Assembly (NCBI RefSeq): GCF_006065315.1
Contig: NZ_CP040749.1
Span: 2,370,501-2,434,500, forward strand
Source: Aureibaculum algae
Lineage (GTDB): Bacteria > Bacteroidota > Bacteroidia > Flavobacteriales > Flavobacteriaceae
Length of the DNA: 64,000 bases
Direction: 5' to 3'
The notes under the pieces are model-generated. The model searched no databases and was not told the DNA's origin. It saw only the letters and a program-made list of their open reading frames with translations. The translations under genes were made by a program, and so were the position numbers. This document shows positions 1-64,000 of the stretch, piece by piece (position 1 is the first letter of the stretch; each line of letters begins with the position of its first letter).

Positions 1-1
1 T

Positions 2-511
2 TATAAAAAAACAATTGAAGTCGCCATTAAACCAAATATCGCAAAAGGCAAAAAAGTAACCTTACTTACCAAGCCTAAAAAGTATGCTAATGAAAACCCA
101 CAGGTGTTAACCGATGGAGCTCTAGGTGGTAATAATTTTTATGCCAATTGGTTAGGCTTCGAAGGCAATCATTTAGAAGCGGTTATAGACTTAGATTCCA
201 TACAAACCATAAGTTCTATTTCGACAGCATTTTTACAAGTTACAAATCATGTTGTTTTTTATCCTTTAAATGTTAGTTATTATTACTCAAATGATAACAA
301 AATATTCGAGAAGTTAGGTGTATTGGTTAATGATGAGCCCTTAAGTAAAACTAGCAAAATAAATGATATCAAATATTTTGAATTTACGTTCCCAAAAGTT
401 GCTGCTCGTTATATTAAAATAAAGGCTGAAAATATGAACACTGCTCCGTATTGGCATCATGCTGCTGGGCTACCAAGTTGGGTTTTTGCAGATGAAATAA
501 TGGTGGAATAG
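2..511 (+). CDS. C-terminal end of a secreted protein with an F5/8 type C (discoidin-like) domain, partial
   Basis: The reading frame is open from the window edge to the TAG at 509-511, so the gene begins upstream and only the last 169 residues are seen. The visible part starts with a short basic segment (KPNIAKGKKVTLLTKP), followed by a beta-sandwich pattern typical of F5/8 type C carbohydrate-binding domains: LTDGALGG, a hydrophobic strand VIDLDSIQTI, and the end motif ARYIKIKAEN followed by WVFADEIMVE. The same C-terminal pattern (ARYLKINIKN, WLFIDELYIE) ends the sulfatase at 20306-22144. In Bacteroidota such domains end sulfatases, GH20 hexosaminidases and DUF4838 proteins, so the catalytic part cannot be named from here. 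The place just before three SusC/SusD pairs fits a polysaccharide-degrading enzyme. Confidence 0.75.
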   Translation, partial: YKKTIEVAIKPNIAKGKKVTLLTKPKKYANENPQVLTDGALGGNNFYANWLGFEGNHLEAVIDLDSIQTISSISTAFLQVTNHVVFYPLNVSYYYSNDNKIFEKLGVLVNDEPLSKTSKINDIKYFEFTFPKVAARYIKIKAENMNTAPYWHHAAGLPSWVFADEIMVE

Positions 512-849
512 TTTAGGTTACCATGTATCAGAATTGTTAAACCCTTTGTTTTATTGGTTACACTAAGTTTATTCTAAGTAAGCTTTACTTTTCTTATTAC
601 ATTTAAAACACATTTAATATTGCAATTCCTAAAATGCAAATGACAATTAATTTTCAATAAATTTTAGTTTAATTGAGTTATTTCTGCATAGTATAATACC
701 ATTATAAATGGTGTTGAAATTTCCAATAAAAAAAGACATCTTATTTCTACAGTTATTGAACTATTTCAGAAGGTTGTTAGTCGAAATTATTAGTTGAGTT
801 TTATGATAACTTTAACTTTGTATACCATAAACTCAAAATAATTATATAT
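512..849 (+). promoter_or_regulatory. Intergenic region upstream of the first susC
   Basis: These 338 bp carry no gene. They hold a perfect inverted repeat ACCATT-ATA-AATGGT at 698-712, which may be an operator, and the susC promoter described separately at 776-820. No clear terminator for the upstream gene is visible. Confidence 0.5.
776..820 (+). promoter_or_regulatory. susC-type promoter 1 with upstream GTTAGTCGAA box
   Basis: The box GTTAGTCGAA is at 776-785 and is followed 13 bp later by a related half-site ATTAGTTGAG at 789-798. TTTTATGATAA follows at 799-809 and a perfect -7 element TAACTTTG at 813-820. The box starts 74 bp before the ATG at 850. The same arrangement precedes the other two susC genes (6564 and 11619). 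The box is too far from the -7 element to be the -33 element, so an activator site is inferred. Confidence 0.6.
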
Positions 850-3800
850 ATGAAACAAATTTTATTTAAGCTATTGTTTTTTGCTGTAGTATTATGTTCG
901 CATAGTATTTTAGCACAAACAACAGTAACAGGAACAATTACAGATGCAGCAGGTGGCGAAACCCTTCCTGGTGTAAACATAATTGAAAAAGGCACAACTA
1001 ATGGTGTTACCTCCGATTTTGATGGTAATTACAGTATAGATGTTGCTGAAGGAGCCACTTTACATTTTTCTTTTATTGGTTATACACCAAAAGAAGTAGT
1101 TGTAAATGGACAAACTACAATTAATATCATTTTAGCTGAAAGTGCCGAGGCTCTTGACGAAGTGGTAATTACTGCCTTAGGAATCAAAAGAGAAGTGAAG
1201 TCTCTTGGTTATTCTATGACAGAATTGAAAGGTGAAGAATTGACAAAAACCAATACCGTTAACCCGGTACAAGCTTTACAGGGCCAAGTTTCTGGGGTTA
1301 GTATTGGTAGCTCTGACGGTGGTCTTTTTGGTAACTCTAAAATACAAGTACGTGGGGTGTCAACTTTAAACTCTAGTAACAACCAGCCTATATTTGTAAT
1401 AGATGGTGTTATTTTAGAAAATGGTACTTCAAATGAGAGTGCAGACTGGAGTAGTAGTTCTAATGATTATGGTAATATTCTTAAAAACCTTAATCCTGAT
1501 GACTATGCTAGTGTTTCTGTATTAAAAGGAGCAGCTGCTACAGCGTTGTATGGTTCAAGAGGTATCAATGGAGTTGTTTTAATTGAAACTAAAGATGGTG
1601 CAGGGTCAAAAGGTTTAGGTGTTTCTGTAAAACAATCTTTTGGTGTTGACCATGTATACAAACAACCAGCATTGCAAAATGAATATGGACCTGGTACTTT
1701 AGCAGGTTATATTGGATATGGTAATAAGGATACTAATGGTGATTATTTCAGCTATGATACGGAGCAATTTTATTATAATGATGATGGAGATAGAACATTA
1801 ATTAATCATGCAGGTGGTGGATTAAGTTATGGACCTAAATTTGATGGTCAACCAATAATTGACTACGATGGAAATGTAATACCTTATAGTGCCAATACGA
1901 ATAATATGAAAGATGCCTATGATGATGGGTTTAATTCAAATACTTCTGTATCATTGAGTGGTGGAAATGAAAAAGGTAATTTTTACTTATCAGATTCTTA
2001 TAATACTCGAACTGGGACATTGCCAAACAATAAATTTGAGAGAAATTCAATGTTATTTTCTGGTTCATATAACTTAGCATCTTGGTTAACTGCCAATGCA
2101 AGTGTATCATATACAACATCTGTTTCTAAAAACCCTAGAAATGATATTTCTCAAAGTTTCTTTGATGGTACTTTTGAAAGAACTTACAATACGGAAAAAT
2201 ATCAACAAGAGCAATATTGGTTAGCTTCTCATGGAGGTGTTACTAATGCCGCTTATGGAGATGAGTTCGCAAATGCACCAAATAGAGGTTTATGGTTTTC
2301 TTATGAAAAAAATAATCAAGAAAGAAAAGAGCAAGTTACTAGACCTATAGTACGTTTAACAGCTACTGTTGCAGATTGGCTTACGATTACTGCAGAAGGG
2401 AATATGAACTTTTATACCACTAAATACGAACAAAAAGACCTAGGAAGTGGGTATGCTATGGAAGGTGGTTATTATCAATTGAGTCATGCTGATGATGTGA
2501 GTAAAACAGGTAAATTAACTTTTAACTTCACTAAAGAGTTTAGTGAAGATCTAAAAGGTAGTTTATTACTTGGTGGTGAAATTTGGGATCAAGAAAAGTC
2601 TAATACCAGAGTAAACACTGATGGTGGATTGATTGTACCTGGTAGATTCTATTTGGGTAACTCAAAGAAAACACTTCAGTCATCCGGAGGAATTTATGCT
2701 ACCAAACAAATTAATTCGGCTTATTTTATGGCAGATTTGTCTTATAAAGAGCAATTATATCTAACGGTAACAGGTAGAAATGACTGGTCATCTGCTTTGG
2801 TATATACGGACGGTACTGGTAATAATTCTTATTTCTACCCTTCAGTATCAACATCATGGATTTTTAACCAAACTTTTGAAATGCCTAAGTGGTTTAGCTT
2901 TGGTAAATTAAGAGCGTCATGGGCACAAGTGGGTAGTGATACCGATCCTTATTCAATTAACAGAGGATATTCAGGTGATAGATATGAATTAAGTGGCGGT
3001 TTTGCTTATACAAACTCTGTAAATTCTGTTTTAGTAGATAGAAGTATTAAGCCTGAACTTAAAAACTCGTTCGAAGTGGGTGCTGATGTTAGATTCTTTA
3101 AAAATCGTTTAGGAATTGACTTTTCTTATTATAACGAGACAATTACAGAGCAAATAGGTCAAGTACCTATTCCTTCAGTTTCTGGTTATAATGGATTGTT
3201 AACAAATGTAGGTACACTTACTAATACTGGTATTGAACTATCTTTAACAGGGACACCAATTAGAACAGATAATTTTAGTTGGAATTCAACCTTTAATTAT
3301 TGGAAGAATACAACTAAAGTAAAAGACTTACATGCTGACTATGGTGCATATAAAACGTTAGGGGGGAATATCAATTATGGTAACTTCCGTGTTGGTTCTG
3401 TAGCTTATGAAGGTGGTGAATATGGAGTATTGATGTCTGATGCGGCTATCAAAGAGTACCAAGCTACTGACGTTAACGGTAATGAAATAGATAGTCCAAA
3501 TAATGGAAAGAACTTATTAACTTGGGTTGATTCAAGACGTGGTGCATATTTTCAAAGAACAGGTGTGGCAACTGAAGTAGGTAAAATACAACCTGATTTT
3601 GAAGGATCTTGGAATAATGAATTCAGATACAAAGGATTTAGTTTCTCTGTATTGTTAGATGCACGTTACGGTGGTCATATAGCTTCTTATAGTAGTCGTT
3701 ACGGTACTGCTTATGGGTATTTAGAAGAATCTTTAAGAGGTAGAGATGCCGAACATGGTGGTGTAACTTGGACTTCTCAACATGCAGACGAACAAGGAAG

Positions 3801-4257
3801 AGAGTACTCAGATGGTATAATTCCTGATGGTGTTTTTGAAGATGGGCAAATGGTTACAACTCCAAGTGGATCTAGCGTAGATGTTGGAGGAATGACATAT
3901 CAAGAAGCTTTTGATGCAGGTTATGTAGAGCCTACACATGCAAGTTACTACAATTACAGAATTAATTCTTGGGGACAAGGTGTTGTAAACCCTGATTGGT
4001 TTACCGAATTAAAATATATTGCAGTACGTAATATTTCAATCGGTTATAACTTACCAAAGTCAGTTAGTAGTAGTATAGGAGCATCAAATCTTTATTTAGG
4101 CCTTAATGGTAGAAATTTAGGTTATTTATATAATTCTATGCCTAATGACATTAACCCTGAAAGTTTTCGAGGAACATCAAGTACTGAATCATATAGAGAA
4201 CGTGCTTTTGCTCCATATTTGTCAAGTTATACTATGACTATTCTTTTAGATTTTTAA
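850..4257 (+). CDS. SusC/RagA family TonB-linked outer membrane protein (first of three)
   Basis: This is the TonB-dependent channel that imports oligosaccharides across the outer membrane together with its SusD lid. Residues 1-22 are a signal peptide ending ILAQ. Residues 24-110 are a carboxypeptidase-regulatory-like domain (TVTGTITDAAGGETLPGVN), followed by the LDEVVITALGI segment, a plug (about 120-235, with VRGVSTLNSSNNQPIFVIDG) and a long beta-barrel ending in the aromatic terminus TILLDF. At 1135 residues it is of usual length. There is no N-terminal STN domain, so control by a FecI/FecR type sigma pathway is not expected. The SusD gene follows after 18 bp. The first 110 residues are nearly the same as those of the SusC at 6638, which points to duplication. 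The glycan bound cannot be told from sequence. Confidence 0.95.
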   Translation: MKQILFKLLFFAVVLCSHSILAQTTVTGTITDAAGGETLPGVNIIEKGTTNGVTSDFDGNYSIDVAEGATLHFSFIGYTPKEVVVNGQTTINIILAESAEALDEVVITALGIKREVKSLGYSMTELKGEELTKTNTVNPVQALQGQVSGVSIGSSDGGLFGNSKIQVRGVSTLNSSNNQPIFVIDGVILENGTSNESADWSSSSNDYGNILKNLNPDDYASVSVLKGAAATALYGSRGINGVVLIETKDGAGSKGLGVSVKQSFGVDHVYKQPALQNEYGPGTLAGYIGYGNKDTNGDYFSYDTEQFYYNDDGDRTLINHAGGGLSYGPKFDGQPIIDYDGNVIPYSANTNNMKDAYDDGFNSNTSVSLSGGNEKGNFYLSDSYNTRTGTLPNNKFERNSMLFSGSYNLASWLTANASVSYTTSVSKNPRNDISQSFFDGTFERTYNTEKYQQEQYWLASHGGVTNAAYGDEFANAPNRGLWFSYEKNNQERKEQVTRPIVRLTATVADWLTITAEGNMNFYTTKYEQKDLGSGYAMEGGYYQLSHADDVSKTGKLTFNFTKEFSEDLKGSLLLGGEIWDQEKSNTRVNTDGGLIVPGRFYLGNSKKTLQSSGGIYATKQINSAYFMADLSYKEQLYLTVTGRNDWSSALVYTDGTGNNSYFYPSVSTSWIFNQTFEMPKWFSFGKLRASWAQVGSDTDPYSINRGYSGDRYELSGGFAYTNSVNSVLVDRSIKPELKNSFEVGADVRFFKNRLGIDFSYYNETITEQIGQVPIPSVSGYNGLLTNVGTLTNTGIELSLTGTPIRTDNFSWNSTFNYWKNTTKVKDLHADYGAYKTLGGNINYGNFRVGSVAYEGGEYGVLMSDAAIKEYQATDVNGNEIDSPNNGKNLLTWVDSRRGAYFQRTGVATEVGKIQPDFEGSWNNEFRYKGFSFSVLLDARYGGHIASYSSRYGTAYGYLEESLRGRDAEHGGVTWTSQHADEQGREYSDGIIPDGVFEDGQMVTTPSGSSVDVGGMTYQEAFDAGYVEPTHASYYNYRINSWGQGVVNPDWFTELKYIAVRNISIGYNLPKSVSSSIGASNLYLGLNGRNLGYLYNSMPNDINPESFRGTSSTESYRERAFAPYLSSYTMTILLDF

Positions 4258-4275
4258 TATAAAATAGATAAAAAA

Positions 4276-6135
4276 ATGAAAAAAATATTTCAATTCATAT
4301 TAGCGATGTCAGTCATATTTGTTGTGGGATGTGACAAAGATGATTTTGCAGAAAAGAACAGTAACCCTTCTGAGCTCTCACAAGCGGACACGAGGTTTCA
4401 AGTTACTCAGACCATCAATCAAATGTATAATGATGATTATACACTATGGTTTTATAATAATTTTGATTATATCTACCCTTGGAGCCAAATAACTACGGCT
4501 AGTGCCGGAGGTGGTAATAGTGAACTAATGGTAGAAATGGATAATGTAGGTGGTCATAGTACTTACCCAACATTTTTTGCAAATATTAGAGACATACGCT
4601 CTAAAATAGATGCATTACCAGAAGAGGATAAAGCTCAGAGTTTGGCATTGAAAGGGATGACTTATCCTATAGCTATCCAAACTTTTATGACCCAAACTGA
4701 TGTTTCTGGTTCATTAGTTTATTCTGAAGGAGCGATGGCACCATATACAACACCTGCTCTTATTACACCAATTTATGACAATCAAGAATTACTTTTAAAC
4801 ACTTGGTTAGAGGAGTTAAATGCAGCTATTCCTTTATTAATGGCAGAAGGTCAAATAGATATGGGTGCTCAAGATTTAATCTATAGTGGTGATTATATGA
4901 AGTGGGCAAAGTTTGCTAATTTGTTAAAATTAAGAATTGCAGCAAGGCTCGTGAATAAGGATAAAGCGAGAGCGATTCAAATTGTGGAAGAAGTAGTCAA
5001 TTCAGAGGCTGGCTATATGGATGAATTAAGCGACGATTTTATTTACCAAAGAGGAATCGAATATTATGGTACAGGTAATGGACAACAACCAGGTATCGGT
5101 GCAAAAAATCTTGTCGATTTCATGGTAGATAATAAAGATCCAAGAGTTAGAGTATTGTTTGAGAAAAATGATTTTAATGGAGAAGTGGTACAAGCATTTA
5201 TTGATGCAGGTAAACCTTTACCTCCTTATGTAGATCAATATGTTGTAAAAGATGGAAGCGGTAATTTTTCAGGTTGGTCTGGCCCAGGAGAACCATGGGT
5301 GAGATACTTTGGTGTTCCATTGGCTCCTGATGCTGTATTGGCTTCAGAAAATGATATTTACTTTAGTCAAGGTATAAGAAATAGAATTAGTGAAAGTGGT
5401 GTTGAGAAAACATATGCTTCTACTTCTGATTTTTCAGAAAGATTAACACGTACAAGATTTTCTTTTACATATCCTACAAAACCAGGAGGTAGATTCTTAG
5501 AATTAAAAGATAACTATCCACCATTAGAAGTAATTTTAGGGAGTGCCGCAGAAACCAACCTTTATTTAGCAGAGTTTAAATTATTAGGTGCTAATATCGC
5601 TGGAGATGCACAAGAATACTTTAATAAAGGTGTTGAATTATCGATTATGCGTATGGACGAAATTGCTAAAGAACACAGATATCCTTACTACGACAATGAC
5701 CCGGTATATGATGATGCAAGTTTAGCTTCAGCTGGAGCAACTAAATTACAAGCTAATGAAATTACAGCTTTATTAGCAAGACCAGCTTATGATTTAAGTA
5801 CAGATGGTTTAGAAAAAGTTTATATACAGCAATTGATTAACCATGCTGGTACACCACATGATACATGGACAACTGCACGTCGTTCAGGTGTACCTAAAAC
5901 AGGAAGTTCTGTATGGTCAAGAGAACCTTTCTTATCAGGTGGTGTTGATTTAACTGTACCACGTAGATTTAAATCATCTGAACCATTAGAGTCTAGTAAG
6001 AATTATGCCAACGAAAAAGCAGCTTTAGATGAAGAAGGTTTTACTCCAGGTAGTAATGACCCAGTTCTTTTAAATACGCAAAGACTTTGGTTTGATAAAG
6101 AAAACCCTCAATATGGAGCAGGACCAAATAACTAA
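4276..6135 (+). CDS. SusD/RagB-like nutrient-binding outer membrane lipoprotein (SusD-like_2 type)
   Basis: This is the surface lipoprotein that caps the preceding SusC channel and binds glycan. The lipobox is FVVGC with Cys19, followed by DKDD, an acidic stretch typical of surface export in this phylum. The 619 residues match the SusD-like_2 type (NSNP near the N-terminus, a TPR-like alpha-helical body, YLAEFKLLGANIAGDAQEYF, and the C-terminal WTTARRSGVP segment). It is somewhat longer than the two sister SusD proteins. It lies 18 bp behind its SusC and its unit ends in the strong terminator at 6271, so the pair forms a two-gene operon. Confidence 0.93.
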   Translation: MKKIFQFILAMSVIFVVGCDKDDFAEKNSNPSELSQADTRFQVTQTINQMYNDDYTLWFYNNFDYIYPWSQITTASAGGGNSELMVEMDNVGGHSTYPTFFANIRDIRSKIDALPEEDKAQSLALKGMTYPIAIQTFMTQTDVSGSLVYSEGAMAPYTTPALITPIYDNQELLLNTWLEELNAAIPLLMAEGQIDMGAQDLIYSGDYMKWAKFANLLKLRIAARLVNKDKARAIQIVEEVVNSEAGYMDELSDDFIYQRGIEYYGTGNGQQPGIGAKNLVDFMVDNKDPRVRVLFEKNDFNGEVVQAFIDAGKPLPPYVDQYVVKDGSGNFSGWSGPGEPWVRYFGVPLAPDAVLASENDIYFSQGIRNRISESGVEKTYASTSDFSERLTRTRFSFTYPTKPGGRFLELKDNYPPLEVILGSAAETNLYLAEFKLLGANIAGDAQEYFNKGVELSIMRMDEIAKEHRYPYYDNDPVYDDASLASAGATKLQANEITALLARPAYDLSTDGLEKVYIQQLINHAGTPHDTWTTARRSGVPKTGSSVWSREPFLSGGVDLTVPRRFKSSEPLESSKNYANEKAALDEEGFTPGSNDPVLLNTQRLWFDKENPQYGAGPNN

Positions 6136-6270
6136 GAATATTTCCTTTAGGTTTTTTCTTAGGGTTACAAATTAAACACTCCTATGGAGAGCGTAGAACT
6201 TCTAGTTTGGCCACTTCTGTGTTTGAAAATATAGTTCTTGTTAAATTTGTTATTTGAGTTAGTAATTAAA

Positions 6271-6299
6271 AAGAGTCTGAGAAATCAGACTCTTTTTTT
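6271..6299 (+). terminator. Rho-independent terminator after SusC/SusD pair 1
   Basis: Perfect 10-bp stem AAGAGTCTGA / TCAGACTCTT with a GAAA tetraloop at 6281-6284 and a T-run at 6293-6299. It lies 135 bp after the stop codon, leaving an unusually long 3' untranslated region. Confidence 0.9.
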
Positions 6300-6563
6300 A
6301 TTTCGCAATTAACTTTATTATTTTTTGAAATTATTGTATTGATTATATGTTCTGCCGTAAAAATTTAAAGAATAATCAGTTTATAAGAATGGGGTAAATG
6401 CACATGCATTCGAGGAAAAAAACAGATCGATTTCTTCACTAAGAGCTTAAAAATTATTCAATATTATCTTTTTGGAACTTCCTCAAAATCATTTCTTAAT
6501 AAATTGATGGAATTCTTTAAGAAACAATATGTTAATCCAGTTATTAAGTAGAAAAAAAATGTT
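6300..6563 (+). other. Intergenic region between PUL units 1 and 2
   Basis: No gene is seen between the terminator and the second susC promoter. The only structure noted is an inverted repeat AATGCA-CA-TGCATT at 6397-6410, followed by TCGAGG, about 230 bp before the susC start. An operator role is possible but not supported by a second copy. Confidence 0.4.
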
Positions 6564-6610
6564 GTTGGTCGAAAAATTAATATAATTTTATGATAAAATT
6601 ATTATCTTTA
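6564..6610 (+). promoter_or_regulatory. susC-type promoter 2 with upstream GTTGGTCGAA box
   Basis: GTTGGTCGAA lies at 6564-6573, exactly 74 bp before the ATG at 6638, as in promoter 1. TTTTATGATAA recurs at 6586-6596, 22 bp after the box start (23 bp in promoter 1). The -7 element is TATCTTTA at 6603-6610 (7 of 8 matches to TAnnTTTG), 39 bp after the box start. The second half-site is weak here. Confidence 0.6.
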
Positions 6611-6637
6611 ACTCAATAAACTCAAATAAATATATTT

Positions 6638-9600
6638 ATGAAAAAAAATTTATCAAAACTGCTGTTTTTTGTTGTAATATTATGTTCACATAGTATCATA
6701 GCACAATCAACGGTAACAGGAACGATCAAGGATGCAGCAGATGGAAGTACGCTTCCAGGTGTTAACATCATCGAGAAAGGTACATCTAATGGTGTAACCT
6801 CAGATTTTGACGGAAAGTATAGCATTGAAGTATCCGAAGGTGCTGTATTACAATATTCTTTTATCGGATATACTCCTCAAGAAATTACAGTAAACAATCA
6901 AACAGTTATTAACCTTTCTTTAGCTCAAAGTGCTGAGGCTTTAGATGAAGTGGTAATAACAGCCTTAGGTATTTCTAGAGAGAAAAAGGCATTAGGTTAT
7001 GCTATTTCTGAATTGAAAAGTGATGATTTAAACGTTGCCAAAGAAACCAATGTGGTTAATTCTTTATCAGGTAAGGTTGCTGGTGTTGTGTTAACACAAT
7101 CAACTTCTGGTCCTGCTGGTGGTACACGTGTTGTAATTCGTGGTAACAATTCAATTACAGGAAATAATCAACCTTTATATGTAGTTGATGGTGTGCCAAT
7201 TGATAACTCTGGTATAGGTTCTGCTGCTGGTAATGGTGGTGGAGAGTATTCTAGATCGGATTATGGTACTGGTGTATCAGATATTAATCCAGAAGATATA
7301 GAATCAATGTCTATATTAAAAGGACCAAATGCAGCAGCATTATATGGTTCAAGAGCCAGTAACGGGGTAATTATAATAACAACTAAAAAAGGGAAAATGA
7401 ATTCAGGATTAGGTGTAAGTATTTCATCTAGTGCTACTTTCGAAAACCCTTTATTATTGCCTGAGTATCAAAACCAATACGGTAGAGGAAGTAACGGTAA
7501 CTTTCCTGAAATACCAGTTGGAGGTACATTAGAAGAGCAGTTAGCTGCTGTTAAAAGTAATTCTTCATGGGGGCCAAAATTTGATGGTTCTCAACAATTA
7601 TATTATAACGGAGAAATGAAAGCTTATTCAGCACAACCTGATAATGTAAAAGATTTTTTTAGAACAGGTACTACATTTACAAACTCAGTTACTTTAAGTG
7701 GTGGTGGAGAAAAGTCATCTGTTTTATTTTCTTATACGCATACAAAAGCAGAAGCTATTGTGCCGAACTCTGATGTAAGAAGACATAACTTTAATTTAAG
7801 GGGGTATTCTAAATTAACAGATAAATTTACCTTAGATGCGAAGGTAACCTACTTTCAGCAAGATGCCAACAATAGGGTAGTTCAAGGTACAGAAGGTCTT
7901 ATGGCATATGTATATGGAATACCAAGAAATATTGATATTAGAGATATGGAGAATTATCAAGATTTAGAAAATCCAGTTAATCCAGACAGACCTTATGATG
8001 TTATTTCTACAAGTTCATCTGGAGGTAATCCATATTGGATATTAAATCATGATATTAACGAAGATACCAGAACACGTGTAAATGGTTTTGCCAAAATAAA
8101 TTATGAATTTACAGATTATTTATCTGCATTTGCAAGAGTAGGTACAGATGTTGTAAAACATGATACTTATGGGGTTAGCCAATGGGGACATCATTTTCAA
8201 CCAACAGGTTCTTTAGGGATAAGTGAAAATAGTATCTCGGAAACTAATGCTGACTTTTTATTTATTTTTAATAAAGATATATCAGAAAAATTTAATATTG
8301 CGGCTAATTTTGGTGGTAACCATTCGTATAGAACTAGAAAAGGTATTGGAATTAGTGGAAGAGGATTTAAAGTGCCAACGAGAGTTACTGTTTCCAATTT
8401 AGTTGATCCGCAACAATCGTATACGCCTTTACAGGAGAAAAAAGTAAATTCATTATATGGATCAGCTTCATTCGCTTATGATAGCTACTTATATTTAGAC
8501 TTAACGGGTAGAAATGACTGGTCTTCTACATTGTCTGCTGATAACAGATCCTATTTTTATCCATCTGCAAGTTTAAGTTTTATACCGAGTCAAGCATTTG
8601 ATTTTTCAAGTTCTCCAATTAACTTTTTAAAGTTAAGAACGAGTTGGGCTCAAGTAGGTAATGACACAGGTGTTTACCAATTAACGGAGACCTTTAATTT
8701 AGCGGCTAATGGATATTTAGATTTGGTGCAAATTTCAAGACCATCTGTTAAATACAGTCCGGACTTAAAGCCAGAACAGGTAACATCTTCAGAGGTTGGT
8801 TTAGAATTTAAAATGTTTAACAATCGCTTTTTTGGAGATGTATCGTATTATAGTATAACATCGAAAGATTTAATTTTTGATGTACCAGTTCCAGCAGCAA
8901 CGGGATACAGTACCTTTAGAGAAAATGTTGGGGAGTTATCAAATAAAGGTTTTGAAATTCTATTAGGTGGTACTCCAGTAAAAACTGATGATTTGGAATG
9001 GGTAATTTCAGCTAATATTTCAAAAAACGAAAATAAGTTAGTTTCACTAATTGATGATCTTGATAATTTCTCGTTTGCAGGTAGTAATGGTGGTGATGTT
9101 CAAGTACAAGCAACTGTTGGTGGTGGATTTGGAGATATTTATGGTAGAACATGGAAAAGAGTTGAAGAAGGTGTAGATGCTGGAAAATTATTATTGAGTA
9201 GTGAAGGAAGACCTCAAGCCGAAAGTGAACTTAAGAAGTTAGGAAACTATCAACCTGATTATGTAGGTGGTATAACTAATAATATTAATTACAAGAATTT
9301 AGGTTTAAGTTTTTTAATTGATTTTAGAATTGGAGGTCAAGTTTATTCAGGGACAGATGCAGCCTTAGATGGTAATGGTACCTCAATAAGAACATTACAA
9401 TACAGAGAAAGTGGTGTGGTTGTTGATGGTGTTATAGCCAATGACGCGGCCAATCCAAGTGCTGGTTATACTCAAAATACAACAAATATTACAGGTCAAC
9501 AATATTGGGGATCTGTTAGTGGTATTACAGAGAATTATATTTATGACCAAACGAATTTTAGAATGCGTGAAATTGCATTGACCTATAGAATACCTGGAAA

Positions 9601-9793
9601 AATGCTAGAAAATGCATTTATAAAAAGTGCTTCTATTAATTTGATTGGAAGAAATTTATTCTTTATTTCAAAGAAAATTGATAATTTTGATCCAGAATCA
9701 AGCTATTCGACGAGTAACTTTTCACAAGGTTTATTATATTATAATTTACCAACAACGAGAAGTATAGGTTTAAACTTAAATATTAAATTTTAA
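6638..9793 (+). CDS. SusC/RagA family TonB-linked outer membrane protein (second of three)
   Basis: Outer membrane importer for glycan fragments, paired with the SusD that starts 4 bp after its stop. It has a signal peptide ending SIIAQ at about residue 22, a carboxypeptidase-regulatory-like domain (24-110), the LDEVVITALGIS segment, a plug with VIRGNNSITGNNQPLYVVDG, and a barrel ending GLNLNIKF. Length is 1051 residues. Its first 110 residues nearly match those of the SusC at 850, including the unusual LCSHSI signal peptide core. The plug and barrel differ more, so the pairs have probably diverged to take different oligosaccharides. It is transcribed from the promoter at 6564. Confidence 0.95.
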   Translation: MKKNLSKLLFFVVILCSHSIIAQSTVTGTIKDAADGSTLPGVNIIEKGTSNGVTSDFDGKYSIEVSEGAVLQYSFIGYTPQEITVNNQTVINLSLAQSAEALDEVVITALGISREKKALGYAISELKSDDLNVAKETNVVNSLSGKVAGVVLTQSTSGPAGGTRVVIRGNNSITGNNQPLYVVDGVPIDNSGIGSAAGNGGGEYSRSDYGTGVSDINPEDIESMSILKGPNAAALYGSRASNGVIIITTKKGKMNSGLGVSISSSATFENPLLLPEYQNQYGRGSNGNFPEIPVGGTLEEQLAAVKSNSSWGPKFDGSQQLYYNGEMKAYSAQPDNVKDFFRTGTTFTNSVTLSGGGEKSSVLFSYTHTKAEAIVPNSDVRRHNFNLRGYSKLTDKFTLDAKVTYFQQDANNRVVQGTEGLMAYVYGIPRNIDIRDMENYQDLENPVNPDRPYDVISTSSSGGNPYWILNHDINEDTRTRVNGFAKINYEFTDYLSAFARVGTDVVKHDTYGVSQWGHHFQPTGSLGISENSISETNADFLFIFNKDISEKFNIAANFGGNHSYRTRKGIGISGRGFKVPTRVTVSNLVDPQQSYTPLQEKKVNSLYGSASFAYDSYLYLDLTGRNDWSSTLSADNRSYFYPSASLSFIPSQAFDFSSSPINFLKLRTSWAQVGNDTGVYQLTETFNLAANGYLDLVQISRPSVKYSPDLKPEQVTSSEVGLEFKMFNNRFFGDVSYYSITSKDLIFDVPVPAATGYSTFRENVGELSNKGFEILLGGTPVKTDDLEWVISANISKNENKLVSLIDDLDNFSFAGSNGGDVQVQATVGGGFGDIYGRTWKRVEEGVDAGKLLLSSEGRPQAESELKKLGNYQPDYVGGITNNINYKNLGLSFLIDFRIGGQVYSGTDAALDGNGTSIRTLQYRESGVVVDGVIANDAANPSAGYTQNTTNITGQQYWGSVSGITENYIYDQTNFRMREIALTYRIPGKMLENAFIKSASINLIGRNLFFISKKIDNFDPESSYSTSNFSQGLLYYNLPTTRSIGLNLNIKF

Positions 9794-9797
9794 AAAT

Positions 9798-11492
9798 ATG
9801 AAAACAAATATAATTAAATTATGTTTATTGATTTTTGTAGGTACGTTAATATCATGTACTGGTGATTTCGATGAGATCAATCAGAACCCAAATGGGTTTA
9901 CAGCAGATGATGTAAGTGCAAAATTCTTTATTACAGAGCCTCAGTATAAATTATATGCTGAAGATCGCTACCCTTATTGGAGAGCTCAGTTAATTCATAC
10001 GGACCGTTATGCTGGTCATTTTACATTCGGACATAGTGGTTCTTGGTGGAGTGACGGTTTAGGTTATGATTATTCTTCAGGATATACTGATGCTGCATGG
10101 GGTTGGTTATCAGGAGAGTTTGGTAAGATTGATGGTTTTATGAAATTAGTAAAATCTGGTGGTGAATTTGAAAATGAATACATGTACGCCGTTGGTTTAA
10201 TCATGAAATCGTTGTATTTCCAAATGTATACGGATACTTGGGGTATGGTACCTTATAGTGAAGCTGGTGTTGAAGGAATTGTAACACCTAAATATGATTC
10301 TCAAAAAGATATTTATAAAGGAATTATAGCTGATTTAGATGCAGCTATGGCTACTATAGGTGATGCAGAGAGAACAGGAACAGGTATTAATGACTTAGGA
10401 GAGAATGATGTGTATTGTGGTGGAGATTTACAGAAATGGAAAAAATTAGCCAATACCTTAAAATTAAGAATAGGTATGAGAGCTCTAGGTGCAACTGGAG
10501 ATGATTTTGCAACAGGAGCAATTAATCAAGCATTATCAGCAGATTTATTAGATGCAACTTCTGGTAGTATTTTAATGGATAAAGATGAAATCATTAGTCA
10601 ATGGGGTAGTGCTGCATATGGTGATGTTTGGCATAACTTTGGTGGTTTAGGGTCTAAATGGACAGTTGGTAAAACACTAATTGATCATTTAAGAAATTAT
10701 AATGATCCTAGATTATCTGTATTTGCTAAACCTGTTGAAGGTGGTGAAGTAACTATGACCAAACCAGCCAGTGGTGAAACAGCAGATAACTTTTGGGTTC
10801 GTGCAGATTTTTTATCTAGTATTTTTGATGCCGCAGGTGCTACATATACTAGAACGGATGCAGCCGATCAAGTTACTTTTAATGTACCAGCAGGACAATA
10901 TATTGGCCAGCCGACTAGATTAAGAGGTGAAATGTCTTCTTTTGCTAATTTTAAATTTTTCAGTACACCTTCTGATTTAGTAATAAGAGCTAAAAATGAT
11001 GGTGCTATGTATCCTGAAATTGTACTCACAAGTGCAGAGGCTTATTTTTTACAAGCAGAAGCTGCAGTTAGAGGTTTAGGTACTGGTGATGCTCAAGAAT
11101 TATTAGCAATGGGTATAAAAGAGGCTATGAAAGTTTGGGGTATTTCTGGTGGAGATGCAGATACATATATAGCTCAATCAGCAATAGCAGATATTTCTGC
11201 GGGTACAACCGAGCAAAAATTAGAAAAAATAGCAATTCAAAGATGGTTAAATACATATACTGATGGTTTTGAAGGTTGGGCTGTTGTTAGAGATACAGGT
11301 TATCCCTCTGAATTAGCTACAGGAGTTAATAACCAAGTTATTTTTGCAGATGGTGATTTAGCAGGACGATATCCTCAACGTTTACGTTATGGTACTGCTG
11401 AGCAAACAAGTAATGAAGCGAATTACAATGCAGCCGTTGCAGCTCAAGGAGAAGATGTACAAGCTACTAAATTATGGTATGCGAAGCAATAA
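9798..11492 (+). CDS. SusD/RagB-like nutrient-binding outer membrane lipoprotein (SusD-like_2 type)
   Basis: Glycan-binding lipoprotein partner of the SusC just upstream; the gap is only 4 bp, so the two are co-transcribed and probably translationally linked. Lipobox TLISC with Cys20, followed by TGDFDEINQNPNGF, a strong SusD-like_2 N-terminal pattern. The 564 residues include the usual W-rich N-terminal part, the LKLRIGMRAL helix and the C-terminal YTDGFEGWAVVRDTGYP segment. The unit ends in the terminator at 11521. Confidence 0.93.
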   Translation: MKTNIIKLCLLIFVGTLISCTGDFDEINQNPNGFTADDVSAKFFITEPQYKLYAEDRYPYWRAQLIHTDRYAGHFTFGHSGSWWSDGLGYDYSSGYTDAAWGWLSGEFGKIDGFMKLVKSGGEFENEYMYAVGLIMKSLYFQMYTDTWGMVPYSEAGVEGIVTPKYDSQKDIYKGIIADLDAAMATIGDAERTGTGINDLGENDVYCGGDLQKWKKLANTLKLRIGMRALGATGDDFATGAINQALSADLLDATSGSILMDKDEIISQWGSAAYGDVWHNFGGLGSKWTVGKTLIDHLRNYNDPRLSVFAKPVEGGEVTMTKPASGETADNFWVRADFLSSIFDAAGATYTRTDAADQVTFNVPAGQYIGQPTRLRGEMSSFANFKFFSTPSDLVIRAKNDGAMYPEIVLTSAEAYFLQAEAAVRGLGTGDAQELLAMGIKEAMKVWGISGGDADTYIAQSAIADISAGTTEQKLEKIAIQRWLNTYTDGFEGWAVVRDTGYPSELATGVNNQVIFADGDLAGRYPQRLRYGTAEQTSNEANYNAAVAAQGEDVQATKLWYAKQ

Positions 11493-11520
11493 ATAAATAC
11501 TAAAACAATATCAATAGTTT

Positions 11521-11552
11521 AAAAGAGCCTGAGAAATCAGGCTCTTTTTTTT
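11521..11552 (+). terminator. Rho-independent terminator after SusC/SusD pair 2
   Basis: Perfect 12-bp stem AAAAGAGCCTGA / TCAGGCTCTTTT with a GAAA loop at 11533-11536 and an eight-base T-run. It is closely similar to the terminator at 6271, suggesting the whole SusC/SusD unit with its terminator was duplicated. Confidence 0.93.
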
Positions 11553-11618
11553 GTTAAATAATGATAGGAAAATGTAATTTATTAACTTAGACATGTCGTT
11601 TATGGGTTAAAAAACGTC

Positions 11619-11666
11619 GTTAGTCGAATTGGTTAATCAATTTTAAGAAAAATTTAACTATCTTTC
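11619..11666 (+). promoter_or_regulatory. susC-type promoter 3 with upstream GTTAGTCGAA box
   Basis: GTTAGTCGAA is at 11619-11628, 75 bp before the ATG at 11694. A second half-site GTTAATCAA at 11632-11640 follows with the same 13-bp period seen in promoter 1. A TTTTAAGAA stretch starts 22 bp after the box, and the -7-like element TATCTTTC is at 11659-11666 (7 of 8). Confidence 0.6.
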
Positions 11667-11693
11667 CTACCTTATTAACTCAAAAACTTTATT

Positions 11694-14600
11694 ATGAACC
11701 AAAAATTTAGGTATTTATTTATGCTTGTGGCATTACTCTTTTTACAAGGGGCTATTGCTCAAACTATTACTGGTAAGGTTACCGATGAATCTGGCGTTGC
11801 TCTTCCAGGAGCAAATGTTATTGAAGAAGGTACTACCAATGGAACAACAACCGATTTTGATGGAAATTATAGCATTGAAGTCTCAGAAGGGGCAACATTG
11901 CAATTTTCTATGATAGGTTATTCCGAAAAGTCAGTTGTAGTTGGCGGACAAACCACTATTAATGTATCCTTGGCAGAAGGTACACAACTAGACGAAGTAG
12001 TTGTTACAGCCTTAGGTATTAAACGTGCCGAAAAAACATTAGCCTATGCCCAGCAAACTGTTGGTGGTGAAGAGCTTACAAGTTCTAGAGACGTTAACTT
12101 TGTTAACAGTATCTCTGGTAAAGCTGCGGGTGTAGAAATTAGAAAAAGTAGTTCTGGGCCTGGTGGATCTACCAAAATTCAAATTAGAGGTAGTAAATCT
12201 TTAAGTGGAGATAGTTCTCCTTTATTTGTTATTGACGGTATTCCAATGGTAAATAATAGAGGAAGTCAACCCGGAGTTTGGGATGGTGTTGATCAAGGAG
12301 ATGGTTTATCTCAATTAAATCCAGACGATATTGAAAGTATGAGTATCTTAAAAGGAGCTAATGCCGCTATTTTATATGGTAGTCAAGGTGCTAATGGTGT
12401 TGTGGTAATTACAACTAAAAGTGGTAAAGCGGGTACAATGGTTGTTAAAGTAAACTCAGGTATTACTTTTGAAAGCATTATCGCATTGCCTGAATTACAA
12501 TACAGATATGGTAGCGAAGGTGGTACAAAAGAAAGTTGGTCAACTACTAAAGGAGATTATGATAGTAGTTATGTAGATGATTGGTTTGATACAGGAGCAA
12601 ATTATTTTAATTCAGTTTCAGTAAGTGGAGGTAATGATAAAACACAGGCCTATTTTTCATATGCAAATACTACAGCATCTGGTATAACACCTGGTAATGA
12701 GTACGGTAAAAATAATGTTTCATTTAAACAATCTACAAAACTATTTAATGATAAAGTTAAAATTACATCTAATGTTATTTTAGCTCAAGAGAAAACAGAC
12801 AATAGAAATCGTGCTGGATATTATAATAATCCACTTACTGGATTGTATTGGTTTCCTAGAGATAAAAATATTAATGATTATAGAGGAGATAATTATAGGG
12901 TTTTTAATACAGATAGAAATACTTACGAACAAAATTGGTTTGTGATTGATCATCATCAAACAAATCCATATTGGTTATTAAACGAAGAATCTCAAGAAGA
13001 TGAAACCAAAAGGGTAATTGGAAGTTTAAATTTAGATTATACCATAACAGAGAAACTTTCTTTTCAAATTAGGGGAAATGTAGATTATGCCGTAAAAAAG
13101 TATGAAACAAAGCGTAATTCTGGCGGTAACACAACAACAGTTGCAGCTAATGGAAACTGGATTTATGAAAAGTATGATGATACCAGTACCTATTTAGATG
13201 GTATTTTAAGTTACACCAATAACTTTGGTGATTTTTCTCTTACTGCTTTAGGAGGTGCAACATATCAGCATACGAATTATGGTAATGGTGTAGGATTATA
13301 TCCTGGTGCTGCTCAAGATCAATTACTGTATGCAAATGAGTTTTATTTCGAAAATTTAACGGATGTTATTCAAGTACAATCTAATTTAAATAATGGTAAA
13401 ACGAGTACGGTAGAAAAACAATCACTTTTTGGAAATGTTACACTTGGATTTAAAGAGATGTTATTTTTAGATATCGCAGGAAGAAATGACTGGGCATCTA
13501 CCTTAGCATTAACAGGTAATGATTCCTATTTTTACCCTTCTTTAGGTCTTACTGCAATTTTAAGTGAAATGTTTGAATTGGGAGATGCAATTAGTTTTGC
13601 CAAAATAAGAGGTACCTATGCAAAAATAGGTAACGAAGTACCTTATAATACAATTTTTCCAAGACATACAATAAATGCTGACGGGTCGGTTGGATTTAAT
13701 ACAACCAAACCATTTCTTGATGCAAAACCAGAAATAATTACTACTTCTGAAGTAGGATTTGATGTAAGATTCTTTAATAGCAGGTTGGGAGTTGATTTTA
13801 CATATTATAGTATAAATAGTCAAGATCAGTTTATTACAATTAATGAACCCATTGAAGATTATACAAGTTATTTTGTAAATGCAGGTGAAATTACTAATAA
13901 AGGGGTAGAAATAACACTTACCGGTAAACCAATTGTAACAGAAGATTTAACTTGGAGTACAGCAGTTAACTATTCAAATAATAATAATAATATTGTTAAA
14001 TTACATCCTGATGTTGAAACGATAAATCAAGGTGGTTCAGAAGGGTTTAGATATACCTTAGTTGAAGGAGGATCTATCAGTGATTTATATGCATATAAAT
14101 TTTTAAGAGATGATGAAGGCAGAATTTTGTTGGATGATGTCACTGGCAGACCTAGAAAAACAGAATTAAGAGAGCTTTTTGGTAATGCAGAACCTGATTA
14201 TGCCATAGGTTGGAGTAACACTATTAACTACAAAAAATGGGCATTGAACATGCAAATAAACGGTAAGTTCGGTGGTTATACAGTAAGTCAAACTGAAGCT
14301 TTATTTGATGGTAACGGTGTGTCAGAGAGATCTGCTGCTGCGAGAGATAGAGGCTATGAAAATATAAATGCAGTGCAAAATGGTGTTGCAGTAACCCAAA
14401 TTGATCCATTTGATTATTATGATGCTGTTGGAGGTAGAAACGGTATTACTGAGGCTCACATTTATGACAGAACCAGTATTAGATTAGCACAATTATCTTT
14501 ATCTTATAATTTTAATGTAGAGAAGGTAGATTGGTTAAAGAATGCTTCTTTATCTTTTATAGGAAACAACCTTTTCTTTTTCTATAAGGATGCACCATAT

Positions 14601-14705
14601 GACCCTGAATTATCTCAGAGTACAGGTAGAAGTGAACCTGGTTCAGATAATTATAATTTACCATCAACAAGAACGTATGGTTTAAATCTAAGTTTAACCT
14701 TTTAA
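11694..14705 (+). CDS. SusC/RagA family TonB-linked outer membrane protein (third of three)
   Basis: TonB-dependent glycan importer of 1003 residues. Signal peptide ends GAIAQ at about residue 23, then a carboxypeptidase-regulatory-like domain (TITGKVTDESGVALPGAN), the LDEVVVTALGIK segment, a plug with IQIRGSKSLSGDSSPLFVID, and a barrel that ends LNLSLTF. It is more distant from the first two SusC proteins: the signal peptide is different and the barrel shorter. The SusD gene follows after 11 bp. The promoter at 11619 carries the same upstream box as the other two, so all three pairs are likely switched on together. Confidence 0.95.
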   Translation: MNQKFRYLFMLVALLFLQGAIAQTITGKVTDESGVALPGANVIEEGTTNGTTTDFDGNYSIEVSEGATLQFSMIGYSEKSVVVGGQTTINVSLAEGTQLDEVVVTALGIKRAEKTLAYAQQTVGGEELTSSRDVNFVNSISGKAAGVEIRKSSSGPGGSTKIQIRGSKSLSGDSSPLFVIDGIPMVNNRGSQPGVWDGVDQGDGLSQLNPDDIESMSILKGANAAILYGSQGANGVVVITTKSGKAGTMVVKVNSGITFESIIALPELQYRYGSEGGTKESWSTTKGDYDSSYVDDWFDTGANYFNSVSVSGGNDKTQAYFSYANTTASGITPGNEYGKNNVSFKQSTKLFNDKVKITSNVILAQEKTDNRNRAGYYNNPLTGLYWFPRDKNINDYRGDNYRVFNTDRNTYEQNWFVIDHHQTNPYWLLNEESQEDETKRVIGSLNLDYTITEKLSFQIRGNVDYAVKKYETKRNSGGNTTTVAANGNWIYEKYDDTSTYLDGILSYTNNFGDFSLTALGGATYQHTNYGNGVGLYPGAAQDQLLYANEFYFENLTDVIQVQSNLNNGKTSTVEKQSLFGNVTLGFKEMLFLDIAGRNDWASTLALTGNDSYFYPSLGLTAILSEMFELGDAISFAKIRGTYAKIGNEVPYNTIFPRHTINADGSVGFNTTKPFLDAKPEIITTSEVGFDVRFFNSRLGVDFTYYSINSQDQFITINEPIEDYTSYFVNAGEITNKGVEITLTGKPIVTEDLTWSTAVNYSNNNNNIVKLHPDVETINQGGSEGFRYTLVEGGSISDLYAYKFLRDDEGRILLDDVTGRPRKTELRELFGNAEPDYAIGWSNTINYKKWALNMQINGKFGGYTVSQTEALFDGNGVSERSAAARDRGYENINAVQNGVAVTQIDPFDYYDAVGGRNGITEAHIYDRTSIRLAQLSLSYNFNVEKVDWLKNASLSFIGNNLFFFYKDAPYDPELSQSTGRSEPGSDNYNLPSTRTYGLNLSLTF

Positions 14706-14716
14706 TAAGAAAAGAA

Positions 14717-16294
14717 ATGAAAAAAATAATATATATATTTTTGACTGCACTTTTATTTAATCTAAGTGCATGTACAGATGATTTTGAAAAGTTAAATGAA
14801 AACCCATATCAAATAACTGATGAATCTTTGACGCAAGATTTTAACAATGTAGGTGCTTTTTATCCGCCCATGTTAAAAAACCTTTTTGGTCACCAAATTG
14901 AACATAACTTATCTCATGATTCTTGGGTAAGACATTTAGGAACTCCAACTCCTTTTGTTGGGGGCATTAATAATACAACCTATTATATCCGCTGGAATAC
15001 TTATTGGAACAGGATTTATAATAGTATTATGTCTCCTTCTGCACAAGTAATGAAAGTTGCAGAAGCTGAGGGGTACCCTGTTTTTGTAGAATGGGCAAAA
15101 TTAATAAGAATTTTAGGAATGTCTAGACTCACTGCCTACCATGGTCCCGTAATATTTACCAAGTTTGGTCAAGAACCTGCTTTGTATGATTCAGAACCAG
15201 TACTTTATAATGCATTTTTTACGCAGCTAGATGAAATACAGGCTGTCTTTAATGCTAACATGGATTACGCTGGTCTTGCAAAATTCGATGCTAGTTATGG
15301 CGGGGATATTGAACAATGGAATAGGTTGGTAAATAGTATGCGTTTACGTTTAGCCATAAGAATATCTAAAGCAAATCCTGCATTGGCTAAAACTCAAGGA
15401 GAAAAAGCGTTGAGCGAACCAGGAGGATTGATTGAAAGTAATGCTGATAATTTTATGGTTTCATTATATGGAGATGTTTTTCCTCCAGTTACCATTAGTT
15501 TTGGTTGGGGTGATACGAGAATGAGTGCTTCTATGGAATCTATTTTAATCGGATATAAAGATCCAAGAGTTGCCAAGTTCTTTGATCCAGCTTCAGATGA
15601 TACACTTTATCCAGATCATCCTGATTATCCATATAAGGGAATTAGAAATGGTGCAGTGTTAGTTGCAAAAGATGATAGATTAAGTTTTTCGAATATTAGT
15701 TCAGATTTTAAGAGCGTTGAGAATAGACGTTTCTTTACTGCAGCTGAAGTGAAGTTTCTAAAAGCTGAAGCAGCTTTAAGAGGTTGGAATGGAGCAGGTA
15801 GTGCATGGGAAAATTATGAAGCCGGTGTAAATAGTTCTTTTGAAGATTGGGGTGCTGGTAGTGCCGCAGCTTACTTAGCTGATAATACAAGTTTACCATT
15901 AAACTATAATGACCCTAAAGCTGATCCAGGTCCAATTAATGATTTTGTAACTAGAATTTCGAATACTGTAGCTTGGGATGATGGAGCGAGTAATGAAATT
16001 AAGCTAGAAAAAATTATTACACAAAAGTGGATAAATGCCTATACGAACTCTATAGAACCATGGGTTGATCATCGTAGAACAGGATATCCTAAATTGCCTT
16101 ATAATTATAAAAATGATAGTAGTGCAGATTGGGGCGTAATACCGGCCAACGAATTCTTGAAAAGACAAGTGTTCGTAACAAGTCAAAGAGAAAACAATGC
16201 ATCTTCCGTTGCTGAAGCTACAGGTTTCCTTGGTGGTCCAGACTTAATTAGTACCAGACTATGGTGGGACACAGGTTCTGCATCAAATTTTTAA
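14717..16294 (+). CDS. SusD/RagB-like nutrient-binding outer membrane lipoprotein (SusD-like_2 type)
   Basis: Surface glycan-binding partner of the SusC at 11694. Lipobox NLSAC with Cys19, followed by TDDFEKLNENPYQI. The 525-residue body carries the SusD-like helical repeats (MRLRLAIRISKANP), FLKAEAALRGWNG and the C-terminal WINAYTNSIEPWVDHRRTGYP segment. All three SusD proteins here belong to the same SusD-like_2 subfamily rather than the classical SusD subfamily, which supports local duplication of a whole pair. The operon ends in the terminator at 16315. Confidence 0.92.
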   Translation: MKKIIYIFLTALLFNLSACTDDFEKLNENPYQITDESLTQDFNNVGAFYPPMLKNLFGHQIEHNLSHDSWVRHLGTPTPFVGGINNTTYYIRWNTYWNRIYNSIMSPSAQVMKVAEAEGYPVFVEWAKLIRILGMSRLTAYHGPVIFTKFGQEPALYDSEPVLYNAFFTQLDEIQAVFNANMDYAGLAKFDASYGGDIEQWNRLVNSMRLRLAIRISKANPALAKTQGEKALSEPGGLIESNADNFMVSLYGDVFPPVTISFGWGDTRMSASMESILIGYKDPRVAKFFDPASDDTLYPDHPDYPYKGIRNGAVLVAKDDRLSFSNISSDFKSVENRRFFTAAEVKFLKAEAALRGWNGAGSAWENYEAGVNSSFEDWGAGSAAAYLADNTSLPLNYNDPKADPGPINDFVTRISNTVAWDDGASNEIKLEKIITQKWINAYTNSIEPWVDHRRTGYPKLPYNYKNDSSADWGVIPANEFLKRQVFVTSQRENNASSVAEATGFLGGPDLISTRLWWDTGSASNF

Positions 16295-16314
16295 AATTTA
16301 AATTATTTTATATA

Positions 16315-16352
16315 AAAAGAGTTGTTTTAATCTAAAAACAACTCTTTTTTTT
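16315..16352 (+). terminator. Rho-independent terminator after SusC/SusD pair 3
   Basis: Perfect 14-bp stem AAAAGAGTTGTTTT (16315-16328) / AAAACAACTCTTTT (16335-16348) with loop AATCTA, followed by further T residues. Its stem sequence differs from the GAAA-loop terminators of pairs 1 and 2. Confidence 0.93.
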
Positions 16353-16443
16353 TATTTTGCAGTAGAATTATTTTTATTTGAATAAAAGAAATGTTGCATA
16401 AAGTTCATTACCTTCAACTTATTTAAGTTTTTCACCAAGAATA

Positions 16444-16474
16444 ATGTAATGCTTAAATGAATTAAGCATTACAT
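16444..16474. promoter_or_regulatory. Perfect 13-bp inverted repeat upstream of the FG-GAP gene
   Basis: Arms ATGTAATGCTTAA (16444-16456) and TTAAGCATTACAT (16462-16474) are exact complements around the spacer ATGAA. There is no T-run, so this is not a terminator. It lies 57 bp before the ATG at 16531, where an operator would be expected. No second copy was seen in the window. Confidence 0.5.
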
Positions 16475-16530
16475 AACTCTAAATTATTAGTATTCACGTA
16501 GCATTAAGTATTTTTATTAATTTAAACTAT

Positions 16531-19500
16531 ATGACAAAAACATACAAAATTATCATTGCCCTGACAGTTTTCGTGTTAACAAGCTGTAATAAAAGCGAGG
16601 ATAATGATAGTAGTACTGGTACAGTACAAAACGAGAATACATTATTTACTTTGGTGTCTTCTAATGACTCTAATTTAACGTTCGAGAACATCATAACGCA
16701 AACCAGAGAGAACAATCATATGATAAACTCTCAATTTATATCTGGTGGAGGCGTAGCCGTTGGTGATATAAATAATGATGGCTTGGAAGATATTTATTTT
16801 ACAGGAAATCAAGTAAGGGATAAACTATTTTTAAACAAAGGAAATTTAAAATTTGAAGATATTTCTGATAAAGCGGGTATTACCCAGGATAATAATTGGT
16901 CAACTGGTGTAACATTTGTAGATATTGATAATGATGGCGATAAGGATATTTATGTTTGTAGGTTTACTTATCTAGAAAACGAAAAAAGTCAAAACCAATT
17001 ATACATTAATAACGGAGACCAAAGCTTTACCGAAAAAGCATCCACTTTTGGTCTAAATGATAAAGGTTTTTCCATGCACTCCACCTTTTTCGATTTTGAT
17101 AACGATGGTTTGTTAGATATTTACGTTATAAATCAGCCTCCAAGTATCCCAAATATTGGAGATAAAATGAGTAGAGAACAGTTTCCAGATATTACTTTTA
17201 GTGATCGATTATATAAAAACCTGGGCAACGGAAAATTTGAAGATTATACCGAAAAATCGAATCTTAGAAATTTTGCATTCGGACTATCGGCAACTACAGG
17301 AGACTTTAACAATGACGGTTGGCAAGATATTTATGTTTCCAATGATTTTGATGTGGCTGATCATGTTTATATTAATCAACAAGACGGCACTTTTAAAGAT
17401 GAAGTACGCACGGCCACTAAACATATTTCAAACTTTAGTATGGGTAACGATATTGCGGACTATGATAATGATGGAAATTTAGATGTTATGGTCGTAGACA
17501 TGGTCGCAGAAGACCATAAAAGGATTAAAACGAACATGAGCGGTATGAATCCCGAACAGTTTTGGTCTATCGTAAATAAAGGTGGTCACTATCAATATAT
17601 GTTCAATACTTTACAAAGGAATAATGGAAATGGAACCTTTAGTGAGTTAGGTCAACTCGCGGGCGTTACAAGTACTGACTGGAGTTGGGCACCATTATTC
17701 GCTGATTTTGACAACGACGGTTTTAAAGACCTTTTTGTAACCAACGGCGTTGTTTATAATAACCGCTACAGCGATTTAACTACAAAATACGATAAGAAAG
17801 TTGATAGCATAAACAAGGTAGCCCATCAAAAAGGATTAAACCCAAATACGATGATGGATGTAATGGATTTTGTAAATATGGCTCCCACCGATAAATTACC
17901 GAACTATATTTATAAAAATAACGGAGACTTAACTTTTAATAATAAAGTAAAAGACTGGGGGTTAGAAACGCCAACACTTTCAAACGGAGCTGCTTACGCT
18001 GATTTTGATTTAGATGGTGATTTAGATTTGGTGGTTAATAATATTAATGAAAACGCATCATTATATAAAAATACAACTACAGACAGACGATTAGGTAATT
18101 ATATACGCTTTAAATTTGTTACTGATAAAAACGAACCTGTTTATGGAACAAAAATAGCATTGTATAAAAAAGATTCATTGTTGCAAGTTGTTCAAATAAC
18201 GAATTCGAGAGGGTTTATGTCTAAAAGTGAAGATGTAGCTCATTTTGGAATTGGAGATGAAAAAATTATTGATAAGGCCATAATTCAATGGATTGATGGC
18301 ACAACTTCAACACTTTCTAATTTAGAGGTAAATAAAGTTCATCAGCTAAAGACAGGAGAGTTAGAGAGAGAAACAATTCAAGGTAAACCTAATAAAACTT
18401 TACAATTTCAAGATGTAACCCAATCTCTTAATTTAGCTAAAGTGTATCATCAAGAGAATAAAAATGATGATTATGCTTATGAAGTATTGCTTCCTCATAA
18501 AATGTCACAATTTGGACCTGCCATAGGTGTTGGTGATGTAAATGGTGATAAAAAAGAAGATTTTTACTTAGGCGGAGCTGCAGGGTATTCAGGGAAACTA
18601 TATCTGCAGAATAATAAAGGAACTTTTGATGAAATTATAGATGGAGCTTGGTCTCAAGACAAGGCTAGTGAAGATATGGGCATAGCATTAATAGACGTTG
18701 ACAATGATAAAGATTTAGATTTATTTGTTGTAAGTGGGGGGAATGAATTTAATGAAGGCGATACCGCATTACAAGATAGGTTATATATAAATGACGGCAG
18801 AGGAAAGTTTACCAAAAGCAATAATTTACCGAAATACCTTACTAGTGGATCGTGTGTAATGCCTTTTGATTTTGACAAAGACGGCGATTTAGATCTCTTT
18901 ATTGGTGGACGCTTAACACCAAGAAAATATCCGCATGCAGCAAATAGTTATTTACTGGAAAATACTGGAGGAAAATTTATTGATGCTTCAGATAAAATAG
19001 CCCCTGAGATGAAAGATTTAGGAATGGTAACTGCTGCAAGTTGGACAGATTATAATAATGATGGTTTTGAAGACTTAATAGTGGTAGGTGAGTGGATGCC
19101 AGTAACCTTATTTATGCAATCAGAAAATGGTACTTTCAAAAAGAAAACCATTCCAAATAGTGAAGGATGGTATTATGAAGTTAAAACGGGGGACATGGAT
19201 AATGACGGAGATAATGACATCATTGTTGGTAATCTCGGTTTAAATTATAAATATAAAGCAAACTCTAAAGAACCTTTTGAAGTTTACAGCTATGATTTTG
19301 ACAATAATGGAAGTTTAGATATTGTGTTGAGTTATTATGAACATGGAATTGCGTTCCCTGTAAGAGGTAAAAGTTGTTCAACGCAACAAATTCCATCGCT
19401 AAAAGAGAAATTTCCAACGTATGAAGAATTTGGAAATTCAAATTTACAGAACATTTATGGTAGTACACTAACTGACGCATTGAACTTAAAAGCGAAAACC

Positions 19501-19893
19501 TTTGCATCAGCCTATATTGAAAATGGCGGTGAAGGTAATTTTACTATTAAACCTTTGCCATCGTTAGCACAGGTATCTTCCATAAATAGTATTTTAATAG
19601 ATGATTATAATTTAGATGGGAATAAAGACTTGTTGATTTCAGGAAATTTATATGTATCAGAGATAGAAACACCTCGTAATGATGCAGGTACAGGGCTACT
19701 GTTACATGGAGATGGTAAGGGGAATTTTACTTCAGTTTCTATTCAAGAAAGTGGTTTTTACACGCCAAACGATGTAAAAGACATGAAAATGATTAAAATT
19801 GGTGATAAAAACATCATTTTAGCAGCTAAAAATAATGATTACCTCCAAGCTGTTGAATTTTTTAGTTCCGAGGAGCTTCTTGAAAGTAATTAA
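16531..19893 (+). CDS. Large FG-GAP/VCBS repeat lipoprotein with ASPIC/UnbV domain (CRTAC1-like)
   Basis: A 1120-residue lipoprotein with lipobox VLTSC (Cys19) followed by acidic residues NKSEDNDSS, so it is probably at the cell surface. At least a dozen calcium-binding FG-GAP/VCBS motifs of the form DxDxDGxxDxxx run along the protein, for example DIDNDGDKDIYV, DFDNDGFKDLFV, DFDKDGDLDLFI and DMDNDGDNDIIV, as expected for one or more beta-propellers. An ASPIC/UnbV segment sits at about 535-620 (GTKIALYKKD, VAHFGIGDEK, IIQWIDGTTS). Proteins of this type are common companions of SusC/SusD pairs in marine Bacteroidota, but their exact job is not known; glycan or protein binding is inferred. It has its own promoter region with the inverted repeat at 16444. 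Confidence 0.88.
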   Translation: MTKTYKIIIALTVFVLTSCNKSEDNDSSTGTVQNENTLFTLVSSNDSNLTFENIITQTRENNHMINSQFISGGGVAVGDINNDGLEDIYFTGNQVRDKLFLNKGNLKFEDISDKAGITQDNNWSTGVTFVDIDNDGDKDIYVCRFTYLENEKSQNQLYINNGDQSFTEKASTFGLNDKGFSMHSTFFDFDNDGLLDIYVINQPPSIPNIGDKMSREQFPDITFSDRLYKNLGNGKFEDYTEKSNLRNFAFGLSATTGDFNNDGWQDIYVSNDFDVADHVYINQQDGTFKDEVRTATKHISNFSMGNDIADYDNDGNLDVMVVDMVAEDHKRIKTNMSGMNPEQFWSIVNKGGHYQYMFNTLQRNNGNGTFSELGQLAGVTSTDWSWAPLFADFDNDGFKDLFVTNGVVYNNRYSDLTTKYDKKVDSINKVAHQKGLNPNTMMDVMDFVNMAPTDKLPNYIYKNNGDLTFNNKVKDWGLETPTLSNGAAYADFDLDGDLDLVVNNINENASLYKNTTTDRRLGNYIRFKFVTDKNEPVYGTKIALYKKDSLLQVVQITNSRGFMSKSEDVAHFGIGDEKIIDKAIIQWIDGTTSTLSNLEVNKVHQLKTGELERETIQGKPNKTLQFQDVTQSLNLAKVYHQENKNDDYAYEVLLPHKMSQFGPAIGVGDVNGDKKEDFYLGGAAGYSGKLYLQNNKGTFDEIIDGAWSQDKASEDMGIALIDVDNDKDLDLFVVSGGNEFNEGDTALQDRLYINDGRGKFTKSNNLPKYLTSGSCVMPFDFDKDGDLDLFIGGRLTPRKYPHAANSYLLENTGGKFIDASDKIAPEMKDLGMVTAASWTDYNNDGFEDLIVVGEWMPVTLFMQSENGTFKKKTIPNSEGWYYEVKTGDMDNDGDNDIIVGNLGLNYKYKANSKEPFEVYSYDFDNNGSLDIVLSYYEHGIAFPVRGKSCSTQQIPSLKEKFPTYEEFGNSNLQNIYGSTLTDALNLKAKTFASAYIENGGEGNFTIKPLPSLAQVSSINSILIDDYNLDGNKDLLISGNLYVSEIETPRNDAGTGLLLHGDGKGNFTSVSIQESGFYTPNDVKDMKMIKIGDKNIILAAKNNDYLQAVEFFSSEELLESN

Positions 19894-19998
19894 AAGAATA
19901 AAAAAATCAATTTTGGGATAGAATTTCTCATGATGTGATAATAGAAATAATACTTATTATAAATTTCAATTTTTGATGTTTATACTTTTGGAACTGTC

Positions 19999-20045
19999 AT
20001 TCGTCGAATAATTTATAATAAGAGTTTTTTTCTTATTTACTTTTA
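19999..20045 (+). promoter_or_regulatory. Orphan susC-type promoter without a gene
   Basis: ATTCGTCGAA at 19999-20008 resembles the susC boxes (GTTRGTCGAA), and a -7-like element TACTTTTA follows at 20038-20045, 39 bp after the box start, the same distance as in susC promoter 2. No gene follows on this strand: the next structure is the terminator at 20121. It could start a short RNA of about 100 nt or be what is left of a deleted SusC/SusD unit. Confidence 0.4.
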
Positions 20046-20120
20046 CAGTAATCAACTAATTATAACATTTTATAGGGAAATAGCAATAATATTTAAGTTG
20101 AGTAATTTGAATTAGTATTA

Positions 20121-20151
20121 AAGAGCTAGAGAAGTCTAGCTCTTTTTTTTT
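20121..20151 (+). terminator. Rho-independent terminator
   Basis: Perfect 10-bp stem AAGAGCTAGA / TCTAGCTCTT with loop GAAG and a T-run to 20151. It resembles the GAAA-loop terminators of SusC/SusD pairs 1 and 2. It lies 228 bp after the FG-GAP gene and about 75 bp after the orphan promoter, so it may serve either. Confidence 0.88.
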
Positions 20152-20305
20152 GTTATTGTTTTGATAGAAATGATATTAAATTTGAGTGATACATCTAGGG
20201 TTTTGTAGCCTACTAAAGAGTTGTGTAATATAACAATTCCTTTCTACCGTTTATTGGTTTAAAACAAGAAATTGAGAACGCATAGCATACTGAAAAGGTT
20301 GACTT

Positions 20306-22144
20306 TTACTCTATATACAGCTCATCAATAAATAGCCAAGCTTTACTTCCTGCACCTTTATGAGTAGGTGGGCAAACCCCAATGTTTTTAATATTAATTT
20401 TTAAATATCTTGCTGTGAATGGTTTTTCAATACTAAATTTTCCTTTAAAGGTATTTTTATTTATGTTGTTTTCTTCGTCGTTTAAAAATAGTGATCCTTC
20501 AAAGTCTTTACCATTAGAAGAAAAACTAACAGAAATTTGTTCAGGTTTAAAAATCCAATTCCCTAAATCCTGCATATAGCCACAAGAAATTTTTTCTATA
20601 TTTTGTTCTTTTTTCAAGTCAATTAAAAATTCTAAATCTTTGCCTTCTTGTCCAATCCATTGTCCTGAGCTATAATCTAAATACCCACTTTTACCATCTA
20701 TTAATACTTCAATATTTTTATAGTTGGTAGGTAAAGGCAAGGTGCTCTCTATAATTGTCTCGACGGCCAAATGGTTTACTTTTTTTGTTTCTTTAGGAAC
20801 ACCATCAATAGAACCAAATTCCCATTCAGTGTATTTTTTAATTAGACTTTTTACAATTTCTGGATGTTTTGAAGCCAAGTTTTTCATTTCTGATACATCT
20901 TCATCCAAGTTTGATAAAAACAAAGCATCACTTTCCAAATCAAGTTCTCCTTTATGAGACGTATCTTTTGGGTACGCAATCAATTTCCATTTTCCATCTC
21001 TGACTACCCATTGACTTCCATATTTCCAGAATGCAGACGTTCTTAGTGATTTTTGCTTTGTGTTCATTAACATTGATGACAAATCTATGCCGTCAATTGC
21101 AGATTTTTTATTTTCCAATCCACATAAATTCGATAGCGTTGGCATCCAATCTGTATTTAGTAAAAACTGTTTACTTACTTTGTTTTCGGGTAAATTTCCT
21201 TTCCAGCTTATAATGGTTGGTAATCGTATACCACCTTCGAATAAGCTACTTTTAGCTCCACGATAAGGTCCAGAACTACCACCCCCATTAAAAGCACGCA
21301 TTTCTGTAGAATAACCATTGTCAGATTGATAAACAATGATGGTGTCTTCTCGTAGTCCTAAGCTATTGAGTTGGTCTATTAGCATTCCTATGCGTTCATC
21401 AATTGTAGAAATAAATGCTCCGTAATCAGATCTTGGAAATTCGATGCCTTTGTCTGCATAATATTTTTTCCATTTTTGAGTAGGTTGGTAGGGATAGTGA
21501 GGCATGTTAATGGCATAAAATAAAAAGAAAGGATCCTGTTGATTTTTATCTATAAAAGCATCCACTTTTTCGGCCATTACATCAGGAAAGTATTTTCCAT
21601 CATAAAATACCTCTTTACCGTTTTCATGTAAATCATGAATGTTAGGTCCTTCCCAAAAGAAAAAATGGGAATAATTATCAATGCAACCTCGTAAATGTCC
21701 AAAGGAATAGTCAAAACCTTGGTTGTTAGGGCTACTTGCTTCACTCATCCCTAAATGCCATTTACCAACATGAGCTGTTTTATATCCGTTGTCTTTAAAT
21801 AATTCGGCCATGGTATATTGCTCGTCAGGTAAACCATCTGAACCAATACTTGCAGATGTGTTTCCAGGCACACCAGCTCTTTGAGGATAATTACCTGTTA
21901 ATAAAGCAGCTCTTGAAGGAGCACACACAGGTGCTGCTACATAAGCTTGTGTAAACCGGATTCCATCTTCTGCAAGCTTATCTATGTTTGGCGAAAATAT
22001 ATCTGTGGCACCATAACAACCTAAATCGCCGGCACCTTGGTCATCTGTATAAATCACAATTACATTCGGTTTTTTTGAATTTTGGGCAATTAAATAGTAA
22101 AACCCCAAAAATAATAGTAAAATAGTTAGACTTATTTTTTTCAT
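20306..22144 (-). CDS. Secreted formylglycine-dependent sulfatase with C-terminal F5/8 type C domain
   Basis: A type I sulfatase that removes sulfate esters from glycans or other substrates. Signal peptide MKKISLTILLLFLGFYYLIA ends before Gln21. The metal-binding start of the fold is YTDDQGAGD (Asp34, Asp35). The modification motif C-x-P-S-R is CAPSR with Cys74, the residue turned into formylglycine by a maturase not in this window. GKWHLG and QSDNGYSTEM are the other conserved sulfatase motifs. About residues 480-612 form an F5/8 type C-like domain (ARYLKINIKN, WLFIDELYIE) for glycan binding. It is transcribed away from the sulfatase at 22354, with 209 bp between them. The exact sulfated substrate cannot be told. 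Confidence 0.92.
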   Translation of the reverse strand: MKKISLTILLLFLGFYYLIAQNSKKPNVIVIYTDDQGAGDLGCYGATDIFSPNIDKLAEDGIRFTQAYVAAPVCAPSRAALLTGNYPQRAGVPGNTSASIGSDGLPDEQYTMAELFKDNGYKTAHVGKWHLGMSEASSPNNQGFDYSFGHLRGCIDNYSHFFFWEGPNIHDLHENGKEVFYDGKYFPDVMAEKVDAFIDKNQQDPFFLFYAINMPHYPYQPTQKWKKYYADKGIEFPRSDYGAFISTIDERIGMLIDQLNSLGLREDTIIVYQSDNGYSTEMRAFNGGGSSGPYRGAKSSLFEGGIRLPTIISWKGNLPENKVSKQFLLNTDWMPTLSNLCGLENKKSAIDGIDLSSMLMNTKQKSLRTSAFWKYGSQWVVRDGKWKLIAYPKDTSHKGELDLESDALFLSNLDEDVSEMKNLASKHPEIVKSLIKKYTEWEFGSIDGVPKETKKVNHLAVETIIESTLPLPTNYKNIEVLIDGKSGYLDYSSGQWIGQEGKDLEFLIDLKKEQNIEKISCGYMQDLGNWIFKPEQISVSFSSNGKDFEGSLFLNDEENNINKNTFKGKFSIEKPFTARYLKINIKNIGVCPPTHKGAGSKAWLFIDELYIE

Positions 22145-22353
22145 TTTTTGAAATTGTTAATTTTCTAATAAATCCTAAAATAAATATAAAATTTTAAAAG
22201 AGGTGAATTTTTTAGACAATAGCTCTTTTAAATTAGATAAACAACGGAAAAGAACTGCATTCGTTGAACTATTTAAGTTGTTTGTCTTTTAAAATATTAG
22301 AATTGTTAAGATTGAATTATATTTATAAAATATAATTTAAAAAGTATAGAATC
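22145..22353. promoter_or_regulatory. Divergent sulfatase promoter region
   Basis: The 209 bp between the two sulfatase starts must hold both promoters. ATTCGTTGAA at 22259-22268 resembles the susC box with one change, but it is 95 bp from the ATG at 22354 and no -7 element stands at the spacing seen for the susC genes. Membership in the same regulon is therefore only weakly supported. Confidence 0.35.
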
Positions 22354-23874
22354 ATGTTAAAGTTACATAATATAAAAGCACTTACGTTGTTGATGGCTTT
22401 GAGTTTCATTTCTTGCAAAAGCGAAAAAGAAAAAAAAGAGATAAATCAACAACCTAATATTATAGTAATTTATGCCGATGATTTGGGCTTTGGTGATGTT
22501 AGTGCATATGGAAGTGAGGTTTTAAAAACACCAAATATTGATCGCATAGCGAATGAAGGTATTAAATTCATGAATGGTTACGCGGCTTCACCGACATGTA
22601 GTCCAAGTCGCTATGCGTTGTTATCTGGTAATTACCCATTTAAAAAGAAAAATGCTAGAGTACTCCCAGGAAATGCTCCTCTAATTTTTGATACGAGTAA
22701 GCAAACTTTACCATCCATGTTAAGAGATGCTGGCTATACAACAGGTGTAGTTGGTAAATGGCACCTAGGGTTAGGTAGTGAAAATATGGATTGGAATGGT
22801 GAAATTAAACCAGGACCATTAGAAATTGGTTTTGACGAATCTTATATAATGGCTTCAACAAATGATAGAGTACCATCTGTTTATGTTAAAGGGCATCGAA
22901 TTGATGGTTTAGATGCTAAAGATCCGATTGAAGTGAGCTACAAAGAAAACTTTGAAGGTGAACCAACAGGAAAAGAGAATCCGGAATTACTAAAATTACA
23001 TCCTAGCCACGGGCATGACATGAGTATTCATAACGGAATTTCTAGGATTGGATTTATGCGTGGTGGTAAATCAGCATTATTTACTGACGAAAACATGGGA
23101 GATGACTTTTTACGAGAATCAAAGGCATTTATAGACCGTAATAAAGAAAAGCCATTCTTTTTATTTTATAGTTTGCATCAACCACATGTGCCTCGAGTGC
23201 CCCATCCTCGGTTTGCTGGGAAATCTAGTTTAGGTCCAAGAGGTGATGTAATTATGGAAGCTGATTGGGATGTTGGACAATTGTTAGATTATCTAGATGA
23301 ATTAAAACTAACAGAAAATACGATTATAATTTTTTCGAGTGATAATGGTCCTGTACTAGATGATGGTTATAAAAGTGATGCCGTTGAAAAAAATGGGAAT
23401 CACACACCAGCAGGGAATCTAAGAGGAGGGAAGTATAGCCTTTTCGATGGAGGAACGCATGTACCATTTATGTTAATGTGGAAAGGAACTATTGAACCAG
23501 GCATTTCAAATGCTTTGGTTTCGCAAATGGACTTACCGGCTTCATTCGCTTCGTTTACAGGACAAAAAAACACAACTGAAGATGGTGAAAATGTAATAGA
23601 TGCATTGCTGGGAAAATCAGATATAGGTAGGGAAAGTTTAATTTTAGGTAGAACGAATGGAATTTCTATTCGCCATGGAGATTGGATATTAATTCCACCA
23701 CATAAAGGTCCAAAAAGTACAGGGAAGTTCACCAATATTGAAACGGGAAGAGATACGATTTATCAATTATATAATGTAAAAGAAGATATAGGACAGCAGC
23801 ATAATGTCGCCTTAAAATATCCAGAGATGGTTAAAAAATTAAGGGATGAAATAAATAAAATAAAAGCAATATAA
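22354..23874 (+). CDS. Formylglycine-dependent sulfatase lipoprotein
   Basis: A 506-residue type I sulfatase anchored as a lipoprotein: lipobox SFISC with Cys21, followed by KSEKEKKE. Active-site motifs are YADDLGFGD (metal Asp residues 42 and 43), CSPSR with Cys82 as the formylglycine site, GKWHLGLG, and the late metal-binding SSDNGPVLDD. A basic, glycine-rich stretch NLRGGKYSLFDGGTHVP follows, as is usual in this family. It has no binding domain, unlike the sulfatase at 20306, so the two probably act on different sulfates or at different stages. Being lipid-anchored, it may act at the surface or in the periplasm. Confidence 0.92.
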   Translation: MLKLHNIKALTLLMALSFISCKSEKEKKEINQQPNIIVIYADDLGFGDVSAYGSEVLKTPNIDRIANEGIKFMNGYAASPTCSPSRYALLSGNYPFKKKNARVLPGNAPLIFDTSKQTLPSMLRDAGYTTGVVGKWHLGLGSENMDWNGEIKPGPLEIGFDESYIMASTNDRVPSVYVKGHRIDGLDAKDPIEVSYKENFEGEPTGKENPELLKLHPSHGHDMSIHNGISRIGFMRGGKSALFTDENMGDDFLRESKAFIDRNKEKPFFLFYSLHQPHVPRVPHPRFAGKSSLGPRGDVIMEADWDVGQLLDYLDELKLTENTIIIFSSDNGPVLDDGYKSDAVEKNGNHTPAGNLRGGKYSLFDGGTHVPFMLMWKGTIEPGISNALVSQMDLPASFASFTGQKNTTEDGENVIDALLGKSDIGRESLILGRTNGISIRHGDWILIPPHKGPKSTGKFTNIETGRDTIYQLYNVKEDIGQQHNVALKYPEMVKKLRDEINKIKAI

Positions 23875-23942
23875 TAATTAAAGCTCCTATCAATTGTTTT
23901 AATTAAATTTACGCTCATTAATCAAAAACGTACAATTAAATT

Positions 23943-25325
23943 ATGAAAAAAGTATTTTACGCATGTAGTATTTTAATTATGTTGTCGGCATGTAAAAGTG
24001 AGAGTCCAACGGTTGAATATGCAATTATTTCTGGAAAAGTTATTAATAAAGGCGATGGATTATTAAGACTCTATAGTGGAGATATGAGTTTTACAGACAC
24101 TATTCAGGTTTCAGCCGATGGTGTATTTAGAGATACCATGAGAGCCAAGTTCGGTGATTTTGTTTTATATGACGGTAAAAGTGTGACTCCAATTCATTTA
24201 CAACAAGGTAATGATATTCAAATAAATTACGATAGTGATGACTTTGACGAAACGATAAAGATATCTGGAGTTGGAGCTGATATAGGTAATTATTTTTTGG
24301 CGAAAGGTAAAAAAATCAAAAGTTTACAAGGACCAGGTAATTCCTATTTTGAATTGGAAGAAGATGCCTATAAAAAGAAATCTAATGAAATAAAGACTGT
24401 AAATGAAGCTTTATTAGATTCGATGACGAGTATTTCTAATGACTTTAGAACAAAGGAAAAAAGAAATCTGAATTACGAATATTTATCAGCCTTAAACAAT
24501 TATGAATCTTATCATAAACATTATGCTAAAAAACCAGAATTTAAAGTATCTGAAGGTTTTTTAACAGAACTTGAAGGTTTAGATTTTAATAATGAGGAAG
24601 ATTTTTTATCATCTCAAGCTTATGTTAGTTTAGTTACTTCTCATTATATAAAAAAAGTAGAAAAGACTTTGGAAGCAGATTCAACGCTGTCTAGAAGTCT
24701 AGTAAGGTTAAAATCATTTTCATCTGCACCCAATCAGACCATTAAGAATGGGCTATTATACAATCACAGTAAATTTGAAATATCATATACAGATGATTTA
24801 GAAACTTTTTATAACACTTTTATGGAGGGTTCTACTAATGAAAATAATAAAAAAGAAATTACTAAAACATACACTAAAATTAAATCAGTATCAAAAGGAA
24901 ATGTTTCTCCACAATTTACAAATTATGAAAATCATGCAGGTGGTACTACTTCGTTAGACGATTTAAAAGGTAAGTATGTCTATATTGATGTGTGGGCGAC
25001 ATGGTGCGGCCCTTGTTTAGCTGAAATATCATCACTGAAAAAGGTAGAAAAAACATATCATGATAAAAACATAGAATTTGTTAGTTTGTCAATAGATAAG
25101 AAAAAGGATCATGACAAGTGGAAAAAAATGGTAACAGAAAAAGAATTAGGTGGTATTCAATTGATAGCGGATAATGATTCTAGTTCAAAATTTGTACAAG
25201 ATTATCAAATTATGGGTATTCCTCGTTTTATATTAATAGATCCTCAAGGTAATATTGTTAATTCAAACGCTCCAAGACCATCAGATAAAAAGCTGATTAC
25301 TTTATTCAATGAATTAAAGATTTAA
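23943..25325 (+). CDS. TlpA-like thioredoxin-fold lipoprotein
   Basis: A 460-residue lipoprotein (lipobox MLSAC, Cys17). The N-terminal 130 residues look like the beta-rich extension found in Bacteroidota TlpA-like proteins, the middle is helical, and the C-terminal 140 residues are an AhpC/TSA-type thioredoxin fold with the redox motif W354-CGPC and the cis-proline region MGIPRFILID. It probably reduces or isomerises disulfides in the periplasm. It follows the sulfatase by 68 bp, with no terminator seen between them, and ends in a terminator at 25351. A link to the PUL is plausible, since periplasmic enzymes may need disulfide handling, but this is inference. Confidence 0.85.
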   Translation: MKKVFYACSILIMLSACKSESPTVEYAIISGKVINKGDGLLRLYSGDMSFTDTIQVSADGVFRDTMRAKFGDFVLYDGKSVTPIHLQQGNDIQINYDSDDFDETIKISGVGADIGNYFLAKGKKIKSLQGPGNSYFELEEDAYKKKSNEIKTVNEALLDSMTSISNDFRTKEKRNLNYEYLSALNNYESYHKHYAKKPEFKVSEGFLTELEGLDFNNEEDFLSSQAYVSLVTSHYIKKVEKTLEADSTLSRSLVRLKSFSSAPNQTIKNGLLYNHSKFEISYTDDLETFYNTFMEGSTNENNKKEITKTYTKIKSVSKGNVSPQFTNYENHAGGTTSLDDLKGKYVYIDVWATWCGPCLAEISSLKKVEKTYHDKNIEFVSLSIDKKKDHDKWKKMVTEKELGGIQLIADNDSSSKFVQDYQIMGIPRFILIDPQGNIVNSNAPRPSDKKLITLFNELKI

Positions 25326-25350
25326 TTTATACTTTATAAAAGCCTATTAA

Positions 25351-25388
25351 ATCACTTTAGTTATTTTTACTAAAGTGGTTTTTTGTTT
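25351..25388 (+). terminator. Rho-independent terminator after the TlpA-like gene
   Basis: Stem ATCACTTTAGT (25351-25361) / ACTAAAGTGGT (25369-25379), 11 bp with one T-G pair, loop of seven bases, followed by TTTTT. It ends only 13 bp before the next ATG, so the kinase gene promoter must overlap this structure. Confidence 0.85.
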
Positions 25389-25400
25389 TAATTTAGCCAA

Positions 25401-27305
25401 ATGCATAAATCAATTTTTAAACTAATTTTTATTTTCGGATTACTTTTATCGCAATTGGGCATTGCTCAAGATAAAGATGATGGTAAAACTTGGTATACCG
25501 CATTTGGAGAAACGTTTGATAGAGCACCAGATTCTCTATATCAACAATTACGTGATGCTGATAGCTTTAAGGATAAAGCTTTTTTTATTGAGGAAATTGC
25601 AAATATCCATATAGAATTAGGTAATACAGATTCTATAATTTATTATGGAAAATTACTTGAAGATGAAAATTCAAATATTCAAGTAGAAGGAGTTATTGAC
25701 AATTTGTATTTATCAAAAGCATATCGAATTATTGGTAAAGGGAAGATGTTACAAGGGCTTTTTGATGAAGCAATGAAGTATTATTTAAAGGGTTTAGAAA
25801 TAACTAAAATAACCGATAGTCCATATTTATATTTTACACATTCCTTAGGGTTAGCATCGGTTTATATAAATAAAGAAGAGTTTGAAAAAGCAACACCATT
25901 ATTAGATAATGCCATTGAAAGTAGTAAAAATACCTATTTTACTGGCTTAGCAAAAAAGTATTATGGTGATATTTATTACTTAAAAAGAGATATTGCAAAA
26001 AGTGCACCATATTATAATGCGGCTTTAGCTGATTTAGAATTATCCCCTGATAAAAAAATAGCCTTAGACATTAAACTAAATCTAGGAACCATGGATGTGG
26101 TTCAAAAAAAACTGGATGAATCATTAGTACTTTTTGAAGAAGTAAAAAATACCGCTCATGAAAAAAAATATTATGATTTGTATGTTGAAGCGGTACTGAG
26201 AATTGGAGATGTTTATAAGCGTAAAAAGGATTATCATAATGCTCAAATAATTTTGTCTGTTGCTCATATAAATTCAGTACAATGGGACAGATTGGGGCTA
26301 GAGAAAAAGATCATACAAAATCTAGTAGACTTGTATAGAGATCAAGAAGATTATGAAAATGCGTATGCGTTAATGACTCAATATGTTAATGTTTCTAATA
26401 GAATGATTCAAGAGCAAAAAAGCAAGGAAATAAAGGAACTTGAAATTCAATACCAAACCTTGCAAAAAGAAAAGGAAATTAGTTCATTGCAAGAGGAACA
26501 ATTACTAAAAGAGAGTGAAATTAAAAGGCAAAAAACCATTAAATATGCTATTTTAATCGGTTTTTTAATTTTACTAATTCCTATAACTGCTTTATTTATA
26601 GTTTATTACCAAAAGCTACAGGCTCAAAGTCAACTGAATGCACAACAAGATGAATTGAATACACAGAAGGTGAGTGCGTTAATTAGAGAGCAAGAGTTAA
26701 AGTTAGTAAAAGCCTCGGTAGAAGCCCAAGATGAAGAAAGAACAAGAATAGCGAGAGAATTACATGATAGTATTGGTGGTAATTTGGCAGCTATAAAAAT
26801 GCAAATGAACAATTTAAATGATAATGCGGATTCCAGTGCTATTATTTCGCAAATTGACGAGACCTATCAACAAGTTAGAGAAATATCTCATAATTTAATT
26901 CCGAGTAAGTTTAGTCAAAATGCTTTTACTACTTTAATAAGTGAATATATTAATAAATTAGATAAATCTTCAGACCAAGATATTGTATTTATGCCTTATC
27001 CTGAAGAAAAAATAAATGTATTGGACGAAAGTATTCAAGTGGAAGTTTTTAATATTATACAAGAATTGGTTACTAATACGTTGAAATATGCCAAAGCAAA
27101 AAATGTAGAAATTCATTTGAATGTACATAATAATTCATTACAATTGTTGTTTGAAGATAACGGTATTGGCTTTGACCAAAGTAAAACACCAACCGGGATT
27201 GGTTTACAAAACATAAAAAGTCGTTTAGATAAATTAAATGCCGCATTAAATATAGATTCATCAATTAACCATGGTACGGCAGTTACCATTGAAATTCCTT
27301 TATAA
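25401..27305 (+). CDS. TPR-containing sensor histidine kinase (HisKA_3/NarL type)
   Basis: A 634-residue membrane kinase. Signal peptide to about residue 22 (LSQLGIAQ), TPR-like helical repeats in about 45-330 in the periplasm, a coiled coil (about 335-378), one membrane segment (about 380-402, AILIGFLILLIPITALFIVY), then the dimerisation domain with ELHDSIGG (phosphoacceptor His455) and a HATPase domain (N-box QELVTNTLKYA, G1 DNGIGFD, GIGLQNIKSRL). It is not a hybrid two-component protein of the kind that typically controls PULs. The response regulator starts one base after the stop, so they are a pair. The signal sensed is unknown. Confidence 0.9.
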   Translation: MHKSIFKLIFIFGLLLSQLGIAQDKDDGKTWYTAFGETFDRAPDSLYQQLRDADSFKDKAFFIEEIANIHIELGNTDSIIYYGKLLEDENSNIQVEGVIDNLYLSKAYRIIGKGKMLQGLFDEAMKYYLKGLEITKITDSPYLYFTHSLGLASVYINKEEFEKATPLLDNAIESSKNTYFTGLAKKYYGDIYYLKRDIAKSAPYYNAALADLELSPDKKIALDIKLNLGTMDVVQKKLDESLVLFEEVKNTAHEKKYYDLYVEAVLRIGDVYKRKKDYHNAQIILSVAHINSVQWDRLGLEKKIIQNLVDLYRDQEDYENAYALMTQYVNVSNRMIQEQKSKEIKELEIQYQTLQKEKEISSLQEEQLLKESEIKRQKTIKYAILIGFLILLIPITALFIVYYQKLQAQSQLNAQQDELNTQKVSALIREQELKLVKASVEAQDEERTRIARELHDSIGGNLAAIKMQMNNLNDNADSSAIISQIDETYQQVREISHNLIPSKFSQNAFTTLISEYINKLDKSSDQDIVFMPYPEEKINVLDESIQVEVFNIIQELVTNTLKYAKAKNVEIHLNVHNNSLQLLFEDNGIGFDQSKTPTGIGLQNIKSRLDKLNAALNIDSSINHGTAVTIEIPL

Positions 27306-27306
27306 C

Positions 27307-27960
27307 ATGACATTAGCAAGAAAGTATAAATTAATTGTAGCAGACGATCACAAAATGTTTTTAGATGGTTTGCTAAGTATTATTGCAAATGAATCAGATT
27401 TTGAAATCGTGATGACGGCAAATAGTGGTCAGAATGTTATTAAATACCTTGATAATTGTGAAGGTAAAGATGTTGATTTGGTGGTAACGGATATTAATAT
27501 GCCTGATGTTACAGGAATTGAATTAAATAAACATATTAAAGCTAAGTTTCCTAATATTAGAACCTTGATAGTAAGCATGCGACACGATTCTAAGACAATA
27601 CATAGATTAACAGAAGATCAAGTAGATGGATATGTTCCTAAAAATGCCGAAAAAGGAGAATTAATTCTAGCAATTGAAACCATATTAAAAGGAGAAAAGT
27701 ATTTTTCTGAAAGCATCAAAAAAGCATATATGGACAGTATGTTTAATAAGGAAAAAGATGTTATTACTAGTCTAACAAAGAGAGAAAAAGAAGTGCTGAA
27801 GTTAATTGCTGAAGAACACACTACACAAGAAATAGCGGATAAATTTTTTTTAAGTAAGCACACGATTGAAGGCTATAGAAAAAATTTGATCTCAAAATTA
27901 GAAGTCCGCAACCTTGCAGGTTTAACGAAGTACGCTATACAGTTAGGCTTGTTGGATTAA
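27307..27960 (+). CDS. LuxR/NarL-family response regulator
   Basis: DNA-binding response regulator of 218 residues. Receiver domain 6-130 with acidic pocket D13-D14, phosphoacceptor Asp62 (VVTDINMPDVTG) and the conserved Lys in YVPKNAEKG. A LuxR-type helix-turn-helix fills the C-terminus (LTKREKEVLKLIAEEHTTQEI, FFLSKHTIEGYRKNLISKL). I start at the ATG at 27307, one base after the kinase stop; an in-frame start at 27271 would overlap the kinase and add 12 residues with no family support. It surely takes phosphate from the kinase upstream. Targets are unknown; the PUL just upstream is a possibility only by position. Confidence 0.93.
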   Translation: MTLARKYKLIVADDHKMFLDGLLSIIANESDFEIVMTANSGQNVIKYLDNCEGKDVDLVVTDINMPDVTGIELNKHIKAKFPNIRTLIVSMRHDSKTIHRLTEDQVDGYVPKNAEKGELILAIETILKGEKYFSESIKKAYMDSMFNKEKDVITSLTKREKEVLKLIAEEHTTQEIADKFFLSKHTIEGYRKNLISKLEVRNLAGLTKYAIQLGLLD

Positions 27961-28031
27961 ATTAGAGGTTAGCTGATAAATCTTAAGAGTATTTTTTTTC
28001 TCATAATTTGAAAATTGATTTATAAAACCAA

Positions 28032-28268
28032 ATGGGAACAACACTTTTAAGGATTTTATTGAGTATTTTATTTATTGGCTGGATAGTCTATGGAATTCGA
28101 ATTACGGTTGATACTAATAGAAAATTTTTCAACAAAGGAGATGGAATAAGCCAAGATGAGTGGATGAAAAAAATAAGAAAAATTCATTTGAGAAAGGTTT
28201 TTACAGGCTTATTTGCTGTTTTGATAATTGTTTTGACATTAATTTTCGTGAATTCTCAGCTAATTTGA
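28032..28268 (+). CDS. Small two-helix membrane protein, unknown function
   Basis: A 78-residue protein with two predicted membrane helices (about 4-24, LLRILLSILFIGWIVYGI, and 55-75, VFTGLFAVLIIVLTLIFV) joined by a basic loop (WMKKIRKIHLRK). It was not recognised as a named family. It starts 71 bp after the response regulator on the same strand with no terminator in between, so it may be co-transcribed. Confidence 0.65.
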   Translation: MGTTLLRILLSILFIGWIVYGIRITVDTNRKFFNKGDGISQDEWMKKIRKIHLRKVFTGLFAVLIIVLTLIFVNSQLI

Positions 28269-28625
28269 TTTAAAATCAATACTGAATTTAATCTCGTACT
28301 ACTGACCATTTTTATACCTGATTCCTACCAATTTCATAGTTCCCTAGAGATTAAAATCTACCGATGGCTAATGTGCATTGCCTATTTTTTTTAGTTCTGT
28401 CTCCTAGATATTGCTGTCATGGTTTAAAGATAGATACATCTGTCAAGTTTTTTCAATACTGCGATCTATGCGTAGACTCAGTTTTACTGAGGACTGCTAC
28501 TAACCACAGAAGATTGAACCACCCCAATTTTCAGGGGTCGTATTTTACCTTAAAATAGTGTTTTACACCTAACCATTCTGATGCACTTTTGTAATCAAAT
28601 TAATAACCAATAAAAAATTAAAATT
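28269..28625. other. 357-bp intergenic region, less AT-rich, no convincing gene
   Basis: The region between the two small membrane protein genes holds two short hairpins: CTCAGT-TTT-ACTGAG near 28478-28492 and CCCC-AATTTTCA-GGGG near 28522-28537. Base composition looks less AT-rich than the flanks. The 64-codon reading frame at 28364-28558 has no protein-like composition. It may be a structured leader, a small RNA or decayed DNA; I see no direct support for any of these. Confidence 0.35.
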
Positions 28626-29048
28626 ATGATTTACGGAATTTCATTAGTATTGTTAAGCATCATAGCGGTGCCATCATTAATCTTATCAAAAAAACCAAAC
28701 GCAGCTGAGTTATTAGCAAAAATTGAGCCTTATCAAGGATGGATAGGTCTTGTATTTTGTTTCTGGGGTGTTTGGGGAATTATCTCTGCCTTTTTAAATA
28801 TGGGTTGGTTAACATCTATTCCAATTTGGTGGATAACATTATTAGCAGGTAGTGTTGTAGAAGCGGGTCTTGGCTTTTTATTAGGCTACGGACAAATCAG
28901 TAAATTATTTTTAGGTAATAATCCAAAAGCACAAGAAAAAGCGGCCTTAATTCGTGAGAAAATTGCACCAATGCAAGGTAAATTAGGTGTATTAGGACTT
29001 ATCGTTGGAGCTTGGATGATTGTAGCTTCATTTATGTTTTTGTCATAA
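28626..29048 (+). CDS. Four-helix integral membrane protein, unknown function
   Basis: A 140-residue protein with four predicted membrane helices: about 3-20, 38-60 ([20 protein letters not shown]), 64-90 ([24 protein letters not shown]) and 118-138. It contains two related segments, each with a charged KI-x-P-x-Q-G motif ([11 protein letters not shown] and [11 protein letters not shown]) just before a membrane helix, which suggests an internal duplication. Proteins of this sort are widespread in Bacteroidota but without known function. It lies 27 bp before the SIMPL-like gene on the same strand, a likely operon. Confidence 0.75.
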
Positions 29049-29075
29049 ATAGTTGAAACATTAAAATCTACAATA

Positions 29076-29684
29076 ATGAGAAAATTAATTATCGCTGTTT
29101 TATTATTAATCGTTGCAAACACCTTTGCTCAAGACCAAGCCAGTACTAAAAACACAATAAGTGTAAGTAGTAATGTAAGGTTTAAGAAAGAGGTAAAAGC
29201 GTTCAGAATAAAATTGATCATGGGCTTAGACCAAATGGGATATGGTAATAACGAATGCAATACGTTAGATGAGTTAAAAAAGAAGTACTTCGATAAACTC
29301 AAAGAGAAAGGAATTGATCCCAATAAACTTGAAGAGAAAAAAATTGAGTATTTAAGCATGTATTATCAAAGAGAAGGTACTGTTTATTATTACGAGGCAA
29401 GTACTGAAGAAGAAGTCTCTAAGGTTTTAAGTGCAAGAATCAATGGTATTACTAACAATGGGTTAGAATATAAAATGCAATTGGATGATGCTACTTATGA
29501 CAATTTGATAGAAAAAGCTATTATTCAAGCTAAAGATAAAGCCAAAAGAATTGCAACAAAAGCGAATAAAAAAGTTGGGGAAATTGCTATGATTTCAGAT
29601 AATTCTTATGGTTTAGAAGATTGGGTATATTATTCACCCAAAGATGAATATTTAAGAATTAACGTCGTTTTTGAATTATTATAA
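29076..29684 (+). CDS. Secreted SIMPL (DUF541)-like protein
   Basis: A 202-residue protein with signal peptide MRKLIIAVLLLIVANTFA and cleavage before QDQ. The mature part looks like the SIMPL/DUF541 fold: an N-terminal strand NTISVSSNVRFKKEVKAFRI and the typical helix ending in DKAKRIATKANKKVGEIAMI. SIMPL proteins are periplasmic or outer-membrane oligomers linked to stress tolerance, but a molecular role is not established. The gene at 29946 encodes a close paralogue without signal peptide. The terminator at 29709 separates the two. Confidence 0.75.
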   Translation: MRKLIIAVLLLIVANTFAQDQASTKNTISVSSNVRFKKEVKAFRIKLIMGLDQMGYGNNECNTLDELKKKYFDKLKEKGIDPNKLEEKKIEYLSMYYQREGTVYYYEASTEEEVSKVLSARINGITNNGLEYKMQLDDATYDNLIEKAIIQAKDKAKRIATKANKKVGEIAMISDNSYGLEDWVYYSPKDEYLRINVVFELL

Positions 29685-29708
29685 TATTAAAGTAGGTTAG
29701 TTGATGTT

Positions 29709-29751
29709 ACCCAATCTGTTATATATTTTTATATGTCAGGTTGGGTTTTTT
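29709..29751 (+). terminator. Rho-independent terminator after the SIMPL-like gene
   Basis: Stem ACCCAATCTG (29709-29718) / CAGGTTGGGT (29737-29746), ten pairs with one T-G, an AT-rich 18-base loop and a TTTTTT run. Confidence 0.85.
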
Positions 29752-29945
29752 ATGTTATATTACCTCGTAATGAGATAATTATAAATTATAATGATTGTTT
29801 TTTATATTATTTCAAAGAATGAAATTGTGTTTTATTAAAACTATTTTACTGATAAATAGTGTGTATCATAATTTTAAAAAGAATTATCCGTTTATTTTTA
29901 AGTTATATCATATTCTATAACTTGAATGATAACCCCAAAAATACC

Positions 29946-30485
29946 ATGAATAAAACAATAGAAGTAAGTGGATCTGTTAAACTAGAGCGGAAAATTGTTA
30001 AATATAGAGCTAAAATAAGCATAGAAGTTACCCAAAATCCTTACGGAGATGAAGAGATTACTGATTTAGCTGAGATAAAAAATCAATATTATCTAGCATT
30101 GGTAGAAAATGGTATTGATGTTACTAAATTTGAAGAAGATACATTTGAATTTAGAACATACAATTATCAAGGAGAAGGTACCATGCTAAAATATGAATGT
30201 ACTTCACAAAAAGAAATTTCACAATTACTAGATATAAAAGTTCCAGGTATTTATGTTAACTTATTAGAATGTAAATATGTAATTGATGATCAATTATATG
30301 ATGAAATGACAGAAGCAGCTTTGGTCGATGCTCGATTAAGGGCTAACAACATTGCCTCTAAAATTGATAAAAAAGTTGGGGACATTGTTTCTTTAGTAGA
30401 TAATAGAGTACTTAATAATTATTGGACAACCTTTAATTCTTATGATGAATTTTTTGAGCTCAAAGTAATATTTGAAATAGAGTAG
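29946..30485 (+). CDS. SIMPL-like protein without signal peptide
   Basis: A paralogue of the protein at 29076, 179 residues from the ATG at 29946 (MNKTIEVSGSVKLERK). Shared features are the initial beta strand, a Tyr-Gly turn (NPYGDEE against MGYGNNE), YNYQGEGTMLKYE against YYQREGTVYYYE, and the late helix with NNIASKIDKKVGDIVSL. A longer frame begins with GTG at 29859, but its 29 extra residues have no match in the paralogue and the ATG is preferred. From this start there is no secretion signal, so this copy would be cytosolic while its sister is exported. If the GTG were used, the hydrophobic extension (IIRLFLSYIIFY) could act as an anchor. Confidence 0.7.
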   Translation: MNKTIEVSGSVKLERKIVKYRAKISIEVTQNPYGDEEITDLAEIKNQYYLALVENGIDVTKFEEDTFEFRTYNYQGEGTMLKYECTSQKEISQLLDIKVPGIYVNLLECKYVIDDQLYDEMTEAALVDARLRANNIASKIDKKVGDIVSLVDNRVLNNYWTTFNSYDEFFELKVIFEIE

Positions 30486-30525
30486 CAACGTATTTTGTAG
30501 CGTATACTAATTGATTATACTTTAC

Positions 30526-31335
30526 TTAAAGATTCATTTTATCTCTTAAATAGAATGCAATTTCAGATGTAAATTCTTTTTTTCTATACTTACTAACTGG
30601 TTGGATGCCCACAATAGCATTCGTTAAAAAGATTTCATCAGTTTTTTGGAGTTCAAAAGGAGATATTACTTTTTCTTCAATGGTTAGCGTATCATCTTTT
30701 GAGATTAATTCTAGTAAGTTTTTTCTAAAAACACCTTTTAAACATCCTTCTGAAAGGGGAGGAGTAACAATATGCTTTCCTTTTACCAGAAAAATATTGG
30801 CATTTAGAGCTTCTACTACTTGCTTCTTCTCATTTAGCAACACACAGTTATCCAATCCGTTTTCGTCCGCATAAATACTACCAACAACGTTTAATACCTT
30901 GTTATTTGTTTTTAAAGTTGACAAAATTCCAGAATACACGTAATAATCTTTAAAGAGATCAATTTCGTAATTCTTTTTAAGTGATACAGAAAGTGGATTT
31001 GCTTCCACTAAAAAATGAGTGTTATTAGTACTGGGTAGGTACAGTCCACCGTCTTTTCTATTAATTGTAAAACGTATTCTAGCATTAGATAAATTATTTG
31101 CAGCAGCGGTTTTTAAAATTTCTTGTTCAAAAAACTCTAAGGTAAATTGCATGTCAATTTTCATCCGTAACATACGCATAGAAGCCATTAATCTAAAGTA
31201 ATGATCTTCTAAAAAAATCACATTACTATCTATTACTTTTATAGTTTCAAACAAACCATCTCCATATTTAAAGGCTCTATTATTGATACTTAAAGTAGGA
31301 GGTGTTTTAGAAATTGTACCGTTATAATTTATCAT
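30526..31335 (-). CDS. Class IV aminotransferase (aminodeoxychorismate lyase or branched-chain type)
   Basis: A 269-residue PLP enzyme of fold type IV. Motifs include NNRAFKYGDGLFETIKV near the N-terminus, the RIRFTINRKDGG strand, the PLP-lysine region LKTNNKVLN, and ALNANIFLVKGKHIVTPP with SEGCLKGVFRKNLLEL. Family members are 4-amino-4-deoxychorismate lyase (PabC, folate synthesis), D-amino acid and branched-chain aminotransferases. Length and the PPLSEGCLKGV stretch fit a PabC-like enzyme, but the residues seen do not settle substrate. It stands alone on this strand, 133 bp after the START-like gene, with a terminator between them. Confidence 0.85.
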   Translation of the reverse strand: MINYNGTISKTPPTLSINNRAFKYGDGLFETIKVIDSNVIFLEDHYFRLMASMRMLRMKIDMQFTLEFFEQEILKTAAANNLSNARIRFTINRKDGGLYLPSTNNTHFLVEANPLSVSLKKNYEIDLFKDYYVYSGILSTLKTNNKVLNVVGSIYADENGLDNCVLLNEKKQVVEALNANIFLVKGKHIVTPPLSEGCLKGVFRKNLLELISKDDTLTIEEKVISPFELQKTDEIFLTNAIVGIQPVSKYRKKEFTSEIAFYLRDKMNL

Positions 31336-31360
31336 TTCCAGTTAATTAATTTCCCCTTTA

Positions 31361-31402
31361 CCTCTCCTTTTGAGAGGTCAGAATTACTTTTCAGGTAATT
31401 CT
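31361..31402. repeat. Two adjacent hairpins, possible REP-like intergenic element
   Basis: CCTCTC-CTTTT-GAGAGG at 31361-31377 is followed directly by AGAATTAC-TTTTCAG-GTAATTCT at 31380-31402 and then GGGTGAGGC. CCTCTCCTTTTGAGAGG followed by GGGTGAGG recalls short palindromic elements scattered between genes in many Flavobacteriaceae. Only one copy is present here, so repeat status rests on outside knowledge. Confidence 0.45.
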
Positions 31403-31412
31403 GGGTGAGGCT

Positions 31413-31441
31413 AAAAAAAAGCCTCGAAAAAATCAAGGCTT
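31413..31441 (-). terminator. Rho-independent terminator of the START-like gene
   Basis: Read on the minus strand: AAGCCTTGA, a short T-rich loop, TCGAGGCTT and a run of T (complement of the A-run at 31413-31420). Stem of nine positions with one mismatch. It stands 28 bp after the stop of the gene at 31469. Confidence 0.85.
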
Positions 31442-31468
31442 GTTATTCTTTTAAACTTGTATTACTTT

Positions 31469-31852
31469 TTATGCTCCAATAGTTTGTTTTAGCTCAGAAA
31501 TTTGGTTTTCCCAAAACATTTTTCCTTCGTCAACTTCGTCGTCATCTGCAAAATCAGTAACAATTAAAGAGACATCAGAGGTCAAATCATCAACAACTAT
31601 TTTAAATTCAAAAAAGGTACCTTCTTCTTCATCTGTCAACCATTTATATTTAATTCGCTCATTGGTTTTATAAGACAATCTTTTGGCTTGTTCTTCTGAA
31701 CCATCCCAAAGAAAGGTGTATACATCACTTCTTGAATTTACATTATCGGCAAACCATTCGCTTAATCCGTCTGGTGTTGATAGATACTGATATAAAAATG
31801 CAGGTGAAGAGTGCATGATAAACTCTATACTATATTTTACTTTGTCGGCCAT
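31469..31852 (-). CDS. START-like domain protein (AHSA1/SRPBCC-type)
   Basis: A 127-residue single-domain protein. The start (YSIEFIMHSSPAFLYQYLSTPDGLSEWFAD) is the usual opening of small START-like or Aha1-C-like helix-grip folds, with the N-terminal helix and the GLSEWF loop, and the last helix is MFWENQISELKQTIG. Such proteins are ubiquitous in Bacteroidota and their ligand is unknown. It faces away from the tRNA gene at 31983 and has its own terminator. Confidence 0.85.
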   Translation of the reverse strand: MADKVKYSIEFIMHSSPAFLYQYLSTPDGLSEWFADNVNSRSDVYTFLWDGSEEQAKRLSYKTNERIKYKWLTDEEEGTFFEFKIVVDDLTSDVSLIVTDFADDDEVDEGKMFWENQISELKQTIGA

Positions 31853-31937
31853 AGGTCAATTTTTATCTTGAATGGCAATATATATATTATCTCAATTTAA
31901 AAAAAACTTTTTTGATAAAAATAATTAGAAAGAATTA

Positions 31938-31967
31938 TTGCCACTCGTAAATTTGTTTTTATATTTG
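31938..31967 (+). promoter_or_regulatory. Promoter of the tRNA-Met gene
   Basis: TTG at 31938-31940 as -33 element, a 19-base gap, and a perfect -7 element TATATTTG at 31960-31967, about 15 bp before the tRNA 5' end. This is a good match to the primary sigma factor consensus of Bacteroidota. Confidence 0.7.
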
Positions 31968-31982
31968 CAATCTTGAAATTTT

Positions 31983-32055
31983 GGCGAGGTAGCTCAGTTG
32001 GTTAGAGCGTCGGATTCATAACCCGGAGGTCGGGGATCGTGCCCCCCTCTCGCTA
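31983..32055 (+). tRNA. tRNA-Met (anticodon CAT)
   Basis: Cloverleaf: acceptor stem GGCGAGG / TCTCGCT with G-T pairs at both ends, D-stem GCTC/GAGC, anticodon loop TTCATAA with CAT at 32017-32019, and discriminator A at 32055 with no encoded CCA. The first pair is G-T, not the unpaired position of a typical bacterial initiator, so an elongator or a tRNA-Ile2 (lysidine-modified) is possible. The T-arm is odd: loop ATCGTGC instead of TTCRANY, so T54 and A58 appear swapped to A and T. The pairs 31-39 (A-C) and 49-65 (C-C) are mismatched. A terminator follows. Confidence 0.85.
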
Positions 32056-32066
32056 CTATTAAACAA

Positions 32067-32098
32067 AGGCTTCCATTAAATTGGAAGCTTTTTTTTTT
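32067..32098 (+). terminator. Rho-independent terminator after tRNA-Met
   Basis: Stem AGGCTTCCA (32067-32075) / TGGAAGCTT (32082-32090) with one G-T pair and loop TTAAAT, followed by eight T. It starts 12 bp after the tRNA. Confidence 0.9.
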
Positions 32099-32475
32099 CA
32101 ATAACTACAGGATTTTTATCTTTTTATGGTAGTCATATAAAAAGATGTTTTTTTACTAAATTTCAGTTATAAGATTTACGAACTCTTCTTAAATGTTAGA
32201 AATTTATATTTCTTTTTAATTGCTTTAAACTTATCATCCATGATTTTGAAAATGGGGATATTTTTTTGTACCACCATTATCTTCAACCAATATAATTCTA
32301 ATGGTTGAAATTTTTTTCAAAAATGTAAATGGAATATTCCGCTATTAATAATAAGGATTTAGGATCTTACTAATTGTCTTCAAAATAATTATTTATCCTT
32401 TTTAAATTACGTCAACAATTAATTTTATAAACTTATTATGATGTAGCTACATTAATTAGAAATAAAAACATAACA
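32099..32475 (+). other. Intergenic region with an orphan terminator-like hairpin
   Basis: No protein gene is seen. A hairpin with arms TTCAACCA (32282-32289) and TGGTTGAA (32302-32309) followed by seven T at 32311-32317 looks like an intrinsic terminator, yet no transcript upstream explains it: the tRNA already ends at 32098. A short RNA from about 32100-32280 is possible, but I found no clear promoter for it. Confidence 0.4.
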
Positions 32476-32476
32476 A

Positions 32477-32520
32477 ATGACTATGGTCATTTTAAAGATT
32501 CATCTTAATCAATAGCTTTG
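32477..32520 (+). promoter_or_regulatory. CRP/FNR-type box A with -7 element (ftsH operon)
   Basis: Perfect palindrome ATGAC-TATG-GTCAT at 32477-32490, within AAATGAC..GTCATTT. The -7 element TAGCTTTG (8 of 8) begins at 32513, exactly 36 bp after the first base of the box. This puts the dyad near -41 from the expected start, the class II activation position of CRP/FNR proteins. It faces the small gene at 32544, the SpoIIAA-like gene and ftsH. Confidence 0.75.
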
Positions 32521-32543
32521 AATTATTAATAGAAAAATGATCT

Positions 32544-32744
32544 ATGCAATTATTAGGATTAATAATTATAAAAACCATGTTTAGAAATTATTCAAAACGC
32601 TATAATGCTCTAATCAAAACTATAAAAGTATTGGGATTACGAATTCCTAAAACTCTTGAAAGTTTTAACGAATTGCATACCGCGAGTATAGCATTAGATC
32701 CGGAGCATCATCCTAAGAAATTTAATACATCATGGGGAAGCTAA
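32544..32744 (+). CDS. Small basic protein, hypothetical
   Basis: A 66-codon frame that is the first frame of useful length behind the box A promoter. It encodes a basic peptide with a hydrophobic start (MQLLGLIII), KRYNALIKTIKVLGLRI and an acidic/His end (ALDPEHHPKKF). No family was recognised. An in-frame ATG 33 bp further on (32577, MFRNYSKR) would give 55 residues and may be the real start. Position between a strong promoter and the SpoIIAA-like gene supports expression; nothing else supports the protein, so a leader role is also possible. Confidence 0.4.
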   Translation: MQLLGLIIIKTMFRNYSKRYNALIKTIKVLGLRIPKTLESFNELHTASIALDPEHHPKKFNTSWGS

Positions 32745-32837
32745 TTTAGTGAGTAGAACTTCTTTGATGTATCGTTATAAAATCCCTGAAGTCTTAGTTT
32801 AATTTACACTAGTAGTGAAAAGTCAAAAATCAAAAAA

Positions 32838-33569
32838 ATGGAAACAATAAAAGGAACACAGTTAAATTTAGAAACCACCGTAAGTACCATAATTGAAGAA
32901 AGTATCAATCAAAAGGTTATAGACAGACTTTATACTGAAATGAAAGGTGTTATTGATAGCAATGGAGAGGTGAATTTAATTATACAAGCCAATGATATCA
33001 AAAGTATAAAAAATTTAAAATCATTTTTTTCTGATATAAAAGATAAATGGTTTGTACTTAAGCATCTTAGAAAATTTGCCATTGTCACCGACAAAGATTG
33101 GATTGAAAACCTTACAGAAATAGTAGGTGTCTTAACTCCAAAAGTTGAATTAAAAGAATTTGATATGGTCGATATGGATGAGGCAATTGATTGGGTAAAT
33201 TCCCCAACTATAAATGAAAAACACGGCATGGCAATCTGGCCTAAAGAAAATTTTTTACACCTAATAGTTTATGATAAACTCACAATGATAGATTATAAAA
33301 TCTTAAATAGAACCATGAGAGATTATGAAAAAGAGGTTTCTTTACTTATTCAGTTTTTAGATTTTGAAGGGATAACACTAAGGGCATTTTTAGAAGATCT
33401 TAAAATGGGTTTTAGCCATTATAGAAAATTTAAGAAGATAGCTATAGTACCTAATAAAAATATAGAATCCTTAATTAAAATTACAAATCTGGTAACTCCT
33501 GGAATTCAGTTTAAATCATTCGATTACCACGAAATGGATATAGCTGCAAAATGGTTGAATGAAATCTAA
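32838..33569 (+). CDS. Tandem SpoIIAA-like (STAS-like) protein
   Basis: A 243-residue cytosolic protein with two SpoIIAA-like domains (about 1-120 and 125-243). Each repeats the pattern of an alpha/beta STAS-like fold: LIIQANDIKSIKNLKSFFSD ... FAIVTDKDWIENLTEIVGVLTP ... FDMVDMDEAIDWVN in the first, and LLIQFLDFEGITLRAFLEDL ... IAIVPNKNIESLIKITNLVTP ... FDYHEMDIAAKWLN in the second. Single-domain relatives are common in Proteobacteria and Bacteroidota and are thought to bind small hydrophobic molecules, but a role is not proven. It stands 5 bp before ftsH, so they share transcription from box A. Confidence 0.85.
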   Translation: METIKGTQLNLETTVSTIIEESINQKVIDRLYTEMKGVIDSNGEVNLIIQANDIKSIKNLKSFFSDIKDKWFVLKHLRKFAIVTDKDWIENLTEIVGVLTPKVELKEFDMVDMDEAIDWVNSPTINEKHGMAIWPKENFLHLIVYDKLTMIDYKILNRTMRDYEKEVSLLIQFLDFEGITLRAFLEDLKMGFSHYRKFKKIAIVPNKNIESLIKITNLVTPGIQFKSFDYHEMDIAAKWLNEI

Positions 33570-33574
33570 ATAAA

Positions 33575-35497
33575 ATGACGAAAGTAAAAAAAGATAACAA
33601 AAATAAATTACCAAAGGCATACAACCCTAATTGGTTGTATTTGCTGTTTTTTGCTTTTATCGTTTTGGTTTTTTACATAAATCCTGTCGTTAAGACAAAA
33701 GAAATTAGTTGGTTGGAGTTTGAACAAGATATGCTGAGCCAGAACGATGTGGAAAAAATTGTTGTGGTTAATAAAGAAACTGCTGAAATCTATATAAAGA
33801 AGGAAAGGCTTTTGCTTAAGAAATATGAAGGGGTAGCTAAAGACACCATCCTTAGTGCTACCAGTCCGCAATACTATCTAAAACTAGGCTCCATAGAAGG
33901 TTTTGAAAATAAATTAGAAAAAGCTCAAGATAATTTTGCTCCACAAGAAAAAGTCGAAATAATCTATGAAAACCGCACCAATTGGATTGAAACATTTTCA
34001 TGGATTTTACCGTTCCTACTTATTCTATTTTTTTGGATTATAATTCTCCGAAGAATGAAACCCGGTAGCTTGGGTAGTTCAATGTTTAATTTTGGTAAAT
34101 CAACGGCTAAAATTGCAAATATAGACACCAAAAGTAAAGTGACTTTTAATGATGTAGCTGGTTTAAAAGAAGCAAAAATTGAAATCATGGAGATTTTAGA
34201 TTTTTTAAAGAATCCAAAAGAATATACAAGGTTGGGAGCTAAAATACCAACAGGTGTTTTATTGGTTGGACCACCAGGTACAGGTAAAACACTATTGGCA
34301 AGGGCAGTAGCGGGAGAAGCACAAGTACCTTTCTTTTCATTATCAGGTTCAGAATTTGTGGAAATGTTCGTTGGTGTGGGAGCATCTCGAGTAAGAGACC
34401 TTTTTAAACAAGCCAAAGAAAAAGCCCCAAGCATTATTTTTATTGATGAAATTGATGCTGTAGGCCGCTCTAGAGATAAAGCAAATAACTTCCAATCTAA
34501 TGATGAAAGAGAAAACACCTTAAATCAATTGTTGGCAGAATTAGACGGTTTTGGTACCAATACAGGTGTTATTGTACTTGCCGCCACCAACAGAGCTGAT
34601 ATTTTAGATAAAGCCTTATTAAGGGCAGGTAGGTTTGATCGTCATATTTATTTAGAATTACCCACAAGAGAAGAACGTGTAGAAATTTTTCAGGTACACC
34701 TAAAACCATTAAAACTTGAAAAAAGTGTAGATGTGAATTTATTGGCTTCCTTAACGCCGGGATTTTCTGGAGCAGATATAGCTAATATTTGTAATGAGGC
34801 AGCATTGATAGCTGCACGTAAAAAAAAGGAATCTGTCGGACAAGATGATTTTAACCAAGCTCGTGATCGTATTGTTGGTGGTTTAGAAAGAAAAAGTAAA
34901 ATTATATCACCCAAGGAAAAAAATATTGTGGCCCATCATGAAGCAGGACATGCGGTTGCTAGTTGGTATTTGAAAAATGTTGATTCTCTCGTAAAGGTAT
35001 CTATCATACCTAGGGGAAAATCTTTAGGAGCTGCTTGGTATTTGCCAGAAGAACGACAAATTATTACTAAATCTCAATTTCTAGATCAGATTTGTGCAGC
35101 TCTAGGTGGCAGGGCAGCTGAAGATATTATATTTAATGAAATATCATCTGGTGCCTTAGACGATTTGGAGAAAGTAACCAAACAAGCATATAATATGGTC
35201 GCTTATTTTGGTTTGGATGAGGAAGTTGGTCCTATTAGTTTTTATGATTCTACTGGAGAATATGGAAGGTTATTAAGTAAACCTTATAGCGAAAGTATGG
35301 GTAAGCTCATTGATACCGAGGTGTTAAATTTGATAACTACACAATACCAACGAGCCAAAAATATCTTAACTAAGCATAAAGATGAATTGGAAGAATTGGC
35401 ACAGCTATTATTGAAAAATGAAGTAGCGAACAAAGAAGATTTAGAGCAGATTTTAGGAAAAAGAAAAGCAACAGAATTGTTACAATCAGAAGATTGA
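33575..35497 (+). CDS. ftsH: FtsH-family ATP-dependent zinc metalloprotease (stress-island copy)
   Basis: Membrane-bound AAA+ protease of 640 residues that degrades misfolded membrane and short-lived proteins. Two membrane helices (about 17-35, [13 protein letters not shown], and 133-155, [15 protein letters not shown]) flank the periplasmic domain. The AAA module has Walker A GPPGTGKT (about 230), Walker [12 protein letters not shown], and the second region of homology with [19 protein letters not shown]. The protease active site HEAGH is at about 454-458. Flavobacteria usually carry another, essential FtsH elsewhere, so this is probably an accessory copy; that is inference. Box A upstream and the SpoIIAA-like gene 5 bp before it place it in the stress regulon. 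Confidence 0.93.
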
Positions 35498-35729
35498 AAA
35501 ATAGTTATGAATTTGGAAGAAAGGTGCAATTACAACAAGGAAGTAATGTTAAAAATCTTTTCACCAAACAAAATTTAGTTTGTTGTGAAATATAAAAATA
35601 GATAATAGGAATTAACGATAAATTAAAAATTGTAACAGAAGTTTTATAGAACCTAGATATTCATTGTGAATATTAATAATAGGTCAACGAAAACGCCTTT
35701 TGAACAGACGAAATGGAAGTTATATTTCA

Positions 35730-36179
35730 TCAAGTCTTTTCAAATCGTCCCGTTTTTTCGGTCAATTTAATTCTATAAACAACACCCTGCATGGCATCTA
35801 TGTATTTTGGATATGTATCTTTCATTGGATGACTAATTGTTGTTTCGCCAGTCATTAATGGCATAACAACATCCATTAATTTAAGCATTCCTTCTTCGCG
35901 TTCTTTTGGAGTTTTTAATTCTTCAAATTTGCCCCAAGCAATTACGCTTCGCCAATTGCTCATATTTTCTATAACATCTACCTCAAAACATACCAATGGA
36001 TTTTTTCGCATCATATCAATCTTCATGCCTTCGTTGGTATGCCCATAAATATATTTTCCATCGTAAGCATATGTAACTGGTACTACGTAAGTAATGTTAT
36101 CTGTATGGCAACCTATCCTACCAATAATACTACTGTACAATAGATGCTCAACCTGTTTTTTGTTCAAGGTACCTAACAT
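35730..36179 (-). CDS. Pyridoxamine 5'-phosphate oxidase-like flavin-binding protein
   Basis: A 149-residue split-barrel protein of the PNPOx-like superfamily. It has the N-terminal helix MLGTLNKKQVEHLLYSSIIG, strands RIGCHTDNITYVVPVTYAYD, the GHTNEGMKIDMMRKNPLVCFEV segment near the flavin phosphate site, and NWRSVIAWGKFEEL. Relatives bind FMN or F420 and include NimA-like nitroimidazole reductases. Its start lies 115 bp from the LOG-family gene on the other strand, with CRP/FNR-type box B between the two. PNPOx-like proteins are also found in low-oxygen regulons of other phyla. Confidence 0.88.
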   Translation of the reverse strand: MLGTLNKKQVEHLLYSSIIGRIGCHTDNITYVVPVTYAYDGKYIYGHTNEGMKIDMMRKNPLVCFEVDVIENMSNWRSVIAWGKFEELKTPKEREEGMLKLMDVVMPLMTGETTISHPMKDTYPKYIDAMQGVVYRIKLTEKTGRFEKT

Positions 36180-36203
36180 AATAGTTTACATTTTTTGTTG
36201 TAA

Positions 36204-36277
36204 CAAAGTAAAATTATTATTACGAAGAGTGAAATGATCTTTATCAGTTTAAAACACTAGGTTTCACTATATATTTG
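36204..36277. promoter_or_regulatory. CRP/FNR-type box B, divergent promoter
   Basis: ATGAT-CTTT-ATCAG at 36234-36247. To the right, the -7 element TATATTTG (8 of 8) begins at 36270, exactly 36 bp from the box start, facing the LOG-family gene at 36295. To the left, read on the minus strand, TTACTTTG (7 of 8) begins at 36211, again exactly 36 bp from its end of the palindrome, facing the PNPOx-like gene. One site can thus drive both genes. Confidence 0.75.
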
Positions 36278-36294
36278 AAAAGCAATTCCACACT

Positions 36295-37023
36295 ATGAAG
36301 GAAAATCGACGTGAATCAATATTTCTTGGAGGAAAAAGAAGCCGCTTAAAGGAATTTACAAGTGTACTTTCCATATTATTTGAGTTTATTTATGGATTTA
36401 GGAAATTACATTTTGTAGGTCCATGCATCACTGTTTTTAGCTCTGCAAAATTTGGAGAAGACAATATCTATTATAAGCAAGCAAGGGAGTTTTCGAAATT
36501 AATGGCGAATAAGAATTTTACTATTATGACAGGTGGAGGGCCAGGTATTATGGAAGCAGCAAATAGAGGAGCCAAAGATGTTTCTGGCATGTCTATTGGC
36601 TGTAACATAGAATTACCAAAAGAGCAGCATCCCAATCCATATCTTGATTTTAACATTACTCTAGAGCATTTTTATGTTAGAAAAGTACTACTACTAAAAT
36701 ATTCATATGCATTTGCTGTATTTCCTGGTGGTTTTGGCACCATGGATGAGTTTTTTGAAACTTTAACGCTTTTACAAACCAACAAAATATCTAATTTTCC
36801 TGTTGTGTTATTTGGAAAAAAATATTGGTCAAATTTATTAGAACAAACTGAAATTATGGTACGTCATGGAACTATATCTAAGGAGGATTTACAGTTATTT
36901 TTGGTCACAGATTCTGTAACTGAAGGGATAGATTATATCTATAAAAAATTAGAGAAAAGGCATGGTGCATCTATAGAGGTGAAAGCACCTAGAACTAGAT
37001 GGTGGTTTGGTGAAAGGCTATAG
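36295..37023 (+). CDS. LOG-family (TIGR00730-type) Rossmann-fold protein
   Basis: A 242-residue protein with the two LOG signatures: GGGPGIMEAANRGA and PGGFGTMDEFFETLTLLQT, which bind nucleotide in lysine-decarboxylase-like proteins. Characterised LOG proteins hydrolyse the N-glycosidic bond of nucleoside 5'-monophosphates such as cytokinin ribotides or AMP; the bacterial substrate here is not known. The C-terminus ends TRWWFGERL. At 242 residues it is the longer bacterial form. It is driven by box B and the -7 element 18 bp before its ATG, leaving a leader of only about 8-14 bases. Confidence 0.88.
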   Translation: MKENRRESIFLGGKRSRLKEFTSVLSILFEFIYGFRKLHFVGPCITVFSSAKFGEDNIYYKQAREFSKLMANKNFTIMTGGGPGIMEAANRGAKDVSGMSIGCNIELPKEQHPNPYLDFNITLEHFYVRKVLLLKYSYAFAVFPGGFGTMDEFFETLTLLQTNKISNFPVVLFGKKYWSNLLEQTEIMVRHGTISKEDLQLFLVTDSVTEGIDYIYKKLEKRHGASIEVKAPRTRWWFGERL

Positions 37024-37211
37024 TAATTTCTTTAAACCAAAAAGGTATCAATATCCCTTTGCCATTACAAATAATCTACTTCAAATTTTATGGCTTATAT
37101 ATGCTATTGTTTTTGTTGCGTAAATTGAGATTAAATATGACTTTGAGAATTATAACATATAAAATATATCTTATGTCAGATAGTGAACCTATACCAAGGT
37201 GGTCTAGAAAG

Positions 37212-37359
37212 TAAGAGCGATCTCCGTAGTTTCGATGGAGACTTATAATAGATTATCACATCTCTTCAGTTAACATTAATAGCGGTGCACCTTGTGTGTT
37301 TTCTAAATTTTCATTACAACTGATAAGAATCATCTTTAAAACTGATCTAGGTCATTGTA
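37212..37359 (+). repeat. Duplicated 148-bp regulatory block, copy R1 (upstream of ytxH-like gene)
   Basis: Aligns without gaps to 39300-39447 at a constant offset of 2088 bp; I count about 21 differences in 148 positions (about 86% identical). Longest identical stretches are ATGGAGACTTATAATAG and the run from TGATAAGAATCATC through AAACTGATC. Its right end is CRP/FNR-type box C. Rest of the 37024-37428 gap shows nothing else. Confidence 0.85.
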
Positions 37360-37385
37360 ACGTACTTCTAACATTAGTAAATTTA
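37342..37385 (+). promoter_or_regulatory. CRP/FNR-type box C with -7 element (ytxH-like gene)
   Basis: CTGAT-CTAG-GTCAT at 37342-37355, with -7 element TAAATTTA (7 of 8) beginning at 37378, 36 bp from the box start. It faces the YtxH gene, whose ATG is at 37429. Confidence 0.7.
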
Positions 37386-37428
37386 TGGTTATAAAAACAT
37401 AATTATTAACTTTTTAAAACAAATAACC

Positions 37429-37767
37429 ATGGCAAAGGCAAACCACACAGGTAATGTATTAGTAGCTCTGGCAGCAGGTGCAGCACTAGGAGCAGGAATG
37501 GGGATTTTATTTGCCCCTGATAAAGGTAAAAATACTAGAGGTAAAATCAAACACAAATTGGAGGATACAGGTCATGATATTTCAGAACGTATGCGTCATG
37601 CCAAAGATGAATTGACTAAAACAGCAGAAGTAAAAAAGGCTGAGTTTGATAAAAAATTAGATGATACACTATCTAATATGAGTTATAAAGCGGAAGATAT
37701 TATTTCATCTTTAGAAAAAAAGTTGGAAGATTTGAAAACGAAAAATGCACAGTTCCAAAAAAATTAA
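37429..37767 (+). CDS. YtxH-domain protein
   Basis: A 112-residue protein with an N-terminal glycine-rich hydrophobic helix (about 8-28, NVLVALAAGAALGAGMGILFAP, with the diagnostic LFAPDKG) followed by a long charged amphipathic coiled coil. YtxH proteins are general-stress proteins in Gram-positive and Bacteroidota cells, thought to associate with the membrane; no activity is known. Box C 74 bp upstream and the R1 block make it the best example of a single-gene target in the island. Confidence 0.85.
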   Translation: MAKANHTGNVLVALAAGAALGAGMGILFAPDKGKNTRGKIKHKLEDTGHDISERMRHAKDELTKTAEVKKAEFDKKLDDTLSNMSYKAEDIISSLEKKLEDLKTKNAQFQKN

Positions 37768-37899
37768 ATTAGAAGGTTTTTTAAATTATTAAAGAAGACC
37801 TAGGGGAGATTCTTGATAATTGACAATTAAAAATTTCAGAAAAATAGTTAGTTAGTTGAGTTAAGATGATTGAAGAGTCGTCATATCGCTTATTGAGTT

Positions 37900-37947
37900 A
37901 GTGAGGGTTTTGGGTTATGTTATTCCTGAATAACCCTCACTTTTTTT
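37900..37947 (+). terminator. Rho-independent terminator downstream of the ytxH-like gene
   Basis: Arms AGTGAGGGTT (37900-37909) and AACCCTCACT (37932-37941), perfect 10 bp, with an inner GGGTTAT / ATAACCC that can form a competing hairpin, then TTTTTTT. It lies 133 bp after the YtxH stop. Confidence 0.85.
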
Positions 37948-38004
37948 ATTTAAAGGAACCTCACTTAATTAAAAAAAATACTACATGAGGTTAGAATACT
38001 TATT

Positions 38005-38165
38005 TCACGAGTAAAATATCAATCATCGGAAATAAAGTTGACCAACTGCCCATTTTCATTAAAGTATAAAATGGCAGAAATGCTCCTACCCATGTGCGTA
38101 AAAAATCGCTCTTGCAGAATGCTCGTCAATAATTTTACACTTTATACGATAATCGATTAAGGGTG
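38005..38165 (-). pseudogene. Remnant of a DUF6544-like gene, frameshifted and with stops
   Basis: On the minus strand two adjacent frames encode CKIIDEHSARAIFY and then, after a frame change and near a TAG, SAILYFNENGQLVNFISDD followed directly by a TGA. This pair of segments matches what I know of DUF6544 proteins (a helix-grip fold with ..FHFNEKGQLVNFVSDDRY). The reading frame is broken at least twice and no start is present. It lies in the 672-bp gap between the YtxH and the phosphatidyltransferase genes; the rest of that gap (38166-38439) shows nothing clear. Confidence 0.4.
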
Positions 38166-38439
38166 ATGGGGCGAAGTGACCTGGTTGTCAAAAAATGTAA
38201 CCGTTTCTCTAACAAATAGTTTATCATTCTTTAAATGCACCATGGAAAAAGAGGAAGTAATTTAATACGAATTTTTTAAAGAAATCGTATTCATAAGTGT
38301 GCAATCTATTTATTTCGTTTTTTGGCGTTCGAAAAACCCATAAAATGTATAAGTCCGTGTATAATAATGGGTAGGGTTAAGACTATTTTTATCTAATTGG
38401 AGTTTAGTTAATTGCTTTAAAATGTATTGTTTAGATCAT

Positions 38440-39063
38440 TTATTTAAATACTTTTTTTTGGTTTGTATAGTTCTGTTTTTTACTTTTTGAAATTCGCTTA
38501 TCCTTTATGGCCCAATAAACCCCTTTAATGTCAGAAACCCAGTAGTCATAGATGTAAATAAGTGCTACTTCTTCAATTGTTTCTAGAAATCCAATTACTA
38601 TCATCACATAGAACATTGAGTAAATTGGACCTAAAAATAACGCCCATAGAATAAATACACCTTGTACAATTGCCGATAATTTAGCTAGATACGTATGAAA
38701 AGCAGTTGCTTTTCCATATTTGCTATAGGCAATAAGCAGTTGAATAAGATAAGGTGTAAAAGCAATTAAAATCAAAATATAATTTTCTTTGATAAAATCA
38801 TATTCAAATGCAAGCAATCCCAATAGGCCCATTATAAATGTCAATTGGTCACCGAGAGAATCTAATTGCGATCCTCTGGCACTTGTGATTTTTAGTTTTC
38901 GTGCCAAAAAGCCGTCAATCATATCGGTACTATAACTAACCAATAAAGCAAACGCAAATATTTGGCGTTCACCCATTAATAATAACAATAAAAGTATAGG
39001 TATGGCAAACACTCTGTAAAAAGAAAACCAATCGGCTATATTAAAATTTTTGAAGGTGAGCAT
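38440..39063 (-). CDS. CDP-alcohol phosphatidyltransferase family protein
   Basis: A 207-residue membrane enzyme of phospholipid synthesis. The catalytic signature D-x2-D-G-x2-A-R-x8-G-x3-D-x3-D is present as DMIDGFLARKLKITSARG followed by SQLDSLGD. About five to six hydrophobic helices follow (ILLLLLMGERQIFAFALLVS, LTFIMGLLGLLAFEY and others), and the end is basic (ISKSKKQNYTNQKKVFK). Family members make phosphatidylglycerophosphate, phosphatidylserine or other head groups; which alcohol is used here cannot be told. It is the only gene on the minus strand in this stretch of the island and no box of the CRP/FNR type was found before it. Confidence 0.88.
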   Translation of the reverse strand: MLTFKNFNIADWFSFYRVFAIPILLLLLLMGERQIFAFALLVSYSTDMIDGFLARKLKITSARGSQLDSLGDQLTFIMGLLGLLAFEYDFIKENYILILIAFTPYLIQLLIAYSKYGKATAFHTYLAKLSAIVQGVFILWALFLGPIYSMFYVMIVIGFLETIEEVALIYIYDYWVSDIKGVYWAIKDKRISKSKKQNYTNQKKVFK

Positions 39064-39299
39064 ACTATAAAATCATTGTTTAGAATGAAAGATAAAAATA
39101 GTACTTATTAATATTTTTAAAAATGACTTAAGTCATTTTTAAAAATTGAGGATTGGCTTTTTTTGATATAAACATCTAAGCCATTAAATACTTACTCTTA
39201 TGAAAAATATATCAATAAATGGGATTAAATATTTAAATGGTAATTTCTTTAAAATATTAAATTTGCTTTAATGACCTTAGACTAACCATGTTTAAATAG

Positions 39300-39447
39300 T
39301 TAGAGCCATCTCAGTAGTTTCAATGGAGACTTATAATAGAATATCACATCTTTTCAGTTAACATTAGTAGTCGTATATCTCGAGTATTTTTTACGTTTTC
39401 ATTACTACTGATAAGAATCATCTTTAAAACTGATCATGGTCATTGTA
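39300..39447 (+). repeat. Duplicated 148-bp regulatory block, copy R2
   Basis: Gap-free copy of 37212-37359, including a CRP/FNR-type box at its right end (box D). Unlike R1 it is not followed by a protein gene; the next one starts more than 900 bp further on. Confidence 0.85.
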
Positions 39448-39473
39448 TACTCAATATTAGGTGTCTACATTTG
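39430..39473 (+). promoter_or_regulatory. CRP/FNR-type box D with -7 element, no gene downstream
   Basis: CTGAT-CATG-GTCAT at 39430-39443 and a perfect -7 element TACATTTG at 39466-39473, 36 bp from the box start. The -7 element is better than that of the sister copy before ytxH, so the promoter does not look decayed. What it transcribes is the stretch to the hairpin at 39918. Confidence 0.7.
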
Positions 39474-39479
39474 TCCTAT

Positions 39480-39943
39480 TAATCGATAAGATATGTTCTT
39501 TGAATCATTTGTTTATAAAATTACTCAAGTAAATAGATTTAACTGTAGAATTACGGTTTAAGTTATTGATTTGTAAATAAATACTGCAAACAAAATATAC
39601 AATGTATTTTGACTATCTTAAAGTCGAAAAAAACAATATTAGCATGGCTATGCATGTGTTTTTAAAGCTATAGATAAACAAAATAATAGGTAAAAATGTA
39701 CAGTTATTTATTTACAATGAGCTGGTTTAAATATTTTAGAATAAAGCGAAAATTAGTTGTAAATGTGCAATTTTTTTAACCAATTTAGAAAGTTTGAACC
39801 AGTTCATATCATAAATGGGTATTTAATATTAGTTTAGTGATTTAGGTTTTAATATGAATTTTTTAGATAAGATTATGTGATAAACCAATTTAGCGATAAA
39901 CTAAAATAAATACTTAGGAACAGGAGGTTTCGGCTTCCTGTTC
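39480..39943 (+). ncRNA. Candidate noncoding transcript from box D to first hairpin
   Basis: Predicted from about 39480 (start inferred from the -7 element) to the hairpin ending 39943, roughly 460 nt. No reading frame longer than about 30 codons with plausible composition is seen; the best is a 27-codon frame at 39696-39779 (MYSYLFTMSWFKYFR..). It may be a regulatory RNA, a small-peptide mRNA, or a promoter left behind after gene loss. Existence is inferred from promoter and terminator only. Confidence 0.35.
39918..39943 (+). terminator. Terminator-like hairpin 1 of three (ACAGGAGG type)
   Basis: Arms GAACAGGAGG / CTTCCTGTTC, ten pairs with one G-T, loop TTTCGG. The T-run is poor (TATTT), so it may act as an RNA end rather than a full terminator. 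Confidence 0.65.
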
Positions 39944-40067
39944 TATTTAAAATCATTTGCATGAAAAAGAAAGTTTAAGGATTTTTTTAATCCATTATAA
40001 TTTGTGTATTGTTTAAAAATCAATATAAAAGTTTAAAGATGTTTTAAAAACGGCCTTAAATCCAGTG

Positions 40068-40099
40068 GAACAGGAAGTTTCGACTTCCTGTTCTTTTTT
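40068..40099 (+). terminator. Terminator-like hairpin 2 of three (ACAGGAAG type)
   Basis: Arms GAACAGGAAG (40068-40077) / CTTCCTGTTC (40084-40093), perfect, loop TTTCGA, followed by six T. Nearly identical to the hairpin 150 bp upstream. No gene lies between the two. Confidence 0.85.
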
Positions 40100-40279
40100 C
40101 CATCTTGTTTAATCAGGTAATTGCTATGAGAATTCTAAATATTCCTTTAAAACACATCATTTAAAGGCTATTGATAGCGTTCAGTAAAATTGGTTTTTAC
40201 ATTGTTGTGGTTTGTATAGGCCATACAAATGGTTATATGCCTAAGCCTTCATGTTAACCAAGAACAAATTCTATCAGTG

Positions 40280-40314
40280 AAAACAGGAAGATATGAAAAT
40301 GTTTTCCTGTTTTT
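40280..40314 (+). terminator. Terminator-like hairpin 3 of three
   Basis: Arms AAAACAGGAA (40280-40289) / TTCCTGTTTT (40304-40313) with a 14-base loop and T-rich tail. Again ACAGGAA in the stem. It ends 56 bp before the DUF302 start, so it closes whatever precedes, or acts in the leader of that gene. Confidence 0.75.
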
Positions 40315-40369
40315 ATTTTATAAACAGATGTGAAATAATTTAATTTAAGCTATAAATAAAATAAATATT

Positions 40370-40759
40370 ATGGATTATTATTTTTCTAAAACATTAAACA
40401 ATATTACTTTTTCTAACGCGGTAGAAAAAATAAGCCAAGAACTCCAAAAAGAAGGATTTGGTGTGCTTACTGAAATAGATATTACATCAACTTTTAAGAA
40501 AAAGTTAGATGTCGATTTTTATAATTATAAAATTTTAGGTGCTTGTCATCCTACTTTTGCATATAAAGCTCTAATGGCTGAAAATAAAATTGGTACTATG
40601 CTTCCTTGTAATGTTATTGTTCAAGAACAGAAACATGGTATAATTGAAGTTTCAGCTGTTGATCCAGTTGCATCCATGCAAGCGGTTATGAATAAATCTT
40701 TAGCCCCAATTGCTATAGAAATTAGAGATAAGTTAAAGAAAGTTATTGATAATTTATAA
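40370..40759 (+). CDS. DUF302 family protein
   Basis: A 129-residue protein that matches the DUF302 fold throughout: the opening FSKTLNNITFSNAVEKISQELQKEGFGVLTEIDI, the KILGACHPTFAYKAL segment with the conserved Cys-His, LPCNVIVQEQ and the end DPVASM and LAPIAIEIRDKLKKV. DUF302 proteins occur in metal- and oxygen-stress gene sets in many bacteria; the activity is unknown, though the conserved Cys residues (CHP and LPC) suggest binding of metal or heme. The gene at 40769 follows after 9 bp. Confidence 0.9.
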   Translation: MDYYFSKTLNNITFSNAVEKISQELQKEGFGVLTEIDITSTFKKKLDVDFYNYKILGACHPTFAYKALMAENKIGTMLPCNVIVQEQKHGIIEVSAVDPVASMQAVMNKSLAPIAIEIRDKLKKVIDNL

Positions 40760-40768
40760 TAAATTATT

Positions 40769-41188
40769 ATGATAAAGCAAATAAAACACAAAACCTTTAG
40801 TCGCGATAAAAGTATTGATGAACTGCATTATAGCACAGAAAAATGGTCAGCAGAACTCGATTTTTCGGCGTTTGAATTGTCTTTTTTAAGACAATTAATA
40901 AAATCATATCCGTATAAAAATACTATTCCTAATTTATTTGAAAATATTCAATTATTTATGAAGCAGCTTGATAAGATTGAGGGCGAACTACCACTACTAA
41001 TTAAAGAAATTAGAAATCATAACAATCAATTGGAGGGAAAGCTAGAATGTAACGATGTTAGTTGTGACGATTTTTACCTCGACGAATATAACCAGTTGTC
41101 CGAAAATATTTTTGACTATTTACAAGATTATAAAAACTTAAAAATTGAAATTTATAGTTTTATGCGTGGCATTATTCCTAATCCTTAA
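40769..41188 (+). CDS. Helical protein of unknown family, paralogue of 46487
   Basis: A 139-residue, all-helical, charged protein. The N-terminal pattern K-x-FSRDKSIDELHYSTEKWSAELDF is shared with the protein at 46487 (YGRQKSVEELHSDCKFWLSEIDF), followed in both by a FLRQL or FLEHL helix, and LIKEIRNHNNQL against LIQDHNNIL. I do not recognise a named family. It is 9 bp behind the DUF302 gene, and its operon ends in the terminator at 41325. With its sister it frames the island's core, suggesting a stress-related protein of this lineage. Confidence 0.75.
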   Translation: MIKQIKHKTFSRDKSIDELHYSTEKWSAELDFSAFELSFLRQLIKSYPYKNTIPNLFENIQLFMKQLDKIEGELPLLIKEIRNHNNQLEGKLECNDVSCDDFYLDEYNQLSENIFDYLQDYKNLKIEIYSFMRGIIPNP

Positions 41189-41324
41189 TTCAAAATGAAT
41201 AGTTTTCATATACTTGAATTAAAAGATGAAAATGACAAAATCAACTTTGATTTTAAATGATTTTGAAATACAACTGTAAAGATTAGCTAACTTGTATCAG
41301 ATTCCAACTTTTGAAATTATAAAG

Positions 41325-41350
41325 AAAAGGGTTAGAAGCACACCCTTTTT
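41325..41350 (+). terminator. Rho-independent terminator after the DUF302 operon
   Basis: Arms AAAAGGGT (41325-41332) / ACCCTTTT (41342-41349), perfect 8 bp with a nine-base loop and a run of five T (41346-41350). Confidence 0.8.
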
Positions 41351-41453
41351 ATATCAGTTTTATCAAGTATATGGTATGAGTTTCTTACCCAAATAGTATG
41401 GTTCAGATGTTGAACTCGCAAATGATTATAAAACCTGAATAAATGAATGATCG

Positions 41454-43166
41454 ATGTCAGTTTTAACAACAAATGCAAAGGAAATACTACGTGACCGGTA
41501 TCTTTTAAAGGATAACGACGGAAAGATTGTTGAAACGCCACACCAATTATTTAAGCGGGTTGCTAATTTTGTGGCATCTATTGAAAAAGACAATAAAACC
41601 TATTGGGCGAATAATTTTTATCAACTTTTAAAAAATCTAGATTTTTTACCGAATTCGCCAACTTTGATGAATGCCGGATTACCGAAAGGACAATTAAGTG
41701 CTTGTTTTGTATTACCTATCCATGATAGTTTAAACAGTATTTTTACAACATTAAAAAACGCAGCATTAATTCACCAAAGTGGTGGAGGTACAGGATTTAA
41801 TTTTTCGAACCTGAGACCAAAAGATGATTATATAGCTTCCTCGGGTGGATGCTCTTCTGGCCCTATCGCATTTATGAAAATTTATGATGCCGCAACAGAA
41901 AATGTAAAACAAGGAGGTAAACGTCGTGGGGCAAACATGGGCATACTTAATATTGACCATCCTGATATTGAAAGTTTTATCATATCAAAATCTAATGAAA
42001 AAGAACTTCAAAATTTTAATATTTCTGTAGGAGTAAGTGATCGTTTTATGGATGCAGTAAGAGATAATAATAACTGGAAACTTATAAACCCAAAAACCAA
42101 AAAAGTTGAAAAAGAGCTTAAAGCAACTAAATTATGGCAACTTATCGTTAAAGAAGCATGGAAAACCGGAGATCCAGGCATCGTTTTTTTAGATACTATT
42201 AATAAGCATAATCCAACACCTTATTTGGGTAAAATTGTAAGTACAAACCCTTGTGGAGAATTGCCATTACTAGCTTATGAAAGTTGTAATTTAGGTTCTG
42301 TTAATTTATCAAATATGATTACAGAAAAAAAGATTGACTGGAATAAATTGAATGATATCATTACTACAGCAATCAGGTTTTTAGACAATATTATTGATGT
42401 AAATTATTATTTATTACCGGAAATAAAATCCATAACAAAGAAAAATAGAAAAATTGGGCTAGGGGTAATGGGCTGGGCAGAAATGCTTATTAAATTAGAA
42501 ATTCCTTACGCCTCATTAAAAGCAGTTGACTTAGCAGAAAAATTAATGAAATTTATTCAGGAAAAAAGTTATGAGACATCAGTACAATTGGCAAAAGAAA
42601 AAGGATTATCTCCACTATTTATAAACAGTGCATATTTTAATAAATCTCCGCTTAGAAATGCAACATGTAATAGTATTGCTCCTACAGGAACTATTTCTGT
42701 AATTGCGAACACCACCTATTCAATAGAACCTCTATTTGCCTTGGCTTATAAGCGTACTGGTATTTTAGGAGGTAAAACGCAAATTGAAGTAAATAGCTTA
42801 TTTAAGGAAAAAATGAAGAAATCAGGCTTATGGTATAAAGCGTTAAAACAGCACATTTTTAAAAACGGTAGTATTAAAGATTTCAAAAACGTATCTACGG
42901 ATATTAAAAAAATATTTAAAACCAGTTTAGAAATACCATTTAAATACCATTTATTACATCAAAAAGCTTTTCAAAAATATACAGATAATGCAGTATCAAA
43001 AACCATAAATCTACCCAAAAATACTACTATAAAAGATATAACAGAAATTTATTGGACAGCTTGGGAATACGGACTAAAAGGCATTACTGTATACAGATAT
43101 GGTAGTAGGAACGAACAAATACTTCAAAAGTGCAATTTTGATAATTTAAAAATTGATTGCCAGTAA
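41454..43166 (+). CDS. Coenzyme-B12-dependent (class II) ribonucleotide reductase
   Basis: A 570-residue adenosylcobalamin-dependent reductase that makes deoxynucleotides without oxygen. Signatures are FLPNSPTLMNAG, QLSACFVLP (first active-site Cys), GGGTGFNFSNLRPK, the NPCGELPLLAYESCNLGSVN stretch with the thiyl-radical Cys and second redox Cys, and LRNATCNSIAPTGTISVIA. It is a short form: the C-terminal extension of longer NrdJ proteins is missing, though two Cys residues (KCNF and DCQ) stand near the end. Class II enzymes use coenzyme B12, work with or without oxygen, and aerobic bacteria often keep one for low-oxygen conditions. The start at 41454 agrees with family pattern. No CRP/FNR box at the right spacing was found upstream. 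Confidence 0.9.
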   Translation: MSVLTTNAKEILRDRYLLKDNDGKIVETPHQLFKRVANFVASIEKDNKTYWANNFYQLLKNLDFLPNSPTLMNAGLPKGQLSACFVLPIHDSLNSIFTTLKNAALIHQSGGGTGFNFSNLRPKDDYIASSGGCSSGPIAFMKIYDAATENVKQGGKRRGANMGILNIDHPDIESFIISKSNEKELQNFNISVGVSDRFMDAVRDNNNWKLINPKTKKVEKELKATKLWQLIVKEAWKTGDPGIVFLDTINKHNPTPYLGKIVSTNPCGELPLLAYESCNLGSVNLSNMITEKKIDWNKLNDIITTAIRFLDNIIDVNYYLLPEIKSITKKNRKIGLGVMGWAEMLIKLEIPYASLKAVDLAEKLMKFIQEKSYETSVQLAKEKGLSPLFINSAYFNKSPLRNATCNSIAPTGTISVIANTTYSIEPLFALAYKRTGILGGKTQIEVNSLFKEKMKKSGLWYKALKQHIFKNGSIKDFKNVSTDIKKIFKTSLEIPFKYHLLHQKAFQKYTDNAVSKTINLPKNTTIKDITEIYWTAWEYGLKGITVYRYGSRNEQILQKCNFDNLKIDCQ

Positions 43167-43172
43167 TAATTT

Positions 43173-43820
43173 TTAACAATTTTGAAGATAATTATCACAA
43201 GCTTTTTTTAGTAAATCCATAACTATAATATCATCAACAGGCTTGAAATCTTGATAAAACTGACCTACTGCACGAAAATTTTGTGGAATTTCTAAACAAA
43301 TAACTGTATCTACCAATGCCTGATTCTTAATTTTATCTATGGCAGATTGCGGTGCAACTGGTAAGCCAACAATAATCTTTAAAGGTTCTTGTTGAGCTAT
43401 CAATGCTATGCTAGATATTAATGTATTTCCAGTAGCAACACCATCATCAACCAAAATTACTATTTTATTTTTTAACTCCAATGGAGTCATATTGCCATGA
43501 TATCTTTTATGTAATGCTTTTAAAACATCCCTAATATGTTCTATTTCTTTATTAATATATTGCTGTGATACATTTTCAGCTGCCTCGGTCAATATCTCGT
43601 TGTCTAAGGTAACTGCCCCAATGGCATATTCTTTATTGGTCGGATGTCCTATTTTTTTTGAAAGCACTACTTCTAATGGCAAATTAAGTTTTTGTGCTAT
43701 TTCATAAGCAACTGGTACACCCCCTTTTGGGATGGTTACAATTACTACGTTGATATTATTTTTAAATTCTGATAATTCTTCAGCAAGTAATTTACCTGCC
43801 TCTTTTCTGTTTGCAAACAT
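43173..43820 (-). CDS. Phosphoribosyltransferase-family protein
   Basis: A 215-residue protein with the PRPP-binding motif VILVDDGVATGNTLISSI. The N-terminus (MFANRKEAGKLLAEELSEF) and KKIGHPTNKEYAIGAV are as in stress-linked phosphoribosyltransferases that are often fused or adjacent to an alpha/beta hydrolase, as here with the gene 19 bp upstream. The mycobacterial DosR-controlled Rv2030c contains a related domain. The nucleobase or other substrate is unknown. It is the last gene of the minus-strand operon that starts with box E. Confidence 0.85.
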   Translation of the reverse strand: MFANRKEAGKLLAEELSEFKNNINVVIVTIPKGGVPVAYEIAQKLNLPLEVVLSKKIGHPTNKEYAIGAVTLDNEILTEAAENVSQQYINKEIEHIRDVLKALHKRYHGNMTPLELKNKIVILVDDGVATGNTLISSIALIAQQEPLKIIVGLPVAPQSAIDKIKNQALVDTVICLEIPQNFRAVGQFYQDFKPVDDIIVMDLLKKACDNYLQNC

Positions 43821-43839
43821 TTTTATTGAGCTTATGTTT

Positions 43840-44484
43840 CTATTTCATAAATTTATCAAACCAATCATTGGTATGTTGAGCTACAATTTCCAATTTACCA
43901 GGCTCTTCGAATAAATGTGATGCTCCTTCAATAATATGCAGTTCACATATAGCATTCATCTCAGATTGTGCCTTTTTGTTCAAATCAATTACAACTCCAT
44001 CTTTACCTCCAACAAGCAATAATGTAGGTGATTTTACTCTATTTAAATCTTCCATGGCCAAATCAGGGCGACCACCTCTGGAGACTACTCCTTTAATTTT
44101 TTCACCTAATTCTGCAGCAGCTCTTAATGCCGATGCGGCACCAGTACTTGCACCAAAATATCCTAATAAAAAATGTTTTGTATGCTCATTTTTTTCAACC
44201 CAATTTGTTACTTTAACTAACCTTTCAGTGAGTAATTGAATATTAAACCTATTTTGGTAAACCAAATATTCCTTTGGTGACAGTAAATCGAAAAGCAAAC
44301 TTGAATAGCCATTTTCTAACAATAAATCAGCTACATAATTATTTCTGGAACTCAACCTGGAACTACCGCTACCGTGCGAGAAAACAATTAGTCCTTTATC
44401 TGTTTTCGCCAAACGCAAATTACCTTTTAATGTAAGATCACTAAGATTTATAGAAATTTCTTTGTATTTCTTTGCTTTCTCCAT
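43840..44484 (-). CDS. Alpha/beta hydrolase (dienelactone hydrolase-like)
   Basis: A 214-residue hydrolase of the short dienelactone-hydrolase-like type. The opening strand LIVFSHGSGSSR contains the oxyanion loop; the nucleophile elbow appears as GYFGASTGAASAL (Ser in GASTG); an Asp in VGGKDGVV and His in EGASHLFEEPG complete the triad. The family usually sits beside a phosphoribosyltransferase, as it does here. No substrate is known. It starts 4 bp after the end of the DUF2267 frame. Confidence 0.87.
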   Translation of the reverse strand: MEKAKKYKEISINLSDLTLKGNLRLAKTDKGLIVFSHGSGSSRLSSRNNYVADLLLENGYSSLLFDLLSPKEYLVYQNRFNIQLLTERLVKVTNWVEKNEHTKHFLLGYFGASTGAASALRAAAELGEKIKGVVSRGGRPDLAMEDLNRVKSPTLLLVGGKDGVVIDLNKKAQSEMNAICELHIIEGASHLFEEPGKLEIVAQHTNDWFDKFMK

Positions 44485-44487
44485 TTT

Positions 44488-44934
44488 TTAAAACATAATA
44501 TTATGGTATATCAATGATTTTAAATCTTTCGGGAGCTCGGTTCTAATATCTTCCAACTCACCTAATGAAATGTATTTACGTAATTCAATAAAAGTATTGA
44601 TAATGTACTGCTCAGCTATTTCGTCAGATTCAAAATCGTATATTGATGTTTTACCGTCAAATTCTCTTATTACATCAATAAACTCAGTTAGGTTTTTTAT
44701 TTTTTATTTTTTTCTAGAAGACCATTTATTAACATAAACAGCCTTTAAAAACATTGGAAATTGGGCTATCAATTGTAAAGATTCCTCCCACGAAATCACT
44801 TCTCGTAATCCGTGTAAAATCGATGATAAAATACGTCCACCTTTTTCAGTATCATTGCCTAATCCCAATTTTTTAGTGTATTCTTTTAAAAAACCATTGG
44901 CTTCTACGGCAAATTGATTAAAATTTAGTGCCAT
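44488..44934 (-). pseudogene. DUF2267 gene with one in-frame stop codon (TAA)
   Basis: Translation from 44934 gives a 76-residue N-terminal half (MALNFNQFAVEANGFLKEY, LQLIAQFPMFLKAVYVNKW, SSRKK) ending at a TAA at 44704-44706. In the same frame, without any shift, 71 more codons follow: KIKNLTEFIDVIREFDGK, EQYIINTFIELRKYISLGE, LEDIRTELPKDLKSL, ending with a real TAA at 44488-44490. Together they form the full-length DUF2267 protein of about 148 residues, whose family shows ordinary residues at the interrupted place (a basic or Gln codon such as AAA or CAA would need one change to make TAA). A true nonsense mutation is the simplest reading; readthrough or a sequencing error are alternatives. 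The first half is 12 bp behind the WG-repeat gene. Confidence 0.8.
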
Positions 44935-44946
44935 AATTTATTTAAT

Positions 44947-45552
44947 TTAAAATTCATGAATATCCCATTTACCATCTGTATTTTTCGTAGCAACCATTCT
45001 AGGTGCAATAAATTTAGACTCAAAACAAGGTAAATTTTTGTCTTTAAGTTGAGAAAGGTTACACTTTCGAGGATTATAAAGATATTTTACTATTTTACCA
45101 GAGGTGTCAATTATATATTCTTCTAGAATGTGACTAACTACATTAACACCTAAAAAAGGGTTTTTGCCTACTACATATTTTTCATAATTAACTATAATTG
45201 CATAACCATCTATAAAATTAGATGTTTTTACAAATTCAGGAGCAATCACTTCTTTTCCAGTTTTATCTATAAACCCGTAGAATTCAACGCCATCTACTAT
45301 TTTTTTAATCATACATCTTTCTTCTTTAAAAAGAGGATATTCTTCATTATTATCACCAATACTAGAGACAATATCATCTCTATAATCAATAATTTTTTCT
45401 CCTTTTTCATTAATAAAAGCCCATTGATTGTCTTTTTTAATGGCTGCCAATCCTTCGTGGAAAGGTGCTATTTCGTCAACTCCTTCTATAATTTGTGAAA
45501 ACCCTGTTGCACAAAAAATAAAACTCAATACAAATACAAATAATTTTCTCAT
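44947..45552 (-). CDS. Secreted WG-repeat protein
   Basis: A 201-residue protein with signal peptide MRKLFVFVLSFIFCATGFSQ. WG-type repeats, beta hairpin units with an aromatic-Gly core, are visible: LAAIKKDNQWAFINEKGEKII, FYGFIDKTGKEVIAPEF and YIIDTSGKIVKYL. WG proteins are thought to bind peptidoglycan or act as periplasmic structural proteins; the role is not settled. It is the first gene of the minus-strand operon behind box E, about 24 bp after the expected start of transcription. Confidence 0.82.
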   Translation of the reverse strand: MRKLFVFVLSFIFCATGFSQIIEGVDEIAPFHEGLAAIKKDNQWAFINEKGEKIIDYRDDIVSSIGDNNEEYPLFKEERCMIKKIVDGVEFYGFIDKTGKEVIAPEFVKTSNFIDGYAIIVNYEKYVVGKNPFLGVNVVSHILEEYIIDTSGKIVKYLYNPRKCNLSQLKDKNLPCFESKFIAPRMVATKNTDGKWDIHEF

Positions 45553-45580
45553 GATTTTAGATTTTTATGGTTGTTTATAG

Positions 45581-45624
45581 CAAAGTTATTTTTTAATCAT
45601 TGATCATAAAATGACCTTCATCAG
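45581..45624 (-). promoter_or_regulatory. CRP/FNR-type box E with -7 element (WG to phosphoribosyltransferase operon)
   Basis: Read on the minus strand: CTGAT-GAAG-GTCAT beginning at 45624, and a perfect -7 element TAACTTTG beginning at 45588, exactly 36 bp later. It faces the WG-repeat, DUF2267, hydrolase and phosphoribosyltransferase genes, which run with gaps of 4 to 19 bp. Confidence 0.75.
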
Positions 45625-45775
45625 TTTAAACGAGCGACTGACTAATATTTCAATGAATATTAAATAGAACTTTTTAATTAAAGCACTTAAACTTGTTTAG
45701 GATAGCAATCAATTTTTATAAGATGTTAAAGGCAAAGATTGGCCTATTAATAAATAGAAATAAATTGGAATGAAA

Positions 45776-45819
45776 CTGATCTACATCATTTCATTTTAAT
45801 TAGGTTGGATTTACTTTTA
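45776..45819 (+). promoter_or_regulatory. CRP/FNR-type box F with -7 element (hsp20)
   Basis: CTGAT-CTAC-ATCAT at 45776-45789, -7 element TACTTTTA (7 of 8) at 45812-45819, 36 bp from the box start. It faces the Hsp20 gene at 45887. Confidence 0.7.
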
Positions 45820-45886
45820 TATTAAGATAAAAAACAGTGAACTGGGATTAAACCAGTTTAATTTATTAATTCTAAATTTTGATATT

Positions 45887-46327
45887 ATGGCACTTATTAA
45901 ATTTAACGAACGGTTTCCATTAAGTACTTCTGTATTTAATAATTTTTTGAATACTGACGATTTTTTTAATGATGATTTCTTTGCAAAAGACAGTTTAAGA
46001 CCTGCAATGAACGTTAAAGAAAATCAAAATGACTTCGAAGTTGAATTGGCAGCTCCTGGCTTTGCCAAAGAAGATTTTGAAGTAACTATCGATAATAACG
46101 GACTTCATATTTCCGCTGATAAAAAAGAAGAAAATGAGGAAAAAGAAGAAGGTTATTTACGTAAAGAATTTAGCTATAAATCTTTTAAAAGATCATTACG
46201 ACTACCAGAAAATGTAAACCTTGATAAAAAGGTTAAGGCCAATTACAAAAATGGAGTTTTAAAAATGAATTTATTAAAAAAGGAAGAAGCTAAAGTGTTA
46301 CCTAAAAAGGTAATTGAGGTGAGTTAA
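45887..46327 (+). CDS. Hsp20/alpha-crystallin family small heat shock protein
   Basis: A 146-residue ATP-independent holdase chaperone. Opening MALIKFNERFPLSTS, then the N-terminal variable part and the alpha-crystallin domain (about 42-146): RPAMNVKENQNDFEVELAAPGF, EVTIDNNGLHISADKK, FSYKSFKRSLRLPENV and the ANYKNGVLKMNLLKKEE strand with the typical C-terminal I-x-V like tail KKVIEVS. Box F 98 bp upstream. A weak terminator follows at about 46345. Confidence 0.93.
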   Translation: MALIKFNERFPLSTSVFNNFLNTDDFFNDDFFAKDSLRPAMNVKENQNDFEVELAAPGFAKEDFEVTIDNNGLHISADKKEENEEKEEGYLRKEFSYKSFKRSLRLPENVNLDKKVKANYKNGVLKMNLLKKEEAKVLPKKVIEVS

Positions 46328-46344
46328 TTATTTTGTAATAAGGG

Positions 46345-46376
46345 AGGGAGGTGAAAATTCTTTCCTCCTTATTTTG
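46345..46376 (+). terminator. Weak terminator-like hairpin after hsp20
   Basis: AGGGAGG (46345-46351) / CCTCCTT (46364-46370), seven pairs with one G-T, twelve-base loop, followed by ATTTTG. Some readthrough to the gene at 46487 is possible. Confidence 0.5.
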
Positions 46377-46486
46377 TAAAAATATATTAATTATAAAAAA
46401 TCAATCAATGAAATGTCAATTTATTAACTTTAAATAATTTGATATAGAATTTATGGTATTATACTTAACTAATAAAAAATAAACTC

Positions 46487-46924
46487 ATGAAAGCTAGAAT
46501 AAAAAAGCAATGGTATGGCAGACAAAAAAGTGTTGAAGAGTTACACAGTGATTGTAAATTTTGGTTGTCTGAAATAGATTTTATAAAAGATGAAATTAAT
46601 TTTTTGGAACATTTGTTTGGTTTAAATTATATCGATTTTTTAGAAGCAGGTTTTGAAGAAAAAGTAGAAAAGTTGATAAAAAAAATAAAAGAGGAAAAAA
46701 ATGCAGTTAATAAGATGTATCCTTTGATACAAGACCATAATAATATTTTGGCTGATTTAATGGAATCGAAAAGTGCAGAAAATAATCCCACTTATTTAGA
46801 AAGTCATTTAAAATTAGAAAAATTGATGGACCTGTATTTCGAGAAATTTAAGTCCATAAAAAAAGAGATTTTTAAGGTTGTCGAAGAGGTAACTAAAAGG
46901 AAAGAAATGAAAAAATTGGTATAA
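46487..46924 (+). CDS. Helical protein of unknown family, paralogue of 40769
   Basis: A 145-residue helical, Lys/Glu-rich protein. Its start MKARIKKQWYGRQKSVEELHSDCKFWLSEIDF resembles the protein at 40769 (see there), with conserved spacing of the K/R-Q/D-K-S-x-(D/E)-E-L-H motif, a W about ten residues later, and an acidic-Phe pair. The rest is a coiled coil (EEKVEKLIKKIKEEKNAVNKMY). It lies 160 bp behind hsp20 on the same strand. No named family was recognised. Confidence 0.72.
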   Translation: MKARIKKQWYGRQKSVEELHSDCKFWLSEIDFIKDEINFLEHLFGLNYIDFLEAGFEEKVEKLIKKIKEEKNAVNKMYPLIQDHNNILADLMESKSAENNPTYLESHLKLEKLMDLYFEKFKSIKKEIFKVVEEVTKRKEMKKLV

Positions 46925-47300
46925 ATAAATCAGATGAAATAGTAAATAAGAAAAATTGACTATTTATTTTCAGTTTTTGATGAATAGATTAGACATGATT
47001 ATTGTTACGATTCTTGAAATTAAAAATCATAATAAAAATTTATATCTTATTTTTAAGTAGGTATTTTTCCTCTTAAAACGTTTTGCAGTATAGAATTTTA
47101 AATAGTGTTATATTAATATGCACTATTTATTAATAAAAAGAGCTTCACTAAAATATTCTTGGCCACCCGTACAAAAACGACAATTTAAATAAAATTTTTC
47201 CTTGTTAAATTTTATTGAATAGAATTATTGAACCTTAGAAATCAGATGTTTTAATCTCAATCTTTCCTTTTTTTCATATAATAAACCTAACTAAATTCAA
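46925..47300. other. Intergenic region without a gene
   Basis: Very AT-rich. One inverted repeat AAATAGTG (47100-47107) / CACTATTT (47121-47128) with a 13-base spacer and no T-run. Nothing else is recognised until the promoter at 47301. Confidence 0.45.
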
Positions 47301-47308
47301 TAAATTTG
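47301..47308 (+). promoter_or_regulatory. -7 element TAAATTTG before the TTG-start gene
   Basis: A perfect TAnnTTTG match 20 bp before the TTG at 47328. It sets the transcription start at about 47311-47315 and so excludes starts further upstream for this gene. Confidence 0.55.
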
Positions 47309-47327
47309 TACATATAAATGCTATAAA

Positions 47328-47888
47328 TTGAAAAACTTACCGTTAACTTCAAAAGACGAATTAACTAATCAAATAAAAAATTCAGGTGTAAAAACGTGGA
47401 GAGACCTAATAGATACCGTTAAAAGGATAAAGTACGGCAGAACTTCTAAAAGATCAGATTTAAATTTAGTTTGGACTGAACAAAAAGGTACTTGTAGTTC
47501 AAAACATGCTTTTTTAAAAAAAGTGGCTGATTTAAATCATATTCCAAATGTAAAACTAATGTTGTGCATGTTTAAAATGAATACGACAAACACGCCTAGT
47601 ATTGGTGATGCCTTAGATGGTCAACCTATCACTTATAATCCGGAAGCTCATTGCTATTTGAGCATCGAAGACGAGAATATTGATATCACAAGTTCTGAAT
47701 CTTCATTTGCCAAAATTAAAGATGATATAATCGAGCAAATTGAAATTGAACCGGAACAGGTATTTCAATTTAAAGTAGCTTATCATAAGGATTTTCTAAA
47801 AAATTGGATTTTAAAAGAAAAATGCCACCTCAGTTTTGATCAAGTTTGGAGTATTAGAGAAAAATGTATTGAAAACATGAGTAAATAG
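47328..47888 (+). CDS. Transglutaminase-like protein, TTG start
   Basis: A 186-residue cytosolic protein. I see a possible papain-like triad: Cys in GTCSSKHAFL, His in NPEAHCYLSI and Asp in NIDITSSES, with the order and spacing of transglutaminase-like proteins. No named subfamily is recognised. The start is the TTG at 47328 (MKNLPLTSKDE); the next in-frame Met is well inside the fold and the promoter at 47301 supports the TTG. The gene ends 4 bp from the stop of the convergent methyltransferase gene. Confidence 0.65.
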   Translation: MKNLPLTSKDELTNQIKNSGVKTWRDLIDTVKRIKYGRTSKRSDLNLVWTEQKGTCSSKHAFLKKVADLNHIPNVKLMLCMFKMNTTNTPSIGDALDGQPITYNPEAHCYLSIEDENIDITSSESSFAKIKDDIIEQIEIEPEQVFQFKVAYHKDFLKNWILKEKCHLSFDQVWSIREKCIENMSK

Positions 47889-47892
47889 GGGG

Positions 47893-49056
47893 TTAGTCCT
47901 TCATATATTTTCCCTTCTTACTTCCTTCATACATTTCATACATTACCAATCTACAATCTAATTTACCGTTAAAAACCTTAATTTTTTTAGAGGTTCTTAA
48001 TCCTACACTTTTTAATCCATTTTCAAAATCAGAAGTAATGAGCCATGCATTTGTACCAGGGTAACCTCGTTTCAATGTATTTCCAATTTCTTTATAGAAT
48101 ACTGGGACATCAATTTCTAAACGTTCACCATATGGTGGATTAAATAAGACAATGGTTTTTCCTTCTATTTCTTTTTCTGTTCTAAAGAAATTTTGTTCTT
48201 CTATGGTGATAAACTCCTCTAAATTGGCATTTTCAATATTGTCTTGAGCCTTGTATATAGCGGATGGAGATTTATCATAACCAATAATTTTTGCTGTAGA
48301 TTCTCGCGTTTTTTTAAGTAACGAATTCCGAATAACATCGAACAAATCAGGGTCAAAGTCGCTCCATTTTTCAAAGCCAAATTCTCTTCGGTTAATGTTT
48401 GCCGGAATATTATTCGCAATCATCGCTGCTTCAATTAAAATAGTACCACTACCACACATGGGGTCAATAAAATGTTGTGTACCATCATAACCTGACATTA
48501 ATACTAAGCCTGCAGCTAAGACTTCATTTATTGGAGCAATGTTTGTAGCACTTCTGTAACCTCTTTTATGTAATGAATCTCCAGAGCTGTCTAATGAGAC
48601 GGTACAATCTCTATTGTGAATATGAATATTAATCTGTAAATCTGGATGATCTAAATCTATATTGGGACGTGATCCGACTTTATCTCTAAAATAATCAACA
48701 ATTGCATCTTTTGTTTTTAAAGAAACATAATGTGAATTGGTGAAATTATCAGCATTGGCAACTGCATCAACTGCAAAAGTACCATTCACGTTAATATAAT
48801 TATCCCATTTTATGGTTTGTATTTGATCATATAAATCGTGTTCATTATTAACTTTAAACTGTCGTATTGGTTTTAAGATTCTTACTGCGGTTCTTAATGC
48901 CAAATTTGCCTTATACATAAAACCTTTATCACCAGAAAAAGTAACGTTTCGTATGCCTATTTTGACGTCCATTGCACCAAGGTTACGCAACTCTTTTGCA
49001 AGTATTTCTTCAAAGCCAAATAAGGTTTTGGCTAACATTTTAAAATTTTCGTTCAT
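47893..49056 (-). CDS. THUMP-domain class I RNA methyltransferase (RlmL/YpsC-like)
   Basis: A 387-residue enzyme. Residues about 1-165 are an N-terminal ferredoxin-like plus THUMP RNA-binding region (FEEILAKELRNLGA, LRTAVRILKPI, and RDCTVSLDSSGDSLHKRGYR). About 170-380 is the SAM-dependent domain with DPMCGSGTILIEAAMIANN, IGYDKSPSAIYKAQDNIENA and the catalytic NPPYGERL. Relatives such as E. coli RlmL and B. subtilis YpsC methylate guanine N2 in 23S rRNA; here the single-domain type is like YpsC. It stands alone. Confidence 0.9.
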   Translation of the reverse strand: MNENFKMLAKTLFGFEEILAKELRNLGAMDVKIGIRNVTFSGDKGFMYKANLALRTAVRILKPIRQFKVNNEHDLYDQIQTIKWDNYINVNGTFAVDAVANADNFTNSHYVSLKTKDAIVDYFRDKVGSRPNIDLDHPDLQINIHIHNRDCTVSLDSSGDSLHKRGYRSATNIAPINEVLAAGLVLMSGYDGTQHFIDPMCGSGTILIEAAMIANNIPANINRREFGFEKWSDFDPDLFDVIRNSLLKKTRESTAKIIGYDKSPSAIYKAQDNIENANLEEFITIEEQNFFRTEKEIEGKTIVLFNPPYGERLEIDVPVFYKEIGNTLKRGYPGTNAWLITSDFENGLKSVGLRTSKKIKVFNGKLDCRLVMYEMYEGSKKGKYMKD

Positions 49057-49317
49057 TCTATTAGATCTATTAAATAACTAAACCTCTGTTTAACAGTGAT
49101 TTAGTAGTTTTGTGAATAGCAGTATTTAATGATTAACATTTATTACAGCCCAAAAATACATTTATTAAAATAGTTAACCTTATTTATTGAGTTATTCTGT
49201 TTATAAACTTTATGAATTATTGGTATCGTAATTCTATTTTATTAAAAGACTATTCGCTTGGATTAGAGTGCATATTTGTTAAGTTATAGACTAGAATATT
49301 AAATAAAACAAATTTAA

Positions 49318-50127
49318 ATGAAAGTATTAGTTATTGGAGCAGGGAATATGGGTTTAACCTATGCAGAAGGAATGTCTAAATCAAAAATGCTTAAGAAAAA
49401 TCAAATTATGATTTTGGACAACTCCAAAGAAAAATTAGAGGAACTACATCAAATTTCACATTTTGATGCTTATAAAAATTTGGAAGATTGTGTGCCAGAA
49501 GCTGATATTATTTTTATCGCTGTAAAGCCATATCACGCTGAAGAGCTTTTTGGTAGAATGGCTACGCTAGTAAAACCAGAACAAATAATTATATCAATTA
49601 TGGCGGGGGTAACCATTGATACCATAAAAAAACTTACGGGACTAGAAAAAATAGTGAGAGCAATGCCAAATTTACCTGCACAAGTAGGTAAAGGCTTAAC
49701 TTCTTATGTCACCTCTAAAAGCGTTTCTAGAATAGAACGCCTTACAGTTGAGAGTCTACTAGACTCCACAGGCAAATCCATTTTAGTAAGTAACGAGAAA
49801 TTTATTGATGCTTCTACTGGGATATCAGGTAGTGGTCCTGCTTACGTATTTTACTTTATGCAAAGTATGACTGAAGCCGCTTTACAAATGGGGTTTTCAG
49901 AAAGTGTTTCTAAAGTGTTAGTAAGTCAGACTTTTACGGGTGCTGTTGAACTTTTTAATCAATCTTCGCTATCTGCAAATTCTTGGATGCAAAAAGTGGC
50001 TTCCAAAGGAGGTACAACAAGAGCTGCTTTAGATTCGATGGAAGATAATAATGTAAATGAATTGATAAAAGAAGCAGCATATGCCGCTTTTAATCGTGCC
50101 ATTGAAATGGGAAAGGAAAATAAATAA
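49318..50127 (+). CDS. proC: Pyrroline-5-carboxylate reductase
   Basis: Last step of proline synthesis: reduces pyrroline-5-carboxylate with NAD(P)H. The 269 residues hold the N-terminal Rossmann motif IGAGNMGLTYAEG, the IMAGVTIDTI and VRAMPNLPAQVGKG segments, and the C-terminal helical dimer part with TGISGSGPAYVFYFMQSM and ASKGGTTRAALDSM. It is the first gene of a proC-proB-proA-ablB cluster, 5 bp before proB, so all steps from glutamate are made from one transcript. Confidence 0.95.
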   Translation: MKVLVIGAGNMGLTYAEGMSKSKMLKKNQIMILDNSKEKLEELHQISHFDAYKNLEDCVPEADIIFIAVKPYHAEELFGRMATLVKPEQIIISIMAGVTIDTIKKLTGLEKIVRAMPNLPAQVGKGLTSYVTSKSVSRIERLTVESLLDSTGKSILVSNEKFIDASTGISGSGPAYVFYFMQSMTEAALQMGFSESVSKVLVSQTFTGAVELFNQSSLSANSWMQKVASKGGTTRAALDSMEDNNVNELIKEAAYAAFNRAIEMGKENK

Positions 50128-50131
50128 AAAT

Positions 50132-50920
50132 ATGTATAAACAGAGAATAGTAATTAAGGTTGGTACAAATGTAATGACCAACAAGGATAATAGAATTGTG
50201 AGACCTGTATTACGAAGACTGGTTAGTCAAATTGCTGAACTGTATGAGCGTAATATTATTTGCGTTCTGGTATCATCAGGTTCCGTAATCGCGGGTAAAG
50301 AAATTTTAGGAAAATCAAAAATTAAGGATAAAACGCAACGGCGACAAGTATATTCCGCCATTGGTCAACCTAGAATGATGCGGTTGTACTATAATATTTT
50401 TCAAGATTATGGAATGAAGTGTGCACAGGTATTACCCACCAAGCGTGATTTTAACCCAGGTGTGCATCGTGAAAATATGATTAAATGTTGTGAAGGTTTG
50501 TTATCTGAAGGCGTTATACCAATTGCGAATGAAGATGACGCCGTTTCGGTAACAATGTCTATGTTTTCCGATAATGACGAATTGGCTAGTTTGGTGGCTC
50601 AATTATTAAATGCCGATAAGCTAATTATATTAACAGATATTGATGGCTTGTATAATGGACATCCTGATTCTGAAAAAAGTGAACTTATTGAAAATGTAGG
50701 TGTACAAGAAAATGTTAATAGATACATCAAAGAAAGTAATAAAGGGGAAGCCGAAGGTCGCGGTGGAATGGGCTCAAAACTCGATTATGCTCAAGAGGCG
50801 GCAGCAAATAATATACCCACGTATATCGCCAATGGTAAAAAAGATAATACCATCATTGATATCATTGATGGCAAAAATGTGGGTACTAAAGTGGCTAAAA
50901 TTAAAACACTTCAACATTAA
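50132..50920 (+). CDS. proB: Glutamate 5-kinase
   Basis: First and committed step of proline synthesis: phosphorylates glutamate. A 263-residue amino acid kinase fold (VIKVGTNVMTNKDNRIV, VLVSSGSVIAGKEILG, PIANEDDAVSV, and LIILTDIDGLYNGHP) without the C-terminal PUA domain, the short form. I start at the ATG at 50132 (MYKQRIVIKVG), 5 bp after the proC stop; an in-frame ATG at 50081 would overlap proC and add 17 residues outside the family pattern. The late GGMGSKLDYAQEAA fits the family. Confidence 0.95.
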   Translation: MYKQRIVIKVGTNVMTNKDNRIVRPVLRRLVSQIAELYERNIICVLVSSGSVIAGKEILGKSKIKDKTQRRQVYSAIGQPRMMRLYYNIFQDYGMKCAQVLPTKRDFNPGVHRENMIKCCEGLLSEGVIPIANEDDAVSVTMSMFSDNDELASLVAQLLNADKLIILTDIDGLYNGHPDSEKSELIENVGVQENVNRYIKESNKGEAEGRGGMGSKLDYAQEAAANNIPTYIANGKKDNTIIDIIDGKNVGTKVAKIKTLQH

Positions 50921-50942
50921 TAAATTTAGAAAAATTATATAC

Positions 50943-52142
50943 ATGAAATTATTAGAAACAGATATAAAAAATAAGGTACTGAATTCAATGATGGTCATAT
51001 TAGATGAAAATCGTGAAGATTTAATAGTAGCGAATAAAAAGGATTTAGAAGCTTTTCAAAAAGAAGATCAGGCAATGTATGATAGGTTGATTGTAAATTC
51101 TAAAAAAATTGATGGAATGATACAAGCTATCAAAGAAGTAGAAGCTCAAGAAGACCCTGTAAATCAGGTGATTTCAAATAATGTTCTAGAAAACGGATTA
51201 AAAATTGTAAATAAAACGGCACCGTTTGGTACGATTATGATTATCTATGAATCTCGGCCAGATGTAACTGTTGAAGCAAGTATACTTGCTTTTAAAGCAA
51301 ATAGTAAAATTTTGCTAAAAGGTGGTAAAGAAGCCATACAGAGTAATACGGTATTAGTCAATTTTTGGCATAAAGCCTTAAAAGAGAGTAATTTACCTGC
51401 TGATTATGTTCAGTTGTTGAATATGGATAGAGTAGCCACTCAGAAATTTTTAAAAAATCCGACTGAGAAATTAGATCTAATTGTTCCCCGTGGTGGAGAA
51501 AAATTAATTGCCTTTGTTAAGGAACATGCTAAGTGCCCTGTACTTATTAGTGGGAGAGGTAATAATTTTTTATATGTTGATGAAAATGCCGATTGGCAAA
51601 TGAGTCTAAAAGTAATACTTAATGCAAAAATGGATAAAATTTCTGCCTGCAACGCCCTAGATAAAATATTAATTAACAGGAAAATTAAAAATTACAATGA
51701 AAAATTGCACGAATTACAACGTGTTTTATCGGATAACAATATTGACATTCTAGTTGATGAGAAAATCAATGAAGTTTTAATTAATGAAACATTAATTCAG
51801 GAAGATGCAATTTGGTATGAAGAGTTTTTGTCTATGAAATGTTGTATTGGTGAAGTTGAAACACCGAAAGAAGCAATCTGTAAGATTAATAAATATTCAG
51901 GAGGTCATTCTGCATCAATTATTACAAGTAATGACAAAACTGCATTAGATTTTATGCAACAGGTAGATAGTGCAGCGGTCTATCAAAATGCATCTACTCG
52001 ATTTACTGATGGTGGTAAAATGGGGGTTGGTGCTGAATTAGCAATCAGTACTGATAAATTGCACCATAGAGGTCCTCTAGGTCTAAAACAGCTGGTAACA
52101 AATAAGTATTATATGTTTGGTGATGGTCAAATAAGAGAATGA
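50943..52142 (+). CDS. proA: Glutamate-5-semialdehyde dehydrogenase (gamma-glutamyl phosphate reductase)
   Basis: Second step of proline synthesis: reduces gamma-glutamyl phosphate with NADPH. A 399-residue aldehyde dehydrogenase fold with FGTIMIIYESRPDVTVEA, LLKGGKEAIQSN, LIVPRGGEKLIAFV, the catalytic Cys in KISACNALDKIL and FTDGGKMGVGAELAIST. Start is the ATG at 50943; a longer in-frame start at 50700 would overlap proB by 221 bp. It overlaps the next gene by ATGA, a sign of coupled translation. Confidence 0.95.
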   Translation: MKLLETDIKNKVLNSMMVILDENREDLIVANKKDLEAFQKEDQAMYDRLIVNSKKIDGMIQAIKEVEAQEDPVNQVISNNVLENGLKIVNKTAPFGTIMIIYESRPDVTVEASILAFKANSKILLKGGKEAIQSNTVLVNFWHKALKESNLPADYVQLLNMDRVATQKFLKNPTEKLDLIVPRGGEKLIAFVKEHAKCPVLISGRGNNFLYVDENADWQMSLKVILNAKMDKISACNALDKILINRKIKNYNEKLHELQRVLSDNNIDILVDEKINEVLINETLIQEDAIWYEEFLSMKCCIGEVETPKEAICKINKYSGGHSASIITSNDKTALDFMQQVDSAAVYQNASTRFTDGGKMGVGAELAISTDKLHHRGPLGLKQLVTNKYYMFGDGQIRE

Positions 52143-53005
52143 AAATGAAAATAAATAGAATGAATTTTGATATTCTCGAAGAAATTGAAGGAACACTTAT
52201 CCATCATGGTCCAGTAAATAACAGGGTTTACTTTATGGATTTTAAATATAATGATTTTGATAAAATCATTACGAATGTAAACCGATTAGCAAATAAGAAG
52301 AAGTACGATAAAATTATTGGCAAGGTACCAGAAAGTGGATTACAACAATTTCTAGTGAAGGGTTTTAAGGTTGAGGCAAAAATTCCAAATTTATTTAAAG
52401 ATGCTACAGGATACTTTATTTCTGAATATTTGAATAAAAAGCGAGAATATTGCAGTCTGAATACAGTGAAAATAATTGAATCCGTAAAAAAAATTGCGTT
52501 AGCAGCTACTTTAGATAATCAAAATGAGAGCTTGCCTTTAGCATATGATTTAAGAAAATTGAAATCAAAAGATTTAGAAAGATTGAGTGATTTAAATAAA
52601 TTATCTTTTAAAACCTATGCTTTTCCTATATGTGAAATAGAATATCTTAAAGAATGTTTACAAAATAATTATGAGTTTTATGGAGCTTATAAAGACTCAA
52701 AATTAGTGATTTCTGCTATGGTGAAAATTGATAAGAAAGAATCTAATGCAGAAGTTATTGATTTTGCCATACACCCTAATTATAGAGGGCAAAATTTATC
52801 GTTTTATGTCATGAACAAAATAAAAGAAGCGATTATTGAAAAAGGATTAAATACATTATATGCTATGGTAAGATCAACTTCTTATGGATTGAACATAACT
52901 TTTGCAAAACAAGGTTTTATTCCGGGAGGTACATTAATTAACAATACGTTGGTAGAAAACTCCCTTGAAAATATGAATGTTTGGTATTTAAATTTAAATA
53001 AATAA
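52139..53005 (+). CDS. ablB: Beta-lysine N-acetyltransferase-like protein (AblB family)
   Basis: A 288-residue GNAT enzyme with the AblB layout: an N-terminal part (GTLIHHGPVNNRVYFMDF, YDKIIGKVPESGLQQFLVKGF, FKDATGYFISEYL) and a C-terminal acetyltransferase fold with DFAIHPNYRGQNLSFYVMNK as the acetyl-CoA binding motif and LNITFAKQGFIPGGTLINN. AblB acetylates beta-lysine to the compatible solute N-epsilon-acetyl-beta-lysine. Its usual partner, lysine 2,3-aminomutase (AblA), is not in the window. Here it overlaps proA (ATGA), so it would be made with proline biosynthesis, a strong hint of an osmolyte operon. Confidence 0.82.
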   Translation: MKMKINRMNFDILEEIEGTLIHHGPVNNRVYFMDFKYNDFDKIITNVNRLANKKKYDKIIGKVPESGLQQFLVKGFKVEAKIPNLFKDATGYFISEYLNKKREYCSLNTVKIIESVKKIALAATLDNQNESLPLAYDLRKLKSKDLERLSDLNKLSFKTYAFPICEIEYLKECLQNNYEFYGAYKDSKLVISAMVKIDKKESNAEVIDFAIHPNYRGQNLSFYVMNKIKEAIIEKGLNTLYAMVRSTSYGLNITFAKQGFIPGGTLINNTLVENSLENMNVWYLNLNK

Positions 53006-53016
53006 AATTATAAAAT

Positions 53017-53208
53017 ATGAAATTAATATATGTAAAACGGAGCACAAAAACAGAAATACGTTATACAAGAAAAATGGGTCAGTTAAAATCTAGAGTTACT
53101 TATATAAAAAAATATGCCTTGGGTTTTCCGATAAAAATAGTACATAAATATAGAGAAACGTATTACGGTAAAGTCAAAGATTGTGACGAAATTATTTTGT
53201 CTAAATAA
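53017..53208 (+). CDS. Small basic protein, hypothetical
   Basis: A 63-residue, Lys-, Arg- and Tyr-rich protein (MKLIYVKRSTKTEIRYTRK, YGKVKDCDEIILSK), 11 bp behind ablB. It shows no membrane segment and no known family. Proximity on the same strand and good codon use suggest it is the last gene of the proline-ablB operon. Confidence 0.55.
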   Translation: MKLIYVKRSTKTEIRYTRKMGQLKSRVTYIKKYALGFPIKIVHKYRETYYGKVKDCDEIILSK

Positions 53209-53395
53209 CATGAAGCTTTTAATTGTAAGCATTGTGTATTATCAGTACTTGGTTTAGTTTTAAGTAAAATTTTATTTACTATATGATGCCTATAAAAATA
53301 TGCAAGTTATTGAAGAATAGAGAACTGTTATTTTAATGATTAAGGTACAGCATGAAAATAAATCAAAGAGGCTTGTCAAATATTAAAATTGAAAC

Positions 53396-53425
53396 TTGTA
53401 ACCTAAAAGCAATTCCTTACTTTTG
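53396..53425 (+). promoter_or_regulatory. Promoter of the methyltransferase-ZIP transporter pair
   Basis: TTG at 53396-53398 as -33 element, a 19-base gap, and the perfect -7 element TACTTTTG at 53418-53425, 15 bp before the ATG at 53440. Confidence 0.65.
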
Positions 53426-53439
53426 CTTTTTTAATAGTT

Positions 53440-54168
53440 ATGAAAGAAAAACAGGAGTGGTTTAAAGATTGGTTTGACACAACGTATTATCATATTTTGT
53501 ATCAAGATCGAAATGATGATGAAGCACAAAACTTTATGAAACATCTCATTTCTTTTTTAGAATTAGAAAAGAACAGCAAAATTTTAGATTTACCTTGCGG
53601 TAGAGGAAGACATTCTGTTTTTTTAAATCAATTGGGTTTTGATGTAATTGGTGCTGACCTTTCAGAAAACAGTATTGCTTTTGCAAAACAGTTTGAAAAT
53701 GAAACATTACATTTTAAGATTCACGATATGCGTGATTCTTTTGAAACGAAATTTGATGCTATTTTTAACTTATTTACAAGTTTTGGATATTTTGATGATG
53801 CCGAAACTAATATTCAAGTATTAAAGAATTTAAAAAACGGATTAAAAGAAAATGGCTTGTTGGTTATTGATTTTTTAAATGTTGATTATGTCAAAAAACA
53901 CATAGTATATACGGAATCTGTGTCTAGAAACGATATTGATTTTAATATTAGTAGAACTGTTGATGGCAATGCCATTATAAAAGATATTCGTTTTTTTGCT
54001 GATGGTAGAGATCATCATTACACGGAGAAAATCAAATTTTTACCTCTTGAAACATTAAAGGAATACTTTAAAACTGCTGGTTTACATTTAAAACACACTT
54101 TTGGGTCGTATGCTCTTGAAGATTTTAATGTTGATAAATCTAGTCGCTTAATACTTCTATTAGAATGA
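53440..54168 (+). CDS. Class I SAM-dependent methyltransferase, substrate unknown
   Basis: A 242-residue methyltransferase with motif I ILDLPCGRGRHSVFLNQLG, motif II VIGADLSENS, and an aspartate loop FDAIFNLFTSFGYF at the SAM site. The end is a beta-rich lid (FFADGRDHHYTEKIKFLP). The LDLPCGxGRHS form is common in Bacteroidota proteins that methylate small molecules. It overlaps the next gene by ATGA, so the two are coupled; the reason is not obvious. Confidence 0.88.
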   Translation: MKEKQEWFKDWFDTTYYHILYQDRNDDEAQNFMKHLISFLELEKNSKILDLPCGRGRHSVFLNQLGFDVIGADLSENSIAFAKQFENETLHFKIHDMRDSFETKFDAIFNLFTSFGYFDDAETNIQVLKNLKNGLKENGLLVIDFLNVDYVKKHIVYTESVSRNDIDFNISRTVDGNAIIKDIRFFADGRDHHYTEKIKFLPLETLKEYFKTAGLHLKHTFGSYALEDFNVDKSSRLILLLE

Positions 54169-54860
54169 ATTTTATAGCTTTAATTTTATCTGTTTTAATT
54201 GGTGTTCTGGTTGTTATTTCTTTAAAGCCAAGTACTAAAATAATCCAACTTTTTTTATCATTCAGTGGTGCGTATCTATTATCTATGACGGTACTGCATT
54301 TATTACCAGAGGTATATGAATCGCATAAAGAAAATGTTGGCATTTATATTCTAATTGGAATTTTAATACAAACAATATTAGAATATTTTTCGAAAGGGGC
54401 AGAGCACGGTCATATTCATGTTCATAACCATTCTCATATTAAAAAAGTACCATGGTTATTGTTTTTGAGTTTATGTATTCATTCTTTTTTGGAAGGAATA
54501 CCACTTAATCTAGCTCAAAACAATTTATTATTGTGGGCAATTGTTATTCATAAGATACCAGTAACTATTGTACTAACCGTTTTTTTATTACAATCTACAT
54601 TATCAAAAAAGTTAATTTATACTTTTATTATCTTATTTGCACTAATGAGTCCGATGGGGCTGTTATTCAGTTCTAAAATTCCATTTTTCGAAATTTATCA
54701 CACACAAATAACAGGTATAATTATTGGAGTTTTCTTGCATATAGCCACAGCAATATTATTTGAAAGTTCTCAAAACCATCAATTTAATATCAGAAAATTT
54801 ATTGCAGTGTTGTTGGGGTTCACTATTGCATTTTTAGGTACTCAACTAGGAGGGCATTAA
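54165..54860 (+). CDS. ZIP family metal transporter
   Basis: A 231-residue inner membrane permease with about seven or eight helices (MNFIALILSVLIGVLVVISL, AYLLSMTVLHLLPEVYES, LLFLSLCIHSFLEGIPLN and others). A His-rich cytosolic loop (EHGHIHVHNHSH) and the metal-site helices containing HSFLEGIP and HKIPVTIVLTVFLL are as in ZIP transporters of zinc and iron. Genes of this type usually import divalent metal ions. It is the second gene of a two-gene operon. Confidence 0.9.
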   Translation: MNFIALILSVLIGVLVVISLKPSTKIIQLFLSFSGAYLLSMTVLHLLPEVYESHKENVGIYILIGILIQTILEYFSKGAEHGHIHVHNHSHIKKVPWLLFLSLCIHSFLEGIPLNLAQNNLLLWAIVIHKIPVTIVLTVFLLQSTLSKKLIYTFIILFALMSPMGLLFSSKIPFFEIYHTQITGIIIGVFLHIATAILFESSQNHQFNIRKFIAVLLGFTIAFLGTQLGGH

Positions 54861-54927
54861 ATAATTTGAGAATAACGTCTCTAAAATAGAATAGTAATTA
54901 TTTATAAATTTTAGTAATCTAAAATAA

Positions 54928-54964
54928 AAAAGCTCATGAAGTTATTCATGAGCTTTTATTTTTG
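54928..54964. terminator. Bidirectional terminator between the ZIP and recQ genes
   Basis: Perfect 13-bp stem AAAAGCTCATGAA (54928-54940) / TTCATGAGCTTTT (54945-54957) with loop GTTA, flanked by AAAATAA and TTATTTTT. It can serve both convergent genes. Confidence 0.9.
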
Positions 54965-54991
54965 TTAAAGTGTATGTGACTTTTAAATTTA

Positions 54992-57184
54992 TTAATTGGC
55001 TACTTCACTTATAAATTTAATTCGCATTAGACGTAATTCTTCTTCATCATAATCGCCATCAAACTCATCGAGTGCTTCTTGAATTTTATCAGTATCAGCT
55101 TCCATAAAATAATCATGAATTTCTTCTTGCTGATCTTCATCAAGTAAATCGTCTAAACTATAATTAATATTTATTTTAGTACCTGAATAAACAATACGTT
55201 CCATCTCTTTGGTAAGCTCAATCATTGATAAGCCCTTTGATTTTGCGATATCTATCAATGGAAGTTTTCTATCGGTATTTTGTATAATATATAATTTTAA
55301 AGCGGAATTAACACCCGTTGTTTTTACAATAAGATCATCAGGTCTTGTGATGTCATTATCGGTAACATAACGCTGAATTAAGTCTACAAATTCTTTACCG
55401 TATTTTTTTGCTTTACCTTCACCTACACCATGTACATTAGCTAATTCTTCTAGGTTAATGGGGTACTTCATGGTCATGTCTTCCATCGAAGGGTCTTGAA
55501 AAACGGCAAAAGGGGGTACATTTTTACGTTTCCCCACTTTTTTACGTAAATCTTTTAACATAGACATGAGCTGTTGATCAACTGCGGCTCCAGATGCTTT
55601 ACTGTTTGTAATAATATTGCTATTATCATCATCTCCATAAAAATGATCTTCAGTCATCATAAATGACGTTGGGTTTTCAATATAATCTAAACCTTTTTGA
55701 GGGATTTTCAATACACCGTATTGTTCAATTTCTTTAGATATATAGCCTGCTACCAATACTTGACGAATTAAAGCCATCCAAAATACGTTTTCTTTATTTT
55801 TTCCTACACCAAAATAAGTTTGTTCGTCAGTTCTTCTTGATTTTAATAAAGCATTTGACTTTCCTATTAAAGTATTAACTACTTCTTTAGACTTGTATTC
55901 TTCTTTTGTATCTCTTATGGTTTCTAATAATATTTTAACCTCATTTTTAGCCTCTACTTTCTTTTTCGGATTTCTAACATTATCATCCATATCAGCTCCG
56001 TCACCATTTTTCTCATCAAATTCTTCTCCAAAATAGTGCAATAAAAATTTACGACGAGACATTGATGTTTCTGCATAAGAAACCACCTCTTGTAGCAAGG
56101 CATGACCAATTTCTTGCTCGGCAACAGGTTTTCCAGACAAGAATTTTTCTAACTTTTCAATATCCTTATAGGCATAAAAAGCAAGGCAATGACCTTCGCC
56201 ACCATCTCTACCACCTCTACCAGTTTCTTGATAATAACTTTCTAAACTTTTAGGAATATCATGATGTATTACAAAACGAACATCAGGTTTATCTATCCCC
56301 ATTCCAAAAGCAATAGTAGCTACTACGACATCTACATCTTCCATCAAAAACATATCTTGATGTTTGGCTCTGGTTTTACCATCTAAACCTGCATGATAAG
56401 GTACAGCCTTTATTCCGTTAACGATGAGCACATTTGCTATCTCTTCAACTTTTTTTCTACTTAGACAGTAAATAATTCCTGACTTGTCTTTAAAATCTCG
56501 AACAAATCTGATAATATCTTTTTCTACATCTTTAGTTTTTGGCCTTATTTCATAATATAAATTAGGTCGGTTAAAAGAAGCTTTATAAGTTGTAGCATCT
56601 GTAATGGCTAAATTCTTTAAAATATCTTCTTGAACTTTTGGAGTAGCCGTAGCGGTAAGTCCTATAATAGGAACATCATCTATACGTTCAATTATTTTTT
56701 TAAGATTTCTATATTCAGGTCTAAAGTCATGTCCCCATTCAGAAATACAATGGGCTTCATCAATAGCTACAAAGGATATTTTTTGAGTTTTTAAAAAATC
56801 AATGTATTCCTCTTTCGTTAAAGATTCTGGAGCTACATATAATAATTTTGTTACGCCTGATTTTATATCATTCATTACCCGTGCCACATCTCCTTTATTT
56901 AAGGAAGAATTTAGCACATGGGCAATACCTTCATCTTCAGAAATACCTCTTATGGCATCTACTTGATTCTTCATCAAAGCGATTAAAGGCGATACTACAA
57001 TTGCGGTACCTTCTTGTATTAATGCCGGTAATTGATAGCATAAAGATTTTCCGCCACCAGTAGGCATTATAACAAAGACATCTTCTTTATTTATAATACT
57101 TCTAATAACTTGCTCTTGTAAACCTTTAAATTTGGTGAATCCAAAATATTGTTTTAAGGCGTCGTGTAAGTTTAAATTTGTCAC
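54992..57184 (-). CDS. recQ: RecQ-family ATP-dependent DNA helicase
   Basis: A 730-residue 3'-5' DNA helicase for recombination and fork repair. Walker A is MPTGGGKSLCYQ (Lys46), DEAH box at about 138, helicase C domain with QETGRGGRDG. A RQC winged-helix part follows, with an HRDC-like region (NLEELANVHGVGEGKAKKYG) near the end. Odd: the zinc-finger cysteines of RecQ (normally C-x(n)-C-x2-C-x2-C after the YFGE motif) are gone. The stretch after RRKFLLHYFGEEF runs DEKNGDGADMDDN with no Cys. The helicase core looks intact. Confidence 0.93.
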   Translation of the reverse strand: MTNLNLHDALKQYFGFTKFKGLQEQVIRSIINKEDVFVIMPTGGGKSLCYQLPALIQEGTAIVVSPLIALMKNQVDAIRGISEDEGIAHVLNSSLNKGDVARVMNDIKSGVTKLLYVAPESLTKEEYIDFLKTQKISFVAIDEAHCISEWGHDFRPEYRNLKKIIERIDDVPIIGLTATATPKVQEDILKNLAITDATTYKASFNRPNLYYEIRPKTKDVEKDIIRFVRDFKDKSGIIYCLSRKKVEEIANVLIVNGIKAVPYHAGLDGKTRAKHQDMFLMEDVDVVVATIAFGMGIDKPDVRFVIHHDIPKSLESYYQETGRGGRDGGEGHCLAFYAYKDIEKLEKFLSGKPVAEQEIGHALLQEVVSYAETSMSRRKFLLHYFGEEFDEKNGDGADMDDNVRNPKKKVEAKNEVKILLETIRDTKEEYKSKEVVNTLIGKSNALLKSRRTDEQTYFGVGKNKENVFWMALIRQVLVAGYISKEIEQYGVLKIPQKGLDYIENPTSFMMTEDHFYGDDDNSNIITNSKASGAAVDQQLMSMLKDLRKKVGKRKNVPPFAVFQDPSMEDMTMKYPINLEELANVHGVGEGKAKKYGKEFVDLIQRYVTDNDITRPDDLIVKTTGVNSALKLYIIQNTDRKLPLIDIAKSKGLSMIELTKEMERIVYSGTKININYSLDDLLDEDQQEEIHDYFMEADTDKIQEALDEFDGDYDEEELRLMRIKFISEVAN

Positions 57185-57213
57185 TCTTTTTATTATTTAT
57201 CTATAATTTTAGA

Positions 57214-57233
57214 TACATTTGCAACTAAAGATA
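57214..57233. promoter_or_regulatory. Divergent recQ / kdsD -7 elements
   Basis: To the right, TACATTTG at 57214-57221 (8 of 8) faces kdsD and shows that an upstream TTG at 57219 cannot be its start. To the left, TATCTTTA read on the minus strand (57233 to 57226, 7 of 8) stands 42 bp before the recQ ATG. The two elements are only 4 bp apart. Confidence 0.6.
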
Positions 57234-57266
57234 CTACTTTATTTTTATATACTAATAATTTCCATT

Positions 57267-58232
57267 TTGAATACTAAAAAAGATATTTTAGAAATTGCCA
57301 AAAATAGTATTACTATCGAAAGTAAGGCGATAGCGAATTTAATAAATTTTTTGAACAAAGATTTCGAAAATGCTGTTAAATTTATTCTTAAATCGAAAGG
57401 TCGCGTTATTGTTACAGGGATTGGTAAAAGTGCCAATATTGCCACAAAAATAGTTGCAACGTTAAATTCAACAGGAACTCCTTCAATATTTATGCACGCG
57501 GCAGATGCAATTCATGGTGATTTAGGGATTGTACAAAAAGATGATATAGTGATCTGTATTTCAAAAAGTGGTAATACACCAGAAATAAAAGTGTTATTAC
57601 CATTAATAAAAGATTCAAAAAATAAAATTATTGCCATTACTGGTAATTTAGAATCCTATTTGGCTACCCAAGCCGATTTTGTTTTAAACTCTTTTGTTGA
57701 ACAAGAAGCTTGTCCAAATAACTTGGCACCAACTACCAGTACTACCGCTCAATTGGTTATGGGTGATGCGTTGGCCATTTGTTTGTTGGAAATGAAAGAT
57801 TTTACAAGTAAAGATTTTGCAAAATATCACCCAGGTGGTACATTGGGCAAAAGATTATATCTTAGAGTTTCTGATTTGATAGAGAAAAATACAAAGCCTA
57901 TTGTAAAACCAGATGATTCAATTACCACGGTAATTATTGAGATTTCAGAAAAACGATTGGGAGCTACTGCTGTCATTGAAAATGGTGCTATTATCGGTAT
58001 AATTACCGATGGTGATATAAGAAGAATGCTTAGAAATAGTAACGACTTTACCCACTTGACAGCAAAAGAAATTATGGGTAAAAACCCAAAAGTTATCGGG
58101 TCAGATGCTATGGCTGTTGCGGCACTAAATATTATGGAGAGCAATAATATTACACAATTATTGGTTGCGGATGGCGAAGAATATAAAGGAGTAGTACATT
58201 TACATGATTTAATAAAAGAAGGTATAATTTAA
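57267..58232 (+). CDS. kdsD: KpsF/GutQ-family arabinose-5-phosphate isomerase
   Basis: Converts ribulose 5-phosphate to arabinose 5-phosphate, the first step to Kdo for lipopolysaccharide. The 321 residues hold an N-terminal SIS domain (KGRVIVTGIGKSANIATKI, GDLGIVQKDDIVICISKSGNTPE) and two CBS domains (about 205-321, KRLGATAVIENGAIIGIITDG and NNITQLLVADGEEYKGVVH). I place the start at the TTG at 57267 (M-NTKKDILEIAKNS); an upstream TTG at 57219 lies inside the -7 element. It is followed after one base by tatC. Confidence 0.93.
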   Translation: MNTKKDILEIAKNSITIESKAIANLINFLNKDFENAVKFILKSKGRVIVTGIGKSANIATKIVATLNSTGTPSIFMHAADAIHGDLGIVQKDDIVICISKSGNTPEIKVLLPLIKDSKNKIIAITGNLESYLATQADFVLNSFVEQEACPNNLAPTTSTTAQLVMGDALAICLLEMKDFTSKDFAKYHPGGTLGKRLYLRVSDLIEKNTKPIVKPDDSITTVIIEISEKRLGATAVIENGAIIGIITDGDIRRMLRNSNDFTHLTAKEIMGKNPKVIGSDAMAVAALNIMESNNITQLLVADGEEYKGVVHLHDLIKEGII

Positions 58233-58233
58233 G

Positions 58234-59061
58234 ATGGCGAAGAAAAAGACTAAAGAACAAAAGGAAATGTCTTTCTTAGACCATCTTGAAGTACTGAGGT
58301 GGACTTTAGTGAGGTCAACATTAGCGGTACTTGTAATGAGTTCTATCGCTTTTTTAATGAAATCATTTATCTTTGACGTGATTATTTTTCTTCCCAAAGA
58401 CCCTCAATTTATCACGTATAGGTTTTTATGTAATCTTTCACAAAGGTTTGGTACCGATGGTTTGTGTATAGAGGAAATACCTTTTATAGTGCAAAGTAGA
58501 ACCATGGCAGGGCAGTTTTCTGCTCATATTTGGACGTCAATTACGGTAGGGTTTATTGCGGCGTTTCCATTTATTTTATGGGAAATTTGGAAATTTATAA
58601 AGCCAGCATTGTATGTAAAAGAAAGGAAACATGCCAGAAGTTTTATTATAATATCTTCGTTATTGTTCTTTTTAGGTGTATTATTTGGTTACTTTTTAAT
58701 AACACCGTTGTCTATAAACTTTTTAGGATCTTATAGAGTTTCTATGCAAGTGGAGAATAATACTGATATAAGTTCATACATTGGTTTACTTAGAGCTTCA
58801 GTTTTAGCCGCAGGTTTAATTTTTGAAATGCCTGTTATTATCTATTTTCTTGCAAAAATGGGAATAGTAACTCCTGAGTTTTTGAGAAAATATAGAAAGT
58901 ATGCCATTGTGGTGTTACTTTTATTAGCGGCAATTATTACACCACCGGATGTTGTTAGTCAATTTATTGTAGCAATACCAATGGCTATTTTATATGAAGT
59001 AAGTATAATTATAGCAAGTGTAATGGCAAGAAAAGCAAGAAAAAGGGCAGCGAAGGCTTAA
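58234..59061 (+). CDS. tatC: Twin-arginine translocase subunit TatC
   Basis: Core membrane component of the Tat export pathway for folded proteins. The 275 residues have six membrane helices and the family signatures: the N-terminal MSFLDHLEVLRWTLVRS, FPFILWEIWKFIKPAL, LGVLFGYFLITPLSINFL and IITPPDVVSQFIVAIPM. TatA/B are not in the window. It starts 2 bp after the end of kdsD and is likely translated with it. Confidence 0.95.
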   Translation: MAKKKTKEQKEMSFLDHLEVLRWTLVRSTLAVLVMSSIAFLMKSFIFDVIIFLPKDPQFITYRFLCNLSQRFGTDGLCIEEIPFIVQSRTMAGQFSAHIWTSITVGFIAAFPFILWEIWKFIKPALYVKERKHARSFIIISSLLFFLGVLFGYFLITPLSINFLGSYRVSMQVENNTDISSYIGLLRASVLAAGLIFEMPVIIYFLAKMGIVTPEFLRKYRKYAIVVLLLLAAIITPPDVVSQFIVAIPMAILYEVSIIIASVMARKARKRAAKA

Positions 59062-59114
59062 TTTTTTTTTGATGAAATGTGATAAGCAAGTAAGGGAACG
59101 ATAAGAAAATAAAG

Positions 59115-59143
59115 AATCCAATAGAAGTAAAAAGTATTGGATT
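59115..59143. other. Inverted repeat between tatC and lptB
   Basis: AATCCAATA (59115-59123) / TATTGGATT (59135-59143), nine perfect pairs with an 11-base spacer and no T-run. Could stabilise the transcript or mark a processing site. Confidence 0.4.
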
Positions 59144-59175
59144 AAATGATAAATAAAAATTGTTAAATAAAGCTA

Positions 59176-59919
59176 ATGATTTTAAGAGCGGAGAATATTG
59201 AAAAAACTTACGGTAGCAGAAAGGTTGTAAAAGGCATCTCGTTACAAGTAGAACAAGGTGAAATTATCGGTTTACTCGGTCCAAATGGAGCAGGTAAAAC
59301 CACTTCTTTTTATATGATTGTTGGGATGGTAAAACCTAACGAAGGCAGAATCTTTTTAGACGATGAAGATATTACGGATGATTCGATGTACAAACGTGCT
59401 CAAAAAGGAGTAGGGTATTTAGCTCAAGAAGCTTCCGTATTTAGAAAACTTTCTGTAGAAGATAATATACTTTCCGTTTTACAATTTACTAAATTATCTA
59501 AAAGGGCACAAAAGGAAAAATTAGAATCGCTCATTGAAGAATTCAGTTTAGGTCATGTAAGAAAGAATAGAGGTGATTTGTTATCAGGTGGAGAACGTCG
59601 TAGAACAGAAATTGCTCGAGCATTAGCATCTGACCCGAACTTTATTTTATTAGACGAACCTTTTGCCGGAGTAGACCCAATTGCAGTAGAAGACATTCAA
59701 AGTATTGTTTCGCATTTAAAAGATAGAAATATTGGTATTTTAATTACCGATCATAATGTTCAAGAAACGCTTGCTATTACTGATAAAACCTATTTAATGT
59801 TTGAAGGTGGTATTCTTAAAGAAGGAACACCAGAAGAATTGGCTGCTGATGAAATGGTAAGAAAGGTATACCTAGGCGAGAGTTTTGAGTTAAAAAAGGT
59901 AAAACAGAAAATGAAATAA
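59176..59919 (+). CDS. lptB: LPS export ABC transporter ATP-binding protein
   Basis: The 247-residue ATPase that powers lipopolysaccharide transport out of the inner membrane with LptFG. Walker [14 protein letters not shown], signature [17 protein letters not shown], Walker [21 protein letters not shown] and the His switch [15 protein letters not shown] are all present, and the LptB-like [11 protein letters not shown] end is seen. Together with kdsD it makes a small LPS-related cluster, interrupted by tatC. Confidence 0.95.
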
Positions 59920-59986
59920 AACTTCGGTTTTCAACAAGAATACTATTTTTATCGATTGTATTTCTGGTATGATAATCTTAATTCCA

Positions 59987-60868
59987 CTAAAAGTTTGCCT
60001 GAATAAAAGCTCTTAGCTTTTCAGTAGTGTCTAATAAATTTGCACCTTCCCAACCGTGACCTTCACCACTATAAAGAGTGAATTCATTGGTCACACCAAG
60101 TTCATCTAATTTGGCATGCATATCTATTCCTTGAGAAGAGGGAATTAAAGGATCTTCATCACCATAAAACAGTAGCGTAGGCGGTGCATCTTCAGTAACT
60201 ACGTGGTAAGGACTATTAGCTATATAAAATTGTGAATTTTGTTCAAAACTTACTCCAGTAATTGCTTGTATTTGTAAGGCTAAAAACAAATAAGTAAGCT
60301 CCGTTGGGTTCACATAAGCGTTATCCGTAAAATTTGTTGGTCCTACAATACTACAAACCATTTCAACATCTTTATTTGTATCATATGAATAGCTATAAAG
60401 CATTCCTAAATGTGCACCGGCACTTGTACCAATAAAAGCATAATTATTAGCTATTTGATATTCATCCTTTTTTGCTTTTAATTGTGCTATTACGGCTTTA
60501 ATATCATCAATTTGCATTGGAAACGGGCTATTACCCTGAGATGCCAATCGATAATTTATAGTAACAATAGCATAATCAGGTGATTCTTGTTGTAATTCTG
60601 GTATAAAATCTTTCATATCCTTTTTGTCACCTTCAACCCATCCGCCTCCATGCACTAAAATAAATACTTTTGTTGCTTGTGTTGTTCTTCCTTTTGGAAG
60701 ATAAATGTCGTATTTTTGCTCTGCATGATCACCATATGAAACATCTATTATTTCAGATTTTTCTAATTCAATTTCGGAATTAGGAGCATCATCGGTACAG
60801 GAAATAAATAAAAGTAATAGTGCTGAAATGGAAAATGTTATTATTATTTTATTAATTTTATACTGCAT
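59987..60868 (-). CDS. Alpha/beta hydrolase lipoprotein (esterase-like)
   Basis: A 293-residue lipoprotein (lipobox LFISC with Cys24, then TDDAPNSEIE) with the fold of carboxylesterase-like hydrolases. HGGGWVEGDKKD holds the oxyanion hole, IGTSAGAHLGML the Ser nucleophile, the Asp lies in FYGDEDPLIPSS and His in SGEGHGWEGANL. Substrate unknown; this type cleaves esters such as acetyl groups. Only 20 bp separate its start from the divergent YciO-type gene. Confidence 0.9.
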   Translation of the reverse strand: MQYKINKIIITFSISALLLLFISCTDDAPNSEIELEKSEIIDVSYGDHAEQKYDIYLPKGRTTQATKVFILVHGGGWVEGDKKDMKDFIPELQQESPDYAIVTINYRLASQGNSPFPMQIDDIKAVIAQLKAKKDEYQIANNYAFIGTSAGAHLGMLYSYSYDTNKDVEMVCSIVGPTNFTDNAYVNPTELTYLFLALQIQAITGVSFEQNSQFYIANSPYHVVTEDAPPTLLFYGDEDPLIPSSQGIDMHAKLDELGVTNEFTLYSGEGHGWEGANLLDTTEKLRAFIQANF

Positions 60869-60888
60869 AATTGTAGTTTTATCTTAAA

Positions 60889-61509
60889 ATGGCTCAATTC
60901 ATAAAAATATACAACGAAAACCCAAACCCTAAGGAAATCAGCAAGGTAGTTGAAGTTCTTAGAAAAGGAGGTTTAATTATTTACCCCACAGATACCATTT
61001 ACGGCTTAGGGTGCGATATTACTAACGCCAAAGCAATGAGTAAAATTGCACGCATAAAAGGGATAAAATTAGAGAAAGCCAACCTTTCATTTATTTGTAA
61101 CGATTTAAGTCATTTATCTGATTATGTAAAGCAAATTAACACACCAACGTATAAAATTTTAAAAAGAGCTTTACCTGGGCCTTATACATTTGTTTTACCA
61201 GGTAATAATAATTTACCTAAAGCTTTTAAGAATAAAAAAACGGTGGGTATTAGAGTTCCGGATAATAATATAATCCGTGAAATAGTTAAGGAATTAGGTA
61301 ATCCTATTGTTTCAACATCTATCCGTGATGATGATGATGTTATTGAATACACTACAGATCCAGAATTAATTTTTGAGAAATGGCAAAAATTAGTAGATAT
61401 TGTTATTGATGGTGGTTATGGAGATAACCAACCATCAACTGTCATCGATTTATCTGAAGATGAAATAGAAGTAATTAGAGAGGGTAAAGGGAGTTTAGAT
61501 ATTTTATAA
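60889..61509 (+). CDS. Sua5/YciO/YrdC-family protein (YciO type)
   Basis: A 206-residue protein of the dsRNA-binding Sua5/YrdC fold. Opening IKIYNENPNPKEISKVVEVLRKGGLIIYPTDTIYGLGCDI matches YciO, the shorter, less well understood branch, as does the end QPSTVIDLSEDEIEVIREGKG. KANLSFICNDLSHLSDYV and PGPYTFVLPGNNN follow the family. YciO can carry threonylcarbamoyladenylate synthase activity weakly; true TsaC may be elsewhere. It overlaps the next gene, on the other strand, by 6 bp. Confidence 0.9.
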   Translation: MAQFIKIYNENPNPKEISKVVEVLRKGGLIIYPTDTIYGLGCDITNAKAMSKIARIKGIKLEKANLSFICNDLSHLSDYVKQINTPTYKILKRALPGPYTFVLPGNNNLPKAFKNKKTVGIRVPDNNIIREIVKELGNPIVSTSIRDDDDVIEYTTDPELIFEKWQKLVDIVIDGGYGDNQPSTVIDLSEDEIEVIREGKGSLDIL

Positions 61510-62142
61510 AGCAACATCATTACTAACCAATTCTTTATAATTACTATTTAGTTTCTTCAATAAAAAGCCATATATCAATTGATAAAACAACCAAAATAGT
61601 ACTACCAAAACCAAGGTGATAATTACAGATAATACCCATACAACGAGCATGTTGGTGTCTTGTGGTAATTGTTCTAGAAAATTTTCAGAATGAAAAATTT
61701 TATAAAATAAAATAGAAGAAATTACAGGTATCAGTGCTAAATTAAACCATATATAATACTTTACAATTTTTCTAGTTTTTAAAATGTTTTGTAACAGTAA
61801 TTTAGAACTTACGTTGGTAGCGATGGTTTTATAATTCTTGTAAAATAAGTAGATAAAGTATATAATTACCACATAGTAAAAAACATAAAATGATTTTATG
61901 TAATAGGAGTTCATAAAATTAGTTAATCCTAAATTTTCCAATTCTTCTGCAGACCCCATTTTTCCAGTAAATAATGAGATGAGTATCGGAATAACCAATT
62001 CTAAAACACTAATTATAAAAATCCATTTTACAATGGAAGATGATTTTTTATGAATAATTTTTGATAGTGCGTCTTTAGATAACCTAGGGTTGACACTATC
62101 TTGTCTTTTCCAATCTTTTTTTAATAAATCTAGTTGATCCAT
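61504..62142 (-). CDS. Membrane protein paired with the ECF sigma factor (putative anti-sigma or partner)
   Basis: A 212-residue protein with an N-terminal cytosolic part (MDQLDLLKKDWKRQDSVNP, LSKDALSKIIHKKSSS) and about four membrane helices (IFIISVLELVIPILISLF, YVVIIYFIYLFYKNY, FNLALIPVISSILFYKIF, VVWVLSVIITLVLVVLFWLF). It starts 2 bp behind the sigma gene stop, the usual arrangement in Bacteroidota, where such proteins are thought to hold the sigma factor. No zinc-binding anti-sigma motif is visible, so the role is inferred from place. Confidence 0.75.
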   Translation of the reverse strand: MDQLDLLKKDWKRQDSVNPRLSKDALSKIIHKKSSSIVKWIFIISVLELVIPILISLFTGKMGSAEELENLGLTNFMNSYYIKSFYVFYYVVIIYFIYLFYKNYKTIATNVSSKLLLQNILKTRKIVKYYIWFNLALIPVISSILFYKIFHSENFLEQLPQDTNMLVVWVLSVIITLVLVVLFWLFYQLIYGFLLKKLNSNYKELVSNDVAL

Positions 62143-62144
62143 AT

Positions 62145-62639
62145 TTACGGATTAAGTATGTTTTTTAATTTAGTTTTTACTCTATTCATTTTTACTCTAG
62201 CATTTACTTCACTAATCCCCATCATTTCAGAAATTTCTTTATAATTTTTTTCTTCTAGGTAAAGTAGTACTAAAGCTTTATCAATATCTGACAATTGATA
62301 AATTGCTTTGTATAATAATTTTAATTGCTCTTCTTCGGTATCATCATAATCAACAGACTCAATTTTGTGTAAAACAGAATCAAAATCTTGCGTTTTAATT
62401 GAGCGTTTCGATTTTCTATAAATAGTTATTGCTGTATTTAATCCAACTCTATACATCCAAGTACTAAACTTAGAATCTCCTCTAAATTTGGGATAGGCTT
62501 TCCATAACTGAATACTGATTTCTTGAAATAAATCATTATGAGCATCTTTATTGTTGGTATAGATCCGACAAACCTTATGCACTATATTTTGATTTTCTTC
62601 TAAATCTGAAATAAATTTTAGCTCTAATTCTTTGTTCAC
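62145..62639 (-). CDS. ECF-type RNA polymerase sigma-70 factor
   Basis: A 164-residue sigma factor with region 2 (HNDLFQEISIQLWKAYPKF, STWMYRVGLNTAITIYRK) and region 4.2 helix-turn-helix (LLYLEEKNYKEISEMMGISE, VNARVKMNRVKTKLKNIL). No extension or receptor domain. It is the first gene of a two-gene operon with the membrane protein behind it, and its start is 103 bp from the CarH-like gene on the other strand. It is not adjacent to any SusC gene. Confidence 0.93.
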   Translation of the reverse strand: MNKELELKFISDLEENQNIVHKVCRIYTNNKDAHNDLFQEISIQLWKAYPKFRGDSKFSTWMYRVGLNTAITIYRKSKRSIKTQDFDSVLHKIESVDYDDTEEEQLKLLYKAIYQLSDIDKALVLLYLEEKNYKEISEMMGISEVNARVKMNRVKTKLKNILNP

Positions 62640-62716
62640 TGGTGGTTGATTTCAAGGTATTAGTAGTGTAAAATTACGTTTTGTTACAAGAATCTTAAAT
62701 AATAAATAAAAAAACG

Positions 62717-62732
62717 TACATTTGTTTTACAA
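62717..62732 (+). promoter_or_regulatory. -7 element and TTGT-N3-ACAA palindrome before the CarH-like gene
   Basis: TACATTTG at 62717-62724 is a perfect -7 element. TTGT-TTT-ACAA at 62722-62732 overlaps its end. The same palindrome with the same overlap of a -7 element recurs before the carotenoid gene at 63683. A repressor site is inferred. Confidence 0.6.
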
Positions 62733-62742
62733 TAATCCAATT

Positions 62743-63645
62743 ATGTTAAACAATATTAAAACTAAATTTTCTATAAAGGACTTAGAAAATTTCACAGGAA
62801 TTAAACCTCATACCATTAGAATTTGGGAAAAAAGGTATAATTTACTTGAACCTTCTCGAACAGATACCAATATAAGATATTATAATGGTGATAATTTTGT
62901 AAAATTATTAAATATTAATTTATTGTATAATAATGGTTTCAAAATTTCGAAAATAGCCGATTTCTCAGAGGATGTGTTGCTCTTGAAAGTTAAGGAGTTA
63001 ACTACTGACAAAGCGTTAGAAGACGGAGTTATAAATGAGTTTAAGATTGCAATGCTCAAGTTTGATGCCGTTGCATTTAATGAAGCTTACAATAAATTAT
63101 TAGCATATAAATCTTTTAGAGAAATATTTTTAGAAGTATTTATTCCTTTATTAATCCAAATAGGATTTTTATGGCAGCATAAATCAATTAAACCAGTACA
63201 TGAACATTTTGTTTCAAATTTGATTATGCAAAAAATACAATCGAATATTGAGCGTAGCCAAGTAACCAGTTTTAAAGAAAATGAAAAGACATTTGTATTA
63301 TTTTTACCTATGAAAGAAATACATGAACTGGGGCTTTTGTATTTGCATTACGAATTGATATTACGTGGTTATCATTCAATTTACTTAGGTCAAAATATTG
63401 CTATTGATGCAGTACAAGACATAAAACCTTTATATAGTAATGTTCAATTTATTTCGTATTTTACGGTGGAACCTAATGAAAATGATATCGGACAGTATTT
63501 AGAAGACATAAATGAGAAGTTACTGAAAGGAACAGATAATAATTTTTGGTTTTTAGGAAGGAAATCTTCTCAATATGAAAAATCAAAATCTTACGCACAA
63601 ATTGAGGCTATTGGTTCACTAGTGCAGGCCTTAGATAAAATATAA
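62743..63645 (+). CDS. MerR-family, B12-binding transcriptional regulator (CarH/LitR-like)
   Basis: A 300-residue light-responsive repressor candidate. The N-terminal MerR helix-turn-helix (FSIKDLENFTGIKPHTIRIW, EKRYNLLEPSRTDTNIRYY) is followed by a helical and a Rossmann-like cobalamin domain. The CarH signature W-x9-E-H is intact (W144 ... E154-H155), and the lower B12 ligand motif E-x-H-x-x-G is KEIHELG with His194, followed by a YLG strand. In CarH, adenosylcobalamin lets the protein bind DNA in the dark and light releases it. I start at the ATG at 62743; an upstream TTG at 62722 lies inside the -7 element. The carotenoid gene follows 49 bp later. Confidence 0.88.
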   Translation: MLNNIKTKFSIKDLENFTGIKPHTIRIWEKRYNLLEPSRTDTNIRYYNGDNFVKLLNINLLYNNGFKISKIADFSEDVLLLKVKELTTDKALEDGVINEFKIAMLKFDAVAFNEAYNKLLAYKSFREIFLEVFIPLLIQIGFLWQHKSIKPVHEHFVSNLIMQKIQSNIERSQVTSFKENEKTFVLFLPMKEIHELGLLYLHYELILRGYHSIYLGQNIAIDAVQDIKPLYSNVQFISYFTVEPNENDIGQYLEDINEKLLKGTDNNFWFLGRKSSQYEKSKSYAQIEAIGSLVQALDKI

Positions 63646-63655
63646 ATAATATAAT

Positions 63656-63693
63656 TTTGTTTTGTTTAATAAAATTGTATATTTGTTAAACAA
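63656..63693 (+). promoter_or_regulatory. Promoter of the carotenoid gene with TTGT-N3-ACAA palindrome
   Basis: TTTG at 63656-63659 as -33 element, 18-base gap, TATATTTG at 63678-63685 as perfect -7 element, and TTGT-TAA-ACAA at 63683-63693 overlapping it. A protein at this palindrome would block the start of transcription. Confidence 0.65.
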
Positions 63694-63694
63694 T

Positions 63695-64000
63695 ATGAAA
63701 AACAAAATTATTATAATAGGATCAGGCTTTTCTTCATTAGCGGCCTCTTGTTACCTAGCTAAGGCTGGCTATTCCGTTACTGTTTTAGAGAAAAATGAAA
63801 TGGTTGGGGGAAGAGCGAGAGTTTTTGAAAAAGACGGATTTAAATTCGATATGGGTCCGTCTTGGTATTGGATGCCGGATGTTTTTGAGAGTTTTTTCGC
63901 TGATTTTGAGAAAAAAGTTTCGGATTATTACGAATTAAGTAAATTGAGTCCTGCTTATCAGGTCTACTTCAATACGTCAGATAGTATAAAAATATCAGAT
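63695..64000 (+). CDS. crtI: Phytoene desaturase family FAD enzyme (CrtI-like), partial
   Basis: The first 102 codons of a gene that runs off the window. It begins MKNKIIIIGSGFSSLAAS, the GxGxxS/GxxA dinucleotide-binding motif, followed by VTVLEKNEMVGGRARVFE and FKFDMGPSWYWMPDVFE, all as in carotenoid desaturases. Downstream genes of carotenoid synthesis (crtB and others) would be expected beyond the edge. Together with the CarH-like gene just upstream it suggests light-controlled carotenoid production. Confidence 0.88.
   Translation, partial: MKNKIIIIGSGFSSLAASCYLAKAGYSVTVLEKNEMVGGRARVFEKDGFKFDMGPSWYWMPDVFESFFADFEKKVSDYYELSKLSPAYQVYFNTSDSIKISD

Follow-up and report, generated by a model that had tools for sequence, protein, structure and literature searches.

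The window, that is, the whole 64,000-nucleotide stretch of Aureibaculum algae DNA that was analysed, contains a stress island in which genes on both strands follow palindromic boxes. Box A (ATGACTATGGTCAT, 32477-32490, plus strand), with its -7 element TAGCTTTG at 32513-32520 and a predicted start at about 32525, precedes a 66-aa ORF (32544-32744, plus) for which no Pfam match was found. This ORF is 51-59% identical to CMD/AhpD-like homologues in four loci, each of the four being preceded by a box, and is related to, but shorter than, the CMD/AhpD-like protein found behind boxes in relatives. The genes for a SpoIIAA-like protein (PF11964; 32838-33569, plus) and an FtsH-type AAA+ protease (33575-35497, plus) come next and probably share the box A transcript. 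Box B (36234-36247) is two-way: on the plus strand, the -7 element TATATTTG and a predicted start at about 36282 lead to a gene for a LOG/lysine-decarboxylase-like protein (PF03641; 36295-37023), and on the minus strand, TTACTTTG and a predicted start at about 36199 lead to a gene for a pyridoxamine 5'-phosphate oxidase-like (PNPOx-like) protein (PF12900; 35730-36179). Box C (CTGATCTAGGTCAT, 37342-37355, plus; -7 element TAAATTTA) is followed by a gene for a YtxH-like protein (PF12732; 37429-37767, plus). Behind box E (CTGATGAAGGTCAT, 45611-45624, minus; -7 element TAACTTTG, predicted start about 45576) lie genes for WG-repeat, DUF2267, alpha/beta hydrolase and phosphoribosyltransferase (PRTase) proteins (43173-45552, minus), which form a probable operon, and box F (CTGATCTACATCAT, 45776-45789, plus; -7 element TACTTTTA, predicted start about 45824) stands ahead of a gene for an Hsp20 small heat-shock protein (45887-46327, plus).

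The six palindromes listed by an earlier, sequence-only reading (at 32477, 36234, 37342, 39430, 45611-45624 on the minus strand, and 45776) were all verified letter for letter. As it had claimed, a TAnnTTTG-type element stands 36 bp past each of them, with 8/8 matching positions at boxes A, B, D (CTGATCATGGTCAT, 39430-39443, plus; -7 element TACATTTG) and E and 7/8 at boxes C and F; the element of box B in the opposite direction matches at 7/8. Two corrections were made to this set: a box at 39123-39136 (minus; ATGACTTAAGTCAT, -7 element TATTTTTA, predicted start about 39088) had been missed, and box D fronts a predicted non-coding RNA, not a protein gene. The added box precedes a gene for a CDP-alcohol phosphatidyltransferase (PF01066; 38440-39063, minus). 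Boxes C and D each have a second palindrome 22 bp upstream (at 37320 and 39408, CTGATAAGAATCAT at both). The core sequences are CTTT at box B and TTAA at the 39123 box, which are not GC-cores. The dyad, previously put near -41, would lie at -41.5, the class II position, if TAnnTTTG spans -12 to -5 as in the published F. psychrophilum promoter map (PMC9723704). With starts predicted from the sequence only, the spacing fits an activator dyad at -41.5 that overlaps the -35/-33 region. The island also holds a gene for the large chain of a class II ribonucleotide reductase (barrel and alpha domains; 41454-43166, plus), which had been mentioned together with the regulon. No box of its own was found in the window or in the two other loci with a homologue, and we rejected it as a member, which its position alone suggests.

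A genome scan with the motif and a scan of shuffled sequence had been proposed as checks, and both bore the motif out. In 200 dinucleotide shuffles of the window, palindromes occurred 1.01 times on average (maximum 5) versus 11 times in the window itself, perfect -7 elements at 36 bp were absent (0.0, maximum 0) versus four, and elements at this spacing with 5/6 or more of the fixed letters occurred 0.04 times (maximum 1) versus eight. Genome-wide, the full pattern (with TAnnTTT) gave 41 matches and the same pattern read backwards gave none. When the gap was left free (CTGA form with TAnnTTTG, gaps of 8 to 38), 13 of the 18 genome-wide matches had a gap of 22 and the remaining five were scattered over the 30 other gaps. 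Boxes of the same type form at least three further clusters elsewhere in the genome. A family-alignment scan of a genome collection yielded 80 loci, of which 21 receiver-CRP (REC-CRP) loci, picked by protein and not by motif (one is truncated by the end of its contig), were used, 13 further Bacteroidota loci served as controls, and 46 stayed unused. The 21 loci carry 70 sites at 36 bp (at least 5/6) versus a mean of 2.7 (maximum 13) at the 56 other spacings, although four of them have none; the 13 controls have none either. Such palindromes do arise randomly, about once per window, but the reversed-pattern, shuffle, spacing and free-gap controls refute the notion that the A+T-richness of the genome produced motif and spacing by chance, an explanation of negligible probability.

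No protein-coding ORF lies directly behind box D, and a six-frame reading revealed no decayed gene. The predicted non-coding transcript (39478-40098, plus) has GTTCTT about 18 nt past its predicted start and contains two hairpins that resemble terminators (39917-39944 and 40067-40094). Another such hairpin (40278-40316) precedes the first ORF past the RNA, which encodes a DUF302 protein (40370-40759, plus) and is possibly, but not necessarily, within reach of read-through from box D. An Rfam search of 28000-50000 returned only a tRNA, with no family match above the gathering score for the box D RNA; in four related loci it gave one sub-threshold match (L20_leader, E 0.037), which lies beside the RNA and not over it. 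A CsrA-like reading of the hairpin was considered and rejected. Relatives of this RNA lie downstream of REC-CRP genes in 14 of 22 genomes.

The sequence-only reading had ascribed the boxes to a CRP/FNR-family regulator encoded outside the window. The family and the location stand, but the protein is likely a receiver-CRP fusion paired with a histidine kinase and not a plain FNR. A search for CRP/FNR genes found this REC-cNBD-HTH_Crp response regulator (2187495-2188562, minus), a paralogue, an FNR-like protein and three further HTH_Crp proteins (at 3090, 1491 and 170 kb), which lie outside the co-distribution comparison below. The candidate gene lies 182 kb outside the window, inside another cluster of boxes of this type. 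The protein has a cNMP-binding domain (PF00027, 6.9e-22) followed by HTH_Crp (PF13545, 1.5e-12), as expected of the CRP/FNR superfamily. Its receiver residues D9, D52, T82 and K104 are invariant in 13 relatives (63-77% identity); the Asp/Thr/Lys set (D52, T82, K104) and the adjacent kinase gene mark it, by sequence, as a response regulator. In CRP, cAMP is contacted by E72, R82 and S83; the aligned residues here are Q, Y and I, which is not a CRP-type pocket. With two cysteines in its 356 residues versus the four needed for an FNR-type cluster, it is not of the FNR type either. Equivalents of CRP E181 and R185 are retained in the recognition helix. A structure prediction (mean pLDDT 61.6, pTM 0.41) was not used, and a search of solved structures at 1e-300 gave no match. 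The phrases REC-CRP and CRP output domain occurred in none of the literature searched, in which different wording is possible.

A PAS histidine kinase gene (G000:C1:2188559-2190964, minus) adjoins the regulator gene, the two ORFs overlapping by 4 nt, and at each of the 29 loci examined the gene immediately 5' of the regulator encodes a histidine kinase; the kinase table omits four of the 21 receiver-CRP loci (L059, L065, L068 and L073). A FixL-like PAS scored at least 25 in 23 kinases, of which 21 keep the heme histidine, and lower in 6 of the 29. All 21 such kinases of other genomes have H at this position, and the two of this genome have N and Q, which is not the FixL type. Because the first PAS of the relatives' kinases resembles FixL and has the heme histidine, sequence comparison suggests that the ancestral signal was oxygen or another heme ligand.

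The number of class II sites follows the regulators present among 199 Flavobacteriaceae genomes, one per genus and not phylogenetically independent. The mean per genome was 0.63 with neither regulator type (n=46), 4.90 with the FNR-like protein only (n=68), 5.94 with another REC-CRP only (n=32), 9.61 with another REC-CRP and the FNR-like protein (n=41), 14.0 with an orthologue of the candidate and no FNR-like protein (n=4), and 16.5 with both (n=8). The last value is not the effect of the orthologue alone, because most orthologue genomes also carry the receiver-CRP paralogue. Sites in which both inner core letters are G/C are commonest where the orthologue is present: their mean was 4.0 in the 12 orthologue genomes (3.0 without the window's genome) versus 0.33 in the 187 others. 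Of 48 such sites, 32 are no more than 40 kb away from the orthologue gene (22 of 33 excluding the window's genome; hand tally). They also occur without the orthologue (seven in G007; four each in G111, G126, G146 and G069).

It is quite improbable that the boxes are an ordinary FNR regulon read by the single-domain FNR-like protein (3267520-3268206), whose gene neighbours resemble, by eye, a cbb3 oxidase locus. Its recognition helix is nearly identical (TATESAIR versus TATETAIR), it was found in 117 of the 199 genomes, and genomes that have it without REC-CRP still average 4.9 class II sites. However, GC-core sites average 0.10 in those 68 genomes and 2.5 in the four orthologue genomes where it was not found, and it is around the receiver-CRP gene that the sites are concentrated.

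Control of the island by the receiver-CRP paralogue (3209901-3210956), alone or jointly with the orthologue, is possible though unlikely. The paralogue, whose neighbours are genes identified by eye as nos, Usp and hemN-like, has an identical architecture, boxes B and 39123 have AT-type cores, and the RNA behind box D is of a family that occurs mostly beside paralogue-type genes. On the other hand, AT-cores are what its own surroundings favour: both inner letters are G/C in 2 of 15 sites around the paralogue and in 0 of 42 at related loci, versus 16 of 22 in the window and the cluster of the candidate regulator. Moreover, in 13 orthologue loci (the fragmented genome G037 was left out) the homologues of island genes lie beside the orthologue. 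A box precedes the homologue wherever one was found for YtxH (8/8), Hsp20 (6/6), WG (3/3), CMD (4/4), BON (4/4) and dodecin (4/4); an own box is rarer for LOG (1/3), PNPOx (2/4), DUF302 (1/2), DUF2267 (1/3) and FtsH (1/3), and was not found for SpoIIAA (0/2), PRTase (0/3), the hydrolase (0/3) and ribonucleotide reductase (0/2). Several of the boxless homologues would be inner genes of operons.

An unusual receiver-CRP/FNR fusion appears to turn on stress/low-oxygen-type genes, together with one non-coding RNA, in this marine flavobacterium, and we consider it likely that the island is one block of a two-component regulon in which a PAS kinase and this fusion act at class II sites. The kinase would phosphorylate the response regulator, whose active dimer would bind TGAY-S-NN-S-RTCA-type palindromes centred at -41.5 and activate, rather than repress, TAnnTTTG promoters of the housekeeping polymerase in a class II manner. 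Its targets in the window would be the Hsp20, YtxH, FtsH/SpoIIAA-like, PNPOx-like, LOG and WG/DUF2267/hydrolase/PRTase genes and the RNA; the larger block around the regulator gene, with BON proteins, ferritin, dodecin, a DnaJ-like protein and others, would be a further set. Flavobacteria are abundant in sea and soil and their gene regulation is poorly understood; the gain would be a testable global stress/low-oxygen circuit whose DNA code is precise, whose regulator and kinase can be named and which includes an RNA. The split between GC-cores and AT-cores makes the specificity of the paralogues directly testable.

A wider reading, to which we would give an even chance, is that many Flavobacteriaceae have a short-circuited FixL-FixJ-FixK system, in which one receiver-CRP/FNR protein and its partner, a heme-PAS kinase, control a survival regulon resembling that of DosR, always from sites centred on -41.5. 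The regulon would include an RNA of about 200 nt that is as yet undescribed and whose gene is usually located downstream of the regulator. Core specificity (GC versus AT) would be divided between two paralogues, the kinases of the window's genome would have given up heme sensing, and its RNA gene would lie in a distant stress island. If true, the rhizobial oxygen cascade would be collapsed into two proteins, and the regulon would be a second, separately built counterpart of the mycobacterial dormancy regulon. As in rhizobia, there are a heme-PAS-type kinase (in the relatives), a receiver and an FNR/FixK-type activator of low-oxygen genes, but receiver and CRP/FNR module are here one protein, with one transcriptional step fewer, and the heme histidine is absent from both of this genome's kinases. 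The TGA-N6-TCA core and the predicted dyad position of -41.5 agree with class II activators such as FNR, ANR and CRP; unlike them, the candidate has a receiver domain, neither the FNR cysteine set nor a cAMP pocket, and a Bacteroidota -7 promoter.

DosR is of the receiver-LuxR/NarL type, whereas the output of the candidate is HTH_Crp and the DNA site differs. The comparison with DosR made from the sequence alone is fair as an analogy of gene content, but not its remark that the regulators are unrelated: the receiver domain is common to both and the output differs. DosS/DosT-DosR (DevR) of mycobacteria and OsdKR of Streptomyces (PMC5069765) likewise combine two-component control with universal stress proteins and a heat-shock protein; hypoxia is a feature of DosR. 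The lxa locus of Burkholderia cenocepacia belongs to another phylum, and a receiver-CRP protein was not seen in the passages covered, but in these it is similarly a low-oxygen locus with universal stress proteins.

The six palindromes of the form MTGAY-N4-RTCAK reported in the sequence-only reading (boxes A to F, at 32477, 36234, 37342, 39430, 45611 on the minus strand and 45776) and their -7 elements of the TAnnTTTG type, 36 bp downstream start to start, were present exactly as written, and box B functions in both orientations by sequence, as had been noted. An additional box, absent from that list, was found at 39123-39136 (minus). With this box, and box B counted both ways, the window holds eight oriented sites at which the element 36 bp downstream keeps at least five of the six fixed TAnnTTTG letters, compared with a mean of 0.04 in 200 dinucleotide shuffles. 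The whole-genome scan proposed earlier (MTGAYN4RTCAK-N22-TAnnTTT) gave 41 occurrences versus none for the reversed control, and when the gap was left free from 8 to 38 (CTGA form), 13 of 18 matches had a gap of 22. The regulon, with its precise promoter code, is real and conserved.

In Flavobacterium psychrophilum the TAnnTTTG box spans -12 to -5 (PMC9723704), which places the box start at -48 and refines the dyad position, previously given as near -41, to a predicted -41.5. The palindrome overlies the -35/-33 region with its 3' half and is directly followed by a T at 21 of the 22 sites counted across the window and the regulator cluster. Seven sites stand ahead of an ORF, with a predicted leader (to the first listed start codon) of 13-63 nt; the published median in F. 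psychrophilum is 24 (PMC9723704).

Other features of the window were also observed. A tRNA gene (31983-32055) lies directly ahead of the island of stress genes. The first ORF after box A (32544-32744) encodes a shortened relative of a CMD/AhpD-like protein; the full-length form occurs in the 2153-2187 kb cluster of the genome and in relatives. A second palindrome stands 22 bp (two turns) upstream of boxes C and D (37320-37333 and 39408-39421), in a near-identical stretch common to both, a pattern that would fit duplication of a promoter segment.

Further box clusters lie at 2153-2187, 3198-3224 and 4088-4103 kb of the genome of the window (G000, contig C1, own coordinates), and in two of these three there is a gene whose product joins receiver, cNMP-binding and HTH_Crp domains (receiver-CRP). 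A PAS histidine kinase gene ends 4 nt inside each receiver-CRP gene. The gene at 2187495-2188562 (type A), whose product has its closest database relative, 94% identical, in Aureibaculum, is the best candidate for the regulator of the window boxes; the evidence for this assignment is good but indirect. CRP/FNR regulons have been predicted for Flavobacteriales with a MalR motif, and a receiver fusion is not seen in the available part of that account (PMC8510549). Small proteins similar by eye, with a WxxE..F start and a coiled-coil-like character, occur repeatedly in three box clusters (window 40769-41188 and 46487-46924; genome 2153586-2154056, 2182357-2182764 and 3212899-3213336); the two in the window had no good Pfam match. 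Outside the window, a phosphoglycerate-mutase-like gene appears as two separate ORFs (2165109-2165818), and cNMP-binding proteins at 2781-2794 and 3820-3830 kb form two pairs of identical score, which suggests a duplicated segment.

Twenty-one loci chosen by their receiver-CRP protein contained 70 sites at 36 bp, versus a mean of 2.7 (maximum 13) at other spacings, and 13 control Bacteroidota loci contained none at 36 bp. Four of the 21 had no 36-bp site (L060, L062, L063, L077); because three of these bear Sphingobacteriales names (Mucilaginibacter, Arcticibacter, Sphingobacterium), the geometry may be restricted to Flavobacteriales.

Among 199 Flavobacteriaceae genomes, sites were present in 163 (control total, four matches), receiver-CRP proteins in 85 (E 1e-60) and FNR-like proteins in 117 (E 1e-45). 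The mean number of sites was 0.63 with neither regulator type (n=46; 0.86 when limited to the 14 genomes of 2.5 Mb or more), 4.90 with FNR-like only (n=68), 5.94 with other receiver-CRP only (n=32), 9.61 with both of these (n=41), 14.0 with type A without FNR-like (n=4) and 16.5 with type A and FNR-like (n=8); most type A genomes also have a second receiver-CRP. Sites with a GC core numbered 110 versus 7 control matches (hand sums). The 12 type A genomes account for 48 of them, of which 32, by hand tally, lie no more than 40 kb from the type A gene; without type A, G007 has seven and G069, G111, G126 and G146 four each.

Phosphorylation is probably what switches the type A protein, since its receiver residues do not vary among 13 relatives and both cAMP contacts and FNR cysteines are absent. 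In all 29 loci examined, the receiver-CRP gene has a kinase directly 5' of it, and the nearest solved structures to the first PAS of both G000 kinases are FixL and DosP. Of 29 kinases aligned to FixL, 23 reached a cut-off of 25, chosen after the scores were known, and 21 of these 23 have the heme histidine; the only two without it are those of G000 (2188559-2190964 and 3208024-3209904), which have N and Q instead. A search for a third G000 kinase with a PAS part matching that of a kinase in a relative found none. In its proposed working the system resembles the FixL-FixJ-FixK cascade, except that FixJ and FixK would here correspond to a single, fused protein. Five loci (L060, L062, L063, L066, L077; mostly Sphingobacteriales) have a very FixL-like kinase PAS (scores above 100), yet within 10 kb their 36-bp sites are few or absent.

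Conservation of targets was followed in a set of 13 type A loci, ten from the 11 further type A genomes in the survey and three from named records, where chance predicts about 0.05 boxes per gene within the allowed 320 bp (148 boxes, 431,607 bases, two strands). Homologues of YtxH (8/8), Hsp20 (6/6), WG (3/3), CMD-like (4/4), BON (4/4) and dodecin (4/4) always had their own box. It was present in part for LOG (1/3), PNPOx (2/4), DUF302 (1/2), DUF2267 (1/3) and FtsH (1/3), and never for SpoIIAA (0/2), PRTase (0/3), hydrolase (0/3) or RNR (0/2); no CDP-alcohol transferase homologue was found in these loci. The likeness to the DosR regulon drawn earlier holds for gene content, which recalls DosR/OsdR regulons (PMC5069765) and the Burkholderia lxa locus (PMC3759415), as far as the available parts of these sources describe them.

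Box D is followed by no ORF until 40370, and a same-genus genome repeats the arrangement of box, non-coding stretch and terminator-like hairpins. The predicted transcript (39478-40316) is comparatively long and would reach its two hairpins after about 471 and 621 nt, compared with 257 nt for the copy in the same-genus genome. In other genomes, a DNA search gave short matches that lie downstream of receiver-CRP genes; the relatives (L177-L183, L185, L187, L193-L201, L137) share a 5' GTTCTT and a 3' hairpin, and no Rfam family matched the box D RNA or the relatives examined. A covariance model, limited to the final 80 nt and built from eight loci and the two window hairpins, matched 51 of 199 genomes at 1e-3. 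In 14 of the 22 genomes with a best E of at most 1e-5, a match lies 203-1743 nt downstream of a receiver-CRP gene on the same strand, as it does downstream of such a gene in 7 of the 13 genomes outside the model. In nine of these 13, a class II box puts the predicted start 172-219 nt upstream of where the model ends; the other four (G051, G085, G087, G196) have no such box. GTTC[TC]T occurs 10-18 nt after the predicted start in 15 of 20 box-bearing loci. Across 19 sequences, the terminal hairpin retains 96.5% of its pairs and shows 17 double changes versus 4.3 in shuffles, as is possible for any terminator. Judged from these sequence features, the RNA family is a predicted, and unexpected, member of the regulon. 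Tandem copies occur in several genomes, for example G125, G133, G175, G034 and G061.
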